Below, piece after piece: positions 1 to 64,000 of a stretch of 64,000 nucleotides of DNA. Origin of the DNA: Dimargaris cristalligena (taxonomy: Eukaryota > Kickxellomycota > Dimargaritomycetes > Dimargaritales > Dimargaritaceae); contig JANBQC010000042.1 in NCBI GenBank assembly GCA_027576995.1, positions 19,036-83,035 on the forward strand, in the 5' to 3' direction. A program made the translations under genes and the position numbers. Position 1 is the stretch's first letter. Each line of letters begins with the position of its first letter. The notes under the pieces are model-generated. The model was not told the origin of the DNA, did not search any database, and saw nothing but the letters and a program-made list of their open reading frames with translations.

Positions 1-784
1 TGGCGCAATTTTCCACATGGTCGAAGTACTGGTCGGCCATCAAATCCGGAAAGCGCAGCGATAGTCCGTGGGGTCCCTGGTTGGGCGGGGCCGTTCGGAG
101 TTTGGTCTGGGAGGAGAGGGTCGGGACCGGCGACGAATTAGGGGTAGGCGGTGGGGGGAGGTTGGCCGTAGCGGGGTTGATGATGGCCAAAGTGATCCAG
201 TCCCGCAGGGCCGAGGTACTCCAGTGGGGAAATAGGCCATTTAACACGTCCAAGTAATAATTGGCGTAGCCCATGGTGGCCTCGGCTGGATCGGGCATAG
301 GGCTGGGCTCGCGCGGGTAAAGTTCGCCCATGGCCTGGATTTTATCGATGATCCGGTGCAGTAGGGATGGTGGAATGACCATCGGGGCTGGCCCCGTTGT
401 TGATGGGGAAGGCACTAGGGCCGGCCCCGGGTTTGCCGATGGTCCCGCGGTGGAGGAACTGGGTAATTTCACCAAGGAGCCGGGAATATTGGTCGACGCC
501 GATGTCGGTGTCGATGTTGATACAAGGGGGGGTTTCCGATTCGCCGACCGCACGGACCTCCGGGTGTCCCAGGGCGTTGTGCTCAACGGAGTCGTTGCTG
601 AGTCACCCGGGGCGGTTTTCCCCAGCGTTTTGAGTAGATAGGCGATGAAGTTGGAGTCGCAGTCTGGGTACAGCTCCTTCACCTGGTGGAACAAAAGGGT
701 CTCCTGGCTCGTCAAAGTTGTGGAAGGGGAGGGGCCCTCGCCAAAAAAGGAGGCTAAAAGACCCACTGCCAGGGCCGCTGCCAT
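1..784 (-). CDS. 5' part of an unidentified protein with two CUE-like motifs; truncated by window edge
   Basis: The ATG at 784 opens a frame that reads without a stop to the left edge, giving the first 261 codons. The N terminus is Ala/Leu-rich (MAAALAVGLLASFFGEG). Around residues 30-55 lies a helical stretch with LYPDCDSNFIAYLL. Around residues 175-205 is a second one with LNGLFPHWSTSALRDWI. Both resemble the (F/Y)-P...L-L pattern of ubiquitin-binding CUE helices, and similar 'LYPDCD' segments precede RING-IBR modules in RNF216-type E3 ligases. Between them is a Pro/Ser/Thr-rich linker. No RING or other catalytic domain lies inside the window, so the function is not established. The even codon use and the absence of stops over 780 bases support a real gene. 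Identity is inferred and weak. Confidence 0.6.
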   Translation of the reverse strand, partial: MAAALAVGLLASFFGEGPSPSTTLTSQETLLFHQVKELYPDCDSNFIAYLLKTLGKTAPGDSATTPLSTTPWDTRRSVRSANRKPPLVSTSTPTSASTNIPGSLVKLPSSSTAGPSANPGPALVPSPSTTGPAPMVIPPSLLHRIIDKIQAMGELYPREPSPMPDPAEATMGYANYYLDVLNGLFPHWSTSALRDWITLAIINPATANLPPPPTPNSSPVPTLSSQTKLRTAPPNQGPHGLSLRFPDLMADQYFDHVENCA

Positions 785-1659
785 TGCAATGGTTGGTCAC
801 GCTGTCCTATCCAGACCCAATGGGGTTGTTCGCCAATATATATGTATATATATATATATATATATAACAATAGTAAACTAAGGGCACCTCGCGGGAGCGG
901 TGAGGTCAAGATGGAGGCCGAGGCAATGAGCGATGAGGGGGTACCGTTGGCACAGTTGCGTGGTGGAGTAGCCCCTAAATGTTCACTGGGGCATTAAGCG
1001 AAGACTTGGAGGCAGTAGAGAAGATGGCGACGGAGAGAGCCAATGGGGGTGTTGGACGAGAATGAGAAAGAAGTCATGAACCACCACCAGTTTAGGAGTA
1101 ACTAAACCCAAACGGTGTGGAAAATGGGCCGACACACCCAAGACATTATTGATTTTTGCAGTTTCGTTCTGCAGATTGGTGCAGCCGGGATGCGGTACAT
1201 GAAAAGACACACTAGTCCACGCTGCGTGTGCTCCCTTTGCCCTTTATTATTAGCCCTATTGTATTTCCTAATTGGAGATTCTGGATCGTCAGATTAATTG
1301 TGTCAGGTGGGTACGTTTTTATTCGCTTATATCATTCACATACAGGTAGGAAATTCTACTAATGCCCCCTCCCCAATCAATAATAAACATGAAACCCCGG
1401 GTTTACAATTCTCATTATGAGAGCCAACAGCCCCAATTTTATTGGGGTTGGTAGTCAACCATATGTCCAAATTGAGTTAAAAGGGGAGTATGCGAATACC
1501 TATTATGAGCTAAAGAAAAGGTGTGGTGAGTATACGTACTTGGTGATTATTCCTGAACGAGGGAAGTGGGAGATATGTGACTGATCAATAAATAAAAGTA
1601 TTTTTTAAAAAAAGCCAACACACTTCACACCCTGCTACCCTTGGAAAAGCAGCTCCATT
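785..1659. other. Intergenic spacer between the edge gene and KRS
   Basis: AT-rich spacer. It holds an almost pure TA-dinucleotide run (837-867) about 55 bases upstream of the leftward gene, where it could serve as an AT-rich promoter element. The part next to 1660 is the 3' flank of the synthetase gene. No convincing coding frame is seen on either strand. Confidence 0.6.
837..867. repeat. (TA)n microsatellite
   Basis: Thirty-one bases of nearly perfect TA repeat with one TG interruption. It sits just upstream of the ATG at 784 on the minus strand. Confidence 0.9.
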
Positions 1660-3399
1660 TTAAGGGTGTTCCATAGCCGGGGCCGCAAGGACGGCGTTAT
1701 CTTCTTCGGGCTTCATGGCGGGAAACAGGATGACTTCCTTGATATTGTTGGAGTCGGTCAGGAACATGGTGAGGCGGTCAATGCCCATACCCCAGCCACC
1801 CGTGGGTGGCAGACCGTATTCCAGAGCGGTACAGAAGCTCTCATCGACCATCTGGGCCTCGTCGTCACCGGCCGCCTTGTCGAGAGCCTGCTGTTCGAAA
1901 CGCGCACGCTGGACGAGGGGGTCGTTCAACTCGGTGTAGGCATTGCACACCTCCTTAGTGGCCACAAACAGCTCGAAACGTTCGCACAAGCCAGGCGCGG
2001 AGCGGTGCCACTTGGCCAGGGGGGACATCATCTGGGGATGGCAGGTAATAAAGGTGGGGCTGATGCACTCCACCTCCAGGTACTCGCCCACCAGTTTGTC
2101 GAGGAGCCGGGCGTTGGTGCGGGGAGCGGAGCACTCCACGTTGTTCTTGGCACACAGGTCAATCAGGAACTTGTTGGTTTCGTCGGTGTGGAGTTGATCG
2201 GGGGCGGGGAACTTGACATTGAGACGTTCTTCCAGACCTTCGATCATGTTGATGCGACGGAAGGGCGGGGAGAAGTCAATCTCTACGGGCTCGCTGCCGG
2301 GACCCTGGGGGTGGTAGGTAACCTTGTAGCCACCGGTCAGTTCCTTGACCATGCCGGACACCATTTGTTCGGTCATTTCCATAAGGTCAAACATATCGGC
2401 ATAGGCCATGTAGAACTCACAGGTGGTGAATTCGGGATTATGGGTCAAATCAATACCCTCGTTACGGAACTGACGGCCAATTTCGTACACCCGGTCCAGA
2501 CCACCCACGACGAGCATCTTCAGGTACAGCTCAGGGGCCACCCGCATAAATAGGTCCATCTTCAGGTCGTTGTGGTGGGTGACGAAGGGCTTGGCGGTGG
2601 CACCACCCGCAACCATATTCATCATGGGGGTCTCCACCTCCAAAAAGTCTTGACCATCGAGGTACTTGCGCACGTACGAGACAATCTTGGATCGCGTGGT
2701 GAACTTGTTGCGGACGTCGTTGTTCATGATCAGATCCAGGTAACGCTGACGGTAGCGGGATTCCTGGTCCTTGAAGCCGTAGTTCGACTTGGGCAGCATC
2801 CGCAAGCAAGGCGACAGCAGAGTGACATCGCGGGGGAAAATGGACAGCTCACCGCGCTTGGACTTACCCGGGTAACCCCGCACGCCGACGATATCCCCGC
2901 GACGGAGGATATCGTGAGTAGCGGCAAAGTCCCGCTGGGCGTCCTGGGCCTGGGCCATGATCTGCACCTTAACCCCTTCGCCATGAAGGTCATAGAAGCG
3001 CAGCTTAGCCCCGGAGGTCCGCTTGTTGTGGATGCGGCCCGACAAGGTCACTTCCTCTTCTACGTGTTCGCCCTCCTTCAGGTAGCCGAATTTCGCAATA
3101 AACGCCGGCAGCGACAGGGAAACGTGGAACTTGTGGGGGTAGGGCTGGGGACCTTGCTGGCGGAGCTTTTCGACGGCCCGGGTGCGGATCTCAAAGTACT
3201 GATTGGGGTTCAGGTCATCTTCGGCCTCCTCGGCACTCGCGGTTTTCTTTTCAGCAGCTGGCTTGGCCGCGGCCTTGGCGGCCTTTTCGGCCTCCTTGCG
3301 ACGGAGCTTCTCACGGCGCTTGAGCTCGGACTTGGAGATCATTTCACCGGTCACCTCATCCTTGTACAGCTTCTCGGTGGCAACTGGGGCATCGGCCAT
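1660..3399 (-). CDS. KRS1: Cytosolic lysyl-tRNA synthetase (class II)
   Basis: Charges tRNA-Lys with lysine in the cytosol. The 579-residue frame has the layout of eukaryotic LysRS. A Lys/Arg/Ala-rich N-terminal helix (about 24-52) gives non-specific tRNA binding. An OB-fold anticodon-binding domain follows (about 115-200, with [19 protein letters not shown]). Then comes the class II core: motif 1 near 240-262 ([10 protein letters not shown]), motif 2 near 303-332 ([22 protein letters not shown]) and motif 3 near 535-545 ([10 protein letters not shown]). The length matches yeast KRS1 (591). No mitochondrial presequence is visible, so a separate organellar enzyme or an alternative start elsewhere is needed. 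The start is the first Met of the frame. The frame has no introns. Identification is secure. Confidence 0.98.
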
Positions 3400-4873
3400 G
3401 GCGGTTAAGGTCTAGTGTTAAAAAGGTAGAATATATAAAACTAGAAATGAAAATATAAAAAGATGGAGTGATGGAAGTAGCTCAGGTGGGCATAAGATAA
3501 GCGGATGGCTGCAGGCAATGAATGCAACGACGTAAAGTGGCCGGGAGAGCTGTTGCAGCCAAGTGTACTAATAATATACGAGCATATAATGCGGTATATG
3601 TGACAACGACAATTACAGGTCTGTAGCATGGGCGAAAAATATGTGACTCAATAGAATAAAAAAAATGGGCCTAGTTAACAAGAAGCCAGTGCATATCCAA
3701 CGAAATGGGAAAAAATTTGACGGCTTCATCGGTGGATTTCCCCATGGTCGATACATGATCAGAGGAGCTACATAAAGCTAGCCTTTCTGCTTAAATTAGC
3801 CTGGATTAAAAGCAGTCTTGAAACTACTTCAATAAAAGTCAATAGTGGGGGTAACAGATAGGGTGGTAATGGACTGCATCCAGGGGCACTTACTACAATC
3901 CTATTTAGATACACAGTGCTATTAATGTACTAATATCGGCCATAAAGCCTCTTTAAAATACCAAAGATATGGGTCGGGCAAATCATAAACTATCCGATAG
4001 ATCTAATTGTGGATTTGGTATTGCCATACCCCCGTCGATAGCCATTGGGTCTATATCATATTCAGTCTCCGCATAAATCTCCCCCAAACCATAGGTCCCA
4101 TTTCTTCCCCAAACTATAGACCAAGCGTTTATCAATTGACATTTGCCCGCTCTAATTAGACGGATGCCGCTCCATTAAATCTTAATCTACAACACTACGT
4201 GATTGTACAGGAAACCAGCCTCTTTATTAGCTTATTTTCCTCGACTTAACCACCAATCGTGTACATGATTCATTCCCACAGCCATAATTTTTATACTAAC
4301 ATATACAACCTGTCAAAATGGCTAACCGTTAGCACGATCGAAGGCATTATAAATAACATTAGGGTTGGAGTTAGTAAATAGAATAAATCCCTGTAAACTA
4401 TTATAATCCTTAATTGCATGAAAACAAAAAGTGCAAAATATACGGTCGGAGTGCCACCACCCCCATATTCAATCAAACCCGACCGACATATATGATAAAT
4501 GATAGTGCAATTTTGTATTATGTCTTCTATAACGTATATATTTAATTGCTAGGATGGAATAAGAAACATGTATGTAAAATTAATTAGTATAGGGGCACTC
4601 GGTGGAAGGACAGACAACTGATAGGGTCTATTCCCCTAACCAACTTTGGTAGCCCCAAATTAACAGGGTGGGTTACTGATGATAAAGAAGTACACAATTT
4701 TTGGGAATCAGCAATCCGGAATGTAATTATATTTAACTTATGTGTGTTCTAATGACAAATGGGGACCGCACTGAAATAAATAAATAAAAAATGCCAGTGA
4801 ATAGACTGATGTGGAATATAATGCTCAATAAACAAATTTCGATTTAGAAATGTCAATTATGGGGAATACAACA
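3400..4873. other. Intergenic spacer between KRS promoter and the giant Bud4-like gene
   Basis: AT-rich non-coding DNA: the promoter of the synthetase gene (near 3400-3650) and the 3' flank of the leftward giant gene (near 4800-4873). Short open frames here have no recognisable protein character. Confidence 0.6.
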
Positions 4874-7800
4874 TCATGATACAATGAAATTAGGAATGGT
4901 GGAACGCGTGGCAGGGCCGTGGCTCTTGGTGGTCCCGGTCTCCTGCCACCTGAGATGGGAATGTCGGCTGGACGACGGAGCAGCGGATGAGCGTGTACCG
5001 GGAGGTGATATGATACGAGGGGCCGAGCCATAGGACTGGCCGCTGGGGGCATGGGGTGCTGTTGGCTGAGTAGCGGAGGTCCCACCCGATGGTCGCTTCG
5101 TTGACTGTGGGTTGGCCTGTTGTTGGTGACGCTTTTGCTTTTGTTTGGCCTTTTGCCTTTGGCTGTCCAGGCGCTGTTGTTGCTGGCGATGCCGGGCGGA
5201 TTGGTCAATGGTCAATAGGCGCACAAACCAGGTGGGAACACGGGGGACGTGCCCGACCACGTTCTTAAGGTTGGCCAGCCAACGTCGCTTGGAATCGAGC
5301 GTATCAGCGTACAATTCGAGCATACCGTCGTCATTACGGAACACGATGGTCATGCTGTTGGGGGGATGGGCTTGGGTTATTTGACTGGTATGCTGGGGAC
5401 GGGGATTGGTAGATGACAACGACCGAGTCAGATCAGACTGGTTGCTGTATCCTTCAACGTCCGCTTCGTCACCGGTGGCCTGGGAATCATAATCCGATGA
5501 GGTTGCAGAATAGTGCTGGGGGCGATGGGCCTTGGTTTGGCTAACTTCCGTACCCGACCCAATACGCCTATCTGCACCCGACGAGAACCCCGAGTCCGAG
5601 CTGGCGTATCGCTCCTCGTCGTCACGTTCGGCGGATGGTCGATGGAAATAATCGGGGATCCTATTTTCGGAAGGCTGGGGTATGCCGGTGGCGAAGGACT
5701 GTCGGCGGGGTACAGGCTGGTGCAAAGGAGCACGCTGACGGATAGCCAAACTGCCCCGGGGTTGGCTCAGCTCAGATCTCGAACGCTGCCGGTGTTGACG
5801 ATGTGTTTCAGGGACCGATAGGTGGGCAGATGAAGTAGTTGGGGGTTGCGATTCGTTCTGGTTCCGACGGCGACGAACAGACCCCTTCGGTTGGCTAATC
5901 AATGACGAAGAGAAGTCTGTCTTATTTTGGGCAGCTGGGTTTGTGGCCTGGTCTGGATCCAGGACATGGCTGGCCATGGTTAAATCAATCAGCAGTTTAG
6001 GCGCCTTGGTGTCTTCGTGATAGGCCATGAGGAATGCGCCCTCGAGTTTAAAGTACCGGCGGCGCCAAAAGGGGCTGTCTAGACCGCGCATGTACAGGTA
6101 ACCATGCAACCAGATATGGGTATGCCATTCAGCGGCGGCCACGGTTTCTAGCATATCCCGGAACGTCAGAGGGATCTCGCGTGGGAGCAACTGGGGGATA
6201 GCAGGCAGGTAAAATAATTGAAGGACGAGACGGCCGGCGGGGCCATCGATCCAGATACTCTCAACGGGCCAACTGCCGATGTACTTGCGGGCGAAGACTT
6301 GTTTGAGGATATCGCGCAGGGAAATAGTGACCGAACCGTGTGTCTCCTCCTTATATTGCGGCTCATCGTTGGGCCGCATATTTCCCTGGGGTTGGTCGAC
6401 GTGCTCAAAAACTGAGGAGTTCTCACTGCGAATGGACTCGCAAGGGAAGGGCATACCACTGGATTGCATGGATGCGTCGTTTTGCGCCACAACACGAGGG
6501 TAGACATCACTGTTGGCCGAAAACGAGGGCACCTGGGGTACCGGCAGGGACGATTGTCGTTGTGGGATGGAGGGGTAATCAAACGGGTTGGTCGAGTTCG
6601 AGTGGGGTTTGGGTTTGCGGGGGGAGCCACCCAACAGCGGCAAGCATTTACTGGCCGAAGCCTTCAGTTTACTGAACGCACCCCGAGAATCACCCGGGAC
6701 AGGGGCCACCTTGGTCGTGGTTTGTAAACGAATCCAAAACAGTAGCGTACTTTCACGGCCTACGGGTACCCGGAACTCCTGGTTAATACGCACACTGGCA
6801 TTTTCGATTCGGTCGGCGGGGATGGGTTTAGTGTAGCGTACTTCGTCTTCGTTGTGGATTACCATATATAGCGACCGGACGGGACTCTCGGGGGTAAAGG
6901 CCATTTCGTCCAGACTTAGGATCCGTACCCAGACGTGACCATGGTCCAGGAATGGCTTGGGGGGAACAAAGCAGGCCTCGGTGGTAGGGATTTGCGGAAA
7001 TTGGTTAACGTAGGGGGGCAAAGGCTTGCTGGTCTTAGGCGTGGAAACAATGAGTGGTTTGGCAACGGTAGGGGACGTGGGCTGAGGTTGAGGAACGGAC
7101 GATCGACCAGGTCGATGTACAGGTGACGGGGAGGGGGATGGAGAAGGGGACTCCGAGATGGGTTGAGTGCCCGATAAAAGTTCGGGTAATTCCACGGGGG
7201 GTAGTTGCTGGATTACAGGCGACCACGGAACGACGTCGGCCCCCTGGAAAGGACCACCGTGGTCCAAGTCGAGTTGCGGGGGATGGATAGAGCTCAGCTG
7301 CGGAATGCTGACCGATAACGGTGCTAGGATATCAGGACTCTTTAAAAGATCTAGCTCAGACTGTTTGGGTTGTTCCTCCGGGACGGGGGCGGGTGCAGAA
7401 GCCGGGACAGGAGCTCGAACCACCACTGTTGCCGAAGTTGGTTTCGGAATAGGTACACGGGAGTTGCGGCGGCTAAGGTTGCTACGACTGCCATTAGTTC
7501 TCAGTGTTGGGGAGTCGTGGACGGGGACATGGTCCCGCTGACTATGGGCGTCCGCCACTGCCCGAGCCACATCCTCCATACCGGCCCAATTATGGACGGC
7601 CTGTTCGGACGTCAAGAAGCTCGTGTCTGAGTTCATCGACGGAAGCACACTGCGGTCGTCCGTTTCACTAGCGAGACCTTGGCCGATTCCACTCAACTGG
7701 TTATAAATGTCACCAAGAAACGAAACCCCTCGTTTGATGTCGGGCTCAGGAATACGGAATGGAGCAGCCGGGCGCTCGGGCGGAGTCGGTGGTTGGGAGT

Positions 7801-10800
7801 GGGGAGGCTGGGATGAGGGAATAGTGGCGGAGTTGGGGGTGGTCGGTGTAGCCTCCGCCAGGGACAAAACGTCGCTACGGATCCAGTGCGAAAACCCCGA
7901 AGACGAGGACCGATCGCTTTTGGAACCGGTGGCGGCAGCGGAATTGACAGCAATCGAAGTGGAGGTGGGGGTCGAAGCCGGCATGGGGGTCTGGATATGC
8001 GTAGGAATGACTATCGGCCGGATATCCGACGCAAGTTGGGGATCAGAGGCTTGGAGGGACAGCCGGTGGGTGTGTAATAAATCATTACGAGTAGGGCCCC
8101 GCGATTCCTGGGATGCGGGGGAAATGCGGTACCCGTCGGATTCAGCTCTGATACGCGATACAGGCCGATCGACGGGGGATATCGTCTGGGGTGGGGGTGG
8201 GAACTGGTTGAGGACATCCTGGAACCCACTGTGGTCTACGGGGGATGGGAGTAAGTTGAGCGAACTCTGAACACTGAAGACGGGATTCATGGCCTGAGGA
8301 TCATCAAGTGCCTCGTTAGGGGACGAGGGCGAGGCAGAGCGAGAGGGTGGGGAAGCCGGAGCCTCAGTCGCAACTGGAATGGAGGAGGAAGGGAGAGAGG
8401 TGGTCGATTTAGAAGGATTGCTAAATAGGTCTTGCAGCCTCTGGAAAGAAGACGTACGACTTGGAACCTCACCGGCATCACTGGCGGTAAGAAGGGAGCG
8501 CCGACTGGATAGGGATGATTCCTCAGTAAAGATACCCTGGTCTGCGGCCAACATGGCCTCCGTCATACCCACAATCTCGTTACCAACGATACGGGGCAGC
8601 TCAGGTAAGGGGCTGGTGTAGTCGGGGTCCAATATTTCGTCGGGGTCCGGCAGTTTCTCCCAAGCCCGGCTATTGCGATCCTCCAAAAACTCAAGGACGG
8701 TTTTCCACTGCTCAATCCACACCATTTTCTCCTCCTCGGTAGGAGCCGTGGTGGTAACGGGTGATTCGACTGAGAACGATTCAGTCACCATGTGACCAGT
8801 GGGGGATACGGGTGGCGGTGACGGCTGCTTCATTATTGGGCCCATGGGTGCGGTTTCAGGAGAGGAAAGGAGGGGCACGCTACGACCAGTTTGGAAACTC
8901 TCCTCTCCGTGGCTACTGTTACTGGCATTTGTTCGATTTAGCATACTCACCACGGATTCAGTCAAGGGACCGGCAGCAACAGTCGCTTCAGTTTTACCAG
9001 GGGATGGTGACGCACCCCTTTTACCGCTGATAGCTTCCGTAGCTGTAGTGGCAGCGGACCTAGCTGGTGCATCCGGTGAGTGAGGGCGGACGTGGGTTTG
9101 GAGGTCCATCATTTCACGGATAGCATCGCTCACCGCGTCCTCCACTGATACATCCTGGAGACTACCTGGAAGCAGAGTCCAGCCCGATCGGCGCTGGCTA
9201 TTCTGCGGAGTCGATGTCTTGCTTCCGGTCCCAAAGTGTCCTGGGAGCGATATAAAACTTTCGTGGGTAGCCTGACTGGTCTCCAAATATCCACTGGGGA
9301 CGAGGGAAGGTATAGATCGTTGACCTGTGGACATGCTTCCCATTTCCGAGGGTTGCCGGAAGCCCTGTAGCGATGTTCCAGGCCCCACTATTGAATCAGT
9401 ATGTAGCCAGTCCCAAATAGTGAGAATCGAATACTCAACCCGTAGATTATGAAGGTCGCGTTTCATGGCTTCTTTAACATCGTGGGAGGTCGTCGTTTCC
9501 ACTCCAATGTCGGAATTCGGCTCACCGCGGGACCGTTTGGTCAACGAGGTGCTCCTTCTGGAGCCAGGCCGACGCATTGACATCTCAGATGGGGCTGAGC
9601 GGCGGCGACAGATTCGAATCCCCGACTCCCGGTCTGGATAATGGAAAGAACTCGAAAAGGTGGGGCATGAATTGGCCTTGGAGGATCTTGTCGGCGAGAG
9701 GGTGGTCATGGAACAGGCTAGGCGGAAAGGATTTCGCAGGCGATAGATATCGTCGATGATATCGCCAATTTGGTTCTTGTATAATGCGTGGAGGCCCGGT
9801 AAAAGCTTTTCGAGTATCTCGTATGGCTGTTGCAGAAGCCAAGTGCGTAACCGGGGTCGAACGTGATCGACGAGCTGTCGAACATCATCCTCCAGCAGCG
9901 GGTAGGGTGGTGGGTTAAGTGGGGCCTGACTACTGCTATCCACACTGCGGTCTTGTACCGGAATAGACAGTTTCAGTTGCGTGGGGAGACCGGATAGGGA
10001 TTGCCCGTGCCGGGCCTGCTGGGCCACCGTGCGGAGGATGTTGATCTGGGTTTGGATCCGGCTAGTCGAGATGGTATCAAAGTAGAGGTAAGGGTATTTG
10101 GTAAAGGCAAAGGCCCAGGGATGGTAAGGCTGATGTAGCCACTGCTCTCCGGATCGGGTGACGGATTCGCCGTCGGTATTGGCGAGATGATTGAAGTGGG
10201 CAGCTTCCTGGGACCCAGAATGATCCATGAAGTGACCTCCTCTGGATATACCGGACAACGAAAAGGGTGCTCCTTCATTTTCTTCGCCAAAACGACCCGT
10301 CTGGTTTTCCGCACCTGCATGAGAGGTGCCCCAGGGCGGCTCGAAGTCCGGGATCCGTCGCCGCGTGTTTTCCGTGTCGCGTGCCAAGGGCCGTGCACCA
10401 GGGTAGGTGGACAACGGGTCAGTACGATCGAATTCGCTCCGAGGTGCGGGTCCCAGGCGCTCCGTCAAATAATTCATATCCCGCACTAGCATCGCCCGGA
10501 ACTGCTGGCTATCGACTAAATGATTATATCGTCCGTCGGGGTCAAAGGCTTCGCTTAATTTCATGGAGGCAGCCTCCGGTCGATCGGCATCGGTTAAATA
10601 CAGTCCTAATAAACACTCGCCGGGGTTTTCGCGTAGGGCTTCGGCCAGCACTGGGTTAACCTGGTCTAATTTCTCTTTGGTGAGTATCGAACCGCTACCC
10701 ATTACCGACGGATGGGCTAGGAGACTCGAAACATGGGAGACTGGCCGACGGTCAAAGAACTCCCCAGCGGGGAAAGCCAAATGAGCAAACGAAGTTTGGG

Positions 10801-13800
10801 CGCTGTTACCATTCTGTATCGACAGTGACTCGTCCGAACCCAAATAGACACTCTGGTTAGACGCATACATCCCGGGAGACTCGTTGAGAAAGTCCGGCAA
10901 AAGACTAGAGGAACTAATACGGAGAAGCGGGAGACCAACCCCCAACCCCAGAGGGGTTGGTGCCATAGGGACAGAAGGGGTTGGTTGTATTGGGTGTTGT
11001 CCTACTGGAGGAGGGGTGGTGGTGGAGGTCCTCTGCAGGGGACGAGAAAAGGACAAGCGCCGCATAATAGAGGGGTTTGCACCACTACCTCCTGCAGCTG
11101 TATCAATGAAGGGAACTGCACGTGGTGAAGAGGGAGAAACCTGGGTCGGACGTTGGGGTGATAGTTGGCGTAGTTCCTCGAGGGGATATATACGGGTGGG
11201 GACGGCAATCCGGCTCAGCCGGGTGGACTGAGACCGGACCAGAGTGCCAGATCGCCGCATAGCCAAACTTCCCTGGGTCGAGACCCCGTCGGTAGGTAAG
11301 GACGGGGCCTGGGCCGGTGGGAAAGAGCTCCGTCGGTGTAGCGAACCGGACGACATGGAGGGCGGAGTATGTCTGGGAGTAACTGCCACGACCGTTTCGT
11401 AAGATGGGTATTGTTGCTGCCGGGAGCGTAGCTGAGGGGACAGGGACTGACTTGCCATGCTATTCCGCCGACGAGCCTGGGTAGGTCGCCGTTCGTCACG
11501 GGCGGGCGTAGAGTCAGCCGGGGAGGCATCATTTTTATAGGGGCGTGGCTCGGCAATAGTGGGGGGTGGTACTCGGCCAGAAGCAAGCACGGCGGTAACA
11601 TCTGGTTGGGGTCCCCGGGAATCCGCATCATGTCTATAGGAATAAATTAAAACGGGGGCGACGGGACTGAGTATAGGGAGTAGGGGCGAATTATTACCCA
11701 ATGGGTCGGCCAGTGATTTGGGAAGCGACAGGGTTTCGGGGAAACCAAATGACTTGGGGCTGCAGACTCTCTCGGGCCTGTCAATCGTCTGGTCGACCGA
11801 ACCATGCTGCCGAACCATATCTTCAGTCAGGAAAGAAGTCTCTAGGAAACTCGTGCCCAGCTCTTTCTCTCCATCAAAACACATACTGAAGGATACATTG
11901 GATTCGGACTGGGCGATCGACTCGTTAAAATCCTGGATACGTTGGGACACCAGGTTACTGCGGGACAGGCGACGGATCGATGTGCGGTGACGGGCCTTTA
12001 TTTCAGAAGCGGGGATCACGTTTGAGGGGGAGGCCGACGAGCGTTCCATGGGCGACTCTGAACCTCGACGTTGGTGGCGCAGTGGACTGGGCTGACTCGT
12101 GTTGGTAGGGGCCGAGGATGCTAGAGGCGACTGGGCCGGCCCGATTAGACTGGGAGAGCGTGTGCGAATTTCGGGGGCGCGAATGCCAGGGGACATGGGC
12201 CGCACATATATTTGACTGGGCGACGACGAACGGCCGGAGCCCATAACAGGCCGAATGGCTGGGCTCAGATCGGTCCGCACTCTAGCGGCGCTGCTCGGAG
12301 TGGGAGAACCGCCCCTTCGATCCCGTGCCGACGTTTGGCGAATCAGCCCGGGAGGAACGGTGATGGGGCTTGATAAGGAGGTGGACGACCCCAAATCACG
12401 AACATCGTGTTTTTCTTTAAGAAATGACGATACGAGTTGACGGCGGTCTAAGTTATCCAACGAAGGGGACACAGCACGTCGCCGTGAGCCGCTCGGGGTA
12501 AGCGAGGACGAGGGTGACGATGATGAAGGGGCGGAGTTGGCAGCGGTGACAAAGGAGGATGACAGGAATGAGGGCGAGTCCCGGCCGGAAGTATAGTCGG
12601 GTCCTGGGAAATCGGGCGTGCGGGGCTGGGGCGAATCAGTTGGAAGCAAGTTTGTCAATAGAGGCGAGTGACTGCGGATGACATTTGAATACGTGAAGGC
12701 AGACTCCCTACCCAATTCCTGGTTCGCCGCCGAGTGACTAGCGCGCCGAGTTGCAGGGGACTTGCTTCGGGGCGGATCATGCGGGATGGTGATGGCGAGT
12801 GATCCACGGCGGTCCTGTCGTCCAACGGACGGGATAGAAGGCCGAGTGCCCCGAATACTACTATCAATGTAGTCATCCAGAACGGATTCGGCAGGACGGG
12901 GCGAGCTGGGTCGGCTACTGGGCTGTTTGCGTCGACTGGCGAGAAAATTACGGGACTGCTGGAGTTCGGGGAAGTCAAATAAAAGTGGGGGAGGCACAGG
13001 TTCCGCAGTTAAGGGTGGGGTCTCGTCATCATCATGATTGTCGCTGGGCCGCATAGCCAGAGGACTACTCCGCAGAGTCTTCGTGGGAGTCCCCGCGCGT
13101 AGAACATTGGGAGGCGGAAGGGGAGACCGGGCTGGCGATTGACTGCGCGGGAATCCCGGGTCGGGGGAACCCGACAACCGACGGTCGCCCAACGAGGACC
13201 GGGCACCGCTTTCCCTTAAACTGCCGCTCAGGGTCAAAGGGCTGCTGGGCCGTGAGTGGTCACGTACAGAAATTTCGGGGGAGTTGACCAGTCGGTTTAG
13301 GAGGGCATCTACCGAATTGAAAGGTGGCTCTTTCGACTCACGAGCTGGCTCTGCTGTCAAATAAGGGGACTCGCGGGCCGAGGGGAAAGTGGATGAAGGT
13401 TCGTAGGAACGGCCCAGGTTATCATCCCGGTAGGGTGAGGACCCGGTACGGGGCAGAGAGCTCGGCGGGGGGGAGGGTTCGAAGTCGGATGGGAAAGATG
13501 GATACACGGGTTGAGGTCGTCGAATTGAGCCACTTGAAGGAGCCGACGAATCCGATCGATCCCGCGAGTGGTCAAACGGAGCACCAAGTTGTGAAGTCAC
13601 AGAGGGGCTGGACGGTAGATTATCGGGAAACATTTCATTCGAAAGTGGATGAGGCCGGGGTGTCAGTTGTGCGGGCAGTTGGGTATCGTCTTGGGAGTCC
13701 ATAGATCCCACATCGAACCACGCCCGCCGGTTGGCAGCAGAGTTATCGGACGACGAGGTCGAGCTGGAGCTGTCATGCTGGGAGGGATTCGATTCGGGAG

Positions 13801-16717
13801 TTTGCTCCGGCTGAAGGGGGAAAACGGGTTGGTAGCTGTTGGAGCGGGGGAAGTAAATACCCCGACTACTAGGTACGCTGCCGTAGTGGCCCATAGCGCC
13901 CTGGTCATCATCGCCACTGGCGTCGAGCGCAGATGGCAGGCATAAGATGGCGGAGTGGGACATGGAGCGGGGATAGAGGCCCTGTCGAAGTAAGTCGGGC
14001 ATTTCGGTTTCACCGAGTGGGTGCAAATGCTCGTCCGACATATTGCCCAGTTCATCGTTGATAAAATCATCAAGGTCCGAATACCCCATGGACGTCAAGT
14101 CATCTCCGTAGGAGCCCGACATGGATTCATCGTGGTCCTCCGGTGGGATAATCACCTCCAATTCATCGGCAAAGCGCACATTCGAGGAGTGACGACTAAG
14201 GGAGGACCGGTTGCCAGTAGTGGGGTTTCCTTCCGGAAGCTCACCGGTGTGGCTCAGGCGGGTAGTCCGACTGGGGTCGTGCAAGATGGACCGGATAGGT
14301 TCGCGAGGGCCGGTATGGCCAGTTGTATTGGGCGAGAAAGTAACGCTAGGGCCGGCGGGATGCGAGTTGGGGCTTAGGGTCGACTGGGTCATTTGGATGG
14401 GCGTATCCAAGTCGAGCACTGGATCAGCTAGGGCTTCCAAAATTAGGGGAGGTGAAGGGGTCATAAGGCGCTGGTTTCGTGATGAGGGGGAGGGGGTGCG
14501 TCGCTCACCCACCCGCTGGCCCACCAATTCATTCAAAAGACCCAGCGATTCGGAGTCGGTTGATAATCGTTTAAGGTCCACTAGTCGGGTTGGAGTACCG
14601 AGTGAACCCGTCGCGGACACTCGTGTGATTTGGGGGGACGACAGTCGGGCGAAGCCGGGAGGTGATGAAGAGGCGGTGTGGAAAGAATCAATAGATAGAC
14701 TGGCATCGGTTGAGGTCATCCGGTTGTCGGTGGTCGTTGGCGAGGGATGGCTGGGTGAGGAAGGAGGCCGATGAAGTCTGATGGGGGAGCTGGCCGTATC
14801 GAACGGGGAAGGTAGATCAGTGTCCCGTGGTGGCGAGTCGTCAACGTTATAGAACAAAGCGGACGAGGATGATTCTTCATAAGGAACGGGGGACTGGGTA
14901 CGGCTGCTGTAACCAAGGGGAGAAACCACCAGGGTAGCTCGTTGGAGGGCATAGGCGCCCAAACTGGGACCTGGCCGTCCCACCGGGCTCTGATCATACC
15001 CCACCAAACTGGGACTGTCCAGGTCTCCCAGGCTAAGTGGAGGGTCACCGGCACTTATATCATCATCTAGGTCTTCATTCGAATCAAGGTCACTGGCCGA
15101 GCGGAACTGGTTGACATGATCGCGGGAATGGCGATCCGAGTCCCCGTCAGAGTCGCTCATACCGAATTGAGAGCGGTCGGCGGCGCTTCGGCGCACTGGA
15201 AGTTGCCGATCAGTGGCCTCGTTCACCAGCATAGCGACACCTTCCTCTTCCGTGATAATATCATGCCGAAAGCGATGCTGGGGTCGCCGGCCACTGTCTT
15301 CTAATTGCATTGTTTCCTCAAGACTATCGCGAATGTGTACATTCTCGGTCACTTCGTTGGGGCAGTAGCCTAAGCGATTCTTAATGGTGGCGGTAGCCCC
15401 CTGGTCGAGAAGCCGCTTGACTACCGTTTTATCACCTAGAAACGCGGCCAGGTGCAAAGCGGTATTGCGCATCCGGCCAAACCGGTGGCTGTCTAGCTCG
15501 CCCGGCCAACTGTTATCGATGAGGGCGTGTAGTACAGCGGCTCGGGTTTCAAGTTCCTCGGGCCGCCGATTTGCGCCGGGGGAAAGGCCGCACTGGGTGG
15601 CCGAAAAGTGCATCAGGGCCACTTGTAGACCATCCATACCTGTGGTGTCCTCACCGAGATAAAGACTCGCATCGCGAATGATGGAACTGTGAAACGGGGT
15701 GGGTACTGGACTGCGGGCATTGATCAGAGGGCGGTGGGAGCTGAGGAGGCTGGTTACAGTGATGAGTTGACCATTGGCGATGGCGTGAAACCATTTGGTT
15801 TGAAGGAGAAACTCGTTGACGTGCAGCGGAGACGAACCGGGAATAGACTGGTTCAAACTTTCAAACGACGCGGCAATATGATCAAAGGGGTCCTCGGGGT
15901 CGGGATTTCCGACCATTCCGGCCGGCTCCAGGCCCGACGGAGGCTGTCCAGACCGGTGGTAGTAGGTAGACATCAGTAAATTCTCTAGGCCGCGGGGGCT
16001 GGTTCGGGGCTGGTTTGCGTAGGAGGGTAATGCGGCTTGATCGGACTCCCGGGGAGGCGCGGGATCTTCAGACTCGGAGGATGAGGAGTCGGGACCTACT
16101 TGACCGTGTTCAGAGGTGGCGGCGGCCACCGCGGCTCGAGCCGCTGCGGACGTGGGTCGGGATAGGGATGATATGGATGACAGGCTGGAATAGGCGGTTG
16201 CAGTAGCTGGTAACGACTGGAATTTGTTGATGACGACGGGCGCCGGGGGGAAGCCCGTGGCGCCGCTGGGACTTGATGAATGCGCACTGGAATGTTTGAT
16301 CAAAAATTCATTATCGTAAGCCGGTGCGGGGTTAGTGAGAGGACTAGGTGCCCGGGTCCGAATAGCAGTTGGGGGGGCCAACGGGTCCTGCGACCGTGAA
16401 AACACAACGGGGGACAGCGGATCGAAGGAGGGATTGGGCGAGCTTCCGGGGGTGACGGATGAGGGGGAATATGAGGTATTAGAGAGCGGAGCGCAAGTGG
16501 TCAATGTGGAGGCGCTGCCCTCGCTGGATTCGACAACGGCTACAGCCTCGGGCCGAGCATTGGTCCACAGCTCCGACGGCAGATTAAAGCTGAGACCCTG
16601 TTGGCTGGAGGAAGTCTGAGAGTAGTGTGAGGCGAGGGAATCAGCCAGGCTATTGGTGGAGTGACTCGAGTCGGAAGGGTCGTCCCGCGGGGCTGAACCC
16701 AAAAAGCGGGAGAGCAT
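4874..16717 (-). CDS. Giant Bud4/anillin-like PH-domain protein with N-terminal ankyrin repeats
   Basis: A single 3947-codon frame without introns. The C terminus matches the Bud4/Mid2/anillin family. A C2-like anillin-homology segment lies near 3260-3330 (VWVRILSLDEMAF...NEDEVRYTKPI). A PH domain begins near 3530 (GYLYMRGLDSPFWRRRYFKL) and finishes near 3785-3825 (DDGMLELYADTLDSKRRWLANL), with about 180 low-complexity residues between the two halves. The N terminus carries ankyrin repeats (about 300-450; TALHLAAFLGDKTVVKRLL). A folded, Trp/Leu-rich block of unknown type sits near 2030-2440. The rest is Ser/Pro-rich disorder typical of cortical scaffolds. The family acts at the septin ring and division site by binding membrane and septins, and this role is inferred. 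Bud4 of yeasts is about 1450 residues and is not known to carry ankyrin repeats, so both size and architecture are unusual. Confidence 0.85.
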   Translation of the reverse strand: MLSRFLGSAPRDDPSDSSHSTNSLADSLASHYSQTSSSQQGLSFNLPSELWTNARPEAVAVVESSEGSASTLTTCAPLSNTSYSPSSVTPGSSPNPSFDPLSPVVFSRSQDPLAPPTAIRTRAPSPLTNPAPAYDNEFLIKHSSAHSSSPSGATGFPPAPVVINKFQSLPATATAYSSLSSISSLSRPTSAAARAAVAAATSEHGQVGPDSSSSESEDPAPPRESDQAALPSYANQPRTSPRGLENLLMSTYYHRSGQPPSGLEPAGMVGNPDPEDPFDHIAASFESLNQSIPGSSPLHVNEFLLQTKWFHAIANGQLITVTSLLSSHRPLINARSPVPTPFHSSIIRDASLYLGEDTTGMDGLQVALMHFSATQCGLSPGANRRPEELETRAAVLHALIDNSWPGELDSHRFGRMRNTALHLAAFLGDKTVVKRLLDQGATATIKNRLGYCPNEVTENVHIRDSLEETMQLEDSGRRPQHRFRHDIITEEEGVAMLVNEATDRQLPVRRSAADRSQFGMSDSDGDSDRHSRDHVNQFRSASDLDSNEDLDDDISAGDPPLSLGDLDSPSLVGYDQSPVGRPGPSLGAYALQRATLVVSPLGYSSRTQSPVPYEESSSSALFYNVDDSPPRDTDLPSPFDTASSPIRLHRPPSSPSHPSPTTTDNRMTSTDASLSIDSFHTASSSPPGFARLSSPQITRVSATGSLGTPTRLVDLKRLSTDSESLGLLNELVGQRVGERRTPSPSSRNQRLMTPSPPLILEALADPVLDLDTPIQMTQSTLSPNSHPAGPSVTFSPNTTGHTGPREPIRSILHDPSRTTRLSHTGELPEGNPTTGNRSSLSRHSSNVRFADELEVIIPPEDHDESMSGSYGDDLTSMGYSDLDDFINDELGNMSDEHLHPLGETEMPDLLRQGLYPRSMSHSAILCLPSALDASGDDDQGAMGHYGSVPSSRGIYFPRSNSYQPVFPLQPEQTPESNPSQHDSSSSTSSSDNSAANRRAWFDVGSMDSQDDTQLPAQLTPRPHPLSNEMFPDNLPSSPSVTSQLGAPFDHSRDRSDSSAPSSGSIRRPQPVYPSFPSDFEPSPPPSSLPRTGSSPYRDDNLGRSYEPSSTFPSARESPYLTAEPARESKEPPFNSVDALLNRLVNSPEISVRDHSRPSSPLTLSGSLRESGARSSLGDRRLSGSPDPGFPRSQSPARSPLPPPNVLRAGTPTKTLRSSPLAMRPSDNHDDDETPPLTAEPVPPPLLFDFPELQQSRNFLASRRKQPSSRPSSPRPAESVLDDYIDSSIRGTRPSIPSVGRQDRRGSLAITIPHDPPRSKSPATRRASHSAANQELGRESAFTYSNVIRSHSPLLTNLLPTDSPQPRTPDFPGPDYTSGRDSPSFLSSSFVTAANSAPSSSSPSSSLTPSGSRRRAVSPSLDNLDRRQLVSSFLKEKHDVRDLGSSTSLSSPITVPPGLIRQTSARDRRGGSPTPSSAARVRTDLSPAIRPVMGSGRSSSPSQIYVRPMSPGIRAPEIRTRSPSLIGPAQSPLASSAPTNTSQPSPLRHQRRGSESPMERSSASPSNVIPASEIKARHRTSIRRLSRSNLVSQRIQDFNESIAQSESNVSFSMCFDGEKELGTSFLETSFLTEDMVRQHGSVDQTIDRPERVCSPKSFGFPETLSLPKSLADPLGNNSPLLPILSPVAPVLIYSYRHDADSRGPQPDVTAVLASGRVPPPTIAEPRPYKNDASPADSTPARDERRPTQARRRNSMASQSLSPQLRSRQQQYPSYETVVAVTPRHTPPSMSSGSLHRRSSFPPAQAPSLPTDGVSTQGSLAMRRSGTLVRSQSTRLSRIAVPTRIYPLEELRQLSPQRPTQVSPSSPRAVPFIDTAAGGSGANPSIMRRLSFSRPLQRTSTTTPPPVGQHPIQPTPSVPMAPTPLGLGVGLPLLRISSSSLLPDFLNESPGMYASNQSVYLGSDESLSIQNGNSAQTSFAHLAFPAGEFFDRRPVSHVSSLLAHPSVMGSGSILTKEKLDQVNPVLAEALRENPGECLLGLYLTDADRPEAASMKLSEAFDPDGRYNHLVDSQQFRAMLVRDMNYLTERLGPAPRSEFDRTDPLSTYPGARPLARDTENTRRRIPDFEPPWGTSHAGAENQTGRFGEENEGAPFSLSGISRGGHFMDHSGSQEAAHFNHLANTDGESVTRSGEQWLHQPYHPWAFAFTKYPYLYFDTISTSRIQTQINILRTVAQQARHGQSLSGLPTQLKLSIPVQDRSVDSSSQAPLNPPPYPLLEDDVRQLVDHVRPRLRTWLLQQPYEILEKLLPGLHALYKNQIGDIIDDIYRLRNPFRLACSMTTLSPTRSSKANSCPTFSSSFHYPDRESGIRICRRRSAPSEMSMRRPGSRRSTSLTKRSRGEPNSDIGVETTTSHDVKEAMKRDLHNLRVEYSILTIWDWLHTDSIVGPGTSLQGFRQPSEMGSMSTGQRSIPSLVPSGYLETSQATHESFISLPGHFGTGSKTSTPQNSQRRSGWTLLPGSLQDVSVEDAVSDAIREMMDLQTHVRPHSPDAPARSAATTATEAISGKRGASPSPGKTEATVAAGPLTESVVSMLNRTNASNSSHGEESFQTGRSVPLLSSPETAPMGPIMKQPSPPPVSPTGHMVTESFSVESPVTTTAPTEEEKMVWIEQWKTVLEFLEDRNSRAWEKLPDPDEILDPDYTSPLPELPRIVGNEIVGMTEAMLAADQGIFTEESSLSSRRSLLTASDAGEVPSRTSSFQRLQDLFSNPSKSTTSLPSSSIPVATEAPASPPSRSASPSSPNEALDDPQAMNPVFSVQSSLNLLPSPVDHSGFQDVLNQFPPPPQTISPVDRPVSRIRAESDGYRISPASQESRGPTRNDLLHTHRLSLQASDPQLASDIRPIVIPTHIQTPMPASTPTSTSIAVNSAAATGSKSDRSSSSGFSHWIRSDVLSLAEATPTTPNSATIPSSQPPHSQPPTPPERPAAPFRIPEPDIKRGVSFLGDIYNQLSGIGQGLASETDDRSVLPSMNSDTSFLTSEQAVHNWAGMEDVARAVADAHSQRDHVPVHDSPTLRTNGSRSNLSRRNSRVPIPKPTSATVVVRAPVPASAPAPVPEEQPKQSELDLLKSPDILAPLSVSIPQLSSIHPPQLDLDHGGPFQGADVVPWSPVIQQLPPVELPELLSGTQPISESPSPSPSPSPVHRPGRSSVPQPQPTSPTVAKPLIVSTPKTSKPLPPYVNQFPQIPTTEACFVPPKPFLDHGHVWVRILSLDEMAFTPESPVRSLYMVIHNEDEVRYTKPIPADRIENASVRINQEFRVPVGRESTLLFWIRLQTTTKVAPVPGDSRGAFSKLKASASKCLPLLGGSPRKPKPHSNSTNPFDYPSIPQRQSSLPVPQVPSFSANSDVYPRVVAQNDASMQSSGMPFPCESIRSENSSVFEHVDQPQGNMRPNDEPQYKEETHGSVTISLRDILKQVFARKYIGSWPVESIWIDGPAGRLVLQLFYLPAIPQLLPREIPLTFRDMLETVAAAEWHTHIWLHGYLYMRGLDSPFWRRRYFKLEGAFLMAYHEDTKAPKLLIDLTMASHVLDPDQATNPAAQNKTDFSSSLISQPKGSVRRRRNQNESQPPTTSSAHLSVPETHRQHRQRSRSELSQPRGSLAIRQRAPLHQPVPRRQSFATGIPQPSENRIPDYFHRPSAERDDEERYASSDSGFSSGADRRIGSGTEVSQTKAHRPQHYSATSSDYDSQATGDEADVEGYSNQSDLTRSLSSTNPRPQHTSQITQAHPPNSMTIVFRNDDGMLELYADTLDSKRRWLANLKNVVGHVPRVPTWFVRLLTIDQSARHRQQQQRLDSQRQKAKQKQKRHQQQANPQSTKRPSGGTSATQPTAPHAPSGQSYGSAPRIISPPGTRSSAAPSSSRHSHLRWQETGTTKSHGPATRSTIPNFIVS

Positions 16718-19045
16718 GGGGAACTGAGAAAGGGTGGCGCAGATACGAAGGACGATACTACGGCTTGGAGGCTAGTTCTGAGGGAACAACTTATACGGGG
16801 AGGGGGGTACCAAAAATAGGAATAAGGAATACTTAGAAGAACAAACACCAAGAGGTACAAAGCAGCGAAAACACAGCTGGGAAAGAGAAGTTAAAAACAG
16901 GGCTAATATTATTGAGACACCCACAACGGCCGGGGGACTGAGCATATTATATGCGGTGGGTTCAACAACGGCACCAAACTCGAATGAGCAGAATTCAGAC
17001 AACTTTAACGTATCAATTTTACACGGTGGGTTTACGACAACAGAAACGGCCCACGCGAACACCAGCATACGCGTAGCAAAATGAAAAACGGGGTCAAGGA
17101 ATCGACAATGGTCAATAAGGAAGGGGGAATCCACGGCTAGGGCTGGTTAAGGAATGCTTGGGTAGGTTAAAAAGGAAACCGCAACCGACTGAGGTAATGG
17201 ACAGAATAGGGCAGGAAAGAAAGGAATGGTAAGCAGGGGCGCCGGTTGTCTGTTAACCAACCGGAATATAGAAAAGTCGACGAATTTAGCCAACACAAAA
17301 GAGAAAGTAGAACCAACTCCGCCGGATACAGGAGGTATACCTCAGGAAAAAGGCAGGAAAGTGCATATAGCATTTAACGTCTGGCAAAAACCATACAAGC
17401 GACTCGCTCGCGCATACACTGTATCAACACCCCCCGCCTTCTGATTTCCCAATGCCAGGAGGCACTGTAGGGGGGGAGTGGACAATGGGCCCCGCCTCTC
17501 TCTGTTGTCTGCCTGGTTGCGCAGGTAAATGTAGATGTAGCTGCCGTTTTCCCTACACTACACTACACTAACTCCTACAGGCCTATCGAACAAAACGGCC
17601 CTCTTCTGCGTATTGATCTTGTCCAAGCGTCAACTTCCTCCTTTATCACCGACCCAGCCACACGCCAGCAAAAAGTACAATTTACTCGACATTCCCCAAC
17701 CGTGGGTAGAGTGGCTTTAAGGTACCCCGGTTCCGCACTTACTACCAATTAGTGATTTTTCGTCCGGACTTGGCTCTCTCGGCTGTGTTTATGTTTGGGT
17801 TTGGGCCTCGATTTGTTGGAAGACGCACACCGACGGCCGTGATTGGCTGGCTGCCCCCAAGGGAAACAAAGCAGGCCAAACCCAATAATTTCAGGTCCAT
17901 CAAGCTGGACAGGGACCACCATCATAACCCCCGCCGTGTCTAATAGATGCATGGAGGGGATCTCACATACTATCTAGGGCAGCCCCTATATCATTATACC
18001 CATTATTAGTGTGCCCCTTAATTAGCCCCTTTTACCCTGTCTGGGCCACCTACTAAATACCCCCCCACCAGCCAGCCTTTTATTCCCAGTGCTGTTCACC
18101 AAAAATCTTAGTCTGTTGGATTTGTGAGGACTTGCGAAGTATGGCTGCTGCACATGTGCCCTCCTCCCTCACCTCGTCACCTGTTCGCCAGACATGACCA
18201 TCGACCCCACCTCCTACCACTCAACGACCTTTATCGGGCTCTATACCCCACCTTCAATCTCCGTTCACCATAAAAATACACATGTGTGCTTGATGAGGGC
18301 GAGCCGTGAAAAGAGGGCATTATAATGTAATGCTACTATCCCCCCCACATGTCTGCGCAGATACACCCACCCTCCCCACATTAACCCTGCATAAGGGAGG
18401 CAGTGACCTCATGCCACTCGATTCTTCCAGGCCTTCCAGCCGCAGAATTTCTCGCCTTTATTTACTCCGAATTACAAACAACTTGTCTTTGCCACTGGCA
18501 ACTGATCTTTACTCCGCCTAGCCTGTCTGGCATTGGGGGTCTGGTGAATATATGCACCTGTCCCATGGTTTTGGGCTACTTTTACCCTTCCCTATATGTA
18601 GACCAGCCAATTCCCACGACTCGACCTATTCGTATATAATATATAATGTGCCTGCTATCCACTTCCGAACTAGCCTTATTCAATTTGTCTCCTTTCCCAA
18701 ATGGTGTCCGCCACGTAGGGCCGCCAAGAACCATCTAAAACCGAACCAGAGACCTAAAAGCACCCCTATTCATTAATTGGGTCATTCAGTCGTTTTGTTA
18801 TAATCACTACGTATATACTCCCCTAAATCAGGTCTCAAACCAACTGGTTTCAAACCCGTTGGGCCGCCCTTGCTTATTATACCACCTACACCACCTAAAC
18901 ATCGTTAGTAGAGGGGGGGGACATCGTGGGCCGGCCCGAGAAATTCAAAATGGAAACTGGATGCAAATGGTCCATTTATTAATGAACACGACAGGTAAGT
19001 CCAATAATTACTTCATCGGTCTATATCACCCATTACGGTGGTATT
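16718..19045. other. Long intergenic region upstream of the giant gene
   Basis: About 2.3 kb containing the promoter and 5' flank of the leftward Bud4-like gene (16718 to about 17500) and the 3' flank of the GPI-protein gene (about 18900-19045). A short tandem of CACTA units lies near 17555-17570. Short frames such as 18306-18521 lack codon bias or motifs. No RNA gene is recognised. Confidence 0.55.
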
Positions 19046-19417
19046 TTACAAGTAGGAGATGAAGGCTAAACCGGCCACGACGGCGGCACCGGCGGCCTGG
19101 GCGGCCATGTTGCCGTTGATCAGACCCATAGCACCGCTGGCAACCACATCAGTCTCAGTGGCAACGGCAGCCGTGTCGGAGGGCTCGACGGTCTTGGTGG
19201 ACACGTCGGTGGAGGCCTGTTGGCTGGTGGGGGAGTTGCTGGTGGTTTCGGTAGTCACCGAGGTCGTGTCAGCGGAATCGTCACTGCCGTTGGTGCTCTG
19301 CGAGCCACCACCGGCGACAGTAGAAGTTTCGATGTTGGTGACGGTCGACTGAGCGTTCACCACCGCGGCGGCGGCGAGTGTGGCCAGGGCAATAGCGGCG
19401 TAAGACTTTCCGATCAT
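19046..19417 (-). CDS. Small secreted Ser/Thr-rich protein, probably GPI-anchored
   Basis: A 123-residue cell-surface protein. The ATG at 19417 gives a classical signal peptide (MIGKSYAAIALATLAAAAVV, cleavage expected after Ala22). A Ser/Thr-rich, O-glycosylation-prone body follows (about 23-100). The protein ends in small residues and a hydrophobic tail (AAQAAGAAVVAGLAFISYL), which is the pattern of GPI attachment. The frame is open 32 codons further upstream, but that extension has no signal character, and a TATA box lies inside it (19531-19539), so the downstream Met is preferred. It contains no cysteines and no enzymatic motif. It is probably a cell-wall or plasma-membrane mannoprotein. 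No specific family is recognised. Confidence 0.8.
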   Translation of the reverse strand: MIGKSYAAIALATLAAAAVVNAQSTVTNIETSTVAGGGSQSTNGSDDSADTTSVTTETTSNSPTSQQASTDVSTKTVEPSDTAAVATETDVVASGAMGLINGNMAAQAAGAAVVAGLAFISYL

Positions 19418-19530
19418 TGTGTAAGTGGATGGTGATGAGAGAGGGAGGGGTATGCGAAATGGGGAGTTGTAATGAGGATAACTAACGTATAAGGGAAAAA
19501 ACCCGATCCCCAATGGCTGGATTCCGACTT

Positions 19531-19539
19531 ATATTTATA
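19531..19539 (-). promoter_or_regulatory. TATA box of the GPI-protein gene
   Basis: On the minus strand the sequence reads GGGTATAAATATAAG about 115 bases upstream of the ATG at 19417. A pyrimidine-rich leader and a CACAATG start context follow. This is typical of a strongly expressed fungal surface-protein promoter. Confidence 0.6.
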
Positions 19540-20540
19540 CCCAATCCGGTCAATTCCGCTGTCGGTGGGTAAAACCTTCCTTGTTTCGAATTGATTCCTT
19601 GGTTAGTAAGGCGGCCGAGTTCGACTGTCTCTGAGTGGGCCATGTTATTAGTAGCCCTGCTCAATCGGAACCTCCGTATTATGCCTCCCCTTGCTAATCA
19701 AGTGATACGAGTCCCATTATAGAATGAGGAGACGCAGTAAAACCTTGTAGGTCTTACCAACACGATATGGCGGTAGGAAGTATAGGCGCGCTTCGATTTG
19801 AAACAGACGGGCCCTATTGTAATCCACCGGTGGCCGTTTCGCCGGTCCAATTGGCGTCTTGATCGAGCTAAGCCTACTCACTATCCATACATCTTATCGA
19901 TCAAGGTGACTCAATCATATGTAGTTGGGCGTGTCTGGGGCCAACTTCTGCATCTTTGCAACTGAGAGGGGCACGGCCATATGTCTTCGTGTGTGTATAA
20001 GACCAGGTCTTAAACCATCTTGTAGGTTAGAACAGGTTTGATTACGAAAATCGGGCCGAGGGAGTATCTTCGCCGGTTGATAGTCTTACCTAGGGGGGCT
20101 TTTCTTAATATCATGAGCCTACCCTAGTCCATCTAAAACCGCCAAGGGGCGTGGCGTGAGATTAATGGGGAGTTTCACGTTGCCCAATTATTAGCGAAAA
20201 CCACGTCAAACCATTGCACAGCTATGGCTCCTGATTAAGCGGAATGGTGTAGTAAAGGGGCCAGAGGGACCCCCCCCCTCATCTAATCAACGGTAGTAGA
20301 GTTTGCAGTCTGAGCAGTAATGGTGTAAATTTGGGTCGTTCGTCGTTTAATTTCTATTTAAGAAATACTCCACAAATAGCCGAGCTCGTAATCGGCGGAT
20401 ACGATGGCATCTCGATAGTCGGGCATCCCCATTCGCACAAGAGACGCTACCCCTATCCATCTATAAAACAGCCTCACTTGGTATCAATGGTGTTTCGAAA
20501 GTCCAGCCAAAGGCCCATGCACATTTTTCATCAGATATTA
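19540..20540. other. Intergenic spacer between GPI-protein promoter and WRAP53 3' end
   Basis: About 1 kb of AT-rich sequence with no credible coding frame. The part near 20331-20540 is open on the plus strand for 89 codons but shows no protein-like composition and overlaps the 3' end of WRAP53. Confidence 0.55.
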
Positions 20541-21947
20541 CTAGGTGACTTCGGGAAATTCCGCCGCATCCCAACGCCAGATCCGTACGCTGTTGTCTAG
20601 TGAACGCGTATTGCCTTCGTCGTCATCATCGTCATCATCATCCAGGGCCTCCCGTTGGCCCGAACAGGTGGCCATGAGAGGCAGAGTTGGGTGGAATTGG
20701 GTGGCACCTATAGCATCATGGTGGCCCGGAAATGATTGTACCAGGAGGGGATCCTTAGTGACCGGTTGGGCCTGGAGCGGTCCGCTAATATCGTAGATCT
20801 GAACCGTTCCTTCCCGGGTACCGCTAGCCAGAAATTGGCCCGTCGGATCCACGTCAAAACTAATGCGCTGACTTGTACCGAGCGTCCGATCAATACAAAA
20901 CAGGAACTTCCCCGTTTGGCGAATATCCCAGCAGAATACTGAGTAGTGGGTCCGACCGGTCAAATAGAGGTAATTGCCGCAGGGGGAGAACTGACATTGA
21001 CTCAGACCGTTGCCGATGGGCGGTCGTTTGAGATGGAGCAGGGCACCGGGGGCCGTGTCGGCGTAGAGGCCCACGGAATTGCTGAACGTGCCTACGGCGT
21101 AGAGCCCCGATCGGTCCGGATTAAAAGCTATGGTGGATACGATACCCTTCTGCCCGGCCTTACTGTTGCGGGTAGGGGTGAGGCGGACCGTTTGCCGGGC
21201 CATCCCCGGCCGCTGAACGTCGAAAATATGGATCGCGTCGTGGTAGCCGGTATATAATGATTGGCCGTCAGGGTGGAACGCCAGCGCATACGCCGCAATC
21301 TTCTGCCCCTTGTCATCTTCAGCCCAGTAGGTTGCCTGGACCTTGCCGGTGTAGGCATTCCATAGGTGAACCGGGTGATCACGGGTGGACGAGACAAAAC
21401 ACCAGGTGGACGGGTGGTAATAATCCACATGGGGGTACCAGTCCAGGGCGAGAATGCCATGGCTCTGTCGGAGGCATTGGAAGGCTTCGAGGGGCTCTGG
21501 TGAACCAGTAGCAGCGGCGGTAGTCAGCGTATCGGTGGGGAGCTGGAAGACCCGGGCGCACTGGTCATTGGAACTAGTCAAAAGAAATGAGCCATCGGGT
21601 GACCAGGTCGCCCTTTGGAAGAAGTTATTGTGCTGACCGCTATTTAAAGTGGGAAGGGGGGAGGAGGGGCTTCCGTCAGAATTGGGCAGTGAATGTTGTT
21701 GACCCGGGCGATTCGAAGGGGGATGGAGTCTTAGTCCCTCGGCCACGGTAGTATTGAACCGGGCGCCCGTCGAGGCGCTTAGAATGGGGCGGTCTCCAGT
21801 CGGAGAGTATAGTAGAGCTGGCCAAGGTACGGCTGACCATGGTAGGCCACTGGGCTGGTCATTGGGGTCAGAGCTCTCGAATGCGGGTGCGAGAGAACTT
21901 GGATCAGTAGGGGCGGAGTCGACTGCATTGGATTCCAGCGTTTCCAT
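20541..21947 (-). CDS. WRAP53: WRAP53/TCAB1-family WD40 protein
   Basis: A 468-residue beta-propeller of the telomerase Cajal body protein family, which binds the CAB box of H/ACA scaRNAs and telomerase RNA and brings them to their nuclear site of action. Family-specific segments are visible. The first blade has ATWSPDGSFLLTSSNDQCARVF. The STRDHPVHLWNAYTGKVQATY segment corresponds to human 'DNPIHIWDAFTG' with 'IRATYRAY'. Also present are GIVSTIAFNPDRSGLYAVGTFS, LYLTGRTHYSVFCWDIRQTG and QRISFDVDPTGQFLASGTREG. A near-C-terminal run of eight aspartates followed by Glu splits the last blade. The Met at 21947 is the first of the frame. The gene is divergent to the ASCC1-like gene. Yeast Swt21 is a remote relative, and the similarity here is closer to the animal protein. 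Confidence 0.93.
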   Translation of the reverse strand: METLESNAVDSAPTDPSSLAPAFESSDPNDQPSGLPWSAVPWPALLYSPTGDRPILSASTGARFNTTVAEGLRLHPPSNRPGQQHSLPNSDGSPSSPLPTLNSGQHNNFFQRATWSPDGSFLLTSSNDQCARVFQLPTDTLTTAAATGSPEPLEAFQCLRQSHGILALDWYPHVDYYHPSTWCFVSSTRDHPVHLWNAYTGKVQATYWAEDDKGQKIAAYALAFHPDGQSLYTGYHDAIHIFDVQRPGMARQTVRLTPTRNSKAGQKGIVSTIAFNPDRSGLYAVGTFSNSVGLYADTAPGALLHLKRPPIGNGLSQCQFSPCGNYLYLTGRTHYSVFCWDIRQTGKFLFCIDRTLGTSQRISFDVDPTGQFLASGTREGTVQIYDISGPLQAQPVTKDPLLVQSFPGHHDAIGATQFHPTLPLMATCSGQREALDDDDDDDDEGNTRSLDNSVRIWRWDAAEFPEVT

Positions 21948-22264
21948 GGTGCATTTTCGAGGCCAAGAGTGTGTAAACAGAGGAGACGTATAGAGAACAA
22001 GCCGAGTTGGTAGGCCTTGGGGTGTAGAAAGCCAGCCGGTCTCTGAAGTTTACCCCAGAAGTCTACCTCTGACCGATGTTACGGTAGCTGAAGAGTGGTG
22101 GTCACCCCCCCCCTGGTAATTTCCTTCTCCGAGTTAATCATCCACCAGGCTCTACTTACTCACCGACACCTTTTATACCTTCCAACCATTGCCTACCGCT
22201 TGCGGTCCACCGCGCTATCGTTTTCTTCTGGATTCCCCCACCCGACCTTTTCGGCGTCCTTACT
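21948..22264. promoter_or_regulatory. Shared divergent promoter of WRAP53 and the ASCC1-like gene
   Basis: 317 bases separate two start codons facing away from each other. The stretch holds the 5' leaders of both genes. No clear TATA box is seen for either direction. Confidence 0.5.
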
Positions 22265-24360
22265 ATGAACCATATCAAACTACTCACTGTCCAGGGTCGC
22301 ACATACCGGGTATTCAGCCCACCAACTAACCCCCCAGCTCCCCGCAAGCCCCGGGCTCTTTTTAGAACCGAGACCGACACCGACTCGCCACTATGTTCAG
22401 CCGGCCCCTCGGAAAGTTCGGCAGGTAAGTCGGTTTCCGAACCATTGGGTATCACATTGTTACTTGATAATCAGTATCACTCTCGATCGGTTCTTGGGAG
22501 AAGAAAAACGACCCATGCGAAAGCAAACGCCCAAGTGGTATCATCGACTCATTATCGAACATACTAGGGCGAATGTACCTCGAATTTCTCTGCTGCTACT
22601 GGGTCCATTTACCATACTGCCTTAGGACCATCCGCCATATCCAATGATCGTACCGAGTTGCAACCCGCCGACCGGAAAAGCCCCTCCAGAGTAAGTACGA
22701 TTCGAATGGTGACTAGCCTCAACCCTTTTTACCACTCGGCCCCCATTGGCCTACTCTCTTTACTCCAGAATCACTAAATGTAAATAATCAACCTTGCATT
22801 AATACGACTTATTTATCCATGCCGTTAACTTTGTATAATATATCCGATTTGGTTAGGCCAGTGGTCCCTTTACCCATTTCATATCCTTGCCGCTCAAGGA
22901 GAGGGCCCTACAGGACAAGGTCCGCCTCTTTCGCGAAGCCGCTCTAAACTGCTACCGCAACTCACCCGCGGTCGCTACGGAATTGGTCGACCCCGCTGAC
23001 CCTAATCTAGGTCCACTGGAACTCAACCCCCGCCTTTACATGCGTAGTGAGCGCGTCCATCTAACCATCGGCATGCTTCGGCTCTCCAGCCCGGAGGAGA
23101 TGGAACAGGCAAGCGAAACGCTCCGGTCTTGCTCAGCCACCATCTACGACCTACTCGGAACCCGGTCTCTGGTGATTCAGCTGGAAGGACTCCGGATCAT
23201 GAAAGGCACGCCCGGTAAGTGAATACTAAGTATGCTGTTGCATAAACTACTCCCATTTTCCCTGGGATATTGTGGTATAAGTTGTTCACCAATATTAGTA
23301 GTGGGAAGGAAGAAGGGGTCAAGGGGTGCGAGTCCAATGCGATCGATATCGACGTTATCGGTCCTGGGACACAAATGTGCCTTCATTTTATTTGCTGCTG
23401 CCATCGACTTTTTGAGCTGGAGATCTCTGGGGCATTTGGATCCCTTTATCTCTTAATCTCCATTATGGAATACTGGGTCCGCGCTATTCAAGGCTGCTGC
23501 TGTGCTGACCGTAATCCCAGGTTTCCTAAGCAACATCCAGCGACGATTCTAGCCTCTGTCTATCGGCCGAATCTTAGTTTAATCACTCTCCAGTCCAATG
23601 CTATCAATACTAAATCACACAACTTACTTGGACACCGCCCACTTTCTCAGACCCTTATTAACACCTTGGGGCCGGCTATTACCGCTGTGCATTTTTCTAT
23701 TTGACTCTAGACCACTGCAAAGTACTTTATGCGGCCGTCAAGGATGACAGTGAAAATCGGCTGAAACAAGTCTGCCAACACCTTCTGACAACCTTCAAGA
23801 ATGCCGGATTCTTGGTTTCTGATGACATCGTGGAACTCAAGGTATCTGAAACATGTCTTCCATACCCCTTATTCATTGCCACTTACCCCTTTGCCAATTG
23901 GGCCGATTGCTGAATGGTCCCGAAAGTATTATGAGAAAAACTTTATCGCCTTTTTATAGACAAAGTATGTCATTACCATACTTTAGCGAATCGACTAAAC
24001 ATTAAAAAAAAGGCGACTGGGCTTCGTGCTGCACATTACTCGCCCTTCTTTGCGACTAACGAATCCATAACGAAACCTGTTCTGCGACCTGATACAATCA
24101 TCGTCTATACCCCCATCCATCTCCCACCCCATTAGCTGCATGCCACCCTGGCTAATACGACTTTTCTTCCACGCTCGGTGGCCAATAGTCGTAAGATCTC
24201 CGTGGGTCAATTGGACTTTAATGCCCGACCTATCCTAGACCAGTTGGGTGACTACAACTTCGGTACTACCCGAATTGGCCGCATACAGATTGCGAAGTGT
24301 GCATCGTTTGACCCCGATGACGGATCATATATCAGCATCTGCGACGTCTTGCTACCCTAG
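22265..24360 (+). CDS. ASCC1-like protein (AKAP7/2'-5' RNA-ligase-like domain), four or more exons
   Basis: A member of the ASCC1 family, a subunit of the activating signal cointegrator complex that works with the ALKBH3/ASCC3 repair helicase. The first exon (22265-22424) gives LLTVQGRTYRV, like the conserved N terminus, and ends at GTAAGT. The best-supported part is an exon 22857-23214 (GPFTHFISLPL; then RVHLTIGMLRL), joined in phase 1 to 23711-23841 (DHCKVLYAAVKDD), joined in phase 0 to 24136-24360 (LHATLANTTFLPRS, ending CDVLLP). The joined product carries both H-x-T-type motifs of the phosphodiesterase fold (HLTIG and HATLA). A middle exon 22568-22690 is plausible (ends CCAGA/GTAAGT) but does not fit the phase of exon 1, so the 22425-22856 structure is unresolved. 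No KH domain is visible, although animal ASCC1 has one. The family call is strong and the 5' model is weak. Confidence 0.82.
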
Positions 24361-27300
24361 CTGGGCTTTATGCACATGCTCACACCTCATTACCAGATAA
24401 TTGGCGGGGTGTGGTGGTGGTTTGGCGCTGTGTAGGGCTAAATCTACTATAAAATAAATATATGCGGATATAGTCCGGCGGGTGGCCAGGAATGAAGGGC
24501 AAGATCCTTCTTTGTTAGACCGTAGCTCAACTGAGACATTGTCATTCAACGTGCCACCGGTAACTTCGGGCCACGGCTATGCTTTGAAGGGCCATAATTA
24601 ACATCAGCCAGTAGGATTGGTGCACCACCCCCTCTTCAAGCTGGCGTAATATACTGGATAAAGAGGTAAAGCAGACAGGGAAATGAAACTGCGGATTTGA
24701 ACGACAAGTTAAGGTATAAAGGGCCTTGGTAGCAGGTTCAGTTGGTCTTTCGGACTTCATTCGTTTGTGTTCCATAACATAGCCGCACTGTCCTAATCCT
24801 TTAGAGAACTATTGGAGTAGCTGGTTGGGTTAATGTGTATGCCGCCCCCAAGTAACTTAGCACTCTTAAGCGACAGCACTGCGGTAGTTAGCTCTACGTC
24901 CTTTGGCTTTAATATACTTTGTCATCTTATAATAAGGAAATGCAGAACCTAAAATAATAAGGGCCAAGGTGACCAGTTACTTTAAATACCCCAATTCCCC
25001 TTTGCCTAATAATAATCGGGTTGGTGATTATAGCCGGCTGGTTTAGCCGTCTTTTAGACTTCAAACGCTATTCCTGCTTAAATAAGGGCACTCGGCATAT
25101 TTCCGCAGCAAGAGTGAGCTCCGGCTGTGCTATATGGTCGTATAGTACTTGAGGAGATCTAACTAGGCCTTCTATTCCACCACATCTGCGGCAATCAACA
25201 AGATTGGTGACTCTCGCTATTATCACTAACGACCTCCGCCCTTAATCAAAGAAAATCTAATATTCAGTTCAGAGCAGAGCAGAGCAGTGTTGTATAGGGC
25301 AGTCTTTTTTATGCGCAAGTGAAGATGTTTGAAAATATCGGCCTTCAGAGGCCTACACCTTCCCCAACCGGCCGCAGGTTTCAATATTATAGAAAAGGCA
25401 GAGGTTGGTAATTTTCGCCAAATCCAGCTCTTTTAATATCTCGCATGTTCTAATTTTGTGCTATTCGCCGGCTAATTAAATATTTGGATGCAATTCAAAC
25501 CAGCCGTATAAGGTTTTACATAATACATGTATAGGTGAATATGCGGGAGAATAGCCCTTAACCAGGAATATTGGCCTCATCCAATGGATTTTTCGTTATA
25601 CAGCCTGGATGAACGTCTCCCATATAAATTATGCATGGCCTCATCGTATCCCCCTTATTTCTAACTCTCTAGCCCGGTCAGCTACTGGGTACAGTCAGGT
25701 GGTAGTTTCAACTCCCGAAACTGCGGGTTTACTAACCGACCATGGGCCATTATGTACCACTGGAGAATACCGGCCATCATAGCTTCTAACTATCAAGGTG
25801 TTCATCTTTTATTACGGCATCAGCAACTTTAGCGGCCGACTGGGCGATCTTAGCAGTCGTAGTTAATCTTTTCAAATATATTTTAATTCAGATGGTATAT
25901 ACACCGCCCCAAGATTAGACCTGGCGAAGTAAAGATGTATTTTGAAAATTGAATAGCGTAGAAGCCTAGTCTAAGGTTCTAGATATTGGTCCCAATAGCA
26001 CAATAGTGATGTCTGAACTGGGGTATTTGGAGCATAGCTTGGCTCCTACACTATTGTATCGGGGTTTAAGGCACCGCTTTTCACACGGTAGGTGATTCCA
26101 CTAAAACAAGTATACTAGGGCTGCTTTATAGGTATCCACTCCGCTTGGTCATTAGAAAGCTGAGTTACATACCCTGCTTTAACGGGACACTGGGGCTGGG
26201 GGATCGGCAATTGGATTACGGGCTTGCCTGACGGACTAGCACCCATCACCATAGCCCAATTCCCTATATTAGCCAATGTGTCATTCTTGGGAGAACGCAA
26301 TCTAACCTCCTCCCTCTCTCCTGCAGCACTGGGGTCTATTATACCCTCGTTGCTGTGTACATATATACCCTATAACTATAATTGGTATTAAAATAAGCCG
26401 CGAGAGGCATTGTAATTTCATCTCTTTAATAGATGCTCGCGAAGCAAACGCGTGTGGGGTTTTCTTTCCCTTTAAAATTACCAGCTGCAACTTCATTTTC
26501 ATTATACTGGCGCAGTACCGAAAATTAAGAATGACTGGGTTGGTGGTGTAACGGGGCGGTCGAGATGAACCGGGGATTTACCAATTGGGCTTCGGTCCAA
26601 AGGGGGAGGAATAAAATCGGAAGATTCTTAAGTGGAATTGAATTAGTAAAGTTTAGATAATTATTTTATTGAAACACAAGCCTTATCCGAGTTTCCGGGC
26701 CCCATCTTTTGTTTTATACTTTTGGCTCGATCGTCTTTTCAGTGACCATGGTTATTGTTCGCGCTCCGCTTGGTGCCGGCCCGGGGGAGATCTGGTCACG
26801 TGAGGGGGGAGATTCGTCGGGTTGGGGACTCATCGTACGGTTGCAGTGGCAAACACAGTCGAACTGTTGACTATTCCATAGAAATAATGCTAACTATAAA
26901 GAAATTGGTGAATAAAGATGCACCCCGTTTGGACTGAGTTCAGAAACCCGATATTTACGTAAATTCACCAATCACTTCTAAGCTGATATCACGCAGATGG
27001 ACTCCCTAATTCATTCGACTGTTCTCAAGCTTAACTCTATGGTAACCCCCCCCCATGTGGCTGATTAGCACCGCCGCGGCCTAGTTTACGCATTTACAGT
27101 TCACCTTCACCATGACTTTTTAATGTAATTTCCAGGAAGTTTCTTAGCCCATGCATTAAACTAGATTATATATAATATATACTTCACTAAAACTATAGCT
27201 AGACTATTTTTATTGATGCACACGCGGGTTTCGGGGTAAAAAAAAGCCGAGTTTAACGGGTATGGCTATAATAAGTACCCCTGTACCAAAGCATTTGCAA

Positions 27301-27544
27301 CAACAATATCCTAATATTTACACAATATAGATTCGCAGAAGGCGATTGAAATTTTAAAAGAAAACGAGATATAAAAATGATATTAAATAACCTATAGTTG
27401 ACTGCCTGAGACAATATTATTGCGAATGGCAGATTGGCTAAAAGAAAAATTGTTCGTTTCTCCAGTGAGCCCCCGTTTTGACCCGTCGATATTCGAAGTA
27501 TGCCAAGTAACTAAGTGGCTAGTTCAGACGGAGTTAGCTGCAAA
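24361..27544. other. 3.2-kb intergenic region with no recognised gene
   Basis: AT-rich DNA between the ASCC1-like and Q/N-rich genes. It contains a short GAGCA tandem near 25275 and one copy of a dispersed repeat (25500-25632, listed separately). Open frames are short and without protein character. I see no RNA gene. Confidence 0.6.
25500..25632 (+). repeat. Dispersed ~145-bp repeat, copy 1
   Basis: Shares the core GGATTTTTCGTTATACAG, followed by CTGGATGAAC and TCTCCC, with copies at 54121 and 63675. The similarity extends about 80 bases upstream of the core (ATTC..CCAGC.TATAAGG.TTT.CAT.ATAC.TGTAT). Copy 1 is closest to copy 2, and both lie in intergenic DNA in the same orientation. It is too short to code. 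It is probably a non-autonomous mobile element or a conserved non-coding element. Confidence 0.75.
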
Positions 27545-28632
27545 TTACTGGACGGTTGTAGTGGGACGGTTCCAAGCGGACCCGTTGACCTGGTTCTGGT
27601 AAAGCGGATGGGCATTGCTGTTAAGATACTGGGTGTTCTGGGTGTTGCCAATAGGGGCGCCCTGGTGAGTAGGCTGTCCGTTCAGAGTAGGTGGCTGGCC
27701 ACCGGCCTGGTTAAGCTGGTTGACCGGAGGATAGCCAGAGTAATGGTTCTGTTGACTAAAGACGGTATCAAACTTTTGGTTCTGAACGGGCTGGACATTA
27801 ATGTGTTGATGGTTCTGAACGGGCTGAGGACCATTGTACAGGTGGTTCTGAATGGGCTGGTACTGAGAGTAGGGAATGTTGCCATTGGGTTGCTGACTAT
27901 ATTTGTTGGGTGGGTTGTAAGAAGCACCTGAGGGAACGGCAGAGTAGGAAGGATAGTCTGTCTTTTTGCCTGAATCCGACGACGTTCCACTGTTCTCCCC
28001 ATTCGGAAGAGTCAAGGGCTTGGCTAAGGGAGCATTGGTGCCCGAAACTGCTGTCTTGGAGGTGCCGGTGTTAAGATCCCCGACGATACCATTAAAGCAT
28101 TCCTGAAGCCACGCCAAGGCCATTTCATCCACTTTCTGTTTGAGGTCAAGTACAAGAGCGAGTCTGGGGCTTGGTCCTGAGTCCCAAGTAATCCCGAAAC
28201 GAACTTCTGGACTGCTCGGCCGCGAGTTTGATATTTTCCACTGCTTTAGGATTGGTATTGTCGATTAATCTCGGAGTAACGCCTTCTTTTGTTTGAATCA
28301 GCGCAATGTTCACTCTATCTTCAACCGGAGTCGTTGGCAAATCGCTTTTTTTTGGTGGCTCTATGGAAAGCAGCATGAAGCTTTTCAAAACCCTCTATTT
28401 GAAACCAGATACCGTTGCCATTGTTTTCACCCTGTTTGACTTGCGATTTTAGCGCATCCAACACTTTTTCACGGCGCAATATATGCGATACTGATAATAT
28501 ACCTTTACCTTTGGGGTTATAGAGCGTCTTGCACATGTACGGGTTCGTCGCCAAAGATTTATTTATCGTAATCGTGTTTTTGGCGTTTGACCAATCCGGC
28601 TGGGATTTGGGGGTGGCTGAACCGGAGGACAT
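27545..28632 (-). pseudogene. Frame-disrupted gene with Q/N-rich C terminus
   Basis: Three overlapping frames on the minus strand read like one protein. Frame A (28632 down to 28321) starts MSSGSATPKSQPDW and includes GIWFQIEGFEKLHAAFHRA. At a run of eight A's (28346-28353) it goes out of frame, and removal of one A would continue in frame B (KKSDLPTTPVEDRVNIALIQ, to 28146). A second shift near 28200-28140 leads to frame C (LALVLDLKQKVDEMALAWLQ, then a Gln/Asn/Pro tail with repeated PVQNH/PIQNH units, stop at 27545). Frame A is open further upstream to 28716 without an ATG. The two shifts could be sequencing indels, unrecognised introns or true decay. A TATA-like element lies at 28923-28931. 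The protein family is not recognised. Confidence 0.55.
28346..28353 (-). other. Homopolymer A8 at the frame A/B break
   Basis: On the minus strand CACC is followed by eight A's and GCGATTTG. The upstream frame uses ACC AAA AAA AAG, and the downstream frame needs one base fewer. This is a typical place for a sequencing error, slippage mutation or programmed frameshift. Confidence 0.7.
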
Positions 28633-28922
28633 GCTTACGCCGGCGAAATGAGGGCGATTATAGAAACAACGTTGACCTTCATAGTGGGGCTGGGCGTAAA
28701 AGTTCAATTGGATGGGGAGCTAAGCTGAGAGGAAGGCTTCGTGTGAGGGGAGGTTTGTAAGCACCAATAGACTGGAGACGGTGCGGCGAATAAGCAAAAA
28801 TAACAACAATATACGACAATGGTAAATGTCTAAGTTCAGGGAAATACACTTGGGGGGAAGGCAAAATAAAACTACTTTGTCAAGTGAGATGTTGATAAGC
28901 GTCCTAGGGGGACTCTAGCCAC

Positions 28923-28931
28923 GTATTTATA
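28923..28931 (-). promoter_or_regulatory. TATA-like element upstream of the Q/N-rich gene
   Basis: The minus strand reads GGTTATAAATACG about 290 bases upstream of the ATG at 28632. A 15-codon upstream reading frame (28682-28635, MKVNVVSIIALISPA) opens between them and ends just before the main ATG. Confidence 0.4.
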
Positions 28932-30600
28932 ACCGAGTGTCCCAAGAAATATCTAGGGTTATACACCCCCCCCTTTCTTTCGAATTCGACGAAACAGCCC
29001 TTTTCATCAACCCCAAGTATCCATCAGGTGCAGCCATTGGTGGTTAAACTTTTGATTCCGTCGACTACCCGACTACCCGACTTTCCAGCTTTTCTTATCC
29101 TGGCCATTTGCTATTGTAATACACAGGGATACGGGGAACATAATAATGGGTGGCTACGTAGAGCCAATGGAGTTGGGTGTAATCAAGTCTGAACTTCGAA
29201 TGAGGTGGTCATTGGCCCCTGGCGTATTCCGCGATGGTCACCGATTGAACCGACCCCCTTGCGGAACAAGGCATAGCACCCGAGTCCCTATTCGAGCCCC
29301 CCTCTACTTATTCCAAACGGCCGGTTTACGGGAGAAACGCTGCACTATGGACGAATTCCATTGTGCCTGTCTAGGGCGTCAGTTGAAATGGAAACCGTAA
29401 ACAATATATGGAGGAAGTACATTTTAAACCAATATCATCCCTCGCATCAAACAGATTTTGCATATTAGGGCGGGTCTGAGCCTTACCAATATACAGCGCA
29501 CTTTCGCGAATAATTATATTTTACGGTTTAGTTACGCGCCTATCCGGGACCGTGATCACTGCGCTATAAAACTAGTGACCATATATAATTGTACGGCTTA
29601 GATACTGCCTCCTGCTTTTCGAGACTCGGCAAAGCCGCCTGTGTCTTATTTTTAACACGCTATAAAGCTAATGAAAATTATTACTTATCGAGGAAGGGAT
29701 ATACACTTCAGTCAGAGTGGATAAAACCCCGGATTCGTTTTTGCGCCGGGTAAAATAATGAAAAGACAGCCCGCGGGGTTTAGGGGTATCGAGAATGCCA
29801 AGCCGGGAATTTAACGAACCCATGCACGAAGGGGAAGCTAAACTCTTGTCATAATGAGTGAAGGCAGGCAAGGGTCGCCCAGAAGTCGTGTTTCCCCAAC
29901 TCCCTCTACGGGGCTGGCCTGAGTATTAAGGGGGATTATTCGGCAGACTACTGCTTTCCTCCCTACCCATCCCTATTCCCCGTCAACTATATCCCTATTG
30001 GTGTAAACAATGGGATCATTGAATGAAAAAACCTCTTGTACTGGCAATTCATGGATAGTAGGATTGGAAGGTTAGTGGAGGCCGAATCCTCCACCAGTCA
30101 CACCATACATCGCCTATGTTACAGTTCTAAGGTGGGGGAAAGCCAGTTAAATGTCGCGAAAGTACTCACGTTGTCCCCGAGGTTGTATTTCTATATTTAG
30201 CCTTGCATCGGATCCCCCGCTCTTGGCTTCACTTATCCACCTTCAAAAAAATGATGCCATTTTTTAGGAACTCTCGCCTAAAAGAAACCTCACTGGTCCT
30301 TTCAACCCATTCTATACCTAATTCCTATTTTCCATAGAAGGCACTATCCATTCTCCCATTCACTGATATTTTGCCACAATTGAAAAGTGCACAAGACCTA
30401 TCTAGTCGCTGGCGGAGTATAGGCCAAGCTCTCTCGATATGAAATTCACATTGTTATATCCGTTGGTATAGAATCAGTGTGGCATTCGAGATGGAGGTCG
30501 TTAATTGTAAATGGGGGGGAGGAGTGGTTGGCATTATTCCGGGCCGCCAGTGGTTGTCAGTGGTTGTCAGTGGTACTCATAGTGGGATGAGACACTCTTT
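28932..30600. other. Intergenic region, normal CpG content
   Basis: AT-rich sequence with ordinary CpG frequency and no credible coding frame. Short tandems are present: a repeated GACTACCC unit near 29060 and an AGTGGTTGTC unit repeated two and a half times at 30549-30575. Confidence 0.5.
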
Positions 30601-32250
30601 AAATGGCTACCAGGGCAACCAGGCATACTATTTACACACTTTCCTTACTACTATTTTAGTAATGACCAAGAGGTCTAACCCATTATTCAAAATGCACTTC
30701 ACCCTGATCAACTTAAGCATTGCTTGTTGGTAAATAATACACTTTTATAAGGCACATACAGCCCATTGTCTTTTAGTGGATGCACATTCCCCATTTGCTG
30801 GACTTCTGGGAATTCTGTGCTACCCATTTGGAGTGGCCCGAAGCTGCATGAGGTCTTTTTCTTGTGATTGATAGGGAAAAACACAAAGGCCGGTGAGTTG
30901 TCCAACTGCTTTTGTAGACACCACACTTGGACTCCCTTGAAGGGATGGAGTAGTAAAATATCGGCCTATCTCATCCTTTTTATCCACCAAATGATAAAAT
31001 TTTGTTAATTTTGTTAAACCAAGGCTATGTCTTGAAATACTCTTTCCCTAGCATCAAATGAAATGAGTTACATATAACTAAGCCCTTACAATAATGAGAG
31101 GGGATACTAGGCCAAAAGATGCACTAGTGTGTTTATCCATTACATATGCCATGGGGTAGGAGATTTTGGAAAACAGCTTAATGGGGATGGGTTGGAGTGT
31201 AAGTGCAGCAACTTGTGAACACTCTTACTCTTTGAAACATCCGTCAGTGGGCATTGTAGTATAACCCACCTGCATTAGCCCCGCCCAACAGATGCACTAT
31301 AGATTCATCACCAACCCAAAACAAACTTACTCATTGATCCGAAAAATAAGCCAAGGCCTGTCACCCCCTTTTACATTTAACTAAGCTGAAAGTGATATCA
31401 TGTCCACATTGGCACTCTTGCTATTCATACACCCCTCACTGTCACAAACCAGCCTGTCCACTGACATTCATACCCTTGGCTGGCCTACCTAGTAGCACCA
31501 ACCACCCCAAGGTATTAAGTTACACCTAGCCATATGAATTCATCCACATAAAACACTAATAATATAGAGCCCCTGAAATTGGTGATGCTATGATAAGTAG
31601 CTGAGTTATGGTCTCTCCAGGTACATCTAGCTTGGAACAGCCAACCAAGTCCTTGTTGACCTTTATCCATACTATGAATGTCACCTGGGTTAACTGCTCT
31701 TAGTCTATCAAGAGTCCTGAGGATAGGCTTCTAACAGTAGGCAGGGCTTAGGCTCGGCCAAGTAGGCTACTAGCATTAGGGAGGGATTGGTACTAGCCAA
31801 TAAAGAATGAGTACAGGCTAATGCAAGGGACATGCAGTGGGCACACTTACTGGCTAATATAATGGGTGAGTATATAAGGAGTTTATTGATGTAACTCTGG
31901 GGGTAAGAAATAAGCTAAGGAACTGAACCAGTCCCAGAGGGGCCTGGTTATTTATACAGGGGGACTACTCATAATGAGGGGTCCCTAAGGGAATGGGATG
32001 ACTAAAGAAGAGATGAGGGTTGGCATTTCAACCAGATGGGCTTGCTTTCAGAAGACTCTCACTAAGAGAGGAGGGTCATTAGATCAGCTGGTGGAGTATG
32101 GTGTGAGAAGCATTGGGACCCAGTCATAGTGGGTTATATAGTTGAGGGAGGGGTAATATGGTGCTATAGGGCAATAGGATGGGATGATCAGTATTCTGTA
32201 TTTAGGAAGGATTAGGCAGGCCAATAATGGGGTTGGGGGTGGGAGTTCCA
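30600..32250. other. CpG-depleted block, probably a decayed element
   Basis: By eye I count about seven CG dinucleotides in roughly 1.65 kb at near 44% GC, where about 80 would be expected. TG and CA are frequent. Both edges are sharp: dense CpG resumes before 30,600 and after 32,250. No intact frame is present. A 72-codon minus-strand frame (30708-30926) is the longest remnant. The pattern fits long-term cytosine methylation and deamination of a transposon-like insert. Confidence 0.65.
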
Positions 32251-32890
32251 GAGGCGACATTTAGCTATGTTTTGGTGCTTCCAGAACACCTCATAGATGA
32301 AACTAGACTAGCTAATGACGGCAGTTCAAGGGGGAGGAGGGGGGTTGGACACCAGGCTCTTGTGCCTGGCACTGCCAAAAATAACAGCATGAATGATTCA
32401 GGTTTGGTGGCCCTTTGACCGTCCCATTTGAATACAAAGGAGGCGTAGCTTCGATATATGTCCGCGTATTCACGAACAATTTGAACGTGGATGTAACTCC
32501 CAAAGAAAGGGGACCGCCCATACCTAATATGTATAGCCTATTCATGCACTTACAATATTATAAAAGGGCTGGTACACTACCATCGGCGAGAAATTAATCA
32601 CTAACGCGTTCTCACTACTTCCCCTTGCACCTTTCTACATTTAATCCCTCTACTTTTCGGATACTTTATTCCGCTGTGCCATAGCTCCCAATTTGTAGGT
32701 GAGTTCGTTTGATAACATATCTGAACGCGAATATCGATTTTTTTTTTTTTTTGGAATTTTAATAGCATAAGCCCAGTCCCTTTTGTAGCATACACCGAAA
32801 TTTCCGACATCATTGAATACTACTCAACTAATTTTCATTTTTATTCTTAGTCTAATCTAAGTCACCTTTAACCCTTAACTTTTACACCCA
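32251..32890. other. Spacer and promoter of the 32891 gene
   Basis: Normal CpG frequency. Contains a run of 14 T's near 32738 and, just before 32891, a pyrimidine-rich leader (CTTTAACCCTTAACTTTTAC) typical of fungal transcription starts. Short plus-strand frames at 32227-32418 and 32415-32597 are not convincing genes. Confidence 0.45.
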
Positions 32891-33385
32891 ATGACCCGAA
32901 GCCCAAAACCTATTGATCTCACACCCATTCTTGAAGGAGGCCTGGCCGCATATTGGATCCAATTGCTCCTTGATCTAAATGGCAAATGTCGGCCCTATTC
33001 CATCCCCAAGCGAGATAGTGGTTATTTCACAAGAATTAGCGAAATTACGGCTGGCCGCCGTATGGTCATCCGTCTTTATTTCGTAAATCATGATGCGTTT
33101 GACTCGCGCGTGAAACCGAAGCTCCACTATATTGCTACACGGGTGCTCTATGACCCTCAGGGGCAAACTGCCGGCAATGGTGAATCAGGGAAGCGGCTGA
33201 GAAAAAAGGACGATGATACAGCTGCTGTGGAATTATACGCTGATCGGGATGTGTCTCATATTTTGGATATTGACCCAAACAATGCTGAGGATATGTTTGA
33301 ACTTAAACGCTTGCGTAAATTTATTAATAAGCGCAACCGATGGGCGCATCTACAAATTGCCTCATGCCAGGCTTGTTGTGACTGA
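32891..33385 (+). CDS. Unrecognised protein, paralogue A of a local two-member family
   Basis: A 164-codon frame starting MTRSPKPIDLTPILEGG with a good start context. It aligns along most of its length with the frame at 36898. Shared points are an RR followed by V-I-R-L-Y/H-Y, then A-T-x-x-L-Y-D-P-x-G, then a charged loop, then x-L-D-I-D-P, then K-x-I-x-x-R-N near the end. The shared pattern shows that both are or were coding. No catalytic motif or membrane segment is visible. The protein is probably soluble and mixed alpha/beta. The 3' end is uncertain: similarity seems to continue weakly in the +1 frame after residue 155 (ARLVVTEMAV), and a protein-like exon (33793-33949) follows an acceptor downstream. 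I do not recognise the family. Confidence 0.6.
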   Translation: MTRSPKPIDLTPILEGGLAAYWIQLLLDLNGKCRPYSIPKRDSGYFTRISEITAGRRMVIRLYFVNHDAFDSRVKPKLHYIATRVLYDPQGQTAGNGESGKRLRKKDDDTAAVELYADRDVSHILDIDPNNAEDMFELKRLRKFINKRNRWAHLQIASCQACCD

Positions 33386-33792
33386 AATGGCGGTGTATGG
33401 CCATTTGGCATATAGCTATCGCCTATAGAGTCGATAAGGACAGTCCCCCTTTCCCCAATTCACTATGGTAGAGTTTTAACGGCCCTGCTAATTACAGCAT
33501 ATCTATAAATGTCTCGAACAGCTCAATTGGCCTATTATTCGTAAACATGTTACGTAGTCCTGCGCAGCCTTTTGGGCGACCTATCTAGGCCAGGTTGCTC
33601 TAAACACTAGTAATAGAATATCTCACCGGCCTCCCTTCCCAGGATTTTCAGTACCTTTGGACTACATTTGTACACTAATTATATGATTATATTTCGGCCT
33701 GGCGTACTGGATAAAATATTTTTCAGTGAGTTTGGCTTTCTTTGCCATTAGATTAATAAATTGTTTACCATATACATTTTTTTGCAACCCAG

Positions 33793-33949
33793 AATATCAT
33801 TGCACGATGACCGGATATTTATATTGCCACCTGAGATGTGGAATTCCCTGGCTTACCGGGTTTGGATGGTGGCCAGCAATACGATTACTCCATCACCTCC
33901 TTTGATGCCGCTGGAGGTTGTTCTGGAAGAACGCCCTACCTCTAAATAG
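33793..33949 (+). CDS. Possible 3' exon of the 32891 gene
   Basis: After a polypyrimidine tract and CCCAG acceptor, the frame reads RISLHDDRIFILPPEMWNSL and runs about 52 codons to a stop (ends EVVLEERPTSK). Its composition is protein-like, unlike the surrounding AT-rich spacer. No donor in the upstream exon can be fixed by phase, and no equivalent is seen beside the second paralogue. The link to the 32891 gene is a guess from position. Confidence 0.3.
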
Positions 33950-36745
33950 CTCACAGTTAACATAGTTGGTAGGAAATAATTGGGAGTTTGTGTATCGTGG
34001 TGGGTACCTAATGGCCCAATAAGATAATTAAGATGGCGTTTCCGCTATTGATAAAAGCTTATTGACCAAAGCCCCGCCGGCTTTCCACTACCCCCCGGGA
34101 AACAGAATGACCACCTCCAGTTCATTTATTAATGGCCAGGTAAAGCCACCGTTATTCCCATCTGATATTCATTTATTGACCACCCGTATTTACATTCAAT
34201 TTTTTATCGATTGCTGGAAAATCCTTCGACTTTTCCTATTGATTCACCCACCTTAAGTAGCAGTGCCTGCTTTCAATCAGAAGTCGCGACCCATTCTCCA
34301 TAGCCTTTGGTTTAGTATTAACTAGCACTGCGGGGGTCAATAGACGCAGTACTGCTTAAATATAGTCACAGCTTGGGTATAAAACCCAACCCCATTGCAC
34401 TCATAATAAAGCACCAGTTATGACCTACTCTTTTGAAATCTCCATCTTTTTCATATTTCCTTTTTATCTGCGGCAATACAGAATTATACTTATAGCTAGC
34501 ATTTGTTAATCGCGCTTCCAGAGGGTTTGGTCCATTCCTTTTAGTTAGTTTCCAGATATTGAAACCCTCCAATTTCTACATTACAGGTATCTGGGAAATG
34601 GTCAAAGTCGTCAAAGCAATTGATGTTGTTTTGACAACACGTGAATGGGAAGCCGCTCCTATGCCCATTTGCGAAATTATACGATGTAATATACAGCCTA
34701 CTATTGGAATGTCGATTGGGATTAAACAATGGGCATGTCATAAATTCATTTGATGGAATTATAGCTGGTGCATTCTAATGAAGAGCATGCAGCTATATAA
34801 TCGACTATAGTCGGCAAAATAATATACCCAAACACTGCCGTACCAGGAAAATTGAAAGTGGTATTCTTCCAAGGCCATGGTCACCGTACTGCACCGTGAC
34901 TGACCCCCTGAGGCGTACGGACAATCATCTGACCGGCCAATACCATTGGTATAGTATGTGTAATTGAATATGCTCCGTAGCAGCAGCCTATAGTAGATGA
35001 TATTCTAAGCATTCTGCAGGTGCCGTGGGGCCATTTAATATCAACCCGCTGAAAACACTTACTAAAAGATATACAGACTTACTCTTAACTTTAGTGGCCG
35101 TATATGAATTGCTCGTACATAACACTACTGCCTCCGTAAAGTATACGTCGATGCAATAGGGCAACCGCGACTGATTAGTGAGTGCGAGTGCACCAATTTC
35201 GCAATTACTACCTACCTATCCTTTAGGTGTATCAACGTAATACACGAACTGGAGGAAAACTGTGCCCACGAAAGCAAATGCTTTCTCAAAAGTACAACCC
35301 GATCTTCCAATCGTACGATTTGATTACTCATTATCTAGACTCTCCTCGTAATGGTACCCCATAACTGCGTCCACTTGGGTAGAAGTTCCGCCCGGTACAC
35401 AATATCTTAACTAACCGACATGCTGTCCTATGACTTGTTTCCGCCCGGAAATGGTTGCCCTTGGCCAAGTTATGAACTTTCTGGCCTGTCACTGACCTTT
35501 CTTCGAACCCATGATTAGTCTTCCGTCTGAAACTAGTGCTGTCCAAAAAAATAGAAATGCCCTGAATCGCAAATTGCTTCCTAAAGACCACTTGTTACAT
35601 TGCCCCATCATCCGTATAGCATAGTCTGCCTTTGAAAACCCTAGGCTCATTCAGCTCAAAAGGCAACTTTGCCACCAGCCTCACAGTACCAGTTAGGCCT
35701 GTGATGCGACCCCTTTCCCACTTTACTACTTTTTCCAATAAATACTTTGAATTTATTATTCCGCCAGGCTATCAAAGGTACACTTCCCTGTTATATACTA
35801 ACTATTTTAATCCATAATTTAATATTATAGGGAAATAATTTCTTAAAAGGGAGAGTTACCAATAGAACGGACTGCCTAGCCCATTCTTCGTAACGTTGGT
35901 GGTCTAAGTATTGAGGCTAGTCGTTAATCTTTGGCGCTTCAAAAGATAGTGACTATTAAATCTTGCCTAGTTCAACACCTGGCCAAAGTATAAGTGTCTT
36001 GTTTGGCCTTTGCACTGAAATAGTATACCAAGAAGGGGCGGGGATTACTTCTTGGATGGAAATGGGAATATTCCCCATTAACCACCTTCAAGCTAGGATG
36101 TGAATAGAGAAGTCGGTGCAGGTAAATTTACAACAGGTATACCAGTCTAACCTAACCTTCCTGACCAATAATTCACTAATCAAAAATGATTACCCCGACG
36201 AGCCTTGTATTCTGAACCTTCCCAGTATGTATGATGCAGGTTCAGGTAAATTAGGCGATGAGGAAGGGCGGGATTCCTATTTTAATCCCACTATTTACGA
36301 ACCATTCACATAGGGAAGACAATCCAATTGCTGTCGATTAGGGTCGGCTCCATAAGCGCCCCATACTTGGCTAACCAACATTGAGGATATAAAGGAACGA
36401 TGTATTGCCTTCTCTAGCTCTAATTATTCGTATCTTTTTACTGTGCTCTGAAATTGGTTAGTTCCATCACCTCATTTAGTTTGTAAAGCGTTAATACCGA
36501 CTACTGCTTACTACACCTTCACCCCACATGGCATCTCGAGTAGGTTCTATAGATTAATAACACCACCCCCTATTTGTAAAAAGCACCATCCCCCAACTTA
36601 CCACCCGCGGTACTATATATTGTATAAATCGAGGGTATACGCACCCCACCCCTCTCTCTTCCCATTAACCAACGCTAAATACTACAGCCCCCTTCTACAT
36701 TTTTTATTTATTTTGTATCTACCCACCAGACGGTATTTCTACTCG
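33950..36745. other. Intergenic region between the two paralogues
   Basis: 2.8 kb of AT-rich DNA. Several 60-70 codon frames occur, for example 34559-34753 after a TTACAG acceptor-like site, but none carries a family signature. A TATA-like TGTATAAAT at 36620-36628 followed by a pyrimidine-rich stretch suggests a promoter for the 36898 gene. Confidence 0.45.
36620..36628 (+). promoter_or_regulatory. TATA-like element upstream of paralogue B
   Basis: ATATTGTATAAATCGAGG is followed within about 40 bases by a CT-rich tract (CCACCCCTCTCTCTTCCC), the usual arrangement of a fungal core promoter. Confidence 0.4.
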
Positions 36746-36897
36746 ATGCGACCCCTAGTCATTGGACACCCCCCCATCGCGGCCGGGCCAATGTAGCCCA
36801 CGATTGGCTTCTATCCGTGAAAGCCAGCAATGTACACCACCACCCTTTAGACATCAACCAACGCAACCTCAAATACCAGCACCAGCTCAACCTGATC

Positions 36898-37254
36898 ATG
36901 GCTCGCCGCCACATTGCCGTCCGGCTGCACTACCTGGATTACGACGTGACCAACCTCCAGGCGAGTTTGGATAACTACTGTTTGGCCGCCACCTTTTTAT
37001 ACGATCCCCGTGGGCTGGTGGACGAAACCTCGGGCGAACCGCGGCAAAAACAGTACGATGAACGGGCTGTGGCCCTGCTGCAACGGGATAAAGACGAGTC
37101 TGTGCTATTGGATATTGATCCCAAGTGTAGTCGGACATTGAATCATTTACATTGTTTGGTTAAAACCATTATTCCTGGGCGCAACCATTTGGCAATGGGG
37201 GATTGCGGGAGCTGGTGCCCACCGGATTGTGCCATCAACCGTCCAACTATCTAA
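36898..37254 (+). CDS. Unrecognised protein, paralogue B; upstream coding similarity without an ATG
   Basis: From the first in-frame ATG (36898) the product is 118 residues: MARRHIAVRLHYLDYD, then AATFLYDPRGLVDE, then SVLLDIDP, ending in a Cys/Pro-containing tail. It aligns with the 32891 protein. The open frame begins at 36679, and similarity to paralogue A continues upstream of the ATG, where LLDATPSHWTP sits opposite PIDLTPILEGG. This region contains no start codon in frame. The first ATG of the transcript region (36746) is in another frame and reaches a stop after 16 codons. The gene may be truncated, spliced to an unseen first exon, or decaying. Family unknown. Confidence 0.5.
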   Translation: MARRHIAVRLHYLDYDVTNLQASLDNYCLAATFLYDPRGLVDETSGEPRQKQYDERAVALLQRDKDESVLLDIDPKCSRTLNHLHCLVKTIIPGRNHLAMGDCGSWCPPDCAINRPTI

Positions 37255-38461
37255 CTAACACCACGGCTGGGTCGTCTGCTTTAACAGATGATTGCGTTCA
37301 TGAATATGGCCAACCAAAAATCATGGGTCATTGATTAAATAGTATAGGAAATAAATCAACGCAATACTAAGACCGCGATAACACAAGGTATTCATATATA
37401 TAATAGTACAGTTTGGTGGTATTAAACACAGAATTGAAGTAGAAGACTATAGAAATCCCAGCATTGTGGGTGCTATACATATGGGAAAGGTTCAACCAGA
37501 CTGTATAACGATAAATCCGTTGGATGAGGCAAAAACCACTCCACTGGTTAATAATGGATCTCTCATATACTTTCCCATATGCGTAGTATCCAAAACCTTA
37601 TACATCTGCACTGAATTCCACCCATATAAAAAACTACTCACAGTCGAGAATATTATCACATTCGCATTTGAGCTCGCCAGGTCCATTTAATTCTGGGGAA
37701 GACAGGAGGGGCCTATTCCACCCAATTTACAGGTTTATTGTATTTTATTATTTTTTTGTGAGATTATTAAAAAATATTATATATTATAGACAACAATTGA
37801 ACAGCAGGTATATGAGACGGGAATTCAATGAATGAAGAATGGCCAAATTGGCCTGAATGCGGCTATTACAACAAAAGGGAATATGCTCCAAGGGGTGTTG
37901 CCAAGTAGGCTTACAAGAGATCAGAAATTAAATGCATAATAATTCAAAAGCGCTACTCCCCAGAAACATAGCAACTCGGTGATGCCTGTTTGATCAAGGA
38001 TCAGTCGGCAGGCTCGTTTGGAAATGAGATTGGAGTAATCAAGGGGAGGCGGTGGGAAAGAGATTGTGGGGTTTCACAACAACAATAGAGTTACAATAAC
38101 GATTGACAATTTAAATACTTGAAGTGGGAAAAATAGTACGGGGTTGAATCTTAGTATTCGGAAATGGATGAAAGGGTTACCCTGATTAAGTAATACAAGT
38201 CTAATGGTCAGATACACAATAATACGAGGAGGCCGCCACAAAGCCGAGAGACTCGCTCTCTGAATAATATGCCAATTTCCCTGTCGCCAATTATAGCATA
38301 AAAGGGAAAGGGATAATTGATAAAAGTATCCCCGATCGTATTATATTACATTAAGAGTTTGTGAGGCAAGTTCTTTGGCGGAGAGGAAGGGTACGTCCTA
38401 ACCCAATACTTGGGAATGGGGTCGGCCAGATCGACTGCTATGCGGACCAGTAACTACGTCA
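37255..38461. other. Intergenic spacer, 3' flanks of paralogue B and BCAS3
   Basis: 1.2 kb of AT-rich DNA. A 74-codon plus-strand frame at 37466-37690 shows no recognisable feature. No RNA gene is seen. Confidence 0.5.
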
Positions 38462-41400
38462 TCATTCGGCCGACGATTTTTGGTCGTCGGCCTCGAAGTT
38501 GATTAGGGCATGAAGACTGTCGTCCTCGCTCAATTCGGGGAACAGTGAATCAGGGGCGCGGCTTCCATTGGTTGCCCCCGGGCCAACGGGCTCCCCCCGA
38601 TAGCCACCGCCCCGTTCACCGGCGCTGTAACTCTTCCGCCGGGAGGTGGGGGGCGATTCCGGGGCAGGGGAGTAAACATGGACCTCATCTAAATCCGAGG
38701 CCAGTTCATCCATCGACTCGTTCTCCGAGACGTGGGCCAAAAGGGATTCGGGCCGTCCGTTTTCGCCAGGGAGAGTGGGCCGGGAGGGAACTTGTTCGGA
38801 ATACAGGAAGGGGATGGGCCGGGGCTTATTCACAGCCAGAAAATCGTCGGACGCGGGGGAGACGGTAGCAATCTCGGGGGACAAGAGGGGCTCGACCGCC
38901 AATGGGTAACGGATATCCAGTACGCTATTCATAGCGTTGTGTAGGCGATCTTGGACCTGGTAGCTGTAGGGACTGTTGTCCCCGTCGCCGCGGTCCATGG
39001 ATGCCGTCCCATAGGGTCGAGGGGCGCCCCGTTTGAATTCCCATACCCGCACCTTCGGGAACCAGGGTTCGGTCGCCGGGGCCGGCGCTGGACTTCCGGA
39101 GAAGCGGGCCGTCGGGGTGGTGGGAGTCGGTGGGATAATGCACTGGAACTGGAATTGGCTCTGGGCCCAGAGGGGCTCCGGATTGATAAGGGGGCACGTA
39201 ACTAATTCCATATGGACCATCCAGTCGATAGCAGCTGACTGAGGGGCCGTCGTACTAGGTCCTGGGGCGGGATTTTTAGCGGGGGCCTGGCGGGGGGCCT
39301 TCCAAGGTAACGTCGCCCAGGTGGAATGCCGGATAACATCCCACTCGGCTAGGTCGTCGCGGTTCACGGCCAAGGTGTAGCGGGGGTGAAAAGCGGCGGC
39401 GTGCTTACCCTTTTGGGCTACACAGCTAGGGGTCAAGCGGTGCAGGGTTAGGGTAGCATTGGGGTGGAAGATCCACAGAAGGAGGGGCTGGATCAACTGC
39501 TTCACCCGGTGACGAGGGGTCACTGTAGAGGTTGGGTTACCGGTTCCGAATGAAGTGCTAGGGTAGTATTGGCCATGCAGAGTGGCATACCATTCCGCCC
39601 CCGCCGATGAGGGACCAAAGTAGGTGACCAGACTGCCTCGGATGGCCGGGGGGGACTGAGGGGGACGATGGCCCATGGCCGGGTAACCTATGGAATAGGG
39701 ATCCGTGGACGGCAGCTCCATGGGAAACACGCCGAGGTCCTCCGGGTAGTGCGGGTGGGAAGGAGGCCGGGGTAACGGGGAGGCGGGAGCCAATGGGGCC
39801 CGCTGTTTGATGCGGACCACCGCCGGAACACTGGTCAAACCGGATTTCCACACACTGCTACCGTTTGACAGGCTGTACCCGGCGTCAAGCGGAGAAAGGG
39901 AAGCGGCTGGGCCCAAATGGGCCGGGGCGTCGACCGGGCCGCCCTGGGGGTTGATAGGAAACACGTGGGTGGTACCTCGACTGGTACTGGCGGCCACCCA
40001 GTGGGCATCGGGACTGAACGAAATACTCTCGACCAGGGCGTCCGTGATACCCCGGGCAAGGCGGTACAGATGGCGAATACCCCGCACGGCATCGAATACG
40101 GCGGGGTGGTGACCCGGTCCGCCGGTGGCGAAGCCACGGTCATGACGGCCCAGTAGACTAAAGACATTAAGGGCATGCCCCTGGGTGGACACTGTCGCCA
40201 GTAGAGTCTGGCCGGGACTAAAAACTAAGCAATGGATAGGGTGGCGGTGGGCGACGAAATGGGCTACGGGGGCGGCCGTGACCAGCGGGGTGGAAGCAGA
40301 GTCTGTTGGTAAAGCGTCCAGGACCTCCTGCAGGTCATACACAATGACATTGCCCAGGTGTTCGTCGGGGTCCGAGACAGGAGGTGGCTTGACGGGACCA
40401 CCAGAGCGACCGGATCCGGCCAACGGAGGTGGGTACGTGAGGGACGGGGACTGCGTAGTGGATGGGGCGGGGGAAAAGTAGTTGGAGAGGGTCTTGTAAC
40501 CAAAACTGCCCAACACTTTGACGCCGTTGACCACATCCTTGGCCACCTTTTCGACGGCATGGCGGGACTGCGGAGTCCAGGCGGGGTCATCAATGGGAGT
40601 AAGCTTGACCTTGACGGGAGCTATTTGGCAAGTAGGAAAGGCCAGGAAGCGGGGACCCAAGGCAATTCGGGGGGAGGTGCTCACCTCGTCGGGGACTGGG
40701 GAAACGTGGTCGAACTGGGCCACCACTTCTTGGCGGGTGATATCAATAAGGTGCAGGGTACCATTATCCAGGGTCACCGCGATGAGGAGGTCATTATGGG
40801 TCATTTCAATGATGGTATGGGGGGCGAACGAAAATGAGTGAAGGAGGGTCTGTTGGGATAGGGAGAAAATAGATACGCAGTTGCCTACAGCAATTGGTCG
40901 GGAATAGCGGGTCGGGTTAGGGGACGGGGGTTCACTGTCGCCGCTGGGAGCAGCGGAGTGCACACAGGCAACCCAGGGCAGGCTAGCAAGCTGGACATCG
41001 TCTAATTTGGCTTGGCATTTGGGGGAAGGGCGCAAGTAGCGCATCGCCGTAACCCTTTCCACCACATCGCGCACGGAGATTATCTCACGGATATTGTCAA
41101 TGTCGGAAATATCCCACACCTGGAAACCGTCGGGGTAGCCCAAACATAGACAGGCCGCCAGGGATGAATTGAGGGCCAGGGGGTCCCGCGGCCAGGCTTC
41201 GAAGGCGGAGTACAGTACGGGGGCGGCGTCCCATTCGGGGGGTACTTCGCCTGGAGGGCCGTAGGCTAAAGACGGGGGCCGGGGCGGGCCGTAGGCCGAC
41301 GCAGGGTGGTAGGGCATGGGTGAGGTGGGCTGCATCGAGGCGGCATATAAGGGGCCAGCCGGTACACGAGGACCCGGTGGGGGGACGGCTTGAGGGGACG

Positions 41401-41853
41401 AGCCGGACCAGCGTCCCGGGCGGGCTATCGACGCCGGGAGGCTCTGGGCCACGCGGGAAGTGAGGTCCGACCATACCCAAGTGAGGGACTCGAGGGAAGA
41501 CGGCTCCCTAGAATAAGGCATGGTGGCAATGGTTAGAGTCGTACAGCCGGGGAGAAAGTGGAGGGGGGTTAATGCGGGGGGAAATTAGGAGCAGCGTACT
41601 CTACTTATAACAGAGGAGATGTGTGGTATAGGCCATGCATATAGTCAATTGCTCTAGAGAGCGGCCCTGGGCGTGGGCGCCTACCTCGCCAATAGTAGGG
41701 TCCAGAGGGGACACGAGTCACGGCCACCATCGAACGACAGGAATCTGGACCAATTAACGCAAAAAGGTGGCTGGGTGAGGGGGGGACTTACTTTAGAAAG
41801 ACAGGTTTGGCCCGACGGCCCCCCGAACTGCTACCAGACTGACCCTGGGACAT
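38462..41853 (-). CDS. BCAS3: BCAS3/Rudhira homologue, two exons
   Basis: A WD40 protein of the BCAS3 family, which in animals pairs with PHAF1/C16orf70 at the phagophore and binds phosphoinositides. Signature segments include LCLGYPDGFQVWDI (blade 1), PVAHFVAHRHPIHCLVFSPGQTLL and RHLYRLARGITDALVESISF, which leads into WVAASTSRGTTHVFPINPQGG. The C-terminal BCAS3 domain has PEPLWAQSQFQFQ, matching human RLWMGPQFQF. The best model has exon 1 at 41792-41853 (MSQGQSGSSSGGRRAKPVFL, 20 codons plus two bases, donor GTAAGT) and exon 2 at 38462-41507 (acceptor TTCTAG, branch-like CTAAC). The phases fit exactly and the join gives FLKEPSSLES, matching the conserved family start (VTEQSYMES). The spliced product is 1035 residues. 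An unspliced start at 41521 would add only MPYSR and is less likely. Confidence 0.93.
41508..41791 (-). other. Intron 1 of BCAS3 (inferred)
   Basis: 284 bases from GTAAGT (41791) to TTCTAG (41508). It has a CTAAC branch candidate and a long C/T tract just before the acceptor. It is phase 2. Confidence 0.75.
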
Positions 41854-42998
41854 GACCGGCCGATAATAGTTCGCAAACTCAAAACTACAACGGCTAGACA
41901 GCCGTTCGGACGGGGGGAGTAGAAGAAAGGGGGTGGGGCGGAAATGACTGCGGCTTGGGAGGGTAAGGGGGATAGGAAATAAAGGAAAAGAATGGAGATA
42001 AGGAGAAGCGAGGGCCAAAAGGGACGGGCTTTAGGGTATAGGAAAGGGAATAGAGAGTTCGGTATGCTAGCGGAGTTTGGAAGGGGGCCGGCCGGCCGGA
42101 GGGAGTATGTAAGACAGGGCAGAGACCACAATGGACAAGAATGTTGAAAGGAAATGGACTGAATTGGACTGGGCGGTGCAAAAGAATAGGAAGCAGTTTA
42201 AAAGGCGGGACAGGACTCAAGGCGGGAAGAGGAGCGCCAACCTAGGGATATTTACTACTCTATATGCGAAGGGGAATCAGTAGCACTGGAGGAATATGAA
42301 GGACGGTGGATAGCATAATTCGAGAGGGTGGGAAGAGCTAAGTTCAGCTGTATGCTACTGACTAACCTGGTCAACAGCCCTTACCTTTGCTAATACACAA
42401 AGGACAGGCGCTTACAGCTGACTCGGCCGGCTGACGCACACTTAATGAGCAACAGCCTCTCCCTCTCCCTCTCCGTAGGTCGATCGCCTGAGTGGGCCAG
42501 GGCGGTCACGGGATCCTAGCTACCTCAGTCACGGTGCGATAAGCCCGTCTGACCATCCCATCCGATAACTCCCAAACCTCTGCCCTAGTGAAATAGCGGC
42601 ACGTGCCCTTTCCCATCCTATTAATATATACTAGCTATACTCCCAGCCATATACATATATATATAGCTTGGTGACGCATATACAGTCCACGGTTCTATGT
42701 ATGCGCGAATAAGTAGATCACCGGTTACAAACCCCGCAGCATCATTTTATTACACTGCCCTTCTTCCCTTCCTCCATTTTGCGATGTTTCCGTTACTTCA
42801 ATTTTTACTAGCTAATTCCTTATCATAGCGCGATGCGGTACCAAACTATCGCACCAATCAATCAACCATCGAGCCAACCAACCACATCCAACCACTATTG
42901 ACACACTGCCTCTAGACGTGGTGGGGACTCCCAAAGGAACAATAGGCAAACTGGAGTTTGTTTCACATTGGCGAGTTTCATCCGATAATAGGATAAAG
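41854..42998. other. Intergenic spacer between BCAS3 promoter and beta-flanking gene
   Basis: Strand-biased: 41854-42250 is purine-rich on the plus strand, so pyrimidine-rich on the coding strand of BCAS3, as in a leader or promoter. It also contains a CTCTCC tandem near 42458-42475 and a TA-rich microsatellite near 42640-42665. No credible gene. Confidence 0.5.
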
Positions 42999-44219
42999 CT
43001 AATGGCGACCTCCCTGGTTCTGGAACAGTTGCATGGCGGCCTGGGCGGCCTTTTGCGCAATTTCTGACTGTTCCTGTTCGTTGTTTTCCACCCCGCGCGC
43101 CTTGTTCTGGTTGAAGTACAGCTTCATAGCCTCCTTCATGGCCATGTCCATTAGGCCCGACTGGGAGTTGCCACCGCTACTACCACCACCGCTGCCGCCC
43201 TGGAACATTTTGAGGGCCTGCATGGCCGCCGCGCCGGCCAGCGCGTTCTGACCCATAGCCATAAGGCCACCGCCGCCGCTGTTGCTATTATTGTTATTGT
43301 TGTTGGACTGGTAGGCCTGCTGGTGGTACTGTCCCATTTGGTTGGTGTCCATGTTGGTCTTCTTGCCGCTGCCCATTACGTTGCTGATAATCTGATAAAC
43401 GGTCCCGAAAGGCCAGCATGGTCATAAAGGACATATAGAGATGCATTCATACATGAATCATTGGGGTGGATTAGAAATACATAACGATGCCTCTACATTA
43501 CCCTTACAGGCTATATCAGTCACGTGGACAGGCTCATCAAACACGGTCCCGAGTAAAACCACAGTCCTCGCACACCTATTTTAGTATACAGCTCATATAC
43601 TTACACTCGAGAAGAAATCCTGCTTCGGGGAAGGAGGTCGCTGTTGCTGCTGCTGCTGCTGTTTACCACCGCCCAAGAACTGCATGGCCATGTTCTGGCC
43701 CATAGCCATAAGCCCACCGCTGCTGCTATTGCTATTGTTGCTGCTGCTGTGATTGTTGTTGCTGTTGCCACCGCTTTGGCCATAACTACCCGAAGGGGGG
43801 TTACCACCACCGTAGCCACCTCCATGGTGGTTGCCCCCACCATAACCGCCCTGTTGTTGACCGTAACCACCATTACCACCGAACTGCTGTTGCTGCTGCT
43901 GGTCATAACCACCACCGCCCTGTTGGTTATAGTTACCGCCATAACCGCCCCCTTGGTTATAGTTTCCGCCGCCCATTTGGGGCTGCTGCTGTTGCTGTTG
44001 CTGTTGCTTGTTGCTATTCTTGCCGCCCATGAATTGACCAGCCATGGACAAAAGGGAACTCATGCCCGACCGGTCCTGGGAGTCACCATGGTCATCGTTA
44101 CCGTGGTTGTTGTTGCTGTTATTGTTGTAATTGCCCGAGCTACCACCACCGGTGTAGTCGTTGGCCGCACCGCCCTGGTAACCACCGCCGTAGTTATTGT
44201 TGTTGCCGTAGTTAGACAT
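42999..44219 (-). CDS. Beta-flanking-type protein with prion-like N/Q/G-rich N terminus, two exons
   Basis: Exon 1 (43605-44219) starts MSNYGNNNNYGGGYQ and is Gly/Asn/Gln-rich with several polyglutamine runs. It ends DFFSS at a GTAAGT donor. Exon 2 (42999-43391) follows a TTATCAG acceptor in the same phase and begins IISNVMGSGKKTNMD. The spliced protein is 335 residues. Exon 2 matches the fungal family annotated as beta-flanking protein: YHQQAYQS, then LAGAAAMQALKMFQGG, then NSQSGLMDMAMKEAMKLYF and an Ala-rich last helix (AQKAAQAAMQLF). The motif GGLMAMGQN occurs once in each exon within an Asn/Ser/Gly context, suggesting an internal duplication. The biochemical role of the family is unknown. 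The upstream in-frame Met (44276) would add 19 hydrophobic residues and is not favoured. Confidence 0.85.
43392..43604 (-). other. Intron of the beta-flanking-type gene (inferred)
   Basis: 213 bases, GTAAGTATATG donor and TTTATCAG acceptor, phase 0. Joining the exons restores a continuous family domain. Confidence 0.8.
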
Positions 44220-45750
44220 GGTCAAATACAAGAATTTTACAAATAAAAAACAGAGGGAGGGAGTAAAAGAGTACAAGTAAGGGATATAGACTCAAGGACG
44301 GATAAAAAACCAAGAAGAATAGGAAAAGGCAAGTGGAAAGAGAAGAAGAGAAAGAGGTAGTGTGAAATATGAATAGACGTGCAGGGTAGTTTTGTTCTCT
44401 CAAACAAATGCGGGGTGAAATAGTGGGAAGAGGGAAAAGCCAACGTGGTTGGAGAGAAGAGGGAGGGTGGTGTGGGAGTTAAGAGGAGGGCTGGTTGGCC
44501 AATTTTGGGAGGCGGCCAATGTAGCCGCAATGATGACCACGCAATTCGGTCGATAGAACCGCCGAATAACAATAAACGATGTTCCAGAAAAGAGGGGAAA
44601 CCGCCCACACCCACTCGCGCGAATACACAAAATTCGGGTTAGTGAAATCTCAATGACGCCCTATTTTAATCATGGAGGCAGAAGAGTTAACTGAATAATC
44701 GGGCAGTATAGACAGTATTAAAAGGTTCGTCATTACTCCGCACTCGACCTCCGTTTTTTCTTAAAGAGGCACCAGCCCGATATGCAGTATCTCATAGTTT
44801 AGCTACCCACCACCCCCATTTCCCACTCGCCAGTGTCCAAGTAAAATGTTACTTACTACTACCTACTACTCCTCCCCATGAACATTACCAAACCCTGGGG
44901 CCGCTCTACATGGGCGGCGTACCACTTTATCCAATCAGCCGAAATCCATATGTATATATAAATTGGCGGAGTGTCGATTCAATAAAGCGATACACACACA
45001 ACCCCGCCAGCAATACTTAAGAAACGTCGTTACTCGTGTATATGGTGGGAAAACCATTACCCTCTCTCCCCTCCCCACCCATGCAAATACTGGAAATGTG
45101 ACCAGCTAGTAGTGCCGTCTCCCTAACAAATGAAATGGTGCCAGTACCAGCTTTTCACACCCATGTGGTTAATGTACTTCACCCAACCTCAAAGTTTCCA
45201 TCCTTCTTCTCGGGTCCACGACCACACTCGGATCACCCTCCCCACCAATCCCAGCACCACCATATTCCACAATAGCAGCAGTTTACTACGCGGAGTTCCT
45301 AGCCCCACTCGACGCACTTTGCCTGGCATTGGGAGGTACCCAGCACGATCTATTTTTATTATACTTCTTACTTAGATTATCCCAACTATGTTGGTCAGCA
45401 GTAATCGAACCTCCCCTTTCTTCCATTAACCTACGGAAACGGGACAATCGTCCACCATAGACTTTTCCATCCACCTATCTTAATAAATGATTTTATCAAA
45501 ATACACAAATTTCTGTTTTGTATTCATGATCTCTTTGCTTGCAAATTCCAGTCGAATGGGGCAATAGATTAATCCTCCAGAGTGGTCAAATCACAACACC
45601 CCGCCCCCTCCTTCCCCGTGCAAATATACTACAAGTGTGGCAGACCAGCGTTAACGTATCAATAGGATTAAGTAAGCCAAATGAATTAAAGGTGGAGGGG
45701 AAGGGGGATATATGCCTATGGATCCACACTAGATGATACCATCTCGCATG
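44220..45750. other. Intergenic spacer, beta-flanking promoter and Trithorax-like 3' flank
   Basis: 1.5 kb. 44220-44470 is purine-rich on the plus strand, giving a CT-rich leader for the leftward gene. No supported coding frame is seen in 44500-45750. Confidence 0.5.
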
Positions 45751-48700
45751 CTAATCGTAAGCCAGCGTGAGTTCTTCATCCGCTTCAATATGCCGCACGG
45801 CACATAAAACTACATGGAGACTACCGTCGGCCAGGCACAGCGTCTTGGCGAATAGATTGGGCTTGGCACTGTGTTGGATATAGGCGCACGGAGATCGGAA
45901 CCCGCTGGCGTCCACAAACCAGTCGCGCGCCGCGCGGATCATGATGCAATTGGGATACCGCTGACCCGGTCGTCCCGGATCCGCCGCCGCCGAGGCACAA
46001 CTCGTGGGATACTCCGCCCCATCTACTCCCCCACCATTACTAGTATAATGTGGCGGGGTCAGCATGTTAAGGGAAGGTGTCGAACGACCGCCTCCTCCTC
46101 CTCCATTTCCCCCTCCCGCATTCATGGCTTGGCGTAGTCGACTCCCACTTCCCGCCGGTCTACCCGGCTTACCCGTGACACCGCCACCGCTATGGCCATT
46201 GGTGGACCGATCGTGGCTACCCCCTCCTGCCTTCACCCCTGCCGTTCCTTGAGTCCCACCCAGGATGGAGCGTACCGATTGCAGATACCGTTGCTGGCGG
46301 AGTCCTGCCTGGTGACTGCCCAGCCACTGTCCACGGAATTCCAGCACAATCGCGTTTTTCTCGAAACTCTGGTTGGTAAACAACCCCAGCGTCCGCTGCC
46401 GTGGCGGGGCGCTCGCCATCGAATGGGTCAAGTCGGCTTCCCAGAACCGATGGGCTGTTTCCGACCAATCGCTCAGCTGGGCTGATGTTTGCAGAGCGAC
46501 GTTAACTGCCGAGGCATCGTTATATGCCGCCGTCCGGGCTGAGCTCCCCCCGGCGGACCGGCCTCCTCCACTGCCACTACCATGGCTCGGCAAGTCGGCA
46601 GTAGGAGTTCGGATTGTCCCCACGACGCGGAAGAAGGCCCCTTCACCCGGATTACCAATCCGATTAATCACCGGCCCCACCCCGATGGGATCTGGGCTGG
46701 GCGCCAGAATCGCATCTTCGTCCCGCCGGTATCCAAACGTCCCGAATACAGTAAGGCGCAGCCGCCAGCCCTGTTTACCGCTGGGATCGGTTGGCGGTTC
46801 AGCTTCCAGAGCGTCGTCGAGTTCATCAAACGGGATAGGGACGGTGCGATCAATGGGGAACGGCGACATGGAGGGTCGACCCGCACCACCACCTCCACCC
46901 CCCTTGGAATCAGGGCTCGACGGCTCGGAGGGCGGGAAAAGGCATTTGGGGGCCATGGGGGCTTGGTTATGGGCCCGCTGGCGCGAGTTCGCCTGGTTTT
47001 GGGGGACATGGGCCCGATTGACAAAATACTGGTTATGAAAGAGGGCAACAGGTAGTCGGTGGGTGGGGGGCATAACTCGCTCGGATAAGGAGCCACCACC
47101 ACTCCCCGAGGCCGCCCACCACTTGGCCAACCATTTATGCAAACCTTCCGGATCATCGGTAAGCTGGGGGTCTAAATTTTCCAAGACCCGCTGGTAACAT
47201 TCGGAAGGTGCTAAAAACCAAGCGGGGGAGTGCGGGTTTTGTTCGCGCACAAATTCTTGGTAGGCAGCACTATCGTCCGCTGTAGGTTGAGTGGACGATG
47301 ACGTCATTGTAGACCGTGCATGATGGGGTTGCCGGTGGGCGCTCATATCCACACCCCCAAAGGCATTCACCGTGGTTGTTGCTCTCACCAGGTTGGGCAC
47401 ACGACGCCGGTAAATTAAATCGGTACGGGCGGCAACTTGGGTAGGATCGGGTAAGGGACTAGGGTGAACACCGATGGTGGGGGAAAGGGCGACTTCAGCG
47501 GCGCTTAATAAAGACTTTGGCAACAGCATCGGTCGAGGGACTATTTGGGAAGTCACGGTCATCACCGGGCCTTCACTAGTGATTTGATCACGTACCTGAC
47601 GCAGCACCGTATAAGGCTCGTTATTGACCGGGCTCTGGGGATCGAATCGCTCGCTCAGCGGCTTGAAACCCCACAGGGTATCCAACATCACTGATTGCAG
47701 CCGGTTATTCCGCAACCCGACAAATAGGGCCGGGTCCCGGTGGTATATGTACTGGTGGCGGACATGGGCCAAAAGATTGGCTAATTCCCCATGGACATAC
47801 CGAGAGAACAGCGCCGCCAGTGCGGATCCCAAGGTGGGGGCCCGGATAATACCGTTGGCCGACGGGTCATCCGTGATCCGGAGCTCCCACTGTGCTGCAA
47901 AGATGACCCGATCGAGAGGTAGACCAGTCATGTATTTACAGTGGGCAGGTACATCAGGAAATATAAACAGGGCATACCTGTCGCCTGCTGATGCCGGTGT
48001 GACTGCTGGTGTACCAGTCGGTGTAAAGGTGCTAGGATCCCGGGGGATGACCCGACAGTGCACAGTAGCATGGTGTTGCGGTCGAATATAACTCCAGAAT
48101 TGACGCTGACAGCTAAACCCAAGCGGGGCGATGAATTCCGGGAAATCGTCAGTAACTGTAACCGAAGTGGGTGGAGGTAGGCCTGGCTCACCTGGCACTG
48201 TTCGTAATTGTCCCAACGACTCGATGGTCAGGGCCCCGATACGCCAATTGGGTGGTAAGAGAGATACCGCCGGTCCAGGCGCTGGTGATTCAGTTACCGC
48301 CATTGCCGCCACTTCTTCCGCGATCTTCGGTAGTGCCGGCAGGGGTGTCCGCCCCGGGGCAGTCATACCACCGTTGGGACTGGTACTGGAGTGAGCATGC
48401 GATATCGTTGGGGTGTTACGAGTGACGGCCCAGGGTTTGGATTGGAGATACTCGGCGGGGCCTGGGTCAGCCCCAGTGCCCGCGAGGGTAATCTGGGCCG
48501 CCTGGGCTGATTCACGGGCGAACAGCGCATGGTGGGTCGTGGTATGTACATGGCAGAGCAGGCAGCGCAAATCATGGTATAGCGTTGGCCGGTTTTCGGG
48601 GGAACACATTTGGAAGGGGCGGGAAAAAAGGCACGAGATGTGGTACGAAGTGCTGCAGTGGGCACCCGCCGCGCATTTGACGGTAGCCCCGACCCGGGTA

Positions 48701-51700
48701 CACAGTTGGCAGTAGGACTGCTGGGCGCGAACCAAAGCAGGCTCGATGCCATCCACTTCATACTTGTCATTAATATGGATATCGGGGAGCCACAACAGAC
48801 AGTCGATGTGGGCATAGGCATTGGGATAGGTTTTCGAGTAAAGGTAGAGGAGGCGACCAGTCCCCATGCGGTGGGCGGAATGGGCCGGGGAATCCGCACC
48901 TGAGCCAGCGGTAGAGTGCGTCGGGGTTAGGGCGAGTTTGGGCAGACTGACTAGGGACGACATTTCTTTGCCGTGACATAGCACACACTTAATTGGGTTC
49001 GCCTCCCCCACGGGGGTGGAAGAAAGAGGTGGAGATGCTAAAACTGCAGCGATTGACGGACGACGAGTTACGGGGGTTGTCCTCGGTGAAGAGACGACCG
49101 CCGAACTAATCATGGGGGATGGTATCGGGACAACTGATGGCGGAGGAAGCGACGGAGGGGCGGGGGATTGCTGGGCAGGAGGTGTGGCCAACATTGGTCT
49201 CTCGGGGGCCGGGGACGGAGTGGAATGGGCTGATGCAGGCGGAACCGACACGGACGGGGATGGACTAGGCTCGGCACTGAATAAAGTCAGGAGGACCTCA
49301 GCGGCGTCTACCACCGAAGCATGGCAGGGCGGGGGGCCACCAACCGGGTTAATGATGGGATTGTTGGTATTGTTAATGCTGCTACACCCTACTCCCACTG
49401 TGCTATGCCGGGCCATCGCACTGGAATGGGGTATGCCGTTGGTAGCCGAGACCGGAAGTCCGCTAGAGGGTCGAGTCCGGCCCGATCCAGCGAAGGAGCT
49501 TGAAATTGGGGTGTGGCCAGCGGATAACGAAGGGGGGATGGGTCCACCACCTCCCATAGAAAGCGAACCGATTTTCGCTCCACGGGCAGGGTGGGCCGGA
49601 TGGGCGGCCGCCAGCAGCAAATCACAGAGACCCGGTGTCCGGGGGCTATCACCATTATCCAGGGAGCCCACCCGTCGTATCCGAGTAGCAGCGGTCCCTT
49701 CCGCTATTGAGGATGGTGGATGGGTCAGACCCAGGTCATAAAGCGGATGGATATCTAATTCGAAATTGAAACAGGAAATGCCCTCAAGTACGGCAGACAT
49801 CCCCGGTGAACCGCCTAAGGAATTAGAGCCAGTAGCGGGCAGTGACTTGGGTGAGGATCGCATCTCAACTGATAAAGTGGCGTTGGTGGCGCCGGACCCG
49901 GTCGATTTTGCGGAGGCCCCACGCCCCGTTTTAGGTGACAGCTGGTCACGCAGTTCGTGCCGGAAACTGGCCCGCAGACCCCCAATCGCAGCCACCCACA
50001 CCCGTTCGCGCTCAAAGGCCACCGGTAGCGTCCAGAACATCGTTTCCTCCTGCTCCTTACGACAAATGGGGCAGAAATACTGGGAGTCTTCGTCTTCCAC
50101 CAATCTCTGGTACCGCTCGGGGGTCAGATAGGCATCACAGTTAGAGTGAACCCAGTGACTGCACGTATCGCATGCGATCATGGGGGTCTCGTAATCGTCA
50201 TCCCGGTACACGCTTTGGCAGAGGGGGCATAGATTACCCTTCTCCAGTAGTTTTCCACACGGGCCGCATAGGGAGTAATCGAACGACCAGTAGGCCTTAC
50301 CATCGGGCGGCACGGGTTCAGGCCCGTTGGGGTCCCGGGATCCGCACTCATGGCAGCGGGCGCAGTCGGGACAGACCCAGCGCCGATACTGCTGTACGGC
50401 CTCTAGGGCAATGGGGGGTAAACATGGCACGTGGGTTAGCTGAGGGCAGTGATCGCATTGCAGAAGTTGCCCTGCAGGCTCGCGTTGATGACATGTCATA
50501 CACGACGCACAATTAGCACACTGTTTGGACCCTAGGTCCGGTAGTTTACGGGCCGCTGCGGGGGGAGGGGCGATATGGGGAACCAAGGGATGGGCGGAGG
50601 AGGGAACATCATGTCCCGCACAAGTGGCATGGTAGTCCTCTCCGCAATATTTACAATGAAAAAGGTTGGGGAATTGGGTGGCCGCTGAACTGGCCGGGTT
50701 AGAACCCCGGGAATGTGCACCCGCTGAATGGGCCGAGCGGGCGGGCCCAGCTGCTGGGATACCTAGACCACAGGTCGTACAAGTCCTATCACAGTTTAGT
50801 TTCGAATCAAGGCTGGTTTCGGTCCGGCACACATAATCCGACGGACTTGGTAATGCGCGGCGTGAATAGGGGAGGAAAATACTAGTCGGGCCCGGTTGCG
50901 ACTCTGGGTTCTTTAAATACTGAGTCACCTGGGCTCGGCGTAGTAGGGGAAAAGCCCAGGGAACCCCCCGGGTGGAGCGCCGGTAATCCAGCCAAGCGTA
51001 TATGCGCATATTCAGTTTTTTCCGGCGCTTGTTACGAAGTTTTTGGGCGAGGGAGCGTTTGGCCATCTCAGCTGGATTGGTGCTGTCGAGCGGTTCAAGC
51101 ATGATGGGCTCGTCGATGGGACTTAGTTTAATTGGTGGAGGCCAGCCCCCTAAGGGCCGTTCCAGGGCTGGGGGGAACTTAGGGTGCCGGGTGTATTTCC
51201 GTTTGGCTGGTGGGCGGATTTCCGGGGGAGTAGGAACGGAGGCCGCAATGGCTCCGGGGATATTGGCGGGGGAAGAAGGGCCAGTGGACGGCACAGAGGG
51301 TGACCGGTGGAAGTCGGAAGGCTCCGACGACCCATCAGCCGCCTTGCGATTCTTAATGCCAGTGGAGGGGGTATCGGGACGCAACTTGCGCTTACGGGAG
51401 TCCCCCAAAAAATGACGCAACGGGAGGTTAGCCATGGCTGGGTTTCCGCTCGTCATGGCCAAGTATTTTTGACGAAGCACGTCTAGCGGAACTTCGAGGT
51501 GCTGGGCCGGGCCAACTTCGGTATCGCAGGCCACCTGAATTTTGACCGAGGACCAACCGTTCACCGCCACGCGGCCGTGGCGACCCATTTTGCAGACGGC
51601 AGTCGCCCAGGCACTGGGGGTTTCGTATTCGGGTTGCATTTCCTGAGAGAGGGGTTCGGTAGGGTTCGGCTGAAGCTTCCCAGCTGGAGTAACGATTGCC

Positions 51701-52050
51701 GTGTGGTTGCGGAAACTTACGCTGGAATGGGGCCGGAGCAAGCCGGATGTAACGAGATTGAGAAGACATACGCGATTGTTGTGATTACCCCCTACACCCT
51801 GGTTGAAATTAGCGGCCGAGCCCCCTGAAGCGGCTTTGGACATGGGCGACTTCTTTGTATGGTTGACGGGACGAGGCTTAGGGGCAGTGGGGGTACTGGG
51901 TATTGATAGGTTGGTGGAGTTGGGTCGTGTTTCCGCCCTGGGCCCGTCTGTGGATTGGGCCATTCGAGCGGCATTGAATTGGCCGTTCGGGAGGGACGGT
52001 GAAGTCGGGGGGCTGGAATCGGGCAGCTGTGCCGCAACGAGCAGGTCCAT
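45751..52050 (-). CDS. Trithorax/KMT2-like protein: RAMA - PHD x3 - extended PHD - FYRN/FYRC - divergent SET
   Basis: A single 2099-codon frame. Domains in order: (1) residues 94-196, a RAMA-like domain (VCLLNLVTSGLLRP, VTPAGKL, ETPSAWATAV, VNGWSSVKI, VLRQKYL). (2) About 460-665, a cluster of Cys/His zinc modules like MLL PHD1-3 (FHCKYCGEDYHATC, QCDHCPQLTHVPC, ACDTCSHWVHSNC, FCPICR). (3) About 1020-1170, an extended PHD (IKCVLCHGKEM, HIDCLLWLPD, YCQLCTRVGATVKC, YHISCLF, CLLCHVH). (4) About 1303-1335, FYRN (PLGFSCQRQFWSY). (5) About 1405-1445, FYRC-like (LLAHVRHQYIYHRDP). (6) About 1888-2099, SET (GLFTNQSFEKNAIVLEFRGQ; AYIQHSAKPNL; EELTLAYD at the stop). The family methylates H3K4 in nuclear COMPASS-like complexes. 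Here the usual N-H-S-C is Q-H-S-A and there is no post-SET cysteine cluster, so activity is uncertain. Usual fungal Set1 lacks these PHD/FYR modules. Confidence 0.9.
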   Translation of the reverse strand: MDLLVAAQLPDSSPPTSPSLPNGQFNAARMAQSTDGPRAETRPNSTNLSIPSTPTAPKPRPVNHTKKSPMSKAASGGSAANFNQGVGGNHNNRVCLLNLVTSGLLRPHSSVSFRNHTAIVTPAGKLQPNPTEPLSQEMQPEYETPSAWATAVCKMGRHGRVAVNGWSSVKIQVACDTEVGPAQHLEVPLDVLRQKYLAMTSGNPAMANLPLRHFLGDSRKRKLRPDTPSTGIKNRKAADGSSEPSDFHRSPSVPSTGPSSPANIPGAIAASVPTPPEIRPPAKRKYTRHPKFPPALERPLGGWPPPIKLSPIDEPIMLEPLDSTNPAEMAKRSLAQKLRNKRRKKLNMRIYAWLDYRRSTRGVPWAFPLLRRAQVTQYLKNPESQPGPTSIFLPYSRRALPSPSDYVCRTETSLDSKLNCDRTCTTCGLGIPAAGPARSAHSAGAHSRGSNPASSAATQFPNLFHCKYCGEDYHATCAGHDVPSSAHPLVPHIAPPPAAARKLPDLGSKQCANCASCMTCHQREPAGQLLQCDHCPQLTHVPCLPPIALEAVQQYRRWVCPDCARCHECGSRDPNGPEPVPPDGKAYWSFDYSLCGPCGKLLEKGNLCPLCQSVYRDDDYETPMIACDTCSHWVHSNCDAYLTPERYQRLVEDEDSQYFCPICRKEQEETMFWTLPVAFERERVWVAAIGGLRASFRHELRDQLSPKTGRGASAKSTGSGATNATLSVEMRSSPKSLPATGSNSLGGSPGMSAVLEGISCFNFELDIHPLYDLGLTHPPSSIAEGTAATRIRRVGSLDNGDSPRTPGLCDLLLAAAHPAHPARGAKIGSLSMGGGGPIPPSLSAGHTPISSSFAGSGRTRPSSGLPVSATNGIPHSSAMARHSTVGVGCSSINNTNNPIINPVGGPPPCHASVVDAAEVLLTLFSAEPSPSPSVSVPPASAHSTPSPAPERPMLATPPAQQSPAPPSLPPPSVVPIPSPMISSAVVSSPRTTPVTRRPSIAAVLASPPLSSTPVGEANPIKCVLCHGKEMSSLVSLPKLALTPTHSTAGSGADSPAHSAHRMGTGRLLYLYSKTYPNAYAHIDCLLWLPDIHINDKYEVDGIEPALVRAQQSYCQLCTRVGATVKCAAGAHCSTSYHISCLFSRPFQMCSPENRPTLYHDLRCLLCHVHTTTHHALFARESAQAAQITLAGTGADPGPAEYLQSKPWAVTRNTPTISHAHSSTSPNGGMTAPGRTPLPALPKIAEEVAAMAVTESPAPGPAVSLLPPNWRIGALTIESLGQLRTVPGEPGLPPPTSVTVTDDFPEFIAPLGFSCQRQFWSYIRPQHHATVHCRVIPRDPSTFTPTGTPAVTPASAGDRYALFIFPDVPAHCKYMTGLPLDRVIFAAQWELRITDDPSANGIIRAPTLGSALAALFSRYVHGELANLLAHVRHQYIYHRDPALFVGLRNNRLQSVMLDTLWGFKPLSERFDPQSPVNNEPYTVLRQVRDQITSEGPVMTVTSQIVPRPMLLPKSLLSAAEVALSPTIGVHPSPLPDPTQVAARTDLIYRRRVPNLVRATTTVNAFGGVDMSAHRQPHHARSTMTSSSTQPTADDSAAYQEFVREQNPHSPAWFLAPSECYQRVLENLDPQLTDDPEGLHKWLAKWWAASGSGGGSLSERVMPPTHRLPVALFHNQYFVNRAHVPQNQANSRQRAHNQAPMAPKCLFPPSEPSSPDSKGGGGGGAGRPSMSPFPIDRTVPIPFDELDDALEAEPPTDPSGKQGWRLRLTVFGTFGYRRDEDAILAPSPDPIGVGPVINRIGNPGEGAFFRVVGTIRTPTADLPSHGSGSGGGRSAGGSSARTAAYNDASAVNVALQTSAQLSDWSETAHRFWEADLTHSMASAPPRQRTLGLFTNQSFEKNAIVLEFRGQWLGSHQAGLRQQRYLQSVRSILGGTQGTAGVKAGGGSHDRSTNGHSGGGVTGKPGRPAGSGSRLRQAMNAGGGNGGGGGGRSTPSLNMLTPPHYTSNGGGVDGAEYPTSCASAAADPGRPGQRYPNCIMIRAARDWFVDASGFRSPCAYIQHSAKPNLFAKTLCLADGSLHVVLCAVRHIEADEELTLAYD
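51465..51771 (-). other. Segment encoding the RAMA-like domain
   Basis: Residues 94-196 of the Trithorax-like protein. Hallmarks of the RAMA fold are in order: a 'L-x-x-L-x-x-x-G-L-L' opening helix, a G-K strand, an S-P-S-A-like segment (here T-P-S-A-W-A), the N-G-W signature (VNGWSSVKI), and a closing 'L-R-x-x-Y-L' helix. The domain was first defined in DNA adenine methylase and restriction systems. Confidence 0.7.
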
Positions 52051-54929
52051 ATCAAAGAGTTAAGGGTAAACTAAACGAGAGATGGACCAGCGAGGTGGGC
52101 ACGGAATGGGTTATGCTGGGGTATGGGGGGTGTAGGAATTAGGGGGTGAAGAAAAACGAGGAGTGTCAGTACATAAAACCTGTTTCGGTGGGCCAATGTG
52201 GATCGTCAGGAACGCTGTAGCAGTCGACTGGGGGGAATCCTTAAAGAGAAATGTGGCTGAATGAGCAGGCTGGTGGGCGCTGAAGTCGATATTCAACAAC
52301 TGGTCAGCAAAGGAAAGAAGTATACAAAGGTGGGCCAGGAACAGAGAAAAGGATGCAGGGAGGGCTCGCGGGGAAATGCCAGGGCCAATGCACGAATGAC
52401 GCTATGGGGAGACTTGTAAAGGAAGGCTTGGAATTAATAAAACAGGGCTTGGGTGATTCGCTGGAAAAAGAATGGCTGCCTGGGGGGTTTAGCCAAATGG
52501 GCGATTAGGGGCATGTAATGGAGAAGTGGTGCACGAAGCGAAATAAAAGGGAGTGAAGAATGTATGCGCTTCAAGGCCATGCCTAACCAGGGAGAGGGAG
52601 CCGCCGCCTTGCCAACAATAGTCATGCATGAACCATGGGGGAGTTGAATGGCGCGAGATGTGAGGTTGTGCAGCCCATCCTCATTCCCCACCACTTTCTT
52701 CCCTTGGGTGGGAGGCTGGCTCTCATTTAGGGCTGGCCACCATAGTAAAAAGGAAGGGGGACATGGTAGAAAAAGAGCCATATTGGTGGGACTGGCCAGA
52801 AAAAAACTTCCCAAATGAGGATAGTCCTCAAGAAAAGAACGAGACCAGCGCGCATGGCGTGAATCCCCCTCCCCCAATTCCCAAGTGAATCCCCCGAAAC
52901 CAATAGGCAACGCGAATGAAGAGTTCACTGGAGGAAGAAGGGGTTTGTCCACTCATAACCCTGCCAAGTCACGCATTGCCCTCGAAAACCCAATACTCCC
53001 CAGGCCATGAGCAGTAAAATGGTGAGGGACTGCCAAGGAAGCAGTATGGGCTAGGTAAAAGAGAGGGGGGCGACTCCACCACCACCCTCACTAGGTCGGT
53101 GGACAGGCAAGCCCAAGCTCCAAGGAAAAGTAAAGGGCAATAATATACCAGAGTCCGGAAATAAACTAAAAAAATAGAATCTTGGGAATCTTGGAAATGG
53201 GGAAAATTAGGATGTAAGAAAAAGCCGGCCGCCTTAGGGATAATTTGTGACTGAGTAGTATGTAACAGCATATTTCTGCCATCCATGGCGAAGCCATGAT
53301 AAGAATCCCCCGTTGCGACCGCCATGGTTAATACATCGAGGTTCCAATGGACTTACCTTGAGGCTGGATGCGATGGATAAATAAAATTGAAGACTGCTGT
53401 GTGCGAATGAGAACGGGGTTGAAGGAGGATATTACTATACTGAAGTCCACCAACACTGTGGAGCAAAGGGTTTTGATACAGGGGGGGGTGTATTATTATT
53501 TATCTCACTGTAAAAGTGGGCCAAGCAGAAGGAGGAGGGCAAGGGGGGGGGGGCGGCAACAGGTCAATGCCAAAAGGGGGAGGGAGGAGGGGGGGAATAT
53601 AGATGTAAATGTGCGGCCCAGGGCTCTCAATAGGCCTAGTAGGGAGGGTTGGGCTCAGAGCAGATAGCTAAGACAAAGTAGGGATGGAATGCGAAGGTAC
53701 GTAAGAAAGGGTAGGCTAAGATAGTGGCAATGTCTCTGTATTGATTTCCTTCGAGAACCACAAAGGAACTGACAAACTAAGGGGGAAAAAGGACCCGCGA
53801 CTGGCTGGCTGCTGTATTCGCCAGGCAAGACATTCAGAATTAGAACCCTGGGTACATCGCCCAACGCGACCCCCACTAAGGCTTGGTGGTTTTTTTTTGG
53901 ACTACAGTCTGGCGGTTTTTCGCCAATGAAAGATGGGCCGAATGCCCTTGCTCTTTAAAACTTCTTTCAATATGTGGTGGCACTAACTGTTCCATTCCAG
54001 CCAAACAAAATAACGCTGAAAATTATTGAGCCCTAGCGGGGAGGTCGATGTACTAATAGGAGAAGGCCTGAATAAATAACTCCTGCGATGATTGGCAGAT
54101 TTAGAAGGGGGGACAGTCAGTATGGGTGAAATTCGGCCCAGCTATATAAGGGTTTGCATTATACGTGTATGGGAAAATATATGGGAAATGTATTTTTAAC
54201 TAGTAATATTGGCCGAATCTAATGGATTTTTCGTTATACAGCTTGGATGAACTTCTCCCGTATGGTCTAATAGCCAGCTATTCCTTAGATTGGCCTATTG
54301 GGTCCAGACATAAGCCATATACATATCGGCATAAGATATCCCTTTAACCCCAAGTAGTAATAATGGGGATAATCGGTTAGAGTGAATTTTTCACCTCAAA
54401 TTGGCACCATTTGACTCACAGCCCTTTACCAAGATAAGTTAAATCTTCCTGACACTGATCCGTGCCATTTACCAGTAAAAGGTCACAAAGGACATCAGAC
54501 GACAGGAATAATTGACCACGCCAATGGACAAGGTCCATAAAGAACTCCCCCAATAAAACTACAAATGGGAAACGTGCTATGTATTTTGAATTCATCTAAA
54601 GCCGAGTGGCATAATATAGGGTGAACGGGTGAATGGCAGTAGAAGTGCGATAAACATAAGGTAATAACAATAATAAATAAAAATAGAAAACGAAAACGAA
54701 GAGATTGGAGATACAAAGCCCGAATGTACGAATGTATATTGATCCCAAAAACGGGTCAAGAATCATACGCTGGAAGTGGCAGTTGGGAGAAGCGGGTGAA
54801 GCAACGATACCCTTAAAAGTATCGCCGGTAACTACAGTAGAAATGAACGAAATTGCTGTAAGCAAACAAATGCCCGAAGCCGTTCTCCCTAATTTATGGT
54901 CATTGGGTAGTGCAAAGTGATGACAACGT
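52051..54929. other. 2.9-kb intergenic region upstream of the Trithorax-like gene
   Basis: Promoter and 5' region of the leftward gene, then spacer. 53500-53620 is strongly purine-rich with G runs. Minus-strand frames at 52434-52952 (172 codons) and 52969-53325 (118 codons) lack codon bias and motifs. A copy of the dispersed repeat lies at 54121-54272. No gene is supported. Confidence 0.5.
54121..54272 (+). repeat. Dispersed ~145-bp repeat, copy 2
   Basis: Begins TATGGGTGAAATTCGGCCCAG and continues through TATAAGGGTTT to the core AATATTGGCC, then AATGGATTTTTCGTTATACAG, TTGGATGAACTTCTCCC. Upstream half similar to copy 3, core nearly identical to copy 1. Confidence 0.75.
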
Positions 54930-57900
54930 TCATTCGAGGTCCTTTGGCGAGTCCTGTTTAGATGATGGCTCAGAAGGAGCCGGGGACTCGACCACGGCCT
55001 GGGCAGGTTCAAGGGATGCTTCGGGAAGGGGCAGTGCCTCGGATTCAGTGACCGACAATGAATTTGATTCGGCTGGTTGGCCGGTCGAAGTAGGCACGGC
55101 ATCAGCGTCTTCCCCTTCTTCATCACCGACTGGCTTGGGCACTAATTGGAGATCGGGAACGACTTGGTTAAGTTCGTTTGAGGAGTCGGTAGGAGCTTCG
55201 CCGACTAGCTCACCTTCGGTGCCGGGTAAGATCAGCGACGCTAAGGGCAGGTTGTCGTCATTCTCCTCGTGGTCTACCTCCAAATCCGACGACTCGGGGG
55301 AAAGCGAAGGGGTCGTGATAATCGACAGAGAACCGTCCGAGTCGAGGCTGGTCAGCGCCGTGGTGACAGTCCGGCTAGGACCACCATTGCCAAGCAGAAT
55401 TTCCTCATCGTCGTCGTCGATAAATGTAGTAGTGAATTGGCGGCGTTGGCGAAAAACATTGGCTTGCTGATCTCCAGTCTGGCCCGGGTTCATGGGACCG
55501 GGTCGGGCAGTACGAGGAGTTTCGGAGTTGGCGTTTCCATTGGCGGCAGGGTTGGCATTGGCGTTCGCGTTGGGTCGGTTGAACCGCCGGTTATTCATGT
55601 CAGCCGCCATATTATTATTATTATTATTATTATGGCCAAATCGATTTTGTCGTACGTACATCATCCAACCCACCAGAGCACACAGGCCAAAAATAACCAA
55701 ATTCTCTAACCAGGTATCCTCGTTCAACTCCAGCTCATGGTCCTGACCCAGTCGACCGGTTCGGAATTCGGCCTCGTCATTATCGCGTTCAAAACCGCCC
55801 ATGGGATCATCGAGTCCGGCGCGGTGGATATACTCCTGGCGCTGCTGTCGACGGTGGGCCTCCATTTCTTCAATAACCTGATCATTGGGATAATACCCGC
55901 GTTGGGGATCGATGTAGCCGAAGGGGTTACGCCAGCCGAGTGGTTGGTCGTCCACCGGCGGGAATCCCACTGGGTTAACCAGCGTGGTGGACGCTTCTCC
56001 ACCACCCGGTGTACGGTCGGGGACTCCCTGGGCGGGCGGTTGCTGAGCCTGGCCCCCCTGGGCGACCTCCCTATCGTCTTCGATGTCGTGGTTCGGGGGT
56101 AGGCCCGTATACCCTCCTTCGCCCGCCTGATCCTCCGCTCCGTCCGAGCCGAAGAAGAGCGAACGCGTTCCGACATCCTCCCCGCGAATCCACGCCCAGT
56201 AGTACTTAACCGCCAGTTGGATGATGGAGAGGGTTACCGGGAATGACCCCCTGGGATAGGTTAGAGCGGCCCGCTCGTAGCAGCGCAGGGCCATGTGGAA
56301 ATCGCGAGGTACCCCCAAACCGTTTTCGTGCATCCAGCCCAGGTTCCACATGGCGATGGGATTCTGGCTGTTCTCCGCGGCTAATTGGTAAGAATAAACC
56401 GCCTTAGCCATATCCTGCTCTGTGCCCCGGCCATAGAAGTAGTAATCCCCCGCCTTGATGCGCGCTTCCACGGTACCCTGGTTAGCCGCTCGGGTCCAGG
56501 CCGAAAGCGCCAGTTGGTCGGCGTAGCGATTCAGGATCGGGCCGTGCGCCTCCACCTCCGTCGCCTTCTCAATAAGCCAGGCCAGATTGGCCTGCGCTAC
56601 CTCGAACCCCATCTCAGCCGCCAGCGAATAGCGTACCAGTGAGTTGGTTAGGTCGCCCATGTCGAAGGGCTGGCGGGACTGGGTAAGGGGGGTGTACTGC
56701 CGGTTGGCCAGCTCCACCACCTTCTTCAGCAGGGGTACCGCATTTTCACAGGAGGCAGGAGTACCTCGGCCATGCTGGTACAGTTTAGCCAGGTGGTACA
56801 TGGCCAAGACGTGGTTGTAACGAGCCGCGATGCTGAGATGCTTGAAGGCGGAGTCATACATCTTGAGTTCCTTGAAGCGCAGGCCGATGTAAGCGAACGC
56901 ATCCACGTCCCCGCGCAGGGCACCCTCGTTAAACCATTTAAGCGCAGTTTCCTTGTTTTTGGTTACAATGGTACCATCCCGATAGAAGAGGCCCAACCAG
57001 GTCATGCTACCCGGGCTGGCCCGCTCGGCTCCCCGCTGGAACCAGTAGTAGGCCGTTTCGTTACTGGGACGGACCCCTTCCCCTCGCACGTACATTTGGC
57101 CCAGTAGGCCGGCGGCGATGCCGGCGTATATATCCTCGGGTTCGATTTCGCGGTTTAGTTCCTGGAAGAAACTCTCGGGCCAGGCCTGGGTTCCGGTGGG
57201 GGGTGCGTTGGGGTTCGGGTAGTGGGGCCCGCTGTAGGCCTTGGGGTTAATGACGCTCATCTCATTGAGAATGGAGCGTAGGTACTTGATGGTCAGGCGG
57301 AAGTTGGGTTCGGTCGAGTGGGTGCCCGTGTAGTAAATCTGGGCTAAAGTCAGCTCCGCCTTGATGTCACCACGGTCAGCCATGTAGCGGTAGTACTCCA
57401 GAACGTCGGCCAAGACGCTGGGATCACGCGGCTGTTTTTCCTGCTCATCCACCCGGATCCCGTATACCCCTCGGTCAATATCGGATAAGCGCTGGAACTC
57501 CAGGGGTAGCTTACGCCCACCCGGAGGGCCGTCTAACATATCCTCTACTGCTTTCCGGGCGGCGAACATGTAGTTGGTAAGGGCCACGTCGCAGTTGGTG
57601 GGGGAGCCCGTACCGGAGTAGTAGCGGTAGGCGACCGTCAGTTTGGCGGGTAAATGGCCCTGGAGGGAGGCGAACGTGTAGTATAGAACGGCTTTGCTGG
57701 AGCTACGCTGCGGGGGGTTATCCACCGTGTATGGGAAGCGATGGACCTTAACCGTGGCGCTGCTTTCAGTGGTTTTCACTTCAGGGGTAGGTACAGGCGC
57801 GGTCACGGGGGGCACGTAGTCCGAACTCTGCCAAACGGCAGTGTCAAATCCGAAACCGGTTGCGTAGAACCAGCCCACCATGTACTGTGCAGTGGGTTGA

Positions 57901-59406
57901 CCCTGTTCATCAGCCAGCCTGTGGTAGAACCGGAAAGCCCGATCAAAGCGGTGGGGGATACTATACTCCCCGTAGAGATAGATGTGGGCCAGGGTGAACA
58001 ATGCGCTGGTGTACGAGCGTTCATCCCCTAGGTAGTGAAGCATCCGGAGGGCTTCGCTTACCAATGGCTGGATAACGGGGGGCTCTTCCAAGTCGGGCCG
58101 ATCAAGGGCGTAGGGAGACACGTAGGCATCCAGTTGAGGGTCCCGTTCGCTTAGGCGAGTCTTCGGGGGTTTGGACCGGGACGGCTGGCCCCAGCGGGGT
58201 TGATCGGACTGTTGCCAGATATACTGCTGGATATAATCCCGGACAGTGTCGGTTAGGGGCATTACAGTGGACAAATACATTTGGCGGAGAGTCAGTCGTA
58301 TAGACTTGGGTAGCATAATAAGATACGACAGTGAATCAGAATCGACCCCGTGTGCGGATTGGTAGGCAGGGCTGGCCTGCTTGTCAAACTTGTCCAAAAT
58401 TGACATGGCCTCGGTGTAAATTTCTGTGAAATACGTACATGGTTCCAGGAATGCAATGAACATATTCCCCCCAAAAATCAATGGTTAGTAAATGCAAATG
58501 TAAATTCGATTCGAATCGGGGGTGTTACACTCCAGTTGGAAATACTATGACCGGGATGCTATATTTAGCCAGCCATTGATCAACACAGCCTGCTGGTTTT
58601 AACTTGCGATGGCACTAAATTTAGTTGACGGGCTAGGTGATAATTTAATGAATACCTTCTGATGATAATCGAGGGACGGTGTCTTCGGAAAATGAATCTA
58701 CAGACTGGAGTGGGGTGCGAGTAAACGAGACCAATGGGGTGCAGATACAAGTTGTAATTAATGAGTAACTCAATAAATGAACGACGGAGATATCCCTGCA
58801 TAATCAAAGAAAGCCATGACATTGCAATGAAATTAAGAGTGGAATAGCAGGGGGAATCGGAAATTTAGTTATGCCTATAAGGCGGATCTAGGTATGGTTA
58901 ATACAAGCAGTCTATTTTACCTTGGCTTGCTCCGCCGTAGACTGGGGGATGGCACCCTGCTCCTCCGCCGCCGAACATACGGGCTGCCATGTGGTCAAGG
59001 CAACGGATAGAGCGAGGAATACTGGTGGTGTCACAGCCGATTTGACGCATTAAAATACACATGTTAGAATGGCAGTAGTGGATTTAGCAACCGGTCAGTC
59101 TAAATGAATGCTCGTCTCAGACGTTCGGGACAAACGAGTTCTTAAGTCCACACTTCAACAGGTTGGGAAATAGGGAGATGGAGTAGGTGAGCCCTGACCA
59201 ATTCACTCGGCTTCTGAGCATCGCGAGTGAAACTACGCACTGCCAAGAAAGGGGGTAAACTATTTACACAATAAGCCTGAATGAGCTCGCTTCGCGGGAA
59301 TACACTGCATAGCTGTCTATGTTAGTGGGCTTGAAGCATCTGGCAAATGCCACTTGGCATGTTGTGCGCTAAACTTACCAGCCGCATGGTAACGATGAAA
59401 GCGCAT
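54930..59406 (-). CDS. HRD3: HRD3/SEL1L homologue: Sel1-repeat ER-associated degradation factor, three exons inferred
   Basis: ER-lumenal substrate receptor and partner of the Hrd1 ubiquitin ligase. The main exon (54930-58409) encodes a long array of Sel1 repeats (for example AMYHLAKLYQHGRGTPASC, AMWNLGWMHENGLGVPRDFH), one transmembrane helix near residues 942-960 (LVIFGLCALVGWMMYV), an Asn run and a Ser/Pro/acidic tail. The frame has no signal peptide of its own. Two upstream exons supply one. Exon 1 at 59379-59406 (MRFHRYHAA, donor GTAAGT) joins in phase 1 to exon 2 at 58921-59021 (VFLALSVALTTWQPVCSAAE, ending EQAK at donor GTAAAA). This joins in phase 0 to GCC at 58409. The product is 1202 residues. 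The first join is well supported. The last acceptor (CGAG) is less certain because an out-of-phase CACAG lies 14 bases before it. Confidence 0.9.
55612..55635. repeat. (ATT)n trinucleotide run in HRD3
   Basis: Seven or more ATT units on the plus strand encode an asparagine run just after the HRD3 transmembrane helix. It is a possible length polymorphism in the cytosolic linker. Confidence 0.85.
58410..58920 (-). other. Intron 2 of HRD3 (inferred)
   Basis: GTAAAA donor at 58920. A TTTACTAACC branch-like sequence lies near 58490. The acceptor CACCGAG is at 58410. Stop codons in all frames between the signal exon and the main exon require removal. An alternative acceptor CACAG at 58424 has the wrong phase for the signal-peptide frame. 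Confidence 0.5.
59022..59378 (-). other. Intron 1 of HRD3 (inferred)
   Basis: GTAAGT donor at 59378 and CACCACCAG acceptor at 59022, with a TTCTAAC branch candidate about 50 bases upstream of the acceptor. Phase 1; the join completes a Val codon. Confidence 0.65.
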
Positions 59407-61068
59407 TCGGAAAGGGCCAATCGGGCACAATAAGCGCAAATACTGTCAAGGTCGAGGGCTGAACCTGGGATGATGAGAAGAAAGGTGGGCCTAGAATGGT
59501 GTATGCTATTTAAAAGTAAAGTACGGTATAGCTAGTAATACATGAAAGAGGAATTGAAGCTAGTGCATCCTGCTGACGACTGCTTGAACCAGAGCTAAAG
59601 GTAGGTTCCGAAACCATTCGATGGATAGGCAGAGACCCCCTCTCCGCTTGTTAAGCTAGTTTAGGCGGCTGATAAAGCTGCCACGTCAAGCGAGGTTAAG
59701 ACCGCTAAAGTGGGACTCGCCCATTCTGTAACCAGATTAACCTGAAATACAAAATATCCCACCGTGGGGATAAAATAACGGATCATCCTAGATATACGAT
59801 GAAAGTTTACGATGCAGAGGATGCGAAGCAACCTACCAATATGAGAAGGGAATTAAATTATACTCGAACTTTGAATTTAAGGATTCTGTTAATATTACCA
59901 AGTAATATTCACCCAGATTTTCAACTATCTATGAAGCATGGTTAATCTGTATCTTGAAAATAATAGCAAAATTTATTGTAAAATAATTTATTAAACGGGG
60001 TTGTATAGAAGCAATGCAGAACTTGACCGTCTTTCCTCATTTAATCACAGGGGGGAGGTGATGCCTCTCGGAGATGGGATATTGTTCGATGCCCCGTTAT
60101 CGAAGCAAGCGCCAACGCTTAGGCAGCGTGAAATATGACACTCATTTACGCAATATATGGAGCCCAGTGTTCCAGTAGGGGAACTCCTCTCCAACGGCAA
60201 CAGTATCACTGGAAAAGTATGATACAAACCCGCTGTTGGACAGTTGTATTTCCAAATGGGCCGATGCTACCTCCCGAAACCGGCCGTATTTAGAGATAGT
60301 GAAGCGAAATCCTTGAAGAGTGAATAAGATTATGTACGTATACCTTTTAGGGCCACTACTCTAGAACTAATCAACCCATTCCAACAGTAACCATTTCGAA
60401 TAATAAAGTGAATTGTTTCAGCTTTTCCCATAAATGTCGGATTAAAACACCTCAAGACCCAAATCCAGTGGTAGAAATGCCAATTACGCAGATTAAATTA
60501 TTTGACAAGTATAAACAAAAACCACGATTGACTAGGTTATACACTCGGGCCAAAGAAGAGAATGTTACATTACTCATACCAGTGAATTTAGGCGCACTTT
60601 GTGAATGAATACGGCCCAGTTCACACCCACATGTGCATCGCAAGGCCATACTTCTACAGGCATGCTTTACTTACTAGTGCAATATTCCTTGAACCAATGC
60701 ATTATCCTGAAATGGTATTCATGGCCTCCTAAGATATACAGCGAAGCCTAGAGATTGCCCTAGTATCTACCTACCAGAATGTCCGACCTGACTCTAGACC
60801 AATAAATGAACGGCTATCATACTTTACTTAGGGACCTGGTCACCAGGCTTACTTGGAATTGGGACACTCTGGCCTATGCGTATGCCTTCATTCAAAACCA
60901 CCCCCTGGTTATAAATACAGAGACTCTGGCTCCAAAGGGAAAAATTTATTTGCATACATAATAACCTTATAGTCCACTATTACCACATCTTCCAGTACCA
61001 GTGCTCCTCCTATCCAGTACTTCTTATATTCTCTTTACACCCTGATACGCCTCTTTACCTTATCCACA
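59407..61068. other. Intergenic spacer, HRD3 promoter to small secreted peptide gene
   Basis: AT-rich 1.7 kb. Frames of about 60 codons at 60045-60227 and 60408-60608 have no recognisable features. A TATA box for the next gene lies at 60910-60917. Confidence 0.5.
60910..60917 (+). promoter_or_regulatory. TATA box of the small secreted peptide gene
   Basis: CTGGTTATAAATACAGAG about 150 bases before the ATG at 61069. A strongly pyrimidine-rich leader (TCTTATATTCTCTTTACACC) lies between them. Confidence 0.5.
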
Positions 61069-61206
61069 ATGCAGGTCATTCGTTACTTTATTGCTGCCAC
61101 CATGGTTATTGTCGCTGTCTCGGCCGCTCCCCAACCCGCCGAAGAGATTATCGGCAGCATTGCTGACAGCACCAACAATCGCATTATCTGGGGTTCCGGC
61201 TGGTAA
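61069..61206 (+). CDS. Small secreted peptide, 45 residues
   Basis: The ATG at 61069 is in a good context (CCACAATG) and opens a 45-residue product. A signal peptide is evident (MQVIRYFIAATMVIVAVSAA), with cleavage expected after Ala20. A 25-residue mature part follows (PQPAEEIIGSIADSTNNRII, then WGSGW). It has no cysteines. The last codons read GGC TGG TAA GC, so the stop overlaps a GTAAGC sequence. If that is a splice donor the protein would be longer. The TATA box and CT-rich leader support expression. The function is unknown, and the size fits a processed signalling peptide or a small surface or effector-like protein. Confidence 0.55.
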   Translation: MQVIRYFIAATMVIVAVSAAPQPAEEIIGSIADSTNNRIIWGSGW

Positions 61207-63674
61207 GCAGCTCTCCCAGCTCGACGTTCAGGACGCCTACCGACCCTAACGAAGCCAAGCATCGGCAGACGACTTACGGCCATCACCAGTGTCTTGGCGG
61301 TAACCTATCACTCGACCTCCACCCAATTTTAAGTGGGGTTAATGCCCCCCGCTATAATTTCCCGGTTAACGGATTTATGAAATATCCTATTATAAGAACA
61401 TATTAAATTTATGCTTACTAGATGCCTGGTCAAGCTATGGTATTCACTATAATAAATAACATTTAAGCCTTTTTAATTGTCCGAACTTTATTATATAGGG
61501 ACTTGCTTAAGACATCTCAACGTTAATTAAACGGGAATGTGGTATTGCGGGCCCGCCCTAAGCAATATTGTGGTTGGTATAATCTATGCCCACTTTGATT
61601 ATTTAAGCATGTGGCTCCCCTCAAGTACGGCATAATGATTTCTACAAAGACCAGTTCCAACAAATGATGATCCTGTCCAATAGACGAAGGTTCACACTAT
61701 TTCCCCGCAGTGCTTATCCCCCCGCCCCATCTTAATTCGCCTGACATTTTGTCTAGCAGAGTGTATATTTCAGTTTTGTAGAACAAGGCAGTCGGTAGTG
61801 CGAGGGATTCTAAACCACCTGATTTGTGGATGGAGGTTATAGCAACAGAATATGCTTGCTACAGTTGGAGGGTATTATCCCACCCTGGTTTAGGCTAGAG
61901 GGTTTGAGGCAATGGATGGGTACTGGTGACCCCCTGGCCAGGACCATTTATGATCACCCTACTTCGAAATGAGCAATACCTGAAATAATAAGCAACTGCT
62001 GTACTGGACAACCTTAATTGCTAACTGCCTTTGTTTCACACTCGTCGGTGGTATTATGAATCAACTCCGATCAATCTGGGAGGTTGTAAATGTTGGAAGT
62101 AGATGGTGAAGTCTAACTAGGCCTTAAAGCGTTACGTTTTACTGACAAATAGTAGAGTGGCATGATTGACCCCCCACCCCGGTCATTTCGCTAGGCTCGC
62201 CCTAAAACGAAGAAACTACCAAGTCCAGGTTGCTGATCCCTTGGAGTGGTCCAATTAAACGGGTGCCGCCTTTCGCCTCCCCTAACGAGTAGCCAATAAC
62301 CTAGGATCGGCGACTGTCGATCTCTAATGGCGCCCACCACCCCCACCCACGATGTCCACATTAGGACTGTCCCATTAGGCGGATAATTGAGACCATGGAG
62401 GGGTCACCTGGGAAACTAGGCCACTCTAGATAAAATTAGGAGTAGAATAATCGTGCTTGACCCATACACTGAACTGTTTCAATAGACTGCCCGATTTGAC
62501 TAGACATGGTACCAACTGTAATATAACGGTCTGTCAACACCCATTAGGTCGATCATAAGGTATGTAGAAGACGTGATTTAAGTGGGACAGGTGATAATTG
62601 ACAGTGGGAATACAATACTGGCTCTTAATCACTGTGGATAAGGAAACTATATCAATAAGGTTGATATGGGAGTATTTAAATAAATACCCATAAATACCGA
62701 ATAGATAAAAATATAACCAACCATATAAGTTAGTGGCATATCGTCCCACCTAACATAGTACGTTGATCTCCGAGCTGGCTAATTATGGTGGCCGAAAGCA
62801 AGGGTTGTAAGCAAGAGCCACCTTTGCTTTAAACTACAATATGCCATTATCATGGTGGCTTGTAAGCGAGTGCCTATTTCTCTCAATTTAAACAGCAGCA
62901 AGCCAGTCGCCACCTCATTTGAAGTACCCTTTGCCCAAAGGGCAACGCAGCCACGTGGTAAGAGGATAGTTGAGAGAAGAGGTCAGATTGCCCTGAAAAC
63001 CCTGACCCAAAGTGGATGCGGTACTGATTATAGGGGACCGCATTTATCTATCTGGGTAGGGTTTAGGCGGGATGGCTAACCAATAATCTAATAAATAAAT
63101 ACTTGTAAACATCACGTCGTACGGACCGATTGCTCTTGCAATACTTAGGAGGAAAGCATCCCCCTTCCCAACCAATAAATGATCATCAGAGAGGCAGTAT
63201 TGGATTGGTTCTGCCATATTAGATATCCTCTAGAATTACACAACGCCCCTCGCATTGCCCTTAATACTCCCTATTTATATAGATTACTACACTCCACTAA
63301 TGTCACGAGTTTATATTCTATTGTAACCAAGTGGGCCGAGTAGGGCCAAGAACTATATGTAGAATAACAAAGGATGCCGAGTGGGGCAGGTAGATAAATA
63401 ATGACTATAAACGAGTTTGAAATGTAAGTTAAGTATTTATTTCTAAGACAAGGGACAAAGCTGGCCACTCGGGTCGGTGTATTTTATTCCTCCTGGATGA
63501 GGTGCTGCTCTTGTGCCGTTGGGGGGATGGTGTCCTCTTCCATTAGGCGGGTTGGCCTTTCTCTGCCATAGTCCTGTAGGTCTTCCTCCCTCAGGGAGGA
63601 GTTACTGTGGGAGAGAGATCGGCCTCCATCCTATGGGGGGGGGAGGCCTCCTCTGGTTGCACTATAATCTAAAA

Positions 63675-63812
63675 CATGGGTGAAAGTCAGCCCAGCTGTA
63701 AAAGGTTTTAAATGATACTGGTAAAGGACTCATCCACAACCAGTCATATTTGCCTTATCCAACGGATTTTTCTCTACGCCAACTGGATGAATACTTCTCC
63801 TACATGATTCGT
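63675..63812 (+). repeat. Dispersed ~145-bp repeat, copy 3
   Basis: Starts CATGGGTGAAAGTCAGCCCAG, as in copy 2. The core is CAGTCATATTTGCC, then AACGGATTTTTC, then AACTGGATGAAT and CTTCTCC. It is the most diverged of the three. It ends about 30 bases from the tRNA-Asp gene. Confidence 0.65.
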
Positions 63813-63832
63813 TGAAGATTCAAAATGTTAAC

Positions 63833-63837
63833 AAAAA
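63833..63837 (-). terminator. RNA polymerase III terminator of tRNA-Asp
   Basis: Five T's on the minus strand, five bases past the 3' end of the tRNA. The length is the usual minimum for Pol III termination. Confidence 0.75.
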
Positions 63838-63842
63838 CAGGA

Positions 63843-63914
63843 CTCTCCAACAGGGAATTGAACCCTGGTCTTCCGCGTGACAGGCGGAGATACTCACCAC
63901 TATACTATTGAAGA
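63843..63914 (-). tRNA. tRNA-Asp (GUC)
   Basis: The minus strand folds into a complete 72-base cloverleaf without an intron. Acceptor TCTTCAA pairs with TTGGAGA (one G-T) and is followed by discriminator G. D arm and internal A box TAGTATAGTGGTGAGTA. Anticodon stem TCCGC/GCGGA with loop CTGTCAC, so anticodon GTC. T stem CAGGG/CCCTG with B box GGTTCAATTCC. This is the standard eukaryotic tRNA-Asp sequence. Confidence 0.97.
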
Positions 63915-64000
63915 TGTTCCATGTGTTGTGACAGGTACTGAACACCCTTAAGCTTTGGTGATGTCACCGATGATGTACCTAACGTCCATTAATCAAATTA

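Follow-up and report, generated by a model that had tools for sequence, protein, structure and literature searches.

A RAMA-bearing Trithorax-like protein of Dimargaris cristalligena, probably a pseudoenzyme: a candidate reader tying DNA adenine methylation to H3K4-marked chromatin

An open reading frame (ORF) of Dimargaris cristalligena, located in the 64,000-nucleotide stretch of DNA analysed here (the window; GCA_027576995.1, contig JANBQC010000042.1, positions 19,036 to 83,035, forward strand), appears to encode a RAMA-bearing Trithorax-like pseudoenzyme. It looks like a candidate reader, rather than a writer, tying DNA adenine methylation (6mA) to H3K4-marked chromatin, because its RAMA domain is real, the histone-reading finger is kept and the active site of the enzyme is lost. 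Judged from its sequence, the protein is probably a non-catalytic reader or scaffold of the Trithorax/KMT2 type, with RAMA on promoter DNA, PHD3 on H3K4me3, partners at the Win-like motif and the FYR region, and a remnant SET. Its features are listed in Table 1.

Table 1. Features of the ORF and their positions in the window
Feature	Residues	Position	Strand	Remark
ORF of 2099 aa: RAMA, PHD cluster, extended PHD, FYRN, Win-like motif, degenerate SET		45751..52050	(-)	
RAMA domain	91-203	51442..51780	(-)	
RAMA core, predicted DNA-backbone contacts T144, S146, W166	140-171	51538..51633	(-)	alignment
PHD1-like zinc-binding segment, weakly conserved	420-482	50605..50793	(-)	weak Pfam matches only
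PHD2	510-565	50356..50523	(-)	Pfam PHD 517-563
PHD3 with MLL1 H3K4me3-cage residues Y615, Y620, M624, W633	600-670	50041..50253	(-)	
Short conserved linker motif, includes VDAAEVLLTLFSAEPSP	911-935	49246..49320	(-)	
Extended PHD (HC5HC2H type)	1018-1170	48541..48999	(-)	Pfam PF13771/PF13832
FYRN	1305-1335	48046..48138	(-)	23.0 bits, curated cut-off 24
FYRC-like stretch	1385-1420	47791..47898	(-)	by eye only
Win-like motif AARTDLIYRRR	1536-1556	47383..47445	(-)	function inferred
SET N-terminal part (SET-N), degenerate	1885-1925	46276..46398	(-)	
SET C-terminal part (SET-C)	2030-2098	45757..45963	(-)	

RAMA domain, PHD fingers and FYR region

The original prediction had recognised RAMA hallmarks at residues 94-196, and the presence of a RAMA domain, as in CcrM and MPND, was upheld by both profile and fold. 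PF18755 scores 24.8 bits with the whole protein and 31.3 bits with the cut domain against a curated cut-off of 35.2, and PF18755.7 is present in the precomputed annotation of three of the five Dimargaritales orthologues. The Pfam model overlooks 14 of 29 more distant relatives in a whole-protein scan (E≤0.1); a profile built from the RAMA-fusion family itself recovers the domain in 35/35 proteins. All 35 also contain TPSA(W/F)AT and NGW, the latter at the same spacing after the TPSA motif in 28 and after an insertion within RAMA in the seven Kickxellales. The RAMA of MPND is reported to contact DNA through S113, S115 and W135, alanine mutants of which nearly abolish DNA binding (PMC9963953, section 2.4). 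Read off the alignment, these residues appear to correspond to T144, S146 and W166 of the ORF protein, the first with a change of Ser to Thr. Given the fold and the conserved contact residues, the N-terminal RAMA would grip double-stranded DNA via its backbone.

The PHD cluster and extended PHD expected of KMT2/Trithorax proteins were found by Pfam and by a PDB match. The top PDB match of PHD3 is MLL1 PHD3 (E 4.9e-13), whose H3K4me3 cage is described as Tyr1576, Tyr1581, Met1585 and Trp1594 (PMC8022399). All four cage residues are retained, and with such an intact cage PHD3 would read H3K4me3. The cage pattern occurs in 26 of the 35 family proteins; its second Tyr is absent from the seven Kickxellales. 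The alignment of the ORF to MLL1 PHD3-Bromo continues up to residue 749 and leaves room for a degenerate bromodomain; Pfam gave no match to a bromodomain or FYRC, and none to CXXC at E≤10. FYRN, just under the cut-off in this ORF, matches at E≤1 in five of the six Dimargaritales. Of the PHD/FYR/SET fusion proposed earlier, the MLL/Trithorax-type body stands, with SET in a degenerate form; for FYRC there is a stretch recognised by eye but no profile match.

In KMT2/Trithorax proteins the Win motif serves WDR5; AARTDL of the Win-like motif, a putative counterpart, is found in 6/6 Dimargaritales and SCARTE in P0013. In 15 of the 21 Mortierellomycota the site reads AAR(V/A)R, with the acid missing, and no Win site was found in the seven Kickxellales. 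The FYR and Win-like parts would hold partner proteins.

Degenerate SET

SET-C of the ORF reads QHSAKPNL instead of NHS..PNC and ELTLAY instead of ELTYDY. The position of the cofactor Asn (N3906 in MLL1, taken as the N of NHS by counting) is occupied by Q2059 and that of the pocket Tyr (Y3942) by L2096. The Cys of PNC is a zinc ligand together with post-SET. The N3906 position holds Q in 6/6 Dimargaritales, and none of the 13 other aligned proteins has Asn in that column. Against this count, P0008, P0009 and P0011 have an Asn, and P0010 a QHS, one place further on in the SET alignment.

The NHS..PN and post-SET patterns, both matched by the genome's own Set1 as a positive control, are absent from 35/35 family proteins; a SET-N segment is present in 22 of these. 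The cofactor motif is kept by none of these 22 relatives with a recognisable SET, two of them partial records, and no SET was found in the seven Kickxellales. In all six Dimargaritales a stop codon follows SET immediately, without post-SET, and no plausible post-SET exon lies within the next 2 kb past the ORF stop. SET-C is well conserved among Dimargaritales (0.72 mean identity) despite the loss of the cofactor motif.

MLL1 N3906 is reported to be required for AdoMet binding (PMC3887211), and MLL3 N4848S, altered at the equivalent site, to be inactive (PMC4379744); MLL3 Y4884C and MLL1 Y3942F are described as active with an altered product (PMC4379744, PMC3887211). Loss at the Y3942 position alone is therefore not fatal, and the case for a dead SET rests on the Asn and post-SET. 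SET activity appears to have been lost and, because the cofactor-binding motif and post-SET are gone, the SET fold would persist as a structural remnant only.

6mA context and alternative explanations

The 6mA-writing machinery of the source organism, known here from genes alone, is represented by relatives of AMT1/MTA1 (E 4.7e-72) and MTA9 (E 4e-15), adenine methyltransferase subunits whose presence supports the 6mA context assumed at the outset. The same architecture, which the original prediction proposed to seek in other early-diverging fungi, recurs in two phyla described as 6mA-rich (PMC11258239); Mucoromycota, also 6mA-rich, gave no family match, so the correlation between family and 6mA is incomplete. 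In AMT1 species, 6mA is reported to be positioned between H3K4me3 nucleosomes (PMC12695648). A bolder reading, tentative and doubtful on sequence evidence, is that of an ancient, zygomycete-grade fungal family of 6mA readers, in which a 6mA-preferring RAMA would replace the CpG-reading CXXC, PHD3 would be kept and catalysis abandoned; such a two-mark reader would recognise the pattern of 6mA linkers and H3K4me3 nucleosomes at active gene starts. The preference of RAMA for 6mA, the least certain step of the best explanation, is possible but questionable.

RAMA may instead be a general grip on double-stranded DNA or the nucleosome, indifferent to 6mA, the protein being an H3K4me3 reader to which the DNA contact merely adds affinity. 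This variant of the best explanation, with which it is compatible, is quite plausible, at a little under an even chance. The crystal structure and EMSA/MST of MPND RAMA are reported to show contacts with the backbone only and binding indifferent to 6mA and to sequence; the domain is reported to bind histones as well. An earlier pull-down, as cited in the same source, gave a preference for 6mA (PMC9963953). The contact residues conserved in the RAMA-fusion family are the MPND backbone contacts, but against indifference to 6mA stand the AMT1 relative encoded by the source genome and the occurrence of the family, Mucoromycota apart, in 6mA-rich phyla.

The two remaining alternatives concern SET. 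The original prediction, in which 6mA recruits the protein as a working H3K4 methyltransferase, is very improbable: the AdoMet-binding Asn, the Cys of PNC and post-SET are missing from this protein and from the other five Dimargaritales alike, the patterns fail throughout the family, and a separate canonical, intact Set1 is encoded elsewhere in the genome. The SET and FYRN profiles still match the ORF protein and the Win-like motif is conserved among Dimargaritales; moreover, a dead MLL1 variant with partner subunits is reported to have retained some H3K4 methylation in vitro (PMC3887211), so a complex of the ORF protein could retain activity. In a further, improbable alternative the pseudo-SET and the Win-like motif would act as a decoy, competing with Set1 for COMPASS subunits and limiting H3K4 methylation at bound genes. 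The invariant AARTDL and the conserved SET-C of Dimargaritales are consistent with such antagonism, as is the report that dead MLL1 N3906A still builds the core complex (PMC3887211), but the Win acid is missing in the 15 Mortierellomycota with a visible site and Kickxellales show neither Win site nor SET, which makes a decoy unlikely as a family-wide role.

Comparison with known systems

The ORF protein resembles KMT2A/KMT2B (MLL1/MLL2) and Trithorax in its PHD cluster with an MLL1-type PHD3 and in its extended PHD, after which come FYRN, a Win-like motif and a SET; the order matches that of MLL proteins. Unlike KMT2A/B, the ORF protein has RAMA in the CXXC position and a degenerate SET without post-SET. 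Since RAMA occupies the place of CXXC, it would take over its role and supplement the PHD cluster with promoter targeting through DNA; the proposed setting is organisms in which 6mA marks the start of active genes. The promoter preference of KMT2A PHDs is reported to rise once CXXC is added (PMC9813062). MPND, an animal RAMA-MPN protein, is described with an MPN domain and without PHD, FYR or SET (PMC9963953), and in CcrM, a bacterial adenine methylase, the C-terminal RAMA is joined to a DNA methylase.

If the reading is correct, the ORF protein would be a KMT2-type protein converted from writer to reader. The RAMA-fusion family offers a concrete, conserved candidate with predicted DNA-binding and H3K4me3-reading parts in phyla reported as 6mA-rich, and opens the question to tests that call for two domains and short oligonucleotides. 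Yeast Set3 and MLL5/SETD5 resemble the ORF protein in combining an H3K4me reader finger with an inactive SET in a scaffold role; they differ in having a single PHD and a SET of another subfamily, without RAMA or FYR.

Domain order and the RAMA domain

Along the 2099-aa protein, Pfam profiles match, from N- to C-terminus, RAMA, PHD fingers, an extended PHD, FYRN and SET. The RAMA/PHD/FYR/SET frame proposed in the original prediction is thereby recovered, FYRN falling one bit under its cut-off, except for FYRC, for which no Pfam profile match was obtained in this protein.

Features of the window and Pfam domains of the 2099-aa protein
Feature	Window position	Residues	Strand	Remark
Class II tRNA synthetase (D/K/N type)	1660-3399			
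WD40 protein	20541-21947			
BCAS3-like WD40 protein	38462-41521			
RAMA/PHD/SET ORF	45751..52050		(-)	single open frame, 2099 aa, ATG to TAG
RAMA		89-171		Pfam
PHD fingers		517-563 (best)		Pfam
Extended PHD		1073-1169		Pfam
FYRN		1305-1335		Pfam
SET		1888-2098		Pfam
Sel1-repeat protein	54930-58481		(-)	
tRNA-Asp	63843-63914		(-)	

The RAMA score is 24.8 bits (E 2.2e-5) for the full-length protein and rises to 31.3 bits (E 2e-7) once the domain is excised, both under the curated Pfam cut-off of 35.2; no other Pfam family matches the excised domain at E<=10. The 27 Mb source genome, searched ignoring introns, gave no other RAMA match at E<=0.001. The predicted RAMA identity is borne out by the Pfam profile and by a RAMA fold, in sequence or model, that keeps the DNA-contact residues. 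All six Dimargaritales proteins match Pfam RAMA at E<=1; their residues 141-170 are invariant, no other 30-residue stretch being as well conserved, and their mean pairwise identity is 0.78 over residues 89-200 versus 0.42 over the whole protein. The family's own RAMA profile matches 35/35 proteins (the window's included), each time N-terminal of the PHD2-3 match. TPSA(W/F)AT is present in all 35 and the GW motif is equally spaced in 28; the seven Kickxellales retain RVAVNGWTAC, but past an insertion. Pfam RAMA was matched at E<=0.1 in 15 of 29 further relatives scanned as whole proteins, and at E<=10 in all 14 excised segments (best 2.3e-9), ten of them non-Dimargaritales.

The SET domain and the PHD3 cage

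In the alignment with MLL1, RFINHSCEPNC is replaced by AYIQHSAKPNL, and EELTYDY by EELTLAY with a stop directly after; counted along it, MLL1 N3906 and Y3942 correspond to Q2059 and L2096. MLL1 N3906 is described as needed for AdoMet binding, N3906A abolishing SET activity but leaving the complex able to form, and some H3K4 methylation was still seen for this variant with partner subunits (PMC3887211). The matching MLL3 mutant, N4848S, is reported as inactive, while Y4884C, equivalent to MLL1 Y3942, is still active with an altered product (PMC4379744). QHS..PNL and the lack of a post-SET at the C-terminal end are common to 6/6 Dimargaritales. None of 13 further aligned SETs has NHS..PN or an Asn in the Asn column; in three relatives (P0008, P0009, P0011) an Asn lies one position past it. 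A pattern search found neither NHS..PN nor post-SET in any of the 35 proteins, both patterns being positive in the source genome's Set1 as control. The SET-N segment was found in 22/35, including P0016 and P0021 from partial records, and not in 13/35, including 7/7 Kickxellales; some of the remaining gene models are short. Judged from its sequence, the SET looks dead. The H3K4-type marking originally proposed for the protein is not supported, the cofactor Asn being replaced and the post-SET absent; an intact Set1, with N-SET, NHCCQPNC, EEITYDY and post-SET, is encoded elsewhere in the genome.

The best PDB match of PHD3 is MLL1 PHD3 (E 4.9e-13), whose H3K4me3 cage is given as Tyr1576, Tyr1581, Met1585 and Trp1594 (PMC8022399); the counterparts here are Y615, Y620, M624 and W633. 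The complete cage pattern is found in 26/35 proteins. The misses are P0027, whose matched stretch begins within the finger, P0034, whose finger is unmatched, and the seven Kickxellales (P0025, P0028, P0030-P0033, P0035), which lack the second Tyr and in whose RAMA the insertion separates the TPSAWAT helix from the RVAVNGWTAC strand; both changes reflect either true divergence or, in part, gene-model error. A phmmer alignment to MLL1 PHD3-Bromo (3lqh) extends beyond PHD3 to residue 749 (residues 671-749, window 49804-50040); Pfam matches no bromodomain there, and a degenerate one is possible. The Win-like motif, a candidate WDR5-binding peptide, reads AARTDL in 6/6 Dimargaritales, SCARTE in P0013 and AAR(V/A)R, the acid missing, in 15/21 Mortierellomycota. 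A short linker motif, VDAAEVLLTLFSAEPSP (residues 911-935, window 49246-49320), is strongly conserved across Dimargaritales and can still be recognised in Mortierellomycota, with a profile match in 18/35 proteins; it looks like a partner-binding peptide.

Spread among early-diverging fungi

A RAMA-region search (E<=0.01) returned five proteins, all from Dimargaritales: Dispira simplex, Dispira parvispora, Tieghemiomyces parasiticus, Dimargaris verticillata and D. xerosporica. They align over their full length at 45-47% identity (72-78% in the RAMA region). On this basis the window most likely derives from a further fungus of the same order. The alignment search (E<=1e-3), which favours RAMA-bearing proteins because its words came from the first 500 residues, gave 34: these five, seven Kickxellales (Mycoemilia, Coemansia), 21 Mortierellomycota and P0013, with lineages looked up for three species. 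The same architecture recurs as RAMA before PHD2-3 in Dimargaritales, Kickxellales and Mortierellomycota; the 6mA-rich Mucoromycota gave no match in this search. A midpoint-rooted PHD2-3 tree with long branches, built from 28 of the 35 proteins, contains supported groups of five Kickxellales rows and of 16 Mortierellomycota rows plus P0013, the six Dimargaritales lying unresolved between them; it fits descent, though it is no test of it. Mortierellomycota and Kickxellomycota are listed among the phyla highest in 6mA (0.8-3.8%) in a 62-fungus survey (PMC11258239).

RAMA proteins and MLL proteins are each known individually, as are inactive SET readers. The combination of RAMA, MLL-type architecture and inactive SET was not found in the literature searched, the founding RAMA survey lying outside that search; databases already annotate RAMA together with PHD and SET on some family proteins.

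Chromatin context and window neighbours

Six MT-A70 stretches occur in the source genome, among them a relative of AMT1/MTA1 (E 4.7e-72 to 7f4r, the MTA1-type chain, versus 1.4e-34 to METTL3) and a relative of MTA9 (E 4e-15). Robust 6mA is described as confined to species with AMT1 and as located between H3K4me3-marked nucleosomes past transcription starts (PMC12695648). A cytosine DNA methylase-type ORF of 1588 aa is also present (source genome G000, contig C448:15146-16957), and both 5mC and 6mA machinery may exist in this genome. In human KMT2A, adding CXXC to the PHD cluster is reported to strengthen promoter preference (PMC9813062); here, unlike in KMT2A, RAMA occupies the place of CXXC, none being matched by Pfam. 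Sequence or model establishes a RAMA fold that retains the DNA-contact residues, an H3K4me3-type PHD3 and a SET without cofactor motif and post-SET. The protein would engage promoter chromatin via DNA and H3K4me3 jointly and could serve as a scaffold. A reader or scaffold role is probable; that its RAMA prefers 6mA, as originally proposed, is a rather doubtful prospect.

Within the window, no functional link to the tRNA synthetase, WD40, BCAS3-like, Sel1 or tRNA-Asp neighbours was seen. An uninterrupted 3947-aa ORF with weak ankyrin and PH matches lies at 4874-16717 (-). Adjoining the RAMA/PHD/SET ORF is a 232-aa Gly/Asn/Gln-rich frame with Q runs (43593-44291, (-)), whose opposite strand is likewise open.
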